Source: Salinivirgaceae bacterium | GTDB taxonomy: Bacteria; Bacteroidota; Bacteroidia; Bacteroidales; SZUA-534 | Assembly (NCBI GenBank): GCA_016342715.1 | Contig: JAEINW010000020.1 | Span: 1 to 40,893, forward strand | Direction of reading: 5' to 3' | Length of the DNA stretch: 40,893 nt | In this document: positions 1-40,893 of the stretch, one piece after another | Layout of the letters: the number at the start of each line of letters is the position of its first letter | How positions within the stretch are numbered: the stretch's first letter is position 1 | Program-made: the position numbers and the translations under genes | The notes under the pieces: model-generated | What the model saw: the letters and a program-made list of their open reading frames with translations, nothing else | Told to the model about the DNA's origin: nothing | Database searches by the model: none

Positions 1-154
1 AACCAACCATTTTAATTTATTACGCTTTTTTCCCAATTCTTGAAGTTATCCAATTGATTCTTCATTTTCCGTAACCCTTCAACATCGTCCCGAGACTCGG
101 GATCGGCATTACTGAATCGAAATAGCTTTTGTGGATCGCACTCTTTGTTCTGTC

Positions 155-294
155 TTCCCTCTCTCCGCTTTGCGGTTTCTCTCCCAGGAGAGAACTTGCA
201 CCTATTAATCAATAAGTTAATACATTACAACTTGCAAAAGCTTATTCAGCAAAAGTGCTCTCTTGGGAGAGCTGTCCGAAGGACTGAGAGGGAA
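155..294. repeat. Inverted pair of CTCTC-type palindromic repeats
   Basis: The arm at 155-195 and the arm at 257-294 are imperfect reverse complements. Both contain a GGGAGAG core and end in GAGAGGGAA when read in the same orientation. The second arm also carries a small GTCC-GAAG-GGAC-like hairpin. The two arms are about 60 bases apart and could fold back on each other, as expected for a REP-like element. Confidence 0.5.
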
Positions 295-538
295 TAATGA
301 GTAAATGCTTGAAGGAATTTCTTAATTCAGGACAGAGGGGTAAGAAAACTAAAGTTTTATGTTGTAAGTATTCTCACAGCAGGCGCTGTGAGTTCATCTG
401 GATAGCGAAGCGACTGCTTCTCTTTTAAAATTACCAAACTATATAATTGCAAAACCGAAACAAATGAAAATAAAAAGCATCAAATGGATATTTAAAATAA
501 CAGAGGGTGTCTAAAAAGTGAAAAACTTTAGCTGTACA

Positions 539-623
539 CTTTCAAATTATTCGCTATCGCTCATGATCACTTTGTTATTCGCATTGCTCATGAGCTTGCA
601 AGCAAGGTTCGCTAAGTTGAAAG
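539..623. repeat. Imperfect foldback element
   Basis: The left edge starts CTTTCAAATTATTCG. The reverse complement of the right edge (610-623) is CTTTCAACTTAGCG, so the ends pair imperfectly. The interior has a GCTCATGAGC palindrome and two similar segments of the form ATTCGC...GCTCATGA. No coding potential is seen. Confidence 0.35.
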
Positions 624-634
624 AAGAGAACGCT

Positions 635-653
635 CCTGCCTGCCGCAGACAGG
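635..653. repeat. CCTGCCTG-type palindromic repeat
   Basis: This short imperfect palindrome reads CCTGCCTGCCGCAGACAGG. Related sequences lie at 743-759 and inside the hairpin at 11078-11125, so it is a dispersed family in this genome. Confidence 0.45.
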
Positions 654-742
654 GATAACGCTGAAAAAAAAAACTGATTTTAACTTTGTTGAGGGCTAAA
701 GCCGTTCACTGATTTGATCTGTTAAAATCTGCGTCATCCTAG

Positions 743-759
743 CCTACCGACCAGGCAGG
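743..759. repeat. CCTACC...GGCAGG repeat, second dispersed copy
   Basis: It reads CCTACCGACCAGGCAGG and is close to the reverse complement of the 11086-11110 copy. It is probably a decayed member of the same palindromic family. Confidence 0.4.
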
Positions 760-965
760 TGCGTTCCATTTTAAATTTAACGTTCATCTGCTTATTTTTA
801 TTTTCTATTAAATTGGTCAGATGGAACCCCGAAGGGTTCAACGGAAGCTAATACGCCATAAATAACTTAGCAAAGCGTTCTCACTGGCTTTGCCAGTAAT
901 CATTGGGGTTTGTATGCAAATTAGTACTTATGGCTATTTCAAATTGTAAGTTTTCAAAAGTTGAA

Positions 966-1820
966 TCATCCTTTTTGGCCACCCTCTTTTTTATTTGATT
1001 TTCGGTTATTTTCCACCTCATAATTAATAGCCAACATCCAATCTTTAAAATCAGGATTATTTTCTTTTAATAGTGTCAATAATTCTTGTTTAAAAATGCC
1101 TTCAATCATACCTATTCGGCCAGGCCAAATTCGAAGTTTTAATCTGGCAAATCGCTTCCCCGAACTTGTTTCTTTATCATCATACAAAGAGCTTGATCCT
1201 CGAAAAATAGTGGGATATTGTTCTTTAAATGATTTAATAATATCATTCAAATTATTAAATAATTCTTCATTAGCTATTTCTTTAACTCCCATTGTAAAAT
1301 CAATACTACAGCTTAAATAGCCTTTGGGGTAATTCACCACTTTGCTTATGGTTCGATTGGGGATAAAAGCCTTTGTTCCATGTTGATCTTCAATCTCAAT
1401 AAAACGCATATTTATCGATTTAACGACACCCGTAGTTCCATTAACCTCAACCAATTCACCCACATCAACCAAATCGGACAATACAATGGTAATACCTGTA
1501 ATTACATCCTGAATAACTCCCTGTGTGCCAAAACCAATGGCCAAACCAATAACCGATGCTGTTGCTAAATAGGCTTTTAACGAGAAACCTAAAATTTGTA
1601 AAATATATCCAAAGGCAAGAAAATAAAAACAAAAAATAATAATGCTAAATCCTAAAGTCCTGACAGAATTCCATTTGGGTTTTTTCTTTGTGAATCGGTT
1701 TAATATAATTCGTTCAATTTTACGAATAAAAAGCACCAAAACATGTGCAATAAATGCAATAACTATTACAAAAAGTACTTTCCCATAAGTGGTCTCAAAA
1801 AACGATAATAGATCTTTCAT
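966..1820 (-). CDS. MscS-family small-conductance mechanosensitive channel
   Basis: This 284-residue inner-membrane protein is expected to open under membrane tension and release ions and small solutes during osmotic downshock. Three hydrophobic segments are visible (about 14-33, 55-77 and 85-115). The third has the Ala/Gly-rich pore-helix pattern of MscS (residues 86-110, including GLAIGFGTQG), followed by the beta domain (120-158, ending IPNRTI) and a cytoplasmic alpha/beta domain. The length matches the minimal MscS form (E. coli MscS is 286 residues). The charged C-terminus is rich in Lys, Asn and Gly. It is isolated from the upstream gene by two terminator-like hairpins, so it is probably transcribed alone. 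The family assignment is firm; gating properties and physiological role are inferred. Confidence 0.93.
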   Translation of the reverse strand: MKDLLSFFETTYGKVLFVIVIAFIAHVLVLFIRKIERIILNRFTKKKPKWNSVRTLGFSIIIFCFYFLAFGYILQILGFSLKAYLATASVIGLAIGFGTQGVIQDVITGITIVLSDLVDVGELVEVNGTTGVVKSINMRFIEIEDQHGTKAFIPNRTISKVVNYPKGYLSCSIDFTMGVKEIANEELFNNLNDIIKSFKEQYPTIFRGSSSLYDDKETSSGKRFARLKLRIWPGRIGMIEGIFKQELLTLLKENNPDFKDWMLAINYEVENNRKSNKKEGGQKG

Positions 1821-1855
1821 GGCGAATAATTTGAAACAAGTAAGAACTAAATATA

Positions 1856-1893
1856 ATGAAAAAAACTAAGTCATACATGTTTCCTTAGTTTTA
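1856..1893 (-). terminator. Terminator-like hairpin ahead of the MscS gene
   Basis: AAAACTAAG (1862-1870) pairs with CTTAGTTTT (1884-1892) across a 13-base loop. Read on the minus strand it is followed by a run of seven T. It lies between the 231-residue gene's own terminator and the MscS start. It could be a second terminator or an attenuator in the MscS leader. Confidence 0.45.
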
Positions 1894-1918
1894 CTTCAAA
1901 TCGACCTATCGTGCATAA

Positions 1919-1943
1919 AAAAAGCACCTGAGGGTGCTTTTTC
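1919..1943 (-). terminator. Rho-independent terminator of the 231-residue gene
   Basis: AAGCACC-TGA-GGGTGCTT forms a short strong hairpin (about 1925-1941). It is flanked by an A-run on the left, which is a T-run on the minus strand. It lies directly after the stop codon of the gene at 1946-2641. Confidence 0.75.
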
Positions 1944-1945
1944 AA

Positions 1946-2641
1946 TTATTTTAGCGACTTAGCTATAAGTTCTTTATATTTCTCGTGAAGTTTTTGGAGC
2001 TCTTCTTTTGATAAGGATTTTGTATACACCCTAACCATATCGTGCACTACCGAACCATAAATAACAGCAAGAGCAGCATCGAAGGCCGAAATTTTTACAT
2101 TATTACGTACTTGACGTGTAATCGTTTTAAAATGACTCCAGGTAAGCTGATGTTCAATTTTGAAATAATACATATTTCTATTGGCATCCTTAAAAATATC
2201 CTGAGCAAAAGTTTCAACCCTAAATATTTTCTTTACTTGTATAGAGGCCATTTCATCAATCTTTTTTGCCTTAGCAAAAGTGATTCCTTCGTCTCTATAG
2301 AACTCTTGCAATACGCCAATATCATCAAAATCCTTTATTCCTCGAATTCTAATTGAATAATACGTGCTATTATTAACATACAAATCAGCAGGAGTACCTT
2401 CAAATGCAAATCCAGATATTTTTTTAATATTATCAGTGATTCGTAGTATTTTTTCGGTTGATTCTTTTTGATTCATCACTAAAAAAATAGAATCGGGATC
2501 TTTATCATGCGGAAGTTCGGCTCCATAGTAACCTGGAAAATAACCAAGATTTTCTAATACAAATGTATTTGGTAAGCTTCCGCGTTCCACGGTCTTTACC
2601 TGTTCTTCTTTAATAATACTACCAAAAGTTTCCAGAATCAT
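1946..2641 (-). CDS. Unrecognised soluble protein, 231 residues
   Basis: I do not recognise a family. The protein has no signal peptide and no membrane segment, so it is probably cytosolic. Its composition is mixed alpha/beta. There is a Phe/Tyr/Gly-rich stretch (about residues 26-42, NLGYFPGYYGAELP) that might be a conserved core, and a Lys/Glu-rich terminal helix (about 208-231, ending AKSLK) that may be a short coiled coil. Start: ATG at 2639-2641 is the first Met and gives a plausible N-terminus. The gene sits alone between ClC and MscS genes on the same strand and has a clear downstream terminator, which supports real expression. An ion-homeostasis role suggested by neighbours would be guesswork. 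Confidence 0.75.
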   Translation of the reverse strand: MILETFGSIIKEEQVKTVERGSLPNTFVLENLGYFPGYYGAELPHDKDPDSIFLVMNQKESTEKILRITDNIKKISGFAFEGTPADLYVNNSTYYSIRIRGIKDFDDIGVLQEFYRDEGITFAKAKKIDEMASIQVKKIFRVETFAQDIFKDANRNMYYFKIEHQLTWSHFKTITRQVRNNVKISAFDAALAVIYGSVVHDMVRVYTKSLSKEELQKLHEKYKELIAKSLK

Positions 2642-2741
2642 TGTGTCAAGTATTTAGATTGTTTATTACTGCAACATATTTTTTCTTTAACAATATAAAC
2701 AATGAACAATACTTTTGTTCAATAGAATCGCATACAAATTA

Positions 2742-4526
2742 TTAATATTCCGAAAACTCTTTTAATTTTTCGCGGTACGAGGAAAACACGTTGGCTCTGG
2801 AAACGAAGCCCATATATTTTCCATCTTGTAATACGGGTAAGTTGTAATGTTGCGTTTTGGAAAATTTTTTGGCCACCTCATCCATCGATTCATCAGGATG
2901 GACAACAGGCTGAGGCATAAACATTAAATCACTAACATAGGTGTTTTCATATAGTTCTGGTTTAAAAATAATGTGCCTCACATCGTTAATAAACACAACG
3001 CCCAACATGTTAAACTCATCGTCGATGACGGGAAAAATATTTCGCTGCGATTGGGCTACAATCTTAACCAGATCGCCTAAGGTAGCCTCCACATTTACCG
3101 TTTTAAAATCACACTCAATGAGCGATCGAACATTCATTAAAGTTAAAATGGCCTGATCTTTATTATGGGTGATTAATTCTTTCCTCCGAGCCAATTGCAC
3201 GGTATACACTGAATGTGTGGTAAAAAGCTTGGTTATAAAAAACGAAAAGGTTGCCGTAATCATAAGAGGTACAAACAATTCATAGCCCCCTGAAAGTTCG
3301 GCAATCAGGAATATCCCGGTTAAGGGTGCATGCAAAACTCCGGCAATCATACCTGCCATACCAATTAAGGCAAAATTATTACTGGGTAGCTTATGAAATC
3401 CCAACTTATCAACCAACAACGAAAACAATAATCCCGCATTAACACCCATATACAGGGTTGGTGCAAAAATACCCCCTACTCCACCGGCACCAAAGGTTAC
3501 GGCAGCAGCAAGTACTTTGAATAGTATCACACTTAGCAATAAAAGAAGAATTACGTATCCATTATCACGAAAAACTGAAAACATTGGATTTTTGAACAAG
3601 TATTCATAATTACCCGCCAAACTACTATTAATATCCTGATAACCTTCGCCGTATAGTGTTGGGAATATGGCTAATAACACACCCAACGATATACCACCTA
3701 CTAAAAGCTTAAAGTAGATGTTGTTTATTCTTCGAAATTGGTTTTCAATAAAAAAGAAGGTTTTTGTAAAGTACACCGATATTAATCCGGTAAATACGCC
3801 TAACAATATATAATAGGGCAGTTGATTTAATTTAAACAAATTGACTACATCGAATGGGTAAAGCACATTCTGACCCATAAAATAATACGAAGTAAGCAAA
3901 GCTGATGCTGATGCCAATAACAAGGGAAGAATGGAAGCCATGGTTAAATCGAGCATAATAACTTCTATCCCAAATACAATAGCTGCAATGGGCGCTTTAA
4001 ATATGGCCGACATTGCACCCACAGCGGCACAGCTTAATAGCAAAGTACGTTGTTTGTAATTTAAACGGAAAGCCCGACCTATGTTTGAACCAAAAGCTGC
4101 TCCGGTCGACACTGTTGGTCCTTCTAATCCTACCGAACCGCCCATACCCACAGTTAATGCGCTGGCAATTACCGACGAAAACATGTTATGCTTGTTTATT
4201 ATTCCATTGTTTTTTGAAATGGCGTATAACACATTGGGCACCCCGTGTCGTACCGGCCTGCGAATCACAAATTTTATAAAAAGTACGGCAAGTAATATAC
4301 CAATGGTAGGGAAAATAATGATCCAATAACTTCTATAACTGGTATTTGCAAAGTCGTTGGCGTAATGAGAAATCAGATGCACCAAATTTTTTATCAATAC
4401 AGCAGCCAAGCCAGATACTACACCAGTTACTACACTCAAAATTAAAATAAATTGGCTTCCTGTTATATGTTTTAGCCTCCAACTCAAAATCCGTCTGGTC
4501 AATGGGAATAATCTCATTACTAACAA
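2742..4526 (-). CDS. ClC-family chloride channel with C-terminal CBS pair
   Basis: This is an integral membrane chloride (or other anion) channel/transporter of 594 residues. The ClC core spans about residues 25-440: the gating-glutamate motif GLEGP is at 133-137 (E135) and GIFAP at 352-356. By alignment with E. coli ClC-ec1, the internal proton-pathway glutamate position (E203 there) is V189 here, just after E188. Known channel-type ClCs have Val at this site, so a channel rather than a Cl-/H+ antiporter is inferred. Motif 1 is altered to RHGVPN instead of GSGIPE. Two CBS domains follow (about 455-590), which often bind adenine nucleotides and regulate the pore. Start: the first ATG is used; ATG at codon 4 (4515-4517) is equally good and aligns better with the paralogue at 4709. 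The genes are divergent and share a 182-base promoter region. Confidence 0.93.
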   Translation of the reverse strand: MLVMRLFPLTRRILSWRLKHITGSQFILILSVVTGVVSGLAAVLIKNLVHLISHYANDFANTSYRSYWIIIFPTIGILLAVLFIKFVIRRPVRHGVPNVLYAISKNNGIINKHNMFSSVIASALTVGMGGSVGLEGPTVSTGAAFGSNIGRAFRLNYKQRTLLLSCAAVGAMSAIFKAPIAAIVFGIEVIMLDLTMASILPLLLASASALLTSYYFMGQNVLYPFDVVNLFKLNQLPYYILLGVFTGLISVYFTKTFFFIENQFRRINNIYFKLLVGGISLGVLLAIFPTLYGEGYQDINSSLAGNYEYLFKNPMFSVFRDNGYVILLLLLSVILFKVLAAAVTFGAGGVGGIFAPTLYMGVNAGLLFSLLVDKLGFHKLPSNNFALIGMAGMIAGVLHAPLTGIFLIAELSGGYELFVPLMITATFSFFITKLFTTHSVYTVQLARRKELITHNKDQAILTLMNVRSLIECDFKTVNVEATLGDLVKIVAQSQRNIFPVIDDEFNMLGVVFINDVRHIIFKPELYENTYVSDLMFMPQPVVHPDESMDEVAKKFSKTQHYNLPVLQDGKYMGFVSRANVFSSYREKLKEFSEY

Positions 4527-4543
4527 TTCATTTTTATGGTTTC

Positions 4544-4574
4544 CAAATGTAATGAGTCTAATGGTATTATGAAA
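4544..4574 (-). promoter_or_regulatory. Bacteroidota-type promoter for the minus-strand ClC gene
   Basis: On the minus strand, TACATTTG (4544-4551) fits the Bacteroidota -7 consensus TAnnTTTG. TTTC (4571-4574) sits 19 bases upstream, one mismatch from the -33 TTTG. The start codon lies about 18-27 bases downstream. Confidence 0.45.
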
Positions 4575-4708
4575 ATAATTAAACCCTAGAATGGTTCCCT
4601 CCCCTCTTTTTTTTTAAATTTCGTTTTAACACAACAACTTTATTTTACAATTGCTTGATTTCATGAGTCATTTCAACTAAATTTAATATAACTATAAGCA
4701 AAGTTTGC

Positions 4709-6475
4709 ATGAAAAAACTATTTAATGGTTTCCTTTTATGGCGATTACGGCACATTAGCGACAGAAGCTTTTTGTTAATACTTAGCATTATTGTTGGTTT
4801 TCTAGCCGGACTTACTGCTTGGCTCTTAAAAACAGGTGTATTTTATATGCACAACTATTTTCGTGGAGATTTACATTTCGATCCAAAAAACTTGCGTTTA
4901 ATTGTTTACCCGCTCATTGGAATTTCATTAACGGTTTTGTTCAAAGGCTATATTTTAAAAGATTACATAAAACACAATATTTCATCTATACTGCATGCCA
5001 TTGCCAAACGTAATAGTTTGATGCGCTTACATAAAATATATTCATCTATTATAGGTGCTATATTAACCACTGGTTTTGGAGGATCTATTGGCTTGGAATC
5101 ACCCATAATTTCGTCAGGTGCTGCCATAGGTTCTAATATTGGAAAAGCATGTCGTTTAAACTACAAAAGCATCACCTTATTACTAGGGTGTGGAGCATCT
5201 GGTGCCATTGCCGCCATTTTCAATACACCCATTGCAGGAATTGTGTTTGCCTTGGAAGTACTGCTATTAGATTTAAATCGCTTTTCATTAATTCCTTTAT
5301 TAATGGCCTCGGTTAGTGGAGCCATAACCACCGAGTTGCTCTTTGCCGATGAAATATTTTTTGAATTTAATATAGCACAACCCTTTATGGTAAAGTATCT
5401 CGGATTCTATATTTTATTGGGAATAATTGCAGGGCTTGTATCGAGTTATTTTACAAAAGCCTATACTGCCATTGAAGATATCTTTGAAAAAATTGAAAAA
5501 AAAAAGTATCGCTTATTAATTGGAGCACCAGCATTGGGGCTGCTCATATTTATTTTTCCTGCATTTTATGGCGAAGGTTACGATGTGATAAAAGCCATGC
5601 TCGCTGGAAATGCTGACATGGTTTTTACCGATAGTATATTTGCTTCATGGGTTGATTCTGCATGGGTTTTTGCCGGGTTCTTTTTGGCGCTTATTCTACT
5701 TAAAGTAATTGCCACAACTATTACTATAGGCGCTGGAGGCATTGGTGGAATATTTGCTCCATCGTTATTTACGGGAGCCATTCTTGGTTATTTATTTGCA
5801 TGGACAAGCAACAGCTTAGGAATTGCTGACTTATCGGAAAGCAGTTTTGCATTGGTAGGTATGGCCAGTGTATTGGGAGGTGTGTTACAAGCGCCACTCA
5901 CCGGGATTTTTTTAATTGCTGAAATTACCAGTGGCTATGAATTAATTGTTCCCTTAATGTTAGCCACCACCATATCGTATGTAACCACAAAATATTTAAG
6001 CGCTCACTCCATAATAACCATGCAACTTGCTAAAAAAGGCGAATTAGTTACCCATCATAAAGACAAGGCTGTTTTGCATTTCTTACATTTAAAAGATTTG
6101 GTGGAAACCGACTTTTTCCCCATTAATGAAAATGCTACCCTAGAAGGATTAATTAAAGCCATTCCCTTGTCAAAACGAAATATCTTTCCGGTAATAAATA
6201 ACGATGGTTATTTAATTGGGATCGTACTATTGGATGATGTTCGAGAAATCATGTTTAACTCAGAATATTACACTACAAGCATATTGAACTTAATGCACAT
6301 GCCACCCGCCATAATTGATATTACCAGCCATATGGAAGAAGTGATGCAAAAATTCAACGATACCGAAGCTTGGAACCTTCCGGTTTGTGAAAAAGGCCGA
6401 TATATTGGATTTGTGAGTAAATCGAAACTATTCTCGGCCTATAGAAGCCAATTAATGGATATTTCAGAGGAATAA
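4709..6475 (+). CDS. ClC-family chloride channel with CBS pair, paralogue
   Basis: This 588-residue anion channel/transporter is a clear paralogue of the divergent neighbour at 2742-4526, sharing the N-terminal WRL(K/R)HI segment and the whole domain layout. The gating glutamate is E130, in GLESP, where the usual Gly after Glu is Ser. GIFAP is at 347-351. The proton-glutamate position is again Val (V184 after E183), arguing for channel behaviour. The region of motif 1 has lost the GxGxP pattern (KHNISS at 88-93), which in known ClCs supplies a central chloride-coordinating serine, so selectivity may differ from its neighbour. Two CBS domains occupy about 450-585. No terminator is evident downstream. 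Heteromeric assembly of the two products is possible but not shown. Confidence 0.92.
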   Translation: MKKLFNGFLLWRLRHISDRSFLLILSIIVGFLAGLTAWLLKTGVFYMHNYFRGDLHFDPKNLRLIVYPLIGISLTVLFKGYILKDYIKHNISSILHAIAKRNSLMRLHKIYSSIIGAILTTGFGGSIGLESPIISSGAAIGSNIGKACRLNYKSITLLLGCGASGAIAAIFNTPIAGIVFALEVLLLDLNRFSLIPLLMASVSGAITTELLFADEIFFEFNIAQPFMVKYLGFYILLGIIAGLVSSYFTKAYTAIEDIFEKIEKKKYRLLIGAPALGLLIFIFPAFYGEGYDVIKAMLAGNADMVFTDSIFASWVDSAWVFAGFFLALILLKVIATTITIGAGGIGGIFAPSLFTGAILGYLFAWTSNSLGIADLSESSFALVGMASVLGGVLQAPLTGIFLIAEITSGYELIVPLMLATTISYVTTKYLSAHSIITMQLAKKGELVTHHKDKAVLHFLHLKDLVETDFFPINENATLEGLIKAIPLSKRNIFPVINNDGYLIGIVLLDDVREIMFNSEYYTTSILNLMHMPPAIIDITSHMEEVMQKFNDTEAWNLPVCEKGRYIGFVSKSKLFSAYRSQLMDISEE

Positions 6476-6511
6476 AAAACAGGTTTTTCTAAAAAGTATT
6501 GGTTTTAGTTA

Positions 6512-6537
6512 CAAGAGTGGTTCTTCACTGGTTAGGA
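6512..6537 (+). repeat. 26-base direct repeat, copy 1
   Basis: The core reads GGTTCTTCACTGGTTAGGA and recurs at 7048-7073 with one mismatch over 26 bases. Copies are about 536 bases apart. Confidence 0.7.
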
Positions 6538-6870
6538 TGGCCATGCGACCAGAGACCTAGAAAAAATCGTGTTCGTCTCAATAAACAATATTCAAACGGC
6601 TTTACGCTTTAGAATTCTTCAGTTCACCATATATTTTCAGATCTAAGGCATACTAAGGTTTTAAGGTTCAAATTCCATTAAAAAGCAAAGCTTAATGTGT
6701 GCTATGGCATGTATATCGATAACTCCGCTGGAGTCTTAAATTCTCGGAATGCTCTGAAATAGCAAGCAGCCAAACAAAGCTTTTTGAATTAACAGCCTAC
6801 TTTTCGTTGCACGAAGCCTAGTGCAATAAACAAAATAACTACTTGCAACAATTTACATTGGGACTCATGA

Positions 6871-6890
6871 CCTTGGGCGATTGCCCAAGG
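6871..6890. repeat. Perfect palindrome
   Basis: CCTTGGGC and GCCCAAGG form an 8-bp GC-rich stem around a GATT loop. No T-run follows on either strand, so a terminator is unlikely. Confidence 0.6.
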
Positions 6891-7047
6891 CTGAATTAAA
6901 ATAGCCTTTCAGGCAAACAGCAATATCTTTTTAAATTACAGCGAACGCGTGAGGACTCGCGCACGAGCCTTGCTTTTAATTAATTATTTGTGCTGGAACG
7001 AGGAAAACCTAACAGAACTCATTCCTTTATATGTCTGGTATTCGCTG

Positions 7048-7073
7048 CAAGAATGGTTCTTCACTGGTTAGGA
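7048..7073 (+). repeat. 26-base direct repeat, copy 2
   Basis: It matches 6512-6537 in 25 of 26 positions and lies just before the PEP carboxykinase terminator. Confidence 0.7.
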
Positions 7074-7117
7074 GCAATACGGTATATGTATACCAATTAT
7101 CTGATAAAAAACGCTAT

Positions 7118-7156
7118 AAAAAAACAAGGTTTCTGGCAATTGCCCTTGAAACCTTG
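7118..7156 (-). terminator. Rho-independent terminator of the PPi-PEPCK gene
   Basis: CAAGGTTTC (7125-7133) pairs perfectly with GAAACCTTG (7148-7156). On the minus strand the stem is followed by seven T. It lies 55 bases after the stop codon of the gene at 7212-10682. Confidence 0.85.
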
Positions 7157-7211
7157 TCGTGCTAAGTGTATGAAACTTAAGTCTTAAAAGTCTTTTTAAA
7201 TCAAGCTTTTT

Positions 7212-10200
7212 TTAATTTTTGAAAATCAGATCGGCGCCAATGGTACCCACTAATTTCTCAACATATTGTTGGCTTTGTACTTCTTTTAATTTTTCTTTGG
7301 CATAGCTCAATTGATCCTTCAGCTTCAAATTCATTACAATGGATGCATTCATAGCTTGGGTATTGAATTGGCTAATATAATTTACATGCTTTTTCCAAAG
7401 TATAATATCTTTTTGCTGTTTGTTTTTTAAACGCTCCTTGTACCACGGACTTTGTAATACATTTTCGCGTTTAAATATTTCGCGTAATTCAGCATTGGCC
7501 AGATCTTTGTTTTCGTAGTGACCATATGCCATAATATGAAGCAATATTTTTAGTGGTGGAATGGCACTTTCAATACTTCCATCTTCAAAATATTGCAGAG
7601 CCGATTTCTGCTGCGCTTCAACAATGTTATTTATTCCATCCACAAAGTCTTCCATGCTTTGCAATTCGGGTTTTAACATTTCGTTGGTAAATACCATCGA
7701 TGGTTCTTCAAATATTCTTCCAAAATGATTAAAGACAAAGGTTTTGGTTATTCGATAGCCCAAACGACTTGCTAAAACCTTTTGGCCTTGGTATTCAAAA
7801 TCTTCCAGCTTTTCAATACTGCCATTGGCAATCATATTTTTTGCCTTTTTTTGTTCATTAGTTAAACGACACCACAGTTCAGGAATGAGTATGCTAATGT
7901 CGTGATCGAAACGATTGTTGGGACCCACATGGCCTGCAGCGGTTGAAAAAGCCTCATAACCCGTTAATATACTCGAAAGCAAGGCATTGTTTAAATCGGT
8001 GGTTGGAACCAACATATTGAAAGGTCCTTTGGTTAAGGCTCCTTCGGAACCTGCTCCCGTGGTTGATGGCGATTTTCCGGTTAAGCTCGATATATAGTCC
8101 ATAAACAATTCGGGCATTTCCTGATAATGAATCGGATTATAAACACTCAATGGACGAATTCCTTTGGCTTTATCCGACGGATTATTTCTTCTACCGGGCA
8201 GCACATTGTTTACCGGATAATGCACGGGTTTATCAGCAGGTACTTGTCTAAAGAAGCGGGTTCCTACCTTTGCCAAATAATTATCGATGGGGTTCGAGAA
8301 ATCGGGGCGCTCTTGCAAGTACCTTGGGTTTTTCGAACGACTTCCATCTGCTATAATTCGGGTGTGTGACGGAGAAATAAAGTAATTTCCCGTTTTATCT
8401 TTGGCACCTTTCTTAATTATTCGTTTAATAGGATCGGTGTATTGGTCGAAGGTGATGGCATTTTCAACCATTTCCTTTCCATCGGCAACCGATAAAGGCT
8501 GGTAATTTGTGGTAAAGGTGTTTTGTTTTGAAAGATCGGATTCTGCTTCCTTATCGTATCCACGATTTACTGCTTCATCGGGGCGTTGAAAAAAGCGATA
8601 CTCACAGTTTTCAACCATCTTTACACTTTTATTCTCGTATTTTGGATTTAAATATTCCAATTGCTTTGCCGGAACGGTAATGGTGGCTGAAATATCATCT
8701 TCCATTTGAATTTTTGCTGCTGCAACAAAGTCGGGGCGTAAGGAATGTACATACCACGAATTATCTTGAGTAAAGCCCACTCGAAGGAAGGATTTGCTAA
8801 TTTTACGACTGTTTAACATCAATGAATGTCCGGGTCGGCCGTTAATTTTATCAATGGTAAAGTACTTTTTCCAATCATCTTTAAGCTCAATATTTTGGCT
8901 TAGTTTTTTAAGTAAAAAAATGATTCCCTTTACATAATCGGGAATGGAATTCACGTATTTGTTGTAGGCCTGAGTATGTCCTTCAAAAGGCGTAAGTAAT
9001 TTTATTACCGACCCCAATGAACGTTCATTACTAAGTAAATGACGCGAGGTATGATTATCGAGTGTTGGTTCTTTCCATCTTTTGGAGAAGTCGTAGGTCA
9101 AAATCTCGTCAATCATGGCAAAGTCTTTTTCAATATCATCAATAAAGAAGTTGCTGTAAATAATTGCATTTAACAATGACTTTGAAATTTCCGATTTACC
9201 TCCGCCTGAAACGGTGCTTGGTTTGTGTAAGAAGGTTCCTTCGGCATAGGTTAAAATTAAGCGCCATTCGGGAGCAAAGGGATGTTTCTCCATGTGAACT
9301 TTGTATCCGCTGGGCAGTACATAGTAATGATCGCGTAATAATTTTATTTGTTGCGTTTGTTTATTATGCTTCCAAGTAATGGATGATTCGTACAAATTTA
9401 TTTTCGCATCTTCGGGAATATAAATAAGGTTTTCATGGTTTTTATCTACCCCGTAGTTTTCGGGCATCAGGTGCATCATTTGCCCATATTCTTTTACAAC
9501 ATCCGCAAATTTGTAGGTAGTTCCCAAATTCTTCGATAGTTTTTCACCATCGAAAGCATCGCCCAAGTTCCTGCGTACAAATGCCAGAGTGCCTCCCGAA
9601 TGCTCTTCTTCAGCCAATCCAAACATATTGGCAGAATAGCTTATTTGGGTTTTAATTTCTTTTTTAGAATATCCGAAATAGTTGTCGGCAATTAAAGTGA
9701 TGATTACTCCCGATTCATCTCTGCAACTGATTTTAAAGGCTGAACCTTCGTTGTAAAGTTCATCTTTGTGTTTCCAGCACATGCCATCTTTTCGCTGACG
9801 TTCGGTAGCATCTTCAAAATGAGGCAATCCAATTTCTTTTTTCTTTAATTGGGTAAGCTGAGGAGCCAGAATAACACATCCGGTATGCCCGGTCCAATGT
9901 TTAATGTCAAGGGCTGCATCGTTTTGTGCCAGATGCGGATCACCGGCATTGCCAAAAATAGACTCCACAAAATCGAGGTTGCTTACAAATAATCCGGGAG
10001 CAAAGAAACGAACTTCCATTGATTTTTTCTCCGTTATTCCAGCTACTTCAGGGCAAACTGTAGGACGAAGCAACAAGGAAGTGAAAATCTGAGCAGGCTT
10101 GATCATTGATCCTGTAAACGGAAGAGTCAACATCTCAGCCGGAGGATTTAAGGCGGCATGTAGCAAATGTGCAAAAGCAATTTTTGGTACTGCCTTTTTA

Positions 10201-10682
10201 TCCGGGGGAATGGGTAGTCCGCCTTTTACAATATGAAACGATCCACTGGTTGTTCTTCGGTCGTGTATCGGATTATGCAGCACTCCTTGTTTAATTCTAT
10301 AGGAGCTTACATATTTGTTTATATATTCGTTTTTGTCGGGTGGCAAACTAACTTCGCGACCAATTCCTGGTTTATCCAATACGAAAGTATCATAAGGAAG
10401 GTTCAATGATTTATCAAACTCAATATCTTTTAAATAACGGTTAATAAAATCCTGAATTCTTTGGTCAGAAGGATTAGTAATGGTGTTGGAAAGCAAACGC
10501 ATTTTTTCCTTATAGTTGTTTAGCAAACTTTCCGATAAGTTTATAAATTCCTTTTCGTTTCCATCCACAGAGCTTTCAAAAATGGGTTGCCCCATGGATG
10601 CTAGTTTTAAATTTATAAAACGAATAATGTCTTCTTTATTTCGCTCGCTTATTCTACTTGAACTGTGATGGTTTAAGTTCAT
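7212..10682 (-). CDS. Pyrophosphate-dependent phosphoenolpyruvate carboxykinase
   Basis: This 1156-residue cytosolic enzyme is recognised as the PPi-type PEP carboxykinase (EC 4.1.1.38) known from Propionibacterium and Entamoeba. It interconverts oxaloacetate + PPi with PEP + Pi + CO2. The size fits: PPi-PEPCKs are about 1100-1200 residues, twice the ATP or GTP enzymes. Visible features include an N-terminal region with HNPIHDRRTTSG (136-147), the HLLHAALNPP segment (172-181), and a Gly-rich phosphate-binding loop SGGGKSEIS (492-500) at the place of the PEPCK kinase-1 loop. There is no signal peptide. The start at 10680-10682 is the first ATG of an Asn/His/Ser-rich tail. The gene is monocistronic, with a strong terminator. 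It could let the cell use biosynthetic PPi for anaplerotic CO2 fixation or run in the gluconeogenic direction. The identification rests on remembered family sequence, not on a search. Confidence 0.85.
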   Translation of the reverse strand: MNLNHHSSSRISERNKEDIIRFINLKLASMGQPIFESSVDGNEKEFINLSESLLNNYKEKMRLLSNTITNPSDQRIQDFINRYLKDIEFDKSLNLPYDTFVLDKPGIGREVSLPPDKNEYINKYVSSYRIKQGVLHNPIHDRRTTSGSFHIVKGGLPIPPDKKAVPKIAFAHLLHAALNPPAEMLTLPFTGSMIKPAQIFTSLLLRPTVCPEVAGITEKKSMEVRFFAPGLFVSNLDFVESIFGNAGDPHLAQNDAALDIKHWTGHTGCVILAPQLTQLKKKEIGLPHFEDATERQRKDGMCWKHKDELYNEGSAFKISCRDESGVIITLIADNYFGYSKKEIKTQISYSANMFGLAEEEHSGGTLAFVRRNLGDAFDGEKLSKNLGTTYKFADVVKEYGQMMHLMPENYGVDKNHENLIYIPEDAKINLYESSITWKHNKQTQQIKLLRDHYYVLPSGYKVHMEKHPFAPEWRLILTYAEGTFLHKPSTVSGGGKSEISKSLLNAIIYSNFFIDDIEKDFAMIDEILTYDFSKRWKEPTLDNHTSRHLLSNERSLGSVIKLLTPFEGHTQAYNKYVNSIPDYVKGIIFLLKKLSQNIELKDDWKKYFTIDKINGRPGHSLMLNSRKISKSFLRVGFTQDNSWYVHSLRPDFVAAAKIQMEDDISATITVPAKQLEYLNPKYENKSVKMVENCEYRFFQRPDEAVNRGYDKEAESDLSKQNTFTTNYQPLSVADGKEMVENAITFDQYTDPIKRIIKKGAKDKTGNYFISPSHTRIIADGSRSKNPRYLQERPDFSNPIDNYLAKVGTRFFRQVPADKPVHYPVNNVLPGRRNNPSDKAKGIRPLSVYNPIHYQEMPELFMDYISSLTGKSPSTTGAGSEGALTKGPFNMLVPTTDLNNALLSSILTGYEAFSTAAGHVGPNNRFDHDISILIPELWCRLTNEQKKAKNMIANGSIEKLEDFEYQGQKVLASRLGYRITKTFVFNHFGRIFEEPSMVFTNEMLKPELQSMEDFVDGINNIVEAQQKSALQYFEDGSIESAIPPLKILLHIMAYGHYENKDLANAELREIFKRENVLQSPWYKERLKNKQQKDIILWKKHVNYISQFNTQAMNASIVMNLKLKDQLSYAKEKLKEVQSQQYVEKLVGTIGADLIFKN

Positions 10683-11357
10683 AATTATTAAAATTATTAA
10701 GTGTTAAATAACTTCCTGTAAAGTACTTGCTTTTTAAAAGATGCTTGCAAGGATTATTAGAGGAAGTAAATTTACACAATATGAAAGCAAAAGGAAATTA
10801 TATTTATAAAATTAAAACCATTCTGCGCAATATTTTAATAAAGTGACGTTTTTGGTGTGAATTTATTTGCAATGAATCATTGACAATTAGCCTGTTATCG
10901 TACTACCTTTTTAGGCTATCGTTTGCACAGAATAGGAATTTCGTAGCAGTTTTGAGACCTCTGAATTAACACGCTTACTTCATGATAAAAAGAAGGTATT
11001 TTGCTTTCAACCTAAACTCGACATAAGAAACTTTAATAGAATGCTAATAATTATGTGTTTATATGATTTAGAACTGTAGTATCAAGCCTGCCTGGTGGCG
11101 GTAGGCAGGCTTTGTACTTGATACTATAAGACAGATTTCAAAAAAGATTAAATACCAGATATTTGTATCGAATTTTATTTCGAACTCAGGTTTTTAGCTT
11201 TCCATGGCACATTTTATCGTACAAAGCTCAAGTTTAGAATATGGCTTAAAAAGCATACTATACATTCAAGACCTTGCTATTTAAGGCGTAACAGTATTTC
11301 AATCTGGCAAAAGTCAAATGGACAGTTATCGAAACGAAAAGATGGCTAAGGTAAAAT
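10683..11357. other. Intergenic region upstream of the PPi-PEPCK gene
   Basis: This stretch should contain the PPi-PEPCK promoter close to 10683-10800, but I see no convincing TAnnTTTG box. The rest carries one large hairpin (11078-11125) and otherwise featureless AT-rich sequence with no plausible gene. Confidence 0.5.
11078..11125. repeat. Large interrupted palindrome with CCTGCCTG core
   Basis: An outer stem AGTATCAA/TTGATACT encloses an inner stem GCCTGCCT/AGGCAGGC, with a seven-base bulge on the right side. There is no adjacent T-run. The inner part belongs to the same family as 635-653 and 743-759. Confidence 0.6.
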
Positions 11358-11388
11358 TAAAAAAACCGCCTCAAAATGAGACGGTTTC
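11358..11388 (-). terminator. Terminator of MFS transporter 1
   Basis: AAACCGCCTC pairs with GAGACGGTTT (one G-T pair) around an AAAAT-type loop. On the minus strand it ends in a run of T. It is nearly the same as the terminator of the neighbouring paralogue at 12910-12940. Confidence 0.85.
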
Positions 11389-11408
11389 TATAAATAAGTG
11401 AAATAATT

Positions 11409-12815
11409 CTATTTTTGAATATTTGGTAATTCCAAACCATAACCTTTTTTGCGGTCTTCTGCTTTAAGCAGAAAAGCAAATAATAAGGCTAAAACACCAC
11501 AAGCTACAAATACCAACATGGGAATTGTATAGTTATAATGAGCTCCTTCAACTCCTTGCTGAATTTGCGCAGTTACTCCAGGATTCACTTTATCGAGAAC
11601 CCAACCAATTAACATTGGAATAACCATTAATCCAATATTTTGAATCATGAAAATAACAGCAAAAGCAGAACCTAAGTAACGATCTTCAACAATTTTAGGA
11701 ACAGAAGGCCACATAGATGCAGGTACTAATGAAAAACCTATACCAAGAACAATCATACCTGCCCAAGCTACAAATGTAGTAGCAGGAGCCAATGCAAATG
11801 CTAAGTGTACAATTATTAATAAAATTGAACCAAAAATCATAATACTAGCTCCTTTTCCTTTTTTATCAAGGAATGTTCCAAATAATGGAGTCAATGCCAT
11901 AGTTCCTAAAGGCAGTAAACCTGCTATAAATGCACCTTGATCGACACTAGTACCAAATCTATTAACAAATAAATCGGCAGCATATTTCATAAATGGAAAA
12001 ACCGCAGCATAAAATAACACACATAACATTGCTATGTACATAAAAGCCCTATTAGTAAATAATTTACCAATATCAGAAATTTTAAATTCATCTTCTGGTT
12101 CGGTTACTTTTACGTCATCACCGGTTTGTTTGTCTAACTTCACATCCATAATTGTATAAACAAGGAAAGTAAGCAAACCAATTACTAATAATAAAATTGC
12201 GAATGCAACTGGACGTGTAATAATTTTTTCTGCACCAGCAACACGAGTAGAAAACCAAAATGCTCCTAACATACCAAAACGAGCGGTAGCCATTTCAAGA
12301 CCCATAGCTAATGCCATTTCTTTACCTTTAAACCATTTTACAATAGTTTTAGATACCGTGATGCCGGCAATCTCAACTCCAACACCAAAAATAGCATAAC
12401 CAAAGGCGGCCATTTTTACCGATGGACTATAATTGGGAAAGAATGAACCTAGAAATTCATAGCCAAAGCCTCCACTTACAAAAGCATCGGTTAATGCATA
12501 GTAATTAATTAATGCTCCAACTACCATTAAACTAATAAATACAGTTCCTGTAAATCGAATACCTAATTTATCAAGTATAACTCCACCAATAATTAGAAAT
12601 AAGAAGAATACATTAAATAAGGAATAAGCTCCTGTAAAAAAACCATAGGAACTATTATTCCAATCTAAACTTGCATTTTCAAGTAACATTGGCTTTAATG
12701 GTGACAATACATCGGCAAATAGATACCCTGTTAACATTGTAAATGAAATTAAAGCCAAAACAACCCAACGAGCAGTTTTAGATTCACTTAATGTTTGTTT
12801 TATTTTTTCTGTCAT
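11409..12815 (-). CDS. MFS transporter, MFSD1-like, probable dipeptide carrier (copy 1)
   Basis: This is a 468-residue inner-membrane carrier with about 12 hydrophobic segments. Diagnostic segments: LDKLGIR after TM2 (81-87), FGVGVE (143-148), WFKGKEMALAMG (161-172), SMWPSVPKI (367-375), LGSAFA (381-386) and QNIGL (392-396). These resemble matching segments of human MFSD1, a lysosomal carrier reported to move dipeptides, including its GIGGES...SWFKGKE and ALWP...QLGTAYG...QNLGL stretches, more than those of sugar or oxalate carriers. It is the paralogue of the gene at 12962-14401 and the last of five same-strand genes with PepD and DPP IV, which supports peptide uptake. It has its own terminator. 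A generic MFS annotation is certain; the dipeptide substrate is inference. Confidence 0.88.
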   Translation of the reverse strand: MTEKIKQTLSESKTARWVVLALISFTMLTGYLFADVLSPLKPMLLENASLDWNNSSYGFFTGAYSLFNVFFLFLIIGGVILDKLGIRFTGTVFISLMVVGALINYYALTDAFVSGGFGYEFLGSFFPNYSPSVKMAAFGYAIFGVGVEIAGITVSKTIVKWFKGKEMALAMGLEMATARFGMLGAFWFSTRVAGAEKIITRPVAFAILLLVIGLLTFLVYTIMDVKLDKQTGDDVKVTEPEDEFKISDIGKLFTNRAFMYIAMLCVLFYAAVFPFMKYAADLFVNRFGTSVDQGAFIAGLLPLGTMALTPLFGTFLDKKGKGASIMIFGSILLIIVHLAFALAPATTFVAWAGMIVLGIGFSLVPASMWPSVPKIVEDRYLGSAFAVIFMIQNIGLMVIPMLIGWVLDKVNPGVTAQIQQGVEGAHYNYTIPMLVFVACGVLALLFAFLLKAEDRKKGYGLELPNIQK

Positions 12816-12909
12816 ATTTTATTGTTTGAAAATTTTATTTAAAAAAATGCCTCGAAAGTAGTTAAATTAATTATTTAAGAGTCGATAATATGGAACTATT
12901 ATAAAACAC

Positions 12910-12940
12910 AAAAAAAACCGTCTCAATAGAGACGGTTTCT
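12910..12940 (-). terminator. Terminator of MFS transporter 2
   Basis: AAACCGTCTC pairs perfectly with GAGACGGTTT around an AATA loop. On the minus strand eight T follow. It separates the two transporter genes into units that can be transcribed independently. Confidence 0.88.
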
Positions 12941-12961
12941 TCTATAAAATAGTAATGTTTT

Positions 12962-14401
12962 CTATTTTTGAATATTTGGTAATTCAAGTCCGTAACCTTT
13001 TTTCTTGTCTTCAGCTTTTAATAAAAATCCGAAAACTACAGCAAGAATAGTAAGAGCAACAAAAATTAACCATGTTGAAGAATAATCAAACATTGGTATC
13101 TCCCCTGAGACTCTAAGCGCTTGAATTTTATCAGTTATTTCACCTACAGCTACCCCCTGCTCTCTAAGCATACTAATTGCAGCTTCTGTTTTTTCGTTAA
13201 CTCCAGGATTAGTTTTATCTAGTACTACTCCTAATAAAATAGGTACTAACATTAGCCCAATATTTTGCACGTAAAAAATTAAAGCATATGCTGAACCTAG
13301 TTGCTTTTCAGGTATAATTTTAGGTACCGATGGCCACATTGCTGATGGTACTAATGAGAAAGCAATTCCTAAAAGTACAACCGCAAAAATCGCAACCCAA
13401 GTTGCTGTTAAAGCTGGTATATAGAATATAGTATGAACAATAACTAGTAAGACTGCTCCCAGAATCATCATGGATGCACCCTTACCCAATCTATCATAAA
13501 GATATCCAAATAATGGCGTTAATAATATGGTGCCAAATGGTAAAATGGATGGAATATCACCAGCTGTTGATGGATCAATACCAAATTTATTTACCATTAA
13601 ACCCGATGAAAATTTATAGAATGGGAAAACAGCTGAGTAAAATAAAAGACAAAGAATTGCAATATACCAAAAACCTTTGCTAGTAATAATTACTTTAATA
13701 TCAGATATTTTAAAAGGTTCTTCGGCTTCAGCTTCGTCGTCAATTTCTTTATCTAATTTAACATCCATTACACTATAAACAATGAAAAGAATTAATGCTA
13801 TACTAAGTGCAATTGCACCAACCAAAACAGCTGTAGGAATATCAAATGCTTTAGCTATACGTGGTGAACCAAAAAGAGCAATAAATGATCCAAAACGGGC
13901 TAATGCCATTTCTGTTCCCATAGCTAGTGCCATTTCTTTTCCTTTGAACCATTTTACAATAATTCTTGATACTGTTATTCCTGCACCTTCGGCACCAACA
14001 CAGAATAAAGCAAAACCTGCAGCTGAAATAAATACTCGTTTATCGATTCCAATAATAGTTGACCCAATTTCAAAGTCTCCGGCAAATGCATAGTATTTAA
14101 TAATTGCGCCAAGTATCATAACAATACCTGCTCCAATTGAAGTAAACTTAATGCCCATTTTATCTAAAATGATACCTGCGAATATTAACATAAATGCAAA
14201 TACATTTAAATAACCTTGTGCACCAGTTACTATTCCCCAATCGGTTCCGCTCCATCCATATGTGCTTTGAATAAGAGTTTGTAATGGAGAAAGTACTTCC
14301 ATAAATGTGTAAGCGATTAGCATGGTAACCGACACTAGAATTAAAACAAACCAGCGTGCTCCTGCATTATCCCTTAAGCTTGATTTTATAGCTTCTGTCA
14401 T
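12962..14401 (-). CDS. MFS transporter, MFSD1-like, probable dipeptide carrier (copy 2)
   Basis: This 479-residue membrane carrier is paralogous to 11409-12815; the two share the N-terminal MTE(A/K)IK start, the VKWFKGKEMALAMG segment (149-162 here) and an almost identical tail, LLKAEDKKKGYGLELPNIQK. It has an insertion before the last helix pair (about 405-432, Glu/Gly-rich) that the other copy lacks, so the two may differ in substrate range or regulation. The stop of the upstream gene pepD is only 66 bases from the start, with a terminator hairpin in between that may allow partial read-through. Family resemblance to MFSD1 is as described for copy 1. Function as a dipeptide carrier is inferred from that resemblance and from the adjoining dipeptidase. 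Confidence 0.88.
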   Translation of the reverse strand: MTEAIKSSLRDNAGARWFVLILVSVTMLIAYTFMEVLSPLQTLIQSTYGWSGTDWGIVTGAQGYLNVFAFMLIFAGIILDKMGIKFTSIGAGIVMILGAIIKYYAFAGDFEIGSTIIGIDKRVFISAAGFALFCVGAEGAGITVSRIIVKWFKGKEMALAMGTEMALARFGSFIALFGSPRIAKAFDIPTAVLVGAIALSIALILFIVYSVMDVKLDKEIDDEAEAEEPFKISDIKVIITSKGFWYIAILCLLFYSAVFPFYKFSSGLMVNKFGIDPSTAGDIPSILPFGTILLTPLFGYLYDRLGKGASMMILGAVLLVIVHTIFYIPALTATWVAIFAVVLLGIAFSLVPSAMWPSVPKIIPEKQLGSAYALIFYVQNIGLMLVPILLGVVLDKTNPGVNEKTEAAISMLREQGVAVGEITDKIQALRVSGEIPMFDYSSTWLIFVALTILAVVFGFLLKAEDKKKGYGLELPNIQK

Positions 14402-14426
14402 ATTAAAAAAATTAGTTAATTATAAT

Positions 14427-14455
14427 TAAAAAAGGAAAGCAGCATTAGCTTTCCC
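14427..14455 (-). terminator. Terminator of pepD
   Basis: GGAAAGC (14434-14440) and GCTTTCC (14448-14454) form a 7-bp stem. On the minus strand it is followed by six T. It lies between pepD and the MFS copy 2 start. Confidence 0.75.
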
Positions 14456-14467
14456 GTTTATATTTTA

Positions 14468-15928
14468 TTATTTTTTAGGTATGTTTTTTAAGGTTTCAAT
14501 CAACCAATTGTAGAATTTACCTACCGATTCAATATTCACTTTCTCATCGGGTGAGTGAGGAAAACGTATAGTTGGTCCAAATGAAATCATATCCCAATTT
14601 GGATAAACTCCACCTAATAATCCACATTCTAATCCGGCGTGTATTGCTTTAATTTCAGGAATTATACCATGCATTTTCTGATAAGTTTCCTGCATTGTTT
14701 TTAAAATTGCTGAATTCATATTTGGTTTCCAACCTGGATACTCACCGTTAAATTCAACACGAGCTTCAGCCAAACGGAATACATTTCCAATGGAATTAGC
14801 TAAATCGTCTTTTGCAGAATCAACTGACGAACGAAGCAAACACTGAACAACAACTTCGTTATCAATTAATTTTACCACAGCCAAATTGCTTGATGTTTCA
14901 ACCAAACCAATCATATCTTGACTCATGCGAATCACACCATTTGGACAACCATAAACAGCTTTGGTTAAACGACTTTGAACGCCATCAGAAATCATTTTTT
15001 CTGGCATGTCTGTTTTTTCAATGCTTATTTTCACTCCTGGATCAGCCGATGCTAATTCTGCTTTAATTATTGATTCAAAACCAGCAACATAAGCCGCCAA
15101 TTCGGCTTCCTTGTTTTCAGGAAATAAAATAGTTGCAAATGCCTCGCGAGGAATAGCATTACGTAAACTTCCCCCTTGAATATCGGTTAAATGCACCCCA
15201 TATTTTTCGTTTGCCATATAAATAAAGCGAAAAATAATTTTGTTTGCATTGCCTCTTTCCAAAGGAATATCCATACCAGAATGGCCTCCTTTTAAACCTG
15301 TAACATTCACTTTGTAAGCTACATGATGAGGAGGAATTCCTTTAAGTTTTGGGTCAAAATAAAAATTACCATCAATACCACCAGCACAGCCAACGTAAAG
15401 TTCGCCTTCGTCTTCCGAATCCAAATTCATTAGAATATCTCCGTCTAAAACATCTGCTTTTAATTCAAAAGCACCTGTCATTCCGGTTTCTTCGTCAATA
15501 GTAAACAAAGCTTCAATAGGACCATGTTCAATCACTTTTGATGCTAAAATTGCCATTGATGCAGCAACACCCATTCCATTATCAGCTCCTAAGGTAGTTC
15601 CTCTGGCAGTTACCCAATCGCCATCAACATAGGCATCAATTGGATCTTTAGTAAAATCATGATTTATATCGCTATTAGCCTGTGGAACCATATCTAAATG
15701 CCCTTGAAATACGACTCCTTTTCTATCTTCGTAACCTGGAGTAGCAGGCTTTTTAATAATTACATTGCCACAATGGTCAACAATGGTTTTAAGACCTAAA
15801 TCTTCACCAAATTTTTTCATAAACTCAATACATGCAGCCTCATGTTTTGATGGACGTGGAATTTGAGTTAATTGATAAAAATATTCCCAAACTGCTTTTG
15901 GTTCTAAATTTCTAATTTCTTCGCTCAT
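14468..15928 (-). CDS. pepD: Cytosolic dipeptidase, aminoacyl-histidine dipeptidase type (M20)
   Basis: This 486-residue zinc metallopeptidase of family M20 hydrolyses a broad range of dipeptides in the cytosol. Metal and catalytic residues are in place: GHLDM (H77, D79), the bridging Asp in TLGADNG (D116), DEETG (catalytic E146 and E147), an acidic NLDSEDEG block (169-175) and a late His in FPHSPDE (H458). HAGLECG near 431-437 is also typical. The length equals the E. coli enzyme (485). There is no signal peptide, so it is intracellular. An AAGGAG ribosome site 7 bases upstream fixes the start. Downstream are two MFSD1-like carriers, and upstream on the same strand is a DPP IV, suggesting it splits dipeptides imported from the periplasm. 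Confidence 0.95.
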   Translation of the reverse strand: MSEEIRNLEPKAVWEYFYQLTQIPRPSKHEAACIEFMKKFGEDLGLKTIVDHCGNVIIKKPATPGYEDRKGVVFQGHLDMVPQANSDINHDFTKDPIDAYVDGDWVTARGTTLGADNGMGVAASMAILASKVIEHGPIEALFTIDEETGMTGAFELKADVLDGDILMNLDSEDEGELYVGCAGGIDGNFYFDPKLKGIPPHHVAYKVNVTGLKGGHSGMDIPLERGNANKIIFRFIYMANEKYGVHLTDIQGGSLRNAIPREAFATILFPENKEAELAAYVAGFESIIKAELASADPGVKISIEKTDMPEKMISDGVQSRLTKAVYGCPNGVIRMSQDMIGLVETSSNLAVVKLIDNEVVVQCLLRSSVDSAKDDLANSIGNVFRLAEARVEFNGEYPGWKPNMNSAILKTMQETYQKMHGIIPEIKAIHAGLECGLLGGVYPNWDMISFGPTIRFPHSPDEKVNIESVGKFYNWLIETLKNIPKK

Positions 15929-15935
15929 ATTATGT

Positions 15936-15941
15936 CTCCTT
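15936..15941 (-). promoter_or_regulatory. Strong Shine-Dalgarno site for pepD
   Basis: AAGGAG lies 7 bases before the pepD ATG on the minus strand. Such a site is uncommon in Bacteroidota and is not seen before neighbouring genes. Confidence 0.65.
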
Positions 15942-16032
15942 AATTATAATTTAAATTTCAAAGTTCCGAATTTAATAAAATTTATCATGCATGTTCAATC
16001 AATTCACATAATTAACAACAGCATGTTCTTTT

Positions 16033-17922
16033 TTATAAACAATATTTCGATAAATTAAATGGTATTTTATCTGTTCCACCATAAATAAATGGGTTTCCTG
16101 GCCTTGTATAAAATGAAAAATTATCTATTCGATATTTGGCCTTATTTGGATTCCAAATAAAAAATTTAACATGAGTTTCTTTTTTAAGCCGAATATCAGG
16201 AATTGGAATTGTGAAAAACACTTGATTTGATATTGAATCGCTAAGTATAAAATCATTTATTTCCATAGCACGCCAATCAATAATTTTACCATTTTTTTCC
16301 ATTGATGAAACTATTTTTGCTCCTCCAATAGTATCCATAGGTGTAATACTTGCTGATAATTCAATAAAGTTATTCTCCGAAAAAATTAAGGTATCCACCA
16401 TGGCTTCAATTGTTCCAATATATTCATTATTAGTTATCAAAGAACTGTCGCTATACCCTGCAACTAATTCTTTTTCATAGTTAATAAATGGGCAGGCTTC
16501 GGTATATTTATGCTTGCTCTTTTTTAACAAAAAGGCTTCTCCAGCAAGTGTATATTCTTTTTCTACTACCTCAGGATAATAAGATAGAGCAATTTGCAAT
16601 AGGGTTTGATTAATTATTTCAGCTCTTCCGAAATAAAAATATTCTTTATCTGATTGCTGCAATAAATTTATAAAATCACTTTTTTTATTCTCCCGGCTCC
16701 AATAAATGGTATGATTGTTTTTAAAATTATGTTTTGCATTATAATATTCATCAATTTCGGGATAGGTAAACTTTACGACTAACAAACTATCAGGGTCAAT
16801 ATTTTTTTGCCAATCAATCAATGTTTCAGCCACACATTTGTAACGTTGATTATTAAAAAACTCCTGATGTCGTCTTTCTAAAAATAAGGAAGCTGATCCG
16901 ACCAGCAATAATACTATTGTTAATAACAACTCGTTTCTGAAAGTCGTTTTTTTAATAAACGAAGCTAAAAATATCAACAAAAACGGAAAAGAAAAATACA
17001 ATACTCGCTCATGAATAACATTGCTTACAAAATAAGAATATGTAAATCCTATGGCAATGGGAATAAAAAACCAAATGATTGAAATCCTACGATACCTTTT
17101 ATATATGGATGGTTTATTCTTTGCAAAAAACACAAGGATTGGAATAATTACTAATAAAGCAATGATCCATGAATTATGAAACACATACGATATATACTGA
17201 AAAAAATAATTCAGCTCAAAATTTCCTAACCAACCTTCAATTCCTCCTTTTGATAATTGATAAAAGAAAATATTTAAGTGGGGAGCAAACAATATAAAAA
17301 TACTTAGCCCTGCAAGAATATATTTGAGCCAGTATTTTTTTTCTATAAGAAAAATTCCTGTTATCCAAACAATAGCCACAAACAGCAAGCTAAAATAATG
17401 CGTATAGGTACATACTGATGCTGCAAATACATAAACCAACAAATTTTTCAGGTTGAATTCCTTATGAATAATCTTATCCCAAAAGTAAACCATCAGGAGA
17501 ATAAATGGAATTCCAAAGCCGTACATGCGAGCAATTTGACTTTGTGCAACTGCATATTGTAAAAAAGCCATAAAACTGGCAGCATATAATGCAGAAGTTG
17601 AATTAAACCATTTTTTTGTAATTTTATAAACCATAAACACAGCAAAAATTCCAAAAAGAATAATGGGGAATTTAACTGCCATCTCGCTGCTACCAAATGC
17701 TTTGGTATAGTAATAATAAAATACCTGAGTACCTACTGGATGATTATCCAATTCCTTCATCCCAATTTGAATTACATCATGTAAATTTTCATAATCGAGC
17801 CTAAATAAGGTACTAAATTCATCATGTGTAAATGCCTGATCAGAGAACTTATAAAATCTAAGACCTGTGGCAACCAGAAGTATAATTAATAATGGAAGTA
17901 TTGATTTATTAAATCGCTGCAT
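16033..17922 (-). CDS. GT-C (family 39-like) membrane glycosyltransferase
   Basis: This 629-residue polytopic protein resembles bacterial ArnT/PMT-type glycosyltransferases that transfer a sugar from a polyprenyl phosphate on the periplasmic face. The first periplasmic loop has the hallmark acidic pair THDEFST (D34, E35), and an HPVGTQ-like stretch follows near 62. About ten to twelve hydrophobic segments run to residue about 350. The remaining 280 residues form a soluble, probably periplasmic, domain rich in beta strands that I cannot assign. The ATG overlaps the stop codon of the DPP IV gene by one base (TAATG), so the two are almost certainly translationally coupled. The acceptor is unknown. 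Confidence 0.85.
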   Translation of the reverse strand: MQRFNKSILPLLIILLVATGLRFYKFSDQAFTHDEFSTLFRLDYENLHDVIQIGMKELDNHPVGTQVFYYYYTKAFGSSEMAVKFPIILFGIFAVFMVYKITKKWFNSTSALYAASFMAFLQYAVAQSQIARMYGFGIPFILLMVYFWDKIIHKEFNLKNLLVYVFAASVCTYTHYFSLLFVAIVWITGIFLIEKKYWLKYILAGLSIFILFAPHLNIFFYQLSKGGIEGWLGNFELNYFFQYISYVFHNSWIIALLVIIPILVFFAKNKPSIYKRYRRISIIWFFIPIAIGFTYSYFVSNVIHERVLYFSFPFLLIFLASFIKKTTFRNELLLTIVLLLVGSASLFLERRHQEFFNNQRYKCVAETLIDWQKNIDPDSLLVVKFTYPEIDEYYNAKHNFKNNHTIYWSRENKKSDFINLLQQSDKEYFYFGRAEIINQTLLQIALSYYPEVVEKEYTLAGEAFLLKKSKHKYTEACPFINYEKELVAGYSDSSLITNNEYIGTIEAMVDTLIFSENNFIELSASITPMDTIGGAKIVSSMEKNGKIIDWRAMEINDFILSDSISNQVFFTIPIPDIRLKKETHVKFFIWNPNKAKYRIDNFSFYTRPGNPFIYGGTDKIPFNLSKYCL

Positions 17923-20117
17923 TATAAATTGTCCTTAACAAAGTTTAACATTTTTATAAACAAATGATACCTCGTATTGCCTCCATAAATACTATGGTTA
18001 CGATTAGTATAATAAAACATTTCAAATTGCTTATCGGCTTGTACAAATGCTTCTGAAATTTCTAAAGAATTTTGCATATGAACGTTATCATCGGCCGTTC
18101 CGTGAACAATTAACAATTTGCCTTTTAGTTTATCTACATGATTAATGGGTGAATTATCATCGTAGCCTGCTGCGTTTTCCTGAGGAGTACGCATAAAACG
18201 CTCCGTATATATATTGTCGTAATATCTCCAATTGGTAACTGGTGCCACAGCTATGCCTGCTTTAAAGAAATCGGCTCCCTGAGTCATACAATTTAAAGTC
18301 ATGAATCCACCATAACTCCAACCCCAGATTCCAATTCTACCTGCATCGATATAAGCTAAACTTCCTAAATATTTAGCAGTGGCAATTTGATCAAGGGTTT
18401 CGTATTTACCCAATTGCAAATAGGTTATTTTACGAAAATCTTCGCCTCGCGATCCGGTTCCCCGGCCATCAACACAAGCAACAATATAACCATTAGCGGC
18501 CAAAACTTGCTCCCATCCCACGCCATAGCTATCTTTTACTTCCTGAGAATTTGGTCCGCTATATTGTGTCATTAATACAGGATATTCTTTTGAAGTATTA
18601 AAATCAACAGGTTTAACCATCCAGCCATTTAATTGAACGCCTTCGTCACTTGTAAATGAGAAAAATTCCTTTGGTGAAAAATTAGCACTTTCTAATTTTT
18701 TATTTAATGCAGTATTATCTTCTAAAACTCTAATTTGTTTGCCTTTTGCTTCATTTAAGGTAACAATAGTTGGTGTTGATGTGTTGGAATAATAGTTCAC
18801 AAAATATTTAAATCCACTGCTAAACACAGCATCGTTGCTACCATCTTTTGTACTCAGTTTTTTAAGACCTGAACCATCGCTTTTTACCATATAAATAGAC
18901 CGTTGCATAGGTGTTGGTTGAGCACTTTGGTAATACACCAAACTCTTTTTTGCATCATAACCCAAATATTCAGCTACATCCCAATCGCCATTTGTTATTT
19001 GCTTAAGCAACGAACCATCGGCATTATGCAGGTATAAATGCACATAACCACTTCGCTCGCTTGTATATATAAATTGCTTACCCTCATTTAAAAAGGTGAG
19101 ATTATCAAAATACTTTTCGTCAATGTATCTTTCATTTTCCTCTGAATAAAAAACATTTGACTCTCCATTTTCAGGATTTGCATATAAAAACTCCAATTTG
19201 TTTTGTAATCGGTTTTCGCGATACAAAACCAACTTTCCGTTGGGCGACCACTTAAGTCTTGGAATATACTGATCGCTTTCTTCACCAATATTTACGGAAA
19301 CAGTTTTACCCGTTTCAACATTATATGAGTGTACAGTAACTATAGAATTATCATCGCCAGCTTTCGGATATTTAAACGCTCTATTTTCAGGATATAAGGC
19401 ATTGTTTTCATAAGTTGGATACATGCCTTTAAAAACTGTCATGTTAAACATGGGCACTTGACTTTCGTCAAATTTACAATAAGCAAGATATTTTCCATCG
19501 GGCGACCAATCAAATGCCTGATTGTATTCAAATTCTTCTTCATAAACCCAATCGGGAGCACCATTAATTATTTTGTTCCATTCGCCATCTGTTGTTAATT
19601 GTGTTTCTTTTCCTGTTGCTAATTCTGAGATAAATAAATTGTTATTGCGGACAAAAGCTACTTTAATACCATCACGTGATAAGGTTGCTAAACGCTGAGT
19701 CCCTTCTTCTGAAACCGGAAAAAGTGTTTTTGTAGCAATATCCCAAACATAAAAATTTGCAGTAAAAGAGCGTCGGTAAATTCGAGTACGGTTTACGTAG
19801 AAAATTATTTTCGACTCATCGGCATTAAATTCATAATTTGAAATTGCTTTTATTTCTGGAATTCCAAAATCTTTAACATCAACCATATTCTCAATAGCTT
19901 TTCCGGTTTTATAACTATATTTTACAATTACAGAATCGCCAACTAAAGCTGAATAATGCAAACCATCATTCATTGAAGTTAACCCATCCACCGACTTTGC
20001 ATAATAGGTATAAGTCTTATAAAGATCAGCAACCGTAATGTCTTTTTTAACATTCTCTTGTGCAAACAGACAAAAGCTAATTACTGCAAATAAGCTAAGG
20101 AAGAATACTCTTTTCAT
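17922..20117 (-). CDS. Dipeptidyl peptidase IV, S9B family, periplasmic
   Basis: This 731-residue prolyl-oligopeptidase-family serine peptidase should release N-terminal X-Pro or X-Ala dipeptides. A signal peptide is visible (residues 1-19, basic start, hydrophobic core, then AQ). The N-terminal half is the DPP IV beta-propeller, including the substrate N-terminus-binding Glu cluster in DWVYEEEF (189-196). The C-terminal alpha/beta hydrolase domain has the nucleophile in GWSYGG (S601), the acid in HGTADDNVH (D676) and the catalytic His in RNHSIYGG (H708). The length matches bacterial DPP IV (about 720-730). It is the first gene of a minus-strand series followed by GT39, pepD and two MFSD1-like carriers. 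Its product dipeptides would be substrates for those carriers and PepD; this link is inferred. Confidence 0.95.
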   Translation of the reverse strand: MKRVFFLSLFAVISFCLFAQENVKKDITVADLYKTYTYYAKSVDGLTSMNDGLHYSALVGDSVIVKYSYKTGKAIENMVDVKDFGIPEIKAISNYEFNADESKIIFYVNRTRIYRRSFTANFYVWDIATKTLFPVSEEGTQRLATLSRDGIKVAFVRNNNLFISELATGKETQLTTDGEWNKIINGAPDWVYEEEFEYNQAFDWSPDGKYLAYCKFDESQVPMFNMTVFKGMYPTYENNALYPENRAFKYPKAGDDNSIVTVHSYNVETGKTVSVNIGEESDQYIPRLKWSPNGKLVLYRENRLQNKLEFLYANPENGESNVFYSEENERYIDEKYFDNLTFLNEGKQFIYTSERSGYVHLYLHNADGSLLKQITNGDWDVAEYLGYDAKKSLVYYQSAQPTPMQRSIYMVKSDGSGLKKLSTKDGSNDAVFSSGFKYFVNYYSNTSTPTIVTLNEAKGKQIRVLEDNTALNKKLESANFSPKEFFSFTSDEGVQLNGWMVKPVDFNTSKEYPVLMTQYSGPNSQEVKDSYGVGWEQVLAANGYIVACVDGRGTGSRGEDFRKITYLQLGKYETLDQIATAKYLGSLAYIDAGRIGIWGWSYGGFMTLNCMTQGADFFKAGIAVAPVTNWRYYDNIYTERFMRTPQENAAGYDDNSPINHVDKLKGKLLIVHGTADDNVHMQNSLEISEAFVQADKQFEMFYYTNRNHSIYGGNTRYHLFIKMLNFVKDNL

Positions 20118-20369
20118 AATATGTTGTTTTATTGTTTTTTTTTGATTCGCTAATATATTACATTTTTATAAGGTCGCATAAAAAGACCAAAGATTACATA
20201 TGAAACTAAACTTTCCAATGATTTTTATTGGGTTTCTGAAAAATTTTTCCCAATTTTTAACTGTTTTTTTCAGAAACAAAATTATTTGATTAATCAGGCC
20301 ATAAAATTTTAAATAAGCCTTGCAAAAAATGAATGCGGATTTATTTGAAAAAACTTTTGAACAAACAAT

Positions 20370-20714
20370 TTATATTTCTTTTTTACTTGATTTTGTCAAG
20401 GAATTATAATCCAATGCTAATTGAATAAAGTAATCTAAATCTTCATCCATATCATATCCAATAGGTTCAATCATAACAAATCCTTTCATGGGACGTCCCG
20501 TAAAAACCATTCGTTTACAGCCCTCTTTCTGAAGCGCCTCAGCAACATTGTCGGGGTGTATGCGAGCCATCATTTCGTTTTTAATAATACCCACACACAT
20601 TTTATCATCAACCATAAATGTAAGTCCCCCAAACATATTTTTTTCGTAGAATTTTATTCCTCTGCTGTTTAAAGTTTGAACAATTCTATCTTGTAAAAAT
20701 TCGTTATATGCCAT
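20370..20714 (-). CDS. TfoX/Sxy N-terminal domain protein
   Basis: This is a small cytosolic protein of 114 residues built of one TfoX N-terminal domain. In gamma-proteobacteria TfoX/Sxy activates competence with CRP, but stand-alone N-domain proteins in Bacteroidota have no settled role. The family pattern is visible: KNMFGGLTFMVDDKMCVGI near 24-42, then MMARI and a GRPMKGFV turn. The start is set at ATG 20712-20714 because the protein then begins MAYNEFLQDR like relatives. An ATG 57 bases further upstream (20771) would add a 19-residue leader with no family match. It stands alone between the DPP IV gene and a sensor kinase, both on the same strand. Confidence 0.85.
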   Translation of the reverse strand: MAYNEFLQDRIVQTLNSRGIKFYEKNMFGGLTFMVDDKMCVGIIKNEMMARIHPDNVAEALQKEGCKRMVFTGRPMKGFVMIEPIGYDMDEDLDYFIQLALDYNSLTKSSKKEI

Positions 20715-21002
20715 ATTAATACCATTTATTAATTTCACTAATATACAATCTATTTTAACTGAGTAAAGCAAGCTGTGTTGAAAAATTATAGGTAATTCAA
20801 ATTTGACTCACAAACCTAAACTTACCTGCTGTAAACATTTTTTAGATTGGCAGTCGAGGTTTTAGGAATCAAATTAAATATTTTTGCTAAACGCTCACTT
20901 CAATTATTCCTAACTATAATAGTAATGCATGATCAAATTCAGAATAATTTAAGTGAGCGATATTGCTTACAAATATCAATATTATTTTTCTCTTCTTTTT
21001 TT

Positions 21003-22169
21003 TTAAAGACTATTGGAGTTTATTATTTCGTTATTATAGCTTACCAAATTATATGGAATCGTAACTTTAAATGTGGTTTTGTTTTCTTGATTTGGCATTA
21101 ATTCTATGGTGCCACCTAAGAGCTCTGCATATTCTTTTGATATTGATAAACCTAAGCCAAGCCCCCCAATAATATTATCAGATGCGTTTTTTTCAAATCT
21201 TGAAAAACGGTTAAAAATAACTTCTCTGTGTTCCTTACTAATTCCAATCCCCGTATCTTCAACTACAAAAACTATGTTATTAAATTCATGCTTAAGTTGT
21301 AAGCGAATATACCCACTTGACGTAAATTTAAAAGCATTATCTAATAAGTTGTCAACAATTTTTGTGAGTTTAAAATTGTCACTAATAATGGTACTTTGAT
21401 CATCGGATAAGTTATTTTCTAGTATAAAAGATATGTTTTTATCACTAAATTCGCTAGTAAACTTTGAATAAATTTCTCTTAATAACTTACTCACACATAC
21501 TTCACGTTTATTAACTTTAGATTGTGATGTTTCCAGTTTTGAAATTTCAAGAATATCTTCAATTATTTTTAGTAGCCTATTGGAACTGCTATTAATGTAA
21601 TTAATAAATTCTCTTTGTTTTTCAAAGGAAATATCAGGGCTGTTTAAAAGCTGACTAAACCCAACAATTGCATTCATTGGCGTTCTAACTTCATGCGACA
21701 CATTTTGTAAAAACTTAGTAATTAAAAGATTGCTAGCTTCGGCTTTTTGTTTTGCATCTAATAATTCCTGCTTTTGAGTAACATTTACATTTTCAATATA
21801 ATATAGACTTAATGCGCTTGTCATTATTTTAAGCAATTCCTCTCTTGACCAAGGTTTTTGCACATATTGATATATTCGAGCTTGATTAATCGCTTCTTCA
21901 ATTACTTCAAAATCAGCGTATCCTGTAACTAGTATTCTATTAGGTTTTGGATGTGTTTTAAGCGTTTTTTTTAAAAATTCTAACCCTGTCATTTCAGGCA
22001 TTCTTTGATCTGAAAGAATTAAATCAATAGTGTTACTATTTAATATTTCAAATCCTTCAGAAGCAGAAAGAGCTGTATGTACATTATATTCTAGTCTAAA
22101 TGTATCTTTGAAAATACGAAGATTTACTTCTTCATCATCGACATATAATATTGAAAACTCTTTTTCCAT
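21003..22169 (-). CDS. Soluble hybrid REC-histidine kinase
   Basis: This 388-residue signalling protein has no membrane segment. An N-terminal receiver domain (5-120) has the acidic pocket DDE at 11-13, phospho-acceptor D54 in LILSDQRMPEM, and K105 in QKPW. A coiled-coil linker (about 130-150) leads to the HisKA dimerisation domain with SHEVRTP (H159) and a HATPase domain with the N box DNLLDNAF (N278), G1 box EDTGIGI (304-310) and G2 box GLGLGL (336-341). All catalytic residues are present. Input probably comes through phosphorylation of the receiver, so it would relay signals from another kinase. No output gene is adjacent, but a decayed receiver gene lies immediately upstream on the same strand. 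Confidence 0.93.
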   Translation of the reverse strand: MEKEFSILYVDDEEVNLRIFKDTFRLEYNVHTALSASEGFEILNSNTIDLILSDQRMPEMTGLEFLKKTLKTHPKPNRILVTGYADFEVIEEAINQARIYQYVQKPWSREELLKIMTSALSLYYIENVNVTQKQELLDAKQKAEASNLLITKFLQNVSHEVRTPMNAIVGFSQLLNSPDISFEKQREFINYINSSSNRLLKIIEDILEISKLETSQSKVNKREVCVSKLLREIYSKFTSEFSDKNISFILENNLSDDQSTIISDNFKLTKIVDNLLDNAFKFTSSGYIRLQLKHEFNNIVFVVEDTGIGISKEHREVIFNRFSRFEKNASDNIIGGLGLGLSISKEYAELLGGTIELMPNQENKTTFKVTIPYNLVSYNNEIINSNSL

Positions 22170-22266
22170 TAATTCTTTTAAATAAATATGATTTGTAAAA
22201 TAGTTAAATTTTTTACCGATATATTAATTTTTCTTAAAAGTTATAAATCAAGTTACATTAATTGCC

Positions 22267-22535
22267 TTAATAATTACCTCTTAATTCTTCATATTTTCAT
22301 GGTTTCGATATGAATTCAAATAGTTTGTAATTATCATAAGCTTTTTGGATATCTTAATTACTACTGTAACCTGAAACAATAAGTCTAATTTGGTGGAATA
22401 TCTGAAAAACGAATTTTTATTTTATCCAATAATTCTACACCAGTCATTTCAGGCACTTTTTTATCGCTGATAACCACTCGTACTGTATTTTTATTTAAAA
22501 TATCGATATAGTGCGATAACTTATCACTACCCAAT
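22267..22535 (-). pseudogene. Decayed receiver-domain (response regulator) gene
   Basis: Reading the minus strand gives a receiver domain broken by stops and a frameshift. One frame encodes ILNKNTVRVVISDKKVPEM followed by TGVELLDKIKIRFSDIP, corresponding to the phospho-Asp strand and following helix of a REC domain. After a one-base shift near 22390 a second frame gives IRLIVSGYSSN, a TAA stop (22354-22356), DIQKAYDNYKLFEFISKP, a TGA stop (22297-22299) in place of the Trp of a KPW motif, then KYEELRGNY. The same blocks occur in the intact neighbour (ILSDQRMPEM, ILVTGY, QKPW). The N-terminal part upstream of 22535 is too degraded to place; weak matches may extend to about 22720. Probably a former partner or paralogue of the adjacent kinase. 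Confidence 0.85.
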
Positions 22536-22964
22536 ATAAATAAGTTGATCGCTTGATATATCTGTACTTGTATTTTTTACAACTGTTAATTCAATGGCTT
22601 TGTTTTTAATTTATTGCGTTTATGCAAAATAATTTAACTCTTCAATATTTTTTTCATTTGAACTGAGTACTGTTAAATTAAACTTATCAAAACTATATAT
22701 CAGTATAGCTAATGCTGTTTGAAAATTGAAAAATATACTTTCTAATTATTTTTTATCTACCAATTTGAGCATTTATTTAATTCTAAAAACACAAGATTAA
22801 TAAAATTAGGATTAATAGGTTACTGTGCAAATTAATAATTTTTAGTTTTATTCTCATAGCTAACTAATTGATTCAATTAGGTAAAATCTAAAATTATCGA
22901 TTATTATAATTCAAATGAAAAAATTTAGTTTTTAATACATCATATAACACTTTTACTCTTATCT

Positions 22965-23099
22965 AAGTTGAGCGATTGGAGCATAGCGAACAAGCGCTTT
23001 ACTTAGAGTTAACCCCGATGTAGAGATTGTAGTGTTTCACAAACAAAGTGCAGTGAAATACTTACAAGAACTAAATCGTGAGCGAGAATCGCTCAATTT
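22965..23099. repeat. Foldback element with nested inverted repeats
   Basis: The left end AAGTTGAGCGATT (22965-22977) is the reverse complement of the right end AATCGCTCAATTT (23087-23099) with one mismatch. Inside, GTGTTTCAC and GTGAAATAC form a second inverted pair near 23032-23060. There is no coding potential. The base composition is less AT-rich than the flanks, which suggests an inserted repeat element or a structured RNA. Confidence 0.55.
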
Positions 23100-23393
23100 G
23101 GGTCTTTGTAAATTTAGGGTATATCACATATAAAATTATTAAAATAATTCGGTAAATATAATCGATCAAATGCTATAATAAAATGATTTTTATCGTATAA
23201 TAAACTGATAAAAAATGAAGCCTGCAAAAAACATCCTGAGTAAAGTTAAATCAAGGTTTATGTCATCCATGATTTGCTTATTCAAGTTTTTATTGATGCT
23301 TTTGTAAAGTAAACACTTCAGTTTACATAAATGTTACAACAAAAAGATTGTTACAAAAGGGGTTTGATAAATCTTAAAATTGCCAATTGAAAA

Positions 23394-23452
23394 TAAAAAA
23401 TGGAATGTTTACCCATCTAAAAACAGACGGGTAAATGCTCCATTTTTTTTTT
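23394..23452 (-). terminator. Strong bidirectional terminator after creD
   Basis: A long stem pairs AATGGA..TTTACCC..TCT with AGA..GGGTAAA..TCCATT around an AAAAC loop, with T-runs on both strands. It lies about 60 bases past the creD stop. Confidence 0.85.
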
Positions 23453-23511
23453 AATTTAAAATTGTTAAATGATAGTTTCTGTAAAAGCCTGTTTTTTATA
23501 AAGCTGTTTTA

Positions 23512-24837
23512 TTAATCTAACTTTTTATTTATTTTAGGATCAAACTGTATGGGGGCAAACCAATCGACTTTGCGTGATAAATACATTACCAAACTTAAAG
23601 CAACAAATATTCCAATACTTCCCATTAATAATGAATAATCTTCTAATTGAAGAAGTGTATATAAGAATACATATAAGGCAACTAAAATTGCAAAAACAGT
23701 TAAAGTAATTCTAATTCTTCCGATGGTGGATTTTGTATATAAAGTTATTAATGTAACTATTGCTGTGCTTGCAATAAGGTATGACCATCCAAAAGAAATG
23801 TGTTCAGATAAAGATATTAATAGAGAGTAAAATATTAGAAGCCCAATTCCAATTAATAAATACTGAATGGGGTGAATCCTTTTCTTATTGAGAATTTCAG
23901 TAAAAAAGAATACTAAAAATGTTAAAGCAATAAACATAATGGCATATTTTATAGCTCTTTCTGATTTTAAGTAGTGATCTACAGGCAAAAGCAAATCAAC
24001 TCCAAAAGCAGAATTATTTATTTTATACTTAGCTCCCCGCCATTTTTGAGGATAATTTCTATTCAAATGCAAAATTTTCCAATCAGCTGTAAATCCGTCT
24101 TTTGATATTTCTCTATTATCAGGAATAAAGGCTCCACTAAAGCTTGGAGTTGTCCATACCGATTGAATAGCAACATTGGTAGTTTTTCCTAAGGGTACAA
24201 AATTGATCGTTTCACTTCCATTAACATCAAGTGTAAATGAAAAATTATGAACAGAATCTTTAGTATTTATTTTAATTGGAGCAGAAACTCCCGATTTGAT
24301 TAAATCATTTGAGCGAACGCCTGGATCAACAGTATAAGAATTTTCATTCATAGCTATGTTTATCTCAGTGTTAATACCCCTCATATCAGGAATTCCTATG
24401 CAAATATATGCTTCATCCCACAATATGTCTTTTTGATTTATCTTCCATGAATCAAAACTTAAATCTTTAAAATTTCCCGAAAAATGTAACACGCTATTGT
24501 AAACTATTACTTTATATATGCTTCGATACCTTTCTTCTGGATGAATATCTCCTTTGATGGTTAAATTTTCAGGCAAAAAATGAGCAAATTCAATAGTAGT
24601 TTTATTTTTATCATCTTCTTTATAATGATACTTATAGGGGATAGATATTACGGGTCCTTTTATAGTTTGACTATTTCCCCATTTTGAATTTATCTCCCGA
24701 AAAACTTCATCTCGTCTATTTTCACGTTCTCTTATTAATGAACGTATCATTGATGTTGGTATCATAAGTAACAAGAATAAAATTCCTATTACAATTAGCT
24801 TAAATGATATTGATTCTTTAATCCAGTTTTTAAACAT
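23512..24837 (-). CDS. creD: CreD-family inner membrane protein
   Basis: This 441-residue membrane protein has one N-terminal hydrophobic helix (about 11-31), the CreD signature MIPTSMIRSLIRERENRR (about 20-37), a large extracytoplasmic beta-rich domain (about 40-290), and a cluster of five to six hydrophobic segments at the C-terminus (about 295-425). The length is normal for CreD (about 450). The exact biochemical role is unknown; in proteobacteria creD belongs to the CreBC regulon and is linked to envelope stress and colicin E2 or beta-lactam responses. No creBC-like pair is adjacent here, and the nearest kinase is a soluble hybrid type. It is transcribed divergently from glyS and ends in a strong terminator, so it is monocistronic. 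Confidence 0.9.
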   Translation of the reverse strand: MFKNWIKESISFKLIVIGILFLLLMIPTSMIRSLIRERENRRDEVFREINSKWGNSQTIKGPVISIPYKYHYKEDDKNKTTIEFAHFLPENLTIKGDIHPEERYRSIYKVIVYNSVLHFSGNFKDLSFDSWKINQKDILWDEAYICIGIPDMRGINTEINIAMNENSYTVDPGVRSNDLIKSGVSAPIKINTKDSVHNFSFTLDVNGSETINFVPLGKTTNVAIQSVWTTPSFSGAFIPDNREISKDGFTADWKILHLNRNYPQKWRGAKYKINNSAFGVDLLLPVDHYLKSERAIKYAIMFIALTFLVFFFTEILNKKRIHPIQYLLIGIGLLIFYSLLISLSEHISFGWSYLIASTAIVTLITLYTKSTIGRIRITLTVFAILVALYVFLYTLLQLEDYSLLMGSIGIFVALSLVMYLSRKVDWFAPIQFDPKINKKLD

Positions 24838-24964
24838 TTTAATATAATTTGGTTAATTAATAATTCGAACATTCACTTGTATCATAAAATAAACGCTTCG
24901 GAATGCGCTAAATTGTTAATTTAACACTTTTAACAGATTAATTTATTAATTATCAAGAGGAAGT

Positions 24965-24995
24965 TTTTTAGTTTGCTTGGTTTCAACTATTTTTG
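24965..24995 (+). promoter_or_regulatory. Bacteroidota-type promoter for glyS
   Basis: TATTTTTG (24988-24995) fits the -7 consensus TAnnTTTG exactly. TTTT (24965-24968) stands 19 bases upstream in the -33 position. The glyS ATG begins 27 bases downstream. Confidence 0.5.
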
Positions 24996-25022
24996 GCATT
25001 CAAAAATTTATAATAACAAAAT

Positions 25023-26573
25023 ATGGCTCAAGAAGATCTTTTTAAAAAAATAATTGCTCATTGTAAAGAGTATGGTTTTATTTTTCAATCAAGTGAAATT
25101 TACGACGGATTAAGTGCGGTTTACGATTATGGACAAAACGGTGTTGAATTGAAAAATAACATTAAAAAGTATTGGTGGGATTCCATGGTGCTTTTACATG
25201 AAAATATTGTAGGTCTTGATTCGGCTATATTCATGCACCCTCGCACTTGGGAAGCTTCGGGGCACGTGGGTGCTTTTAGCGATCCTTTAATTGATAATAA
25301 AGATTCTAATAAACGTTATAGAGCCGACGTTTTAATCGAAGAATATCTTCAAAAAATTGAAGAGAAAATTGAAAAAGATGTGGCTAAAGGAATCAAAAAA
25401 TTTGGCGATTCTTTTGACGAGGAACAGTTTAGAGCAACCAATCCAAATGTTTTAAGAAATAAAACTAAAATTGAAGAAGTTCATGGCAGATTTGTTAAAG
25501 CTTTGGAAGATGATAATTTAGCTGAATTAAAGCAAATTATTGAGGATTGTGAAATTGCTTGCCCTGTTTCAGGAACAAAAAACTGGACCGATGTTCGCCA
25601 ATTCAACTTAATGTTTGATACAAAATTGGGTTCTCTTGCCGACGATGCTTCAAAAATATATTTACGTCCTGAAACCGCACAAGGTATTTTTGTAAATTAC
25701 TTAAATGTGCAAAAAACAGGAAGAATGAAAATTCCTTTTGGAATTGCACAAATAGGAAAAGCTTTTAGAAACGAGATAGTTGCACGCCAGTTCATTTTCC
25801 GCATGCGTGAATTTGAACAAATGGAAATGCAGTTTTTTGTTCGTCCGGGTGAAGAAATAAAATGGTTCGAACATTGGAAAGAATTCCGTATGAACTGGCA
25901 TAAAAACCTTGGTTTAGCAGAAGATAAATATCGTTTTCACAAACACGATAAACTAGCTCATTATGCCAACGCAGCATTTGATATTGAGTTTCAATTTCCT
26001 TTCGGATTTAAAGAATTGGAAGGTATTCACTCTCGTACCGATTTTGATTTGAGTCAACATCAAGAATTTTCTGGAAAGAAAATCCAATATTTCGACCCTG
26101 AAACAAATAAAAGTTATGTTCCTTATGTAGTAGAAACTTCTATCGGATTAGACCGAATGTTTTTAACTATAATGTCGGCGGCATATACTGAAGAAGAATT
26201 AACCAAAGAAGACGGAAGTAAAGACCAGAGAATTGTTCTTAAGATTCCTGCGGCTTTAGCACCTATTAAGTTAGCTGTATTGCCATTGCTTAAAAAAGAT
26301 GGATTACCTGATAAAGCTCTTGAAATCATTAATAATTTGAAATTCGAGTTTAACTGTCAATACGAAGAGAAAGATAGTATTGGAAAAAGATACCGTCGTC
26401 AGGATGCCATTGGAACTCCATATTGTGTTACCGTCGATCATCAAACATTGGAGGACAATACCGTTACATTACGATATAGAGACACCATGAATCAAGAACG
26501 TATTCCAATTGAAAAATTGAATGAGTTAATTTCAGAAAGTGTTAGCATTAAAAAATTATTAAAAAAACTTTAA
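25023..26573 (+). CDS. glyS: Glycyl-tRNA synthetase, dimeric class II type
   Basis: This 516-residue enzyme charges tRNA-Gly with glycine using ATP. It is the single-chain alpha2 type found in eukaryotes, archaea and many bacteria, not the alpha2beta2 form. Class II motifs are clear: the motif 1 region with RPETAQG (215-221), motif 2 with FRNEI..FRMREFEQMEMQ (248-270), and motif 3 with GLDRMF (375-380). The anticodon-binding domain occupies about 410-516 (IAPIKLAVLP, then YRRQDAIGTPYC). The insertion at 95-165 is usual for the family. A promoter and a terminator bracket the gene, so it is a separate unit from the polysaccharide locus that starts just after it. Confidence 0.97.
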   Translation: MAQEDLFKKIIAHCKEYGFIFQSSEIYDGLSAVYDYGQNGVELKNNIKKYWWDSMVLLHENIVGLDSAIFMHPRTWEASGHVGAFSDPLIDNKDSNKRYRADVLIEEYLQKIEEKIEKDVAKGIKKFGDSFDEEQFRATNPNVLRNKTKIEEVHGRFVKALEDDNLAELKQIIEDCEIACPVSGTKNWTDVRQFNLMFDTKLGSLADDASKIYLRPETAQGIFVNYLNVQKTGRMKIPFGIAQIGKAFRNEIVARQFIFRMREFEQMEMQFFVRPGEEIKWFEHWKEFRMNWHKNLGLAEDKYRFHKHDKLAHYANAAFDIEFQFPFGFKELEGIHSRTDFDLSQHQEFSGKKIQYFDPETNKSYVPYVVETSIGLDRMFLTIMSAAYTEEELTKEDGSKDQRIVLKIPAALAPIKLAVLPLLKKDGLPDKALEIINNLKFEFNCQYEEKDSIGKRYRRQDAIGTPYCVTVDHQTLEDNTVTLRYRDTMNQERIPIEKLNELISESVSIKKLLKKL

Positions 26574-26576
26574 TTA

Positions 26577-26603
26577 AATTGGGGTATCAAGCCCCAATTT
26601 TTC
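26577..26603 (+). terminator. glyS terminator
   Basis: AATTGGGG (26577-26584) pairs perfectly with CCCCAATT (26592-26599), followed by a T-rich tail. It ends 8 bases before the ATG of the next gene. Confidence 0.85.
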
Positions 26604-26610
26604 TTTTAAT

Positions 26611-27918
26611 ATGGCAAATAAAAAGGTTTTAATAATTACCTATTATTGGCCTCCAAGTGGAGGTGCCGGGGTTCAACGTTGGTTAAAATTTGCAAAATAC
26701 TTGCCAGAATTTGGTTGGAATCCTGTAATATTTACCCCAGAGAATCCTGAAACTCCTTCCATAGACGAAAGTCTAATTAAAGACATTCCAGAATCTGTTA
26801 TTGTTGTAAAAACCCCGATTTGGGAACCTTACACCTTTTATAAAAAATTTACTGGAAAAAAGAAAGAAGATAAGATTAGCGCTGGGTTTATTGAGGAAAA
26901 AAAGTCGAAACCACTTTTAGAAAAAATATCCGTATTTATTCGAGGAAATTTTTTTATTCCCGATCCTCGAAAATTTTGGGTTAGCCCGTCGGTCAAGTTT
27001 TTAAGCAATTATATTCAGAAGAATGACATTGAAACCATAATCACAACAGGCCCTCCTCACAGTATGCATTTAATAGGGCTAAAACTTAAAGAAAAAATGA
27101 ATATAAATTGGATTGCCGATTTTCGTGATCCATGGACAAATATAGATTTTTACAAGGAGTTAAGGCTTACAAAACGCAGCGATAAAAAGCATAAAAAACT
27201 TGAAAATAAAGTTTTAACTAATGCCGATTGTGTATTATCTATTGGCAAAACTTTGGGTGAAGAACTTAAAAATTTAGGAGCTAAAAAAATAAAAGTAATT
27301 ACTAATGGATACGACACTGATGATCTGCAATTATCAAAACAAAACCTTGATGAAAAATTTACCCTATTGCATGCAGGTTCATTAAACAAAGACCGCAACC
27401 ATCGGATATTATGGAATGTTTTAAAAGATTTAGCTAAAGAAAATACTGACTTTAAGAACAAACTTGAGATTAAACTTATTGGAAAAGTGGATATCCAAGT
27501 TAGCGATTTGATACGAGAAAATGGACTTGAAGATTGTTTAAACAAGATAGAATACCTTCCTCATAATTTGATATCTGGGGAGCTTCAAAATGCCAGAATA
27601 TTATATTTACCCATAAATAATACGCCAAATGCAAAAGGAATTTTAACAGGTAAGTTTTTTGAATATCTGGCAGCAAAACGTCCGATTTTAACCATTGGAT
27701 TAGAAAAAAGTGATATTGCTGAAATTCTAAACGAAACAAAAGCTGGTGAAATTTTTGATTTTAAAAACTATGCAGGAATAAAGAACTTTGTTCAAAATGA
27801 GTTTACGAAATATAGTAACAATCAAGAAGAACCGGTTTCAACCAATATTGATAAATATTCTCGAAAACAATTAACAAAAGAACTCTCTGAATTAATACAT
27901 AACATAAACAATGGCTAA
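26611..27918 (+). CDS. GT4-type glycosyltransferase
   Basis: This 435-residue cytosolic or membrane-associated transferase has a GT-B fold and probably adds a sugar to the lipid-linked glycan of this locus. The N-terminal domain begins with YYWPPSGGAGVQRW (11-24), the usual donor-side glycine loop of family 4 relatives. ADFRDPW (about 169-175) is typical of this subgroup. The C-terminal Rossmann domain has FTLLHAGSL and a late LTGKFFEYLAAKRPIL segment, where the family's E-x7-E motif is loosely kept. There are no membrane helices. It overlaps the following epimerase gene by 8 bases, so they are co-transcribed. The start is unusual in lying 8 bases after the glyS terminator. Donor and acceptor are not predictable. 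Confidence 0.88.
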   Translation: MANKKVLIITYYWPPSGGAGVQRWLKFAKYLPEFGWNPVIFTPENPETPSIDESLIKDIPESVIVVKTPIWEPYTFYKKFTGKKKEDKISAGFIEEKKSKPLLEKISVFIRGNFFIPDPRKFWVSPSVKFLSNYIQKNDIETIITTGPPHSMHLIGLKLKEKMNINWIADFRDPWTNIDFYKELRLTKRSDKKHKKLENKVLTNADCVLSIGKTLGEELKNLGAKKIKVITNGYDTDDLQLSKQNLDEKFTLLHAGSLNKDRNHRILWNVLKDLAKENTDFKNKLEIKLIGKVDIQVSDLIRENGLEDCLNKIEYLPHNLISGELQNARILYLPINNTPNAKGILTGKFFEYLAAKRPILTIGLEKSDIAEILNETKAGEIFDFKNYAGIKNFVQNEFTKYSNNQEEPVSTNIDKYSRKQLTKELSELIHNINNG

Positions 27919-28993
27919 AAAAATTGTGACTATAGTTGGAGCAAGACCTCAATTTATTAAAGCAGCTGCGGTTAGCCGTGAATTAATAAAAGCTGGTATC
28001 GAAGAAAAAATAATACACACAGGTCAACACTTTGATGATAATATGTCGAAAGTATTTTTCGATGAAATGGAAATACCCAAACCTCACTATAATCTTGATA
28101 TTCATAGTCTTTCGCACGGAGCAATGACTGGACGAATGATTGAGGAAATTGAAAAAATACTACTTATTGAAAAGCCTGATTATTTAATTGTTTATGGAGA
28201 TACCAATTCAACATTAGCTGGCGCTCTTGCCGCTCAAAAGTTACAAATTCCAATAGCCCACGTTGAAGCTGGTTTACGTTCGTTTAACATGAAAATGCCA
28301 GAAGAAACTAACCGGATTTTAACCGATCGGATTTCAAATTTGCTATTTTGTCCAACCGACAACGCTATTGAAAATCTAAAAAACGAAGGTTTTGATAATT
28401 TTACTTGCAAGGTAATACGCACAGGTGATGTGATGCAGGATGCTGCTATTTTTTATGATAAGATGTCATATGAAAAATCTCTTATAATAAATCAGCTGAA
28501 TCTTAGCCATTCAAACTTTGTTTTATGCACGCTCCATAGGCAAGAAAATACGGACGACATAAATAGGCTTCAAAACATTATCGAGGCCTTAAATATTCTT
28601 TCAGAAAAATATACTATTGTTTTACCCTTGCACCCTAGAACAAGAAATATTATAGCAAAAAATAATATTAAACTAAAGTTTAAACCTATTGATCCTGTTG
28701 GCTATTTTGATATGATTCAACTAATTAAAAACAGTAAATTTATTATTACCGATAGTGGAGGTTTACAAAAAGAAGCTTTCTTTTTTAAGAAATTTTGCAT
28801 TACAACACGAGATGAAACTGAATGGGTTGAGTTGGTAAAAAATGGCTTTAATGTTGTTGTTGGTGCTAATAAGGATAAGATTCTTCATGAGGCAAATCAA
28901 CTCATAAATAAAACAGCCGATTTTGATGTGGATTTATATGGAAATGGTAAAGCCAGCAAAAGAATAGTTAGTGTTTTACAAGAAAGCTATTAG
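27911..28993 (+). CDS. wecB: UDP-GlcNAc 2-epimerase, non-hydrolysing (WecB/WbpI type)
   Basis: This 360-residue cytosolic enzyme inverts C2 of UDP-GlcNAc to give UDP-ManNAc, or acts on a related UDP-diacetamido sugar as WbpI does. Family marks are [10 protein letters not shown] (10-19), THTGQH-like [11 protein letters not shown] (35-45), [10 protein letters not shown] (95-104, D97), HVEAGLRS (117-124, E119), MPEETNR (129-135), TLHRQEN (about 208-214) and [10 protein letters not shown] near 264. All are present, so the enzyme looks active. The gene overlaps the upstream GT4 gene and is followed 11 bases later by an MBOAT gene. The choice between WecB and WbpI substrate cannot be made from sequence alone; no dehydrogenase for ManNAcA (WecC) is in the window. 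Confidence 0.92.
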
Positions 28994-29004
28994 AAATAAT
29001 AAAA

Positions 29005-30435
29005 ATGAAGTTTACCTCTTTTGAATTTATTATATTTTTCATTGTTGTTTTTGTCCTTTATTGGGGAGTACTAAAAAAGAATAAAAAGCATCAAAATATT
29101 TTACTACTAATTTCAAGCTATTTTTTTTATGGTTATTGGGATTATAGATTTTTATCTTTGATATTTATCAGCTCAATTATCGATTTTACAATTGGGCATT
29201 TTTTGCAAAATGAAAACAATATTACTAAGCGTAGATTATTATTAGGAATTAGTCTTTTTGCAAACCTTGGAATGCTTGGAGTATTTAAGTATTATAACTT
29301 TTTTGCCTCAAGCTTTAACGAAATGTGGCAATCTTTATCAGGGAATGAATTAAATTTTGTAACGCTGAAAATTGTATTACCTGTTGGAATTAGTTTTTAT
29401 ACCTTTCAAACCTTATCATATACCATAGATGTTTATCGTAAGAAGTTACATCCAACAAAAAGTTTTGTTTCATTTTTTGCATATGTTTCATTTTTTCCAC
29501 AATTAGTTGCAGGCCCTATTGAGAGGGCTATTAATTTACTGCCTCAGTTCGAGAAAGAGAGAGTTTTTAAGTATGAAAAAGCGGTTGATGGTTGCAGGCA
29601 AATATTGTGGGGTTTTTTTAAAAAAATAGTAATCGCTGATAATGTAGGTACTTATGTTGATCAGTTTTTTGCAAATCCGGCAAGTTTTTCAGGAAGTGAA
29701 CTTGCCCTTGGGGCCTTTTATTTTGCTTTTCAGATTTATTGTGATTTTTCGGGGTATTCTGATATTGCTATTGGTACAGCGAGAATTTTCGGGTTCAACT
29801 TAATGAAAAATTTTAATTTTCCATATTTTTCAAGAGATATTGGTGAATTTTGGCGACGATGGCATATTTCACTGTCCACTTGGTTTCGTGACTATTTGTA
29901 TATTCCACTAGGTGGAAGTAGGGTGAAAACTAAATTTAGATTGTTTATTAATGTTATTGTCATTTTTGTTGTAAGTGGTTTATGGCATGGCGCAAATTGG
30001 ACATTTGTAATATGGGGATTTTTAAATGCACTCCTTTTTTTACCTTCTATACTGACAGGAAGAAATAGGAAGAATATGGATACCATTGGTCAGGGTAAAA
30101 CAATTCCTACCATAAATGAAGTGTTAAGTATGCTTTTTACTTTTTCAATGACTTTGGTTCTTTGGGTGTTTTTTCGAGCCGATTCAGTATTTGCAGCAGT
30201 TTCTTATTTGTCAGGTATTTTTAATCATAGCTTCTTCACAATTCCGCTAAAACTAGGAGGTGTTCCAATGATATTAATTTTGTTAATCATGGAATGGCGA
30301 GCTAAGGAAAAGAACCATGCATTAGAAGATTTGAGCGGAAACCGGTTTGTTCGATGGACAATGTACATTGCGTTAATTTTGTTTGTTGTAGTATTTACAG
30401 GAGAGGATAAAGTTTTTATTTATTTTCAATTTTAA
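29005..30435 (+). CDS. MBOAT-family O-acyltransferase (AlgI-like)
   Basis: This 476-residue inner-membrane protein with about 10-12 hydrophobic segments passes acyl (usually acetyl) groups across the membrane for glycan O-acylation, as AlgI does for alginate. The family core is visible: [11 protein letters not shown] (164-174), [13 protein letters not shown] (245-257), [23 protein letters not shown] (start 282, H287) and [11 protein letters not shown] with the invariant catalytic His (H328). The length is typical. The next gene, 5 bases downstream, encodes an SGNH-like partner, as in the algI/algJ-X and dltB/dltD pairs. The acceptor is probably the polysaccharide made by this cluster. Confidence 0.95.
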
Positions 30436-30440
30436 TTAAT

Positions 30441-31382
30441 ATGAATAAATTTTTAAAATATTCATTACTGTTTTTAATTGTACTTGGAATAATTCTTACA
30501 ATTGCTTCAAGTGTATATTCATATTATAGGCATAAATATTTACTTCCTGATAATTTTAAAATTTCTAGTAATATAACAACGTTAATTATTGGAGACTCGC
30601 ACGCTGAATCGGCATTTAATGATAAGCTAATACCAAACTCTATTAATATTGCGTTTCATGCTGAACACTATTTATTCACATATTTTAAACTAAAAAAAAT
30701 AGTGGATGCAAATCCTCAAATTGATAGGATTGTTTTAAGTTTTGCTCCCCATAATATTTCACAAGGTGCCGATGTTTCCATTTTTTCTGATGTTAGAAAC
30801 TCAAGAAGTTTTGCACGTTATTTTATGCTATTAGATAAAGATGCTGTGATGGATACATATTCAAACTCACAAAATTGGAAAATTAATTATCTTAAATGGC
30901 GATTTATGATACCTTTTCAATTAAAATTGGAGTTAAAGTTACTTTTTAAATCCGCCATAAATAAACCCTTAAAAATTAGCGATTATCCTTTTATTGGTAC
31001 TTTCTATTCAAGTAAAAAAAATAACTTAGATAATTTGAGAAAGAATATTACAGCACATTTTTTCAATAAGGAGAATTTGTGTGTTGAATCGGCATTAAGT
31101 ATTAAATATTTATACAAAATAATGAAATTAACTAATTATAAAGAAATTGAATTAGTTTTGATCAATACACCTACCTATGAATCATATCGAAACGAAATAC
31201 CAAAATTCTTTAGCAGTATATATTCTCAATTAATAGATTCAATTCAAAAGAAATATCCTTTAGTTATTATAAAGGATTATAGCACAATGAAATTGGATCC
31301 CGGTGATTATGGCGATTTTCATCATGTTAACATCTATGGTGCTGAAAAGGTTTCCAATCAATTGATAATTGATTTGAAATAG
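30441..31382 (+). CDS. SGNH-like periplasmic partner of the MBOAT acyltransferase
   Basis: This 313-residue protein has a single N-terminal hydrophobic helix (about 7-28) and so is anchored in the inner membrane with its domain in the periplasm. SGNH block I is visible as GDSHAESAF (51-59, nucleophile S53), and a C-terminal block V as GDFHHVN (D292, H295). This layout matches proteins that complete acyl transfer onto glycans next to MBOAT genes (AlgJ/AlgX, DltD, PatB types). It is only 5 bases from the MBOAT gene, which supports a two-protein system. It is shorter than DltD or AlgX (about 390-475), with no carbohydrate-binding module. Whether it transfers or removes acyl groups cannot be told. 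Confidence 0.78.
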   Translation: MNKFLKYSLLFLIVLGIILTIASSVYSYYRHKYLLPDNFKISSNITTLIIGDSHAESAFNDKLIPNSINIAFHAEHYLFTYFKLKKIVDANPQIDRIVLSFAPHNISQGADVSIFSDVRNSRSFARYFMLLDKDAVMDTYSNSQNWKINYLKWRFMIPFQLKLELKLLFKSAINKPLKISDYPFIGTFYSSKKNNLDNLRKNITAHFFNKENLCVESALSIKYLYKIMKLTNYKEIELVLINTPTYESYRNEIPKFFSSIYSQLIDSIQKKYPLVIIKDYSTMKLDPGDYGDFHHVNIYGAEKVSNQLIIDLK

Positions 31383-31437
31383 AATATTTTGATATTATGC
31401 TGAATAAGTTATTGATTATAATTAACAATTAATTAAT

Positions 31438-32409
31438 ATGGATAAAATTTTAATAACAGGAGCTGGAGGATTTATAGGTTCACATTTAACTGAATTTTTG
31501 GTTAGTCGTGGGTTTAGTGTTAGGGCTTTTGTAAGATACAACTCGAGAAACAATTGGGGATGGCTTGAATCGAGTGCAGTAAAAAATCAAATTGAAGTTG
31601 TTACTGGTGACATTCGTGATTTTGATTCTGTTAAAAATGCCATGAAAGGATGTAGTAGTGTGTACCATCTTGCTGCCTTAATAGGTATTCCATATTCTTA
31701 TGTTTCACCAATAGCATATGTAAAAACGAATACTGAAGGTACATATAATGTTTTACAGGCTGCTCGCGATCAATCAATGGATAATGTTATAATCACTTCA
31801 ACAAGTGAAACTTATGGGACTGCTCAATATGTGCCCATTGATGAAAAACACCCTCTTGTGGGTCAATCACCATATTCAGCTTCTAAAATTGGTGCCGATC
31901 AATTGGCATTAAGCTTTTACAGGTCGTTTAATGTTCCTGTTAAAATAGTTCGTCCCTTTAACACTTATGGTCCCCGACAATCAGCAAGGGCCATTATTCC
32001 GACCATACTATCGCAATTGCTAACAGGTATAACTGAATTAAAACTAGGAAATATATCGCCAACCCGCGATTTAACCTATGTAAAAGATACAGCAAAAGGT
32101 TTTTTTGAAATAGCTAACTCTAAACTATTTGGGCAGGTTACCAATATTGGTATGGGAAAAGAAATTAGTATAAAAGATTTGGTGGAATTAATAATTGATG
32201 TTGTAAATGTTGATGCAAAAATTATTACCGATAAGCAAAGAGTTAGACCAAATGATAGTGAGGTAGAACGACTTTTATGCAATAACGATAAAATTTTAAA
32301 ACAAACCAATTGGACGCCAGATTATACACTGAAAAATGGACTTGAGGAAACCGCAAAATGGATAAAAGATAATATTGAAATTTTTAAACCCGATCTTTAT
32401 AATGTTTAA
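31438..32409 (+). CDS. LegB-like NAD-dependent sugar-nucleotide 4,6-dehydratase
   Basis: This 323-residue extended SDR enzyme has the NAD-binding GAGGFIGSH (8-16), the STSETYG catalytic strand (121-127) and YSASK (Y146, K150). Segments such as FVRYNSRNNWGWL (31-43), AALIGIPYSY (79-88) and RPFNTYGPRQSARAIIP are characteristic of the LegB group, which in legionaminic-acid synthesis removes water from GDP-GlcNAc (or UDP-GlcNAc) to give the 4-keto-6-deoxy sugar. Databases often label this group UDP-glucose 4-epimerase or GDP-mannose 4,6-dehydratase. The following nucleotidyltransferase overlaps it by 8 bases and may make its nucleotide-sugar substrate. The other legionaminic genes (aminotransferase LegC, LegG, LegI, LegF) are absent from the window, so the end product may be a simpler 6-deoxy sugar. 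Confidence 0.82.
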   Translation: MDKILITGAGGFIGSHLTEFLVSRGFSVRAFVRYNSRNNWGWLESSAVKNQIEVVTGDIRDFDSVKNAMKGCSSVYHLAALIGIPYSYVSPIAYVKTNTEGTYNVLQAARDQSMDNVIITSTSETYGTAQYVPIDEKHPLVGQSPYSASKIGADQLALSFYRSFNVPVKIVRPFNTYGPRQSARAIIPTILSQLLTGITELKLGNISPTRDLTYVKDTAKGFFEIANSKLFGQVTNIGMGKEISIKDLVELIIDVVNVDAKIITDKQRVRPNDSEVERLLCNNDKILKQTNWTPDYTLKNGLEETAKWIKDNIEIFKPDLYNV

Positions 32410-33103
32410 AAGAGCTATAATACTTGCTGGAGGAAAAGGTACTAGATTAAAACCCTATACCCTGGCCATGCCAAAACCTTTGGTACCCATTGGTACCATG
32501 CCAATCATCGAAATATTAATAATACAGCTAAAAAACAATGGTTTTACACACATAACCTTATCAGTTAATCATATGGCTGAGTACATAAGGGCTTTTATTG
32601 GTGATGGATCAAAATGGGACATTAAAATAGATTATTCATTGGAAGATAAACCATTAAGCACCATGGGACCTTTGAAATTGATTGCTGATTTACCAGAAAA
32701 TTTTCTTGTGTTAAATGGTGACGTATTAACAGATTTAAATTTTAGTTCATTTTTTGAAAGTCATTACCGTCAGAAAAATTTGTTCACAATATCATCCTAT
32801 CAACGAATTGTTAAAAATGACTACGGTGTACTAAAAGTAAATGATAACCAAAAATTGATTGAATTTAAGGAAAAACCTGAAACAATAATTGATGTAAGTA
32901 TGGGAGTGTATGCAGTAAATAAAAAAGTCTTAAATTTTATTCCCAATGAAACCTTTTATGGTTTTGATAATTTAATGCTCGATTTAATTAAAGCAAACGA
33001 ATTGCCATCAGTTCTTCAGCATAAGGGTTACTGGCTTGATATTGGAAGACCTGAAGATTACGAAAAAGCTGTAGAGGAATTTGAAGGTTTAAATTTGATT
33101 TAA
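32402..33103 (+). CDS. Sugar-1-phosphate nucleotidyltransferase
   Basis: This 233-residue cytosolic enzyme couples a sugar-1-phosphate to an NTP, releasing PPi. The signature LAGGKGTRLKPYT (8-20), the PKPLVPIG segment (24-31), VLNGDVLTD (about 99-107) and FKEKP near 157 are in place. It resembles the catalytic part of PtmE/HddC-type guanylyltransferases, which lack a C-terminal left-handed helix. Start: ATG 32402 is preferred because it begins directly before KRAIILAGG; a TTG nine codons upstream would lie deeper inside the previous gene. The gene overlaps the LegB-like gene by 8 bases and precedes an SDR by 24, which suggests the three work in sequence. Which nucleotide is used is not decidable here. 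Confidence 0.88.
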   Translation: MFKRAIILAGGKGTRLKPYTLAMPKPLVPIGTMPIIEILIIQLKNNGFTHITLSVNHMAEYIRAFIGDGSKWDIKIDYSLEDKPLSTMGPLKLIADLPENFLVLNGDVLTDLNFSSFFESHYRQKNLFTISSYQRIVKNDYGVLKVNDNQKLIEFKEKPETIIDVSMGVYAVNKKVLNFIPNETFYGFDNLMLDLIKANELPSVLQHKGYWLDIGRPEDYEKAVEEFEGLNLI

Positions 33104-33127
33104 TACTCATTAATTAATATTTATTGA

Positions 33128-33973
33128 ATGAAAATAGTTGTAACAGGTAGTAAAGGTTTTATAGGTAAGGTTTTAATAAATAGTTTGCATAAGTTGGGAC
33201 ATCATATTATTGAAATTGATTTGGAGTTGGGGCATGATGTTACAGAATGGGATACCTTTTCAAGTTTGTCGAACTATGATTGTTTGGTAAATCTAGCTGC
33301 TAAACTCTTTGTGCCAGATTCATTTAAAGATCCGCTATCTTTTTACAATACTAATGTTGTGGGCACTCTTAACGCCATTGAATCATGCAGAATTAATAAT
33401 GCAAAATTCATTCAGTTTAGCTCATATACATATGGAGCACCTGACTATTTGCCTATTGATGAAAACCATCCTGTAAGAAGCTTTAACCCATACTCTCGGT
33501 CAAAAATAATGGGAGAGGATATTTGCAAAAGCTATCATTCTGACTTTGGTGTAAAGTCAATTATATTTCGACCATTTAATATATATGGAATTAATCAGGA
33601 TTCAAGGTTTATTATTCCAACGATTATTGATCAAGCAAAAAAAGGAAAGGTAATATTAAAAGATAAACGACCAAAACGTGATTATATATTTGTTGATGAT
33701 ATAATTTCAGCTGTTATAAAAGCTTTAGATTATGATCCAAAAGGAACAGAGGTTTTCAACTTAGGTTCAGGTATTAGTACCTCAGTTGAAGAATTAGTTT
33801 TAATTATTAAAAAAACTTTTGAAAAACCTTTTGACGTAGAATATCTTGAAGAATATCGCCAAAATGAAGTTCTTGATACTGTTGCCAATATTGAAAAAAT
33901 AAAGGAAGCACTTAATTGGAAACCAAAATATAGTTTAAAAGAGGGAATAACGAAAATTATTCATAATCTTTAA
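33128..33973 (+). CDS. NAD-dependent epimerase/dehydratase (extended SDR)
   Basis: This 281-residue cytosolic sugar-nucleotide enzyme has the cofactor loop GSKGFIG (7-13), SSYTYG (98-103), the YSRSK catalytic pair (Y122, K126), RPFNIYG, and KRDYIFVDD (about 192-200). It is probably an epimerase or 4-keto reductase acting after the LegB-like dehydratase. It is shorter than most epimerases (310-340), mainly in the N-terminal half, but no motif is missing. Last gene of the plus-strand run; its end overlaps the convergent GT4 gene on the other strand by 17 bases. Exact reaction unknown. Confidence 0.88.
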   Translation: MKIVVTGSKGFIGKVLINSLHKLGHHIIEIDLELGHDVTEWDTFSSLSNYDCLVNLAAKLFVPDSFKDPLSFYNTNVVGTLNAIESCRINNAKFIQFSSYTYGAPDYLPIDENHPVRSFNPYSRSKIMGEDICKSYHSDFGVKSIIFRPFNIYGINQDSRFIIPTIIDQAKKGKVILKDKRPKRDYIFVDDIISAVIKALDYDPKGTEVFNLGSGISTSVEELVLIIKKTFEKPFDVEYLEEYRQNEVLDTVANIEKIKEALNWKPKYSLKEGITKIIHNL

Positions 33974-35021
33974 ATTCCAAAATAGAATAAAGTTCTTGTT
34001 GCCGCTTATTCATATGAAATTTACTTCTAATTAGCTCTCTGCCTTTTGCTGCAAAATCATTGGAAACCTCTAATGCTTCGTTAATAAGGATTACAGCTTC
34101 ATCAACATTTTTATTTTTTAATAAAAAACCACAATCACCAATTACATTTTTTATTCCACCAACATTTGAACCCACTGGCACACAGCCACTTAACATAGCC
34201 TCGCAAAGCGATGAAGGCATTCCTTCACTCATTGATAACAATGCATATACTTTGTGTTTTGTTAATTCTGCTTTGAGTTGTTCCTGTGTCAAATCTTCAC
34301 CAATATGAACATTTACGGGAGCAATACTATGTGCATATGTTTTCATTTTGCCTTGTATGCTAAATAAATAGAAGTTTACATCAGGCATTTTGGCAGCAAC
34401 TTCAATTAAAAAATCGTAGCCTTTGCCTACGAATTTTTGTTCATTAGCAGCAAATCCAAAAGCCATAACACTTTTACTTCTATCTGAATTTTCCGATATC
34501 CAATTATCAGGATAATAACCAGTAGGAATACTTTTAAATTTTGCTTTCACATTAGGTATGTAGCTTTTAACACCAACTTTTATTCCATTTGTATTCGCAT
34601 AATAATTCATACTCTCAATTAAACTTTCATCAACCGGTAAAATAATTTCACTTAACATGTATGACCATTTTCCAAAAAAATATCTTAGGTTCTTTTTATG
34701 AAACAATCCATAATTGAGCTCAGGAATCGACACGGCATCAAAACCTCCTACTACAACAATGTTTTTTTTATTGAAAACCTTTCCTATCAAAAAGGGGATT
34801 AAAGAATGAAAATCAGAAAACCATGAGAAAATAACATCTATTTTTCTTACATGTTTAATAATAAATACCAACTGCTTAAGCAATTCAAAAAACATAAATA
34901 GTAGGTTCTTTTTGCTTTTAAACTCATAGGTAAGTACATGATATTTTTCTTTAAGTAACTTATGATCGGCAGCAACAAAGGTAGAATAATTGGAATATAT
35001 TAATAGTATAGTTTTTTTCAT
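33957..35021 (-). CDS. GT4-type glycosyltransferase
   Basis: This 354-residue GT-B enzyme is expected to add a sugar on the cytosolic face. In the C-terminal domain, FVGKGYDFLIEVAAKMP (about 196-213) and EGMPSSLCEAMLSGCVPVGS (start near 266) are visible; the E-x7-E donor-binding motif (EGMPSSLCE) is complete. An N-terminal amphipathic segment (about 45-60, LFMFFELLKQLVFII) may attach it to the membrane. It is the third gene of a minus-strand operon after the TagF-like and flippase genes, with one base between it and the flippase. It is convergent with the plus-strand SDR, with overlapping 3' ends and no terminator between them. Confidence 0.88.
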   Translation of the reverse strand: MKKTILLIYSNYSTFVAADHKLLKEKYHVLTYEFKSKKNLLFMFFELLKQLVFIIKHVRKIDVIFSWFSDFHSLIPFLIGKVFNKKNIVVVGGFDAVSIPELNYGLFHKKNLRYFFGKWSYMLSEIILPVDESLIESMNYYANTNGIKVGVKSYIPNVKAKFKSIPTGYYPDNWISENSDRSKSVMAFGFAANEQKFVGKGYDFLIEVAAKMPDVNFYLFSIQGKMKTYAHSIAPVNVHIGEDLTQEQLKAELTKHKVYALLSMSEGMPSSLCEAMLSGCVPVGSNVGGIKNVIGDCGFLLKNKNVDEAVILINEALEVSNDFAAKGRELIRSKFHMNKRQQELYSILEFKDYE

Positions 35022-35022
35022 T

Positions 35023-36492
35023 CTAAAATAGTTTTTTCCTTAATTTATTTATTTGCTCGTTTATATCTTCAGAAATATTTAAAACATAAACTAAAATCCA
35101 ATATAAAAAGGTAGTTAATAGTGTGTAAATGATTGCATTTATCATCAAGGTACCAATTGTAGGAAGCTTAGTAATGGCTAAAAAGAAAATAAGCACTATT
35201 ACAAGAGCATAAATCGTTTTTTTACTAAAAGGGTGAATGTTAAATTTATACCAAACAAAAATTGATTTAGATACATTGTGTAATCCTAATGTAATGCCGG
35301 TTGCAAGTGCCGCTCCATTTATTCCAAATTTTGGAATGAAAATAACATTCATAATTATTGTCATAAGCACTAATCCAATTTGAAAGTATAAATCGGCTCT
35401 ATAATGTTTTGATGTATTAATAATAGTTCCGTTTATACCAGTAGCAATATTGACAATATGTCCCATGCTTAGAAATAAAATAATGTATTTTCCTTGTCCA
35501 AAAGTTTTTCCAAAATAGGCCATTACCAAATCAATATTTATCCAAATTAAAAGAAATAGGAAATTTGTGATTACTAAAGGTGATATGGCTGATTTTTTAT
35601 ATATTTTAGAAATGGTATCCATTGATTTTGTGGCCCAACTTTGAGCAATAACAGGCGAAATTATTGATTGAAGAGCTCTTGATGGAATCATAATTGAGCT
35701 GGCAATAAAAATAGATGGGCCATAAATTGCAACATCTTTCAGTGTTAAATAATGATTAATCATTAGCGTATCAATATTTAACAATATCATTGCTGCGCCA
35801 GAACTTAGTATACTAAATGCTCCGTATACATATAATGGGTTAAATGCTTTATCTCTGATAAATTTCACAGATAATTTAAATCGGAAAATTTTTAGTTTAT
35901 ATAAGTATGAGTAGAGTATTACAAATACAAGTATGTAATTAAATGCATAGGCGTAAATAAATACACTGAAACTAATAATATTATACCAGTATAAAATAAT
36001 AAGGACAAAAACATTTGCTCTTAATAATACTTCTTTTAAAAAAACAGGTACCGTTGATTTTAGTAATGATTTAGAAAGCGCAGTACCTATTTCAAATAAA
36101 ACAAATCCAATAAAAATAGGAAAAACTAGAAAGATCGTTTTTGCCAATAGTTCGTTGGAATTTGTAATGTATTGATATTTAAAAAGTATGAAAAGTATCA
36201 TTGAGCTAATGAGAATTCCGGCAATAGCCCAAAAAAATATAAAAGACAGAAATTCTTTAAGTTTTTTTTCTTTTAATATGGGAAAATATCGAATAATTAT
36301 ATTTGGCAAACTAAGCTGTGCCCATGGGGCTACTATCATTGCAAAAGACACTAAATAACGTGTTGTACCCCAGTGTTCAGGATTAGAGTCAAAAACCTTT
36401 GGAACTAAAAGTACCGTATAAATGCCTCCTATTATAAAACCTAAATAGGTATAAATAGTGTTTTTGAAGCCTTGTTTTAATACAATACCCAT
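35023..36492 (-). CDS. wzx: Wzx-type polysaccharide flippase
   Basis: This 489-residue polytopic protein with 12-14 hydrophobic segments has the MATE/MVF-like fold of O-antigen and capsule flippases, which move lipid-linked oligosaccharide units from the cytosolic to the periplasmic face. Typical segments are FKNTIYTYLGFIIGGIYTVL at the start and the inner GINGAALATGITLG (about 393-406). Its ATG overlaps the stop of the TagF-like gene by one base, and one base separates it from the GT4 gene, so the three are one operon. It implies that the cluster makes a Wzx-exported glycan. No clear Wzy polymerase or Wzz is in the window. Confidence 0.9.
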   Translation of the reverse strand: MGIVLKQGFKNTIYTYLGFIIGGIYTVLLVPKVFDSNPEHWGTTRYLVSFAMIVAPWAQLSLPNIIIRYFPILKEKKLKEFLSFIFFWAIAGILISSMILFILFKYQYITNSNELLAKTIFLVFPIFIGFVLFEIGTALSKSLLKSTVPVFLKEVLLRANVFVLIILYWYNIISFSVFIYAYAFNYILVFVILYSYLYKLKIFRFKLSVKFIRDKAFNPLYVYGAFSILSSGAAMILLNIDTLMINHYLTLKDVAIYGPSIFIASSIMIPSRALQSIISPVIAQSWATKSMDTISKIYKKSAISPLVITNFLFLLIWINIDLVMAYFGKTFGQGKYIILFLSMGHIVNIATGINGTIINTSKHYRADLYFQIGLVLMTIIMNVIFIPKFGINGAALATGITLGLHNVSKSIFVWYKFNIHPFSKKTIYALVIVLIFFLAITKLPTIGTLMINAIIYTLLTTFLYWILVYVLNISEDINEQINKLRKKLF

Positions 36493-37640
36493 TAATATAA
36501 ACTCTTAATTAATTCAACTGTTCTTTCGCAAGCTTTGCCATCGGTATACTTATGAAATTTATTTTTTATTGCATATCGATCATCAACATCTATTTTAGAG
36601 TTTTTTAAATAAGTTTCAATTGCCGCCAACAAACCTTCTTTTGTTTGAACCTTTGGTCCTGGGGTATTTTCATAATAGTTCATAATAAAACCACGATGTT
36701 TCTCGTATTCTTCATAATCATAATTATAAAAAATAATTGGTCTATCCATTAACAAAAAATCAAAAAATATTCCTGAATAATCAGTAATTAAGATATCAGA
36801 AAAATACAATAAAGATTGGGCATCTGGAAAGTCTGAATTTGAGGCATATTTAATTCGAGGATAGGCCTTAATTTCTTCGTGATCCCTTGTATTAAAATGA
36901 CTTCTATATAAAAATAACGCATCATATTTTTCCATTAATAAATTTAGCTCTGAAATTGGGATTATACTTTTAAAACTTATCGATTTCATTTCGTTTTCAC
37001 GGAATGTTGGTGCATATAAAATAATTATTTTTTCTTTAAGATAGGGAGTCTTTTCTAATATGTTGTTTTGTGGCAAATTTATATAATCATTATTTTGAAG
37101 TCCTGTAATAATTACTGAATCCTCATTTAAGTCAAATGCATTTTTTATTAATAATTTATCATACTCTGATGAAACAGTATAATAATTTAAACTTCGAGCA
37201 AATTTTTCAAAATACTTATTGACATTTTTAGTGCTCAAATAACCAATTTTTTTCATTGGTATCCCATGCCACGTATTAATTATTATTTTTTTATCGAATA
37301 ATGGATATGGAGATAAATCATCATATCCACTAGTTAGAACCAAAATCTTTGATTTTAATATAATAATTAAACTTTTCAATTGGTAGGGGTATAAGATTCT
37401 ATGTGGATATTTTTTGTTCAGGATGCTGTATTCATTTTTATCTTTTGTATAGAAATAAAAATTCAATTCTTCTGAGTTTAATTCAATCAAATATTCAAAT
37501 AAATACTTGCAATTTCCAACCATATATCGTGCTTTATAACCAGCAATGAGTAATCCCGTTTCTTTAATATTAAATAATTTTAATAATATATATAGTTGAT
37601 TTATTAATACACGAAAAATATAAACAATTATTTTTTTCAT
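36492..37640 (-). CDS. TagF/TagB-like glycerophosphotransferase
   Basis: This 382-residue peripheral membrane enzyme belongs to the CDP-glycerol glycerophosphotransferase family, which in Gram-positive bacteria primes or extends teichoic acid. Visible marks are INTWHGIPMKKIG (121-133, with the catalytic His H125), YAPTFRENE (about 209-217), YRSHF, ILITDYSGIFFDFLLMDRP (about 291-309) and HKYTDGKACER near 365. An N-terminal hydrophobic stretch (about 3-22) may associate with the membrane. It is the first gene of the minus-strand operon. In Bacteroidota such genes occur in surface glycan clusters and probably add glycerol- or ribitol-phosphate. No TagD-like cytidylyltransferase is in the window, so the donor must come from elsewhere. 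Confidence 0.88.
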   Translation of the reverse strand: MKKIIVYIFRVLINQLYILLKLFNIKETGLLIAGYKARYMVGNCKYLFEYLIELNSEELNFYFYTKDKNEYSILNKKYPHRILYPYQLKSLIIILKSKILVLTSGYDDLSPYPLFDKKIIINTWHGIPMKKIGYLSTKNVNKYFEKFARSLNYYTVSSEYDKLLIKNAFDLNEDSVIITGLQNNDYINLPQNNILEKTPYLKEKIIILYAPTFRENEMKSISFKSIIPISELNLLMEKYDALFLYRSHFNTRDHEEIKAYPRIKYASNSDFPDAQSLLYFSDILITDYSGIFFDFLLMDRPIIFYNYDYEEYEKHRGFIMNYYENTPGPKVQTKEGLLAAIETYLKNSKIDVDDRYAIKNKFHKYTDGKACERTVELIKSLY

Positions 37641-37683
37641 AAACTATTCTTTAAATTAGTCATTCCATCTGCCATTATTTAAA

Positions 37684-37691
37684 TATATTTG
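37684..37691 (+). promoter_or_regulatory. Possible -7 box for the YfhO gene
   Basis: TATATTTG fits the Bacteroidota TAnnTTTG box and lies 28 bases before the ATG. The -33 region (CATT) is a poor match. Confidence 0.3.
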
Positions 37692-37719
37692 GCAAAATAT
37701 AATAAAAGCAATCAAAATT

Positions 37720-40197
37720 ATGAAAAATTATCGTTTTAAAAGAGCTATTCCTACTATAGTTTCCATAGGATTATTTCTTATTATATCCTTTATTTATTTT
37801 TCTCCTCAATTGGAAGGAAAAGTACTTAAGTCACAAGATATTTCAATGCATCAGGGAATGTCAAAAGAATTAGCTGATTATAGAAAGGATAATGACAAGG
37901 AAGCATTATGGTCAAACAGCTATTTTAGTGGGGCACCAAGCTTTTTAGTTTCTACAATATATAAAGGAAATATAATTGAAAAAATTCTTCTACCCATTAA
38001 AAAAATTCCACGACCTGCGTCCTATTTGATTCTCAGTTTTCTATTTTTCTATATCCTACTGTTGCTGCTTGGATGTAATCAATGGATTAGTTTAGTTGGA
38101 TCAATTGCCTACGGTTTTAATTCCGCATTTTTTATTTGGATGGATACGGGTCATATGTCAAAAGCGTACACCTTAACTTTTATGGCCATTGTTGTTGGGG
38201 GTATTATTTACGCGTACAATAAAAAAATGGTTCATGGGGCTATTATTTCTGCCATTTCATTGTCTTGGATGATTGATGGAGGCCATCCTCAAATCACTTA
38301 TTATGGAGGTATAATGGCACTCATTATTGGAATCACCTATTTCATTTATGCTATTAAAGAAAAAACACTGCCAAATTTTATTAAAACATCGGCTTTGCTA
38401 ATCGTAGCTGCTTTGTTCGCTATTGGAACAAATTATTCGCGTCTGGCTAGTACATTGGAATATGGGAAATATTCTACCAGAAGTGAATCGGAACTTACCG
38501 ATAAATCGGGCAACAAAACTACGGGACTCGATAGAGATTATATTCTAAATTATAGTTACGATATGGCCGAAGCTGTATCGGCTTTTATTCCTCGGTTTAA
38601 AGGTGGAGGAATGGCTGAACCTGTTGGAGAAAAATCGCACGTATACCAATTGATGAAAAATCAGGATAAAAACTATGCAAAAAGAATAGCTCAAGCATTA
38701 CCACTTTATTGGGGAAGCCAACCCATTTCAATGGCCCCATTTTATTTTGGTGCTATTTTAGTATTCTTATTTGTATTTGGCTTATTCGCTCTTAAAGGGA
38801 AAAATAAATGGTGGCTTGCCATGACCGTATTGGTTGCTTTTCTATTATCGCTCGGAAAATTTTTCCCAGCCTTAAGTAATTTTATGCTCGATTATTTTCC
38901 AGGATACAACAAGTTTAGAGATGTAAAAAACATTATTGTAATTGAGCAATTTGCTATGGCTCTTTTAGGCGTTTTGGCAATTAAAAATGTTTTTGAAAGA
39001 AAGTTAACTGAAAAAGAATTTTTTAATGCATTAAAATACTCCTTTGCCATTGTTGGTGGCTTTGCTCTTGCATTTGCTATACTACCTGGTTTAGCTGGTG
39101 ATTTCTCTAGTGCCAGAGATGCTGGAATGGGAGCTCCAGCAATTGTTGATGCTCTTAAAGCCGATAGGAAAATGGTATTAAGAGCTGATGCATTCAGATC
39201 ATTTATTTTTGTTTCACTTGCAGCACTAACACTATTTGCTTTTTGGAAGAATAAGTTAAAAGCCCAATATGCACTTGCTATTTGGGGCATTTTAATTTTA
39301 GCTGATATGTGGCCGGTAAATAAAAAATATTTGAATAATGACGATTTTGAAAGCAAGCGTAAATCAGAAGTTCCTATTCAAATGACAAAAGCCGATAAAG
39401 TTATTTTAACCGATACTGATCCAAATTATCGAGTTCTTAACCTTGCAGTTGACCCATTTTCGGACGGAACAACTTCCTATTATCATAAATCATTGGGAGG
39501 TTATCATGGAGCAAAACTGCAACGTTACCAAGAGTTAATTGAAAGAGGCATTTCGCCAGAAATGGCAAGAATGCAACAAGGATTCAAAAATATTAAAACC
39601 CAAGAGGATATAGATAACTTGTTTGCAGGTTTTGATGTTCTTAATATGCTAAACACAAGATATATCATTCATAGTCCAGATGCGCAACCCATTGTAAATA
39701 GAAATGCACTTGGAAATGCATGGTTCACTCCAAACGTTAAAATAGTGGCTAATGCCGATGAAGAAATTGCTGCCATCTCGAAATTTAATGCTTCGAATGA
39801 AATAATAATTGATCAACGTTTTTCTGAATATTTAAAGGATAAAAATTTCACAAAAGATACTTCAGCCTTTGTTATGTTAACATCTTATGCTCCTAATAAA
39901 TTAGAATACAAATACAATAGTGCATCGGAACAGGTTATGGTTTTTTCAGAAATATATTATCCTGCTGGTTGGACTGCATATATTGATGGTGATGAAACTC
40001 CACATTTTAGAGCAAATTATGTTTTAAGAGCCATGCTTGTTCCAAAAGGGGCGCATAATATCACTTTTGAATTTAAACCAAAAACCTACTATACAGGTAC
40101 AAAAATATCGATGATATCATCAATAATTTTATTGCTTGGTTTAATTGGTGTTATTTTATATGAAGTTAAATTTGCAAAAGCCATAAAAAAAGAATAA
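37720..40197 (+). CDS. YfhO-family membrane protein, putative GT-C transferase
   Basis: This 825-residue polytopic protein belongs to the YfhO family (GT-C superfamily); B. subtilis YfhO is proposed to glycosylate lipoteichoic acid from a polyprenyl-phosphate donor. About 12-13 hydrophobic segments are spread over residues 10-545, with the first near 11-29, followed by the conserved loop SQDISMHQGMSKELADYR (38-55). A soluble periplasmic domain covers about 560-790, ending AGWTAYIDGDETPHFRANYVLRAMLVPKG, a recognisable YfhO tail, and a last helix at about 800-815. The length is typical. It is divergent from the TagF-like operon and has its own terminator. A role in decorating the glycan is inferred from context. 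Confidence 0.9.
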   Translation: MKNYRFKRAIPTIVSIGLFLIISFIYFSPQLEGKVLKSQDISMHQGMSKELADYRKDNDKEALWSNSYFSGAPSFLVSTIYKGNIIEKILLPIKKIPRPASYLILSFLFFYILLLLLGCNQWISLVGSIAYGFNSAFFIWMDTGHMSKAYTLTFMAIVVGGIIYAYNKKMVHGAIISAISLSWMIDGGHPQITYYGGIMALIIGITYFIYAIKEKTLPNFIKTSALLIVAALFAIGTNYSRLASTLEYGKYSTRSESELTDKSGNKTTGLDRDYILNYSYDMAEAVSAFIPRFKGGGMAEPVGEKSHVYQLMKNQDKNYAKRIAQALPLYWGSQPISMAPFYFGAILVFLFVFGLFALKGKNKWWLAMTVLVAFLLSLGKFFPALSNFMLDYFPGYNKFRDVKNIIVIEQFAMALLGVLAIKNVFERKLTEKEFFNALKYSFAIVGGFALAFAILPGLAGDFSSARDAGMGAPAIVDALKADRKMVLRADAFRSFIFVSLAALTLFAFWKNKLKAQYALAIWGILILADMWPVNKKYLNNDDFESKRKSEVPIQMTKADKVILTDTDPNYRVLNLAVDPFSDGTTSYYHKSLGGYHGAKLQRYQELIERGISPEMARMQQGFKNIKTQEDIDNLFAGFDVLNMLNTRYIIHSPDAQPIVNRNALGNAWFTPNVKIVANADEEIAAISKFNASNEIIIDQRFSEYLKDKNFTKDTSAFVMLTSYAPNKLEYKYNSASEQVMVFSEIYYPAGWTAYIDGDETPHFRANYVLRAMLVPKGAHNITFEFKPKTYYTGTKISMISSIILLLGLIGVILYEVKFAKAIKKE

Positions 40198-40219
40198 TTA
40201 TTTACAATATATAATCATG

Positions 40220-40248
40220 GCCACTTCTGTTTCAGAAGTGGCTTTTTT
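40220..40248 (+). terminator. YfhO terminator
   Basis: GCCACTTCT (40220-40228) pairs perfectly with AGAAGTGGC (40234-40242) and is followed by six T. It is 22 bases past the stop. Confidence 0.9.
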
Positions 40249-40270
40249 ATTTAAAGAATACTTTTATCTG

Positions 40271-40820
<550 letters not shown>

Positions 40821-40821
<1 letters not shown>

Positions 40822-40893
40822 GTAGTCAGTAACTTGCAATCATCAATTTTTCGCAAAAGTAAATCGTCAAATTTTGGCAAAAGTAAATCGCCA
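40821..40893. mobile_element. Probable end of an IS21-family insertion sequence, cut by window edge
   Basis: The sequence from TGTAGTCAGTAACTTGCAAT onward interrupts a GIY-YIG gene. It then carries two copies of GCAAAAGTAAATCG(T/C)C (40853-40868 and 40877-40892) with 24-base spacing. A 5'-TG terminus followed by several internal copies of a transposase-binding repeat is the known end structure of IS21-type elements. No transposase is inside the window, so the family call rests on the end sequence alone. Confidence 0.5.

Follow-up and report, generated by a model that had tools for sequence, protein, structure and literature searches.

MFSD1 is a mammalian lysosomal dipeptide uniporter (PDB 8r8q) in which Glu150 and Arg181 form a clamp around the dipeptide; its ligand residues were named from mutation and simulation, and transport is described as abolished or reduced in Y56 and W373 mutants (PMC11252000). 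Accounts of its substrate range differ, dipeptides of all kinds being reported in one (PMC11252000) and cationic ones in the other (PMC10990142). Some Bacteroidota are described as subsisting largely on dipeptides, and in Porphyromonas gingivalis periplasmic dipeptidyl peptidases (DPPs) feed dipeptide import across the inner membrane, for which POT and OPT transporters are the routes described (PMC8048996). Among the titles listed from open-licence PMC papers, none concerns a bacterial MFSD1; a table in one bacterial genome paper names a gene mfsD1 (PMC3078919).

The locus compared here with these systems belongs to a Salinivirgaceae bacterium (GCA_016342715.1) and occupies positions 11409-20117 of the window, by which we mean the whole stretch analysed (contig JAEINW010000020.1, positions 1-40,893; 40,893 nucleotides). 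It had originally been predicted to comprise five open reading frames (ORFs) on one strand, encoding a signal-peptide DPP IV with its full catalytic triad, a GT39-like protein coupled to it, a cytosolic PepD and two tandem carriers resembling MFSD1. All five ORFs are present and all are on the minus strand:

17922-20117, minus strand: DPP IV, a dipeptidyl peptidase of class S9B, 731 aa, predicted to be periplasmic or at the surface; PF00930, PF00326 and PDB DPP IV match
16033-17922, minus strand: GT39-like (PMT_2) membrane glycosyltransferase-like gene, 629 aa; PF13231 at 2e-10
14468-15928, minus strand: PepD, an M20 dipeptidase of 486 aa, predicted to be cytosolic; TIGR01893 and 3mru alignment
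14433-14455, minus strand: terminator-like hairpin of 8 pairs in the gap between PepD and carrier A (hairpin scan)
12962-14401, minus strand: carrier A, MFSD1-type MFS protein, 479 aa; sole PDB phmmer match MFSD1 (E<=1)
12907-12946, minus strand: terminator-like hairpin of 18 pairs in the gap between carriers A and B (hairpin scan)
11409-12815, minus strand: carrier B, MFSD1-type MFS protein, 468 aa; sole PDB phmmer match MFSD1 (E<=1)
11361-11389, minus strand: terminator-like hairpin of 13 pairs beyond carrier B (hairpin scan)

Ten terminator-like hairpins were found in 10600-20500, compared with 4.8 (sd 2.2) in shuffled sequence. With hairpins parting PepD from carrier A and carrier A from carrier B, and another after carrier B, the genes share one direction without clearly forming a single operon, and one common transcript is unproven; a scan for sigma-70 promoters was uninformative (47 found, 48.6 expected).

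Domains, N-terminus and active-site motifs agree in identifying the DPP IV. It carries PF00930 (4.3e-95) and PF00326 (4.4e-57), begins with a signal-peptide-like segment (judged by eye) and matches a solved PDB DPP IV at 6.6e-213, with the Ser/Asp/His motifs GWSYGG, DDNV and NHS aligned, which we take to be the catalytic motifs of DPP IV. The identity of PepD is also borne out, with 597.3 bits against TIGR01893 (cut-off 343.75) and an alignment to 3mru (1.1e-158) in which the metal and catalytic residues, as named in PMC6271292, are conserved. The GT39-like gene does overlap the DPP IV stop as TAATG, and its product exceeds the PMT_2 cut-off while falling below that of EpsG. Its membership of the module did not hold up, however, as no homologue of this protein was detected in the 80 contig loci (E 1e-10) or in regions L183-L242 (E 1e-8), and we therefore dropped the gene from the module as probably a bystander, judging from the carrier neighbourhoods searched.

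Carriers A and B share 49% identity, and their resemblance to MFSD1 is highly significant. With phmmer, MFSD1 was the sole PDB match at E<=1 (9.7e-32 for carrier A and 1.2e-28 for carrier B). A bacterial profile, A1 (25 rows, 6 of 31 ORFs, namely L015, L017, L019, L020, L023 and L025, being omitted), matched MFSD1 at 1.8e-81 and the runner-up FLVCR2 at 1.3e-8, a gap of 73 orders of magnitude to the next PDB protein. In the reciprocal search, MFSD1 matched only A (2.6e-35) and B (3e-32) among the 18 MFS-type ORFs of the genome at E<=10. A tree of 67 chosen rows (51 from the family and 16 from other MFS proteins; galactonate-, lactate- and sugar-phosphate-like carriers were represented, oxalate/formate and POT carriers were not) separated MFSD1 and 50 bacterial carriers from the 16 others with support 90/95, a split weakened by long branches and an unsettled bootstrap. 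Within it MFSD1 groups, with support 93/70, with the carriers that come from other classes of the phylum, and the outgroup row L178, sugar-phosphate-like though itself below the TIGR00881 cut-off, falls outside the MFSD1 side. Both the profile searches and the tree, which the original prediction had called for, place the carriers with MFSD1. Neither carrier matched the POT model PF00854 at E 0.001, and hhalign of profile A1 with a neighbouring POT gave a probability of 20% over 68 columns, which rules out a POT assignment. The curated models likewise rule out the oxalate/formate and sugar-phosphate types, neither TIGR00890 nor the sugar-phosphate (OPA) model TIGR00881 matching A or B at E 0.001, and for sugar-phosphate-like proteins the tree does so as well; one distant relative scored 26.5 bits against TIGR00890 (cut-off 374.85). 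On these sequence comparisons the carriers are true relatives of MFSD1 and the resemblance is one of homology.

By alignment, the ligand residues of MFSD1 are mostly kept in the bacterial proteins. Tyr56, Glu150, Arg181, Tyr276 and Trp373 (MFSD1 numbering) are invariant in 107 of 107 bacterial rows, a set that includes both window carriers and possibly near-duplicates, and Phe280 and Gln396 are kept in 106 of them. The Glu150 and Arg181 pair, whose counterparts in carrier A are Glu138 and Arg169, occurs in none of the 16 other MFS proteins. Tyr59, Gln393 and Gln176 of MFSD1 are changed in both window carriers and Tyr365 is replaced by Phe, while Asp60 is retained in carrier B and in 96 of 105 other rows and is Glu in carrier A.

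Linkage of the carriers to peptidase genes across the Bacteroidota, also to be compared according to the original prediction, is conserved for pepD. In the order, pepD lies within 5 kb of a carrier in at least 18 of 84 genomes, counting that of the window, and in 17 of these on the same strand, where about 0.6 would be expected by chance, assuming uniform placement in genomes of 3.5 Mb. The count is a lower bound since pepD was sought among 150 places listed; 120 of 131 listed carrier places were used, and 10 of the 11 omitted were further pieces of included genes. As controls, and among the matches listed, MATE genes were near pepD in 2 of 72 genomes and POT genes in 4 of 86, three of which (G265, G269 and G299) are also carrier-pepD genomes; the rule for both was slightly different (6.5 kb from match starts to pepD ends, each list having been pared down manually to 114 genes). 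A phylum-wide sample comprised 34 regions from 34 of 40 matching genomes, those left out being the window's own, G000, and G001, G006, G011, G016 and G124. Here pepD is on the same strand and 5' of the carrier in 19 of the 33 loci with a called carrier ORF, 18 times within 285 bases. Order survey, controls, phylum sample and expectation together reject chance as the source of the linkage. On the other side, 66 of the 84 order genomes have no pepD within 5 kb among the matches listed, and 64 of the loci in the 80-locus contig set have none in the examined flank (79 loci were mapped, L053 having no called carrier ORF).

Genes for OPT, PqqD-like and M29 proteins often accompany pepD and the carrier in the phylum sample, OPT being in the carrier neighbourhood in 22 of 34 loci (as a cluster, two representatives of which were checked). 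A POT gene flanks the carrier in 12 of 80 loci. The genome of the window also encodes a POT. Contiguity of DPP IV, PepD and carrier genes extends to three genomes besides the window: in L183 and L186 they follow in that order, and in L228 the order is OPT-PqqD-PepD-carrier-DPP IV. In L195 it is carrier-OPT-PepD-POT. Among the matches listed, with all 150 places of each gene used, only 6 of 94 genomes have DPP IV and pepD on one strand and within 5 kb of each other; distances between DPP IV and carrier were taken for 8 of 120 carrier places, picked by eye for a shared contig, and are lower bounds.

Homology to MFSD1, the kept dipeptide residues and the adjacent enzymes for making and splitting dipeptides point to what is probably an uncharacterised bacterial route of dipeptide uptake. 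We consider it likely that A and B are MFSD1-family proteins of bacteria which carry dipeptides through the inner membrane, most probably into the cell. In the periplasm, dipeptides would be set free by DPP IV and by further exopeptidases, a carrier would hold the N-terminus of the dipeptide with Glu138 and the C-terminus with Arg169 (numbered as in carrier A), much as MFSD1 does with Glu150 and Arg181, and release the ligand inside, and PepD would hydrolyse such dipeptides as it can split, holding their cytosolic level low. Given a periplasmic source and a PepD sink of this kind, even a passive uniporter would run inward, and since the lysosome lumen is topologically equivalent to the periplasm, the lumen-to-cytosol direction of MFSD1 fits import. 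Proton coupling is possible, both carriers having Glu where MFSD1 has Gln176. The original prediction had the carriers importing the dipeptides made by DPP IV and PepD splitting them. MFSD1 homology and the pepD linkage favour it, but the route leading from DPP IV via the carrier to PepD is its weak part, because few genomes show DPP IV linkage and PepD is not known to split dipeptides with a C-terminal proline (X-Pro), the main DPP IV product. PepD may therefore be unable to split the X-Pro dipeptides made by DPP IV.

In 6 of 80 loci the gene immediately 5' of the carrier encodes a HutH-like lyase, accompanied in five of the six by FTCD and/or a probable HutI, and this would also fit carriers of single amino acids such as histidine, on the model of the proteobacterial proteins in TC 2.A.1.53, the class that also lists MFSD1. 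We regard that as unlikely, given that the Glu/Arg pair by which MFSD1 spans a dipeptide is invariant in the carriers, that MFSD1 itself is described as not transporting single amino acids (PMC11252000; PMC10990142), and that the partners recognised most often are a dipeptidase, transporters of peptides and further peptidases. Export of dipeptides through an overflow valve, opened when OPT or POT uptake outpaces hydrolysis, would suit a family whose mammalian member is described as a uniporter that readily reverses, and also carriers encoded beside OPT or POT importers, as many are, or in a genome with its own POT, as here; the recurrent pepD (sink) and, in some loci, DPP IV (source) would nonetheless favour inward flow and make export quite improbable.

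The fold does not discriminate among MFS proteins and was dropped as proof of family. In comparisons with a model of carrier A (pLDDT 92.5; built on alignment A4, 50 of 73 carrier ORFs), Foldseek ranked 8r8q first, whereas VIA-align did not include it among the 50 matches listed and headed its list with SLC37A4 (Z 40.1), VAChT, VMAT2 and OxlT (39.4), these four lying at Z 39-40; the Z values of many MFS proteins are tied. Transport of another solute (an organic anion, sugar acid or sugar phosphate), with only a general MFS similarity to MFSD1, could draw on the SLC37A4 and OxlT matches and on weak NCBIfam matches to SfMCT and D-galactonate carriers, but is highly improbable given that the latter score 29-40 bits where the cut-offs are 320 and 395, that the profile gap and the tree split set MFSD1 apart, and that the dipeptide clamp is missing in 16 of 16 other MFS proteins.

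Returning to dipeptide import by MFSD1-type carriers, we consider it an even call whether the Bacteroidota, and perhaps other phyla, possess in them a third class of dipeptide permease besides POT and OPT, possibly an uncoupled uniporter, with periplasmic DPPs as source, PepD as sink and often a PqqD-like partner. If so, the lysosomal MFSD1 of animals would have bacterial roots, as its grouping in the tree with carriers from the phylum's other classes would suggest. A widespread family with the MFSD1 clamp would add a dipeptide route to POT and OPT, would assign a function to proteins that match just generic MFS models or score far below cut-offs, and would supply bacterial models in which to study how the mammalian lysosomal carrier is built and coupled.

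Set against known systems, Corynebacterium pseudotuberculosis has a gene annotated by name as mfsD1, which a table of genomic islands places beside one for proline iminopeptidase (PMC3078919), and the TC 2.A.1.53 proteins, proteobacterial intraphagosomal amino acid carriers, belong to the TC class to which MFSD1 is assigned (PMC9333335). Import in P. gingivalis is by POT and less by OPT, and the text of that source has no word beginning with MFS (PMC8048996). OPT oligopeptide transporters share neighbourhoods with the carriers in the phylum sample but belong to a different family (PF03169). POT/PTR2 proteins (DtpA-type, PepT) are likewise bacterial MFS dipeptide carriers and are encoded in the flank of some carriers of the family; they are proton-coupled and belong to PF00854, which A and B do not match at E 0.001. 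MFSD1 is lysosomal whereas the carriers, tandem paralogues, are presumed to lie in the bacterial inner membrane, and it differs from them at Gln176 (Glu), Tyr59, Tyr365, Gln393 and, in carrier A, Asp60 (Glu); yet in its sequence and in the ligand residues kept, MFSD1 is like them.

As originally noted, five genes lie on one strand of the window, all of them ORFs of the minus strand, and in transcription order they are:

17922-20117, minus strand, DPP IV (first)
16033-17922, minus strand, GT39-like gene (second)
14468-15928, minus strand, PepD (third)
12962-14401, minus strand, carrier A (fourth)
11409-12815, minus strand, carrier B (fifth)

By sequence, DPP IV and PepD are both typical of their families and retain the active-site residues (PepD residues for comparison from PMC6271292). 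DPP IV and the GT39-like gene are joined by a one-base overlap (TAATG). Terminator-like hairpins were found in the PepD/A gap, in the A/B gap and 3' of B (10 terminator-like sites in the region vs 4.8 expected), so it is not clear that all five genes share a single transcript. Elsewhere in the window, a 1156 aa ORF (7212-10682, minus strand) has no Pfam family at E 0.001, and two divergent ORFs (2742-4526 and 4709-6475), their translations inspected by eye, resemble a related pair of ClC-type chloride channel proteins with CBS-like tails.

The two tandem MFS carriers are MFSD1-like by every sequence test made, which bears out the resemblance first proposed from short segments. Searched against all PDB sequences (phmmer, E up to 1), carriers A and B each matched a single protein, MFSD1 (8r8q; 9.7e-32 and 1.2e-28, respectively), and a profile of 25 bacterial homologues including both found MFSD1 at 1.8e-81 (277 bits), with FLVCR2 second-best at 1.3e-8. 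In the reverse search of 18 MFS-type ORFs of the window's own genome, MFSD1 matched A (2.6e-35), B (3e-32) and none of the others (E up to 10). A phylogenetic reconstruction (IQ-TREE, 67 rows) placed MFSD1 with 50 bacterial carriers apart from 16 other MFS proteins with support of 90/95, in a tree with very long branches for many outgroup rows and an unsettled bootstrap; within it, MFSD1 joins the branch formed by carriers of the phylum's other classes (93/70). Eight outgroup rows came from the same genome and eight via SfMCT, galactonate and sugar-phosphate models, seven of the latter scoring below those models' cut-offs. Because the tree has no oxalate/formate or POT row, those families were judged by curated models, which matched neither A nor B. 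Some carrier homologues have longer frames of about 540-560 aa (locus L006 of genome G230, and genomes G284, G320, G336, G339 and G358), that of L006 with an additional hydrophobic insert in the C-terminal half.

Foldseek with an AlphaFold2 model of carrier A (pLDDT 92.5, pTM 0.91) ranked 8r8q top (2.7e-12) and FLVCR1 behind it (9.5e-9), and VIA-align returned SLC37A4 (40.1), VAChT (40.0), VMAT2 (40.0) and OxlT (39.4), with 8r8q absent from the 50 matches listed. As MFS folds are too similar and were solved in different states, fold cannot decide the family and sequence was used instead.

The lysosomal dipeptide role of MFSD1 was published in 2024 (PMC11252000; PMC10990142), with selectivity described as a broad dipeptide range (PMC11252000) or as cationic dipeptides (PMC10990142). 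Glu150 and Arg181 are reported to clamp the two ends of the dipeptide, mutants indicate that Y56, D60, E150, Q176, R181 and W373 matter, the binding-site residues are listed, and Q176 is described as more variable (PMC11252000). We compared these residues in 107 bacterial rows (A, B, the 23 other profile members and 82 from genome-contig scan loci). Y56, E150, R181, Y276 and W373 are invariant (107/107), F280 and Q396 are each conserved in 106 rows, and N397 and L400 each in 101. Position D60 is Asp in B, Glu in A and Asp in 96 of the remaining 105 rows, and position Q176 is Glu in both window carriers and Glu (40), Gln (36), Asn (5) or Lys (1) in the 82 scan rows. Y59 is kept in 19 of 23 phylum-sample rows and not outside them, Y365 is Phe in nearly all rows, and, among the residues listed for position Q393, Gln occurs in no row. 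None of the 16 other MFS proteins has E150 and R181 together.

Carrier matches were present in 97 of 118 genomes of the order sample (E 1e-30 or better) and, at 1e-20, in 40 of 247 genomes and 34 of 122 genera of the phylum sample, the source genome included in both. A genome-contig scan confirmed at least 584 stretches, the best 80 loci being retained; the nearest among these is from Marinifilum flexuosum (87%). A few are titled as other phyla (for example Aminicenantes, Holophaga and Ignavibacteria), all being metagenome-assembled genomes with phylum per record titles only and binning taken as deposited.

Linkage of the carrier to pepD recurs across Bacteroidota and is no peculiarity of the window. 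In the order sample the two lie within 5 kb in at least 18 of 84 genomes with both (window included; the pair shares a strand in 17, with either gene first), where uniform placement would give about 0.6. For MATE genes, taken as a control, the count at a limit of 6.5 kb from a listed pepD is 2 of 72 genomes (Fisher test against 18 of 84, 0.0005), and for POT genes, under the same rule, 4 of 86. A carrier was called in 33 of 34 fetched phylum-sample regions, with pepD 5' on the same strand in 19 (gap at most 285 bases in 18). Among the best 80 scan loci, many with short flanks, 16 have a PepD homologue inside the flank, always on the carrier's strand and immediately 3' of it in 10.

Other peptide-related genes share these neighbourhoods. 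Clusters in the 34 phylum-sample regions (blastp, representatives verified by Pfam) include an OPT oligopeptide transporter (22), an M29-type peptidase (25) and, beside carrier or PepD, a small PqqD-like protein of about 120 aa (PF05402; 23), for example:

L210, 5225-5596, PqqD-like
L228, 5456-5800, PqqD-like
L240, 7837-8187, PqqD-like

A roughly 250 aa protein often adjoins the carrier (18 of 34 loci), its representative (L210, 8445-9203) having no match in a Pfam search, and a separate PqqD-like cluster lies directly 3' of the carrier in four of the best 80 scan loci (L070, 5775-6128). Of those 80, 12 have a POT cluster in the flank and five an S9 peptidase cluster near the carrier. In six of the 80 (L041, L044, L045, L046, L050 and L061, from Dysgonomonadaceae-type genomes) a HutH-like lyase is directly 5' of the carrier, accompanied in five by FTCD, a probable HutI gene or both; these carriers perhaps import histidine-containing dipeptides, or histidine. 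In separately fetched regions, L195 reads carrier, OPT, 122-aa ORF, PepD, POT, and L193 has POT directly 5' of PepD with the carrier further along.

Nearly every genome of the order carries DPP IV (111 of 118 at 1e-100), but just 6 of 94 genomes place it on one strand with a listed pepD and within 5 kb of it. Contiguous DPP IV, PepD and carrier genes were found in three further genomes, with gaps of 24 and 32 bases in L183 (same family), 173 and 137 bases in L186, and 22 to 89 bases in L228 (OPT, PqqD-like, PepD, carrier, DPP IV). The GT39-like gene, originally counted in the module, is missing from all three strips.

With homology, binding site and neighbourhood as observed traits, we infer substrate, direction and energetics: the carriers most likely mediate dipeptide permeation at the inner membrane within peptide salvage. 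MFSD1 is reported as an uncoupled dipeptide uniporter (PMC11252000). For an uncoupled carrier, a periplasmic dipeptide producer and a cytosolic consumer, roles that DPP IV and PepD would fill, would set the direction of flow. DPP IV yields mainly X-Pro and X-Ala, and PepD is not known to split dipeptides ending in proline, so a prolidase would be required for part of this flow. The predicted dipeptide salvage is favoured by homology, binding residues and pepD linkage; the exact chain from DPP IV through carrier to PepD needs care. Since the same genome also encodes a POT and a second PepD, the carriers need not be the sole route. The original observation thus holds, its interpretation is partly supported, and the carriers are best read as a bacterial branch of the MFSD1 dipeptide carriers with a conserved peptide-salvage context.

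Among the titles listed for MFSD1 and its TC number in open-licence PMC, none concerns a bacterial MFSD1, nor do passages of PMC5627054 and PMC6819133 state one. The dipeptide importers described in Porphyromonas gingivalis are POT and OPT (PMC8048996). MFSD1 is classed under TC 2.A.1.53 (PMC9333335), named after proteobacterial intraphagosomal amino acid carriers (PMC7997004), which implies distant bacterial relatives by class listing. In Corynebacterium pseudotuberculosis a gene bearing the MFSD1 name in print, mfsD1, is tabled as the neighbour of a proline iminopeptidase gene, within genomic island PiCp6, in a passage giving no function (PMC3078919), and is possibly another MFSD1-peptidase pairing.
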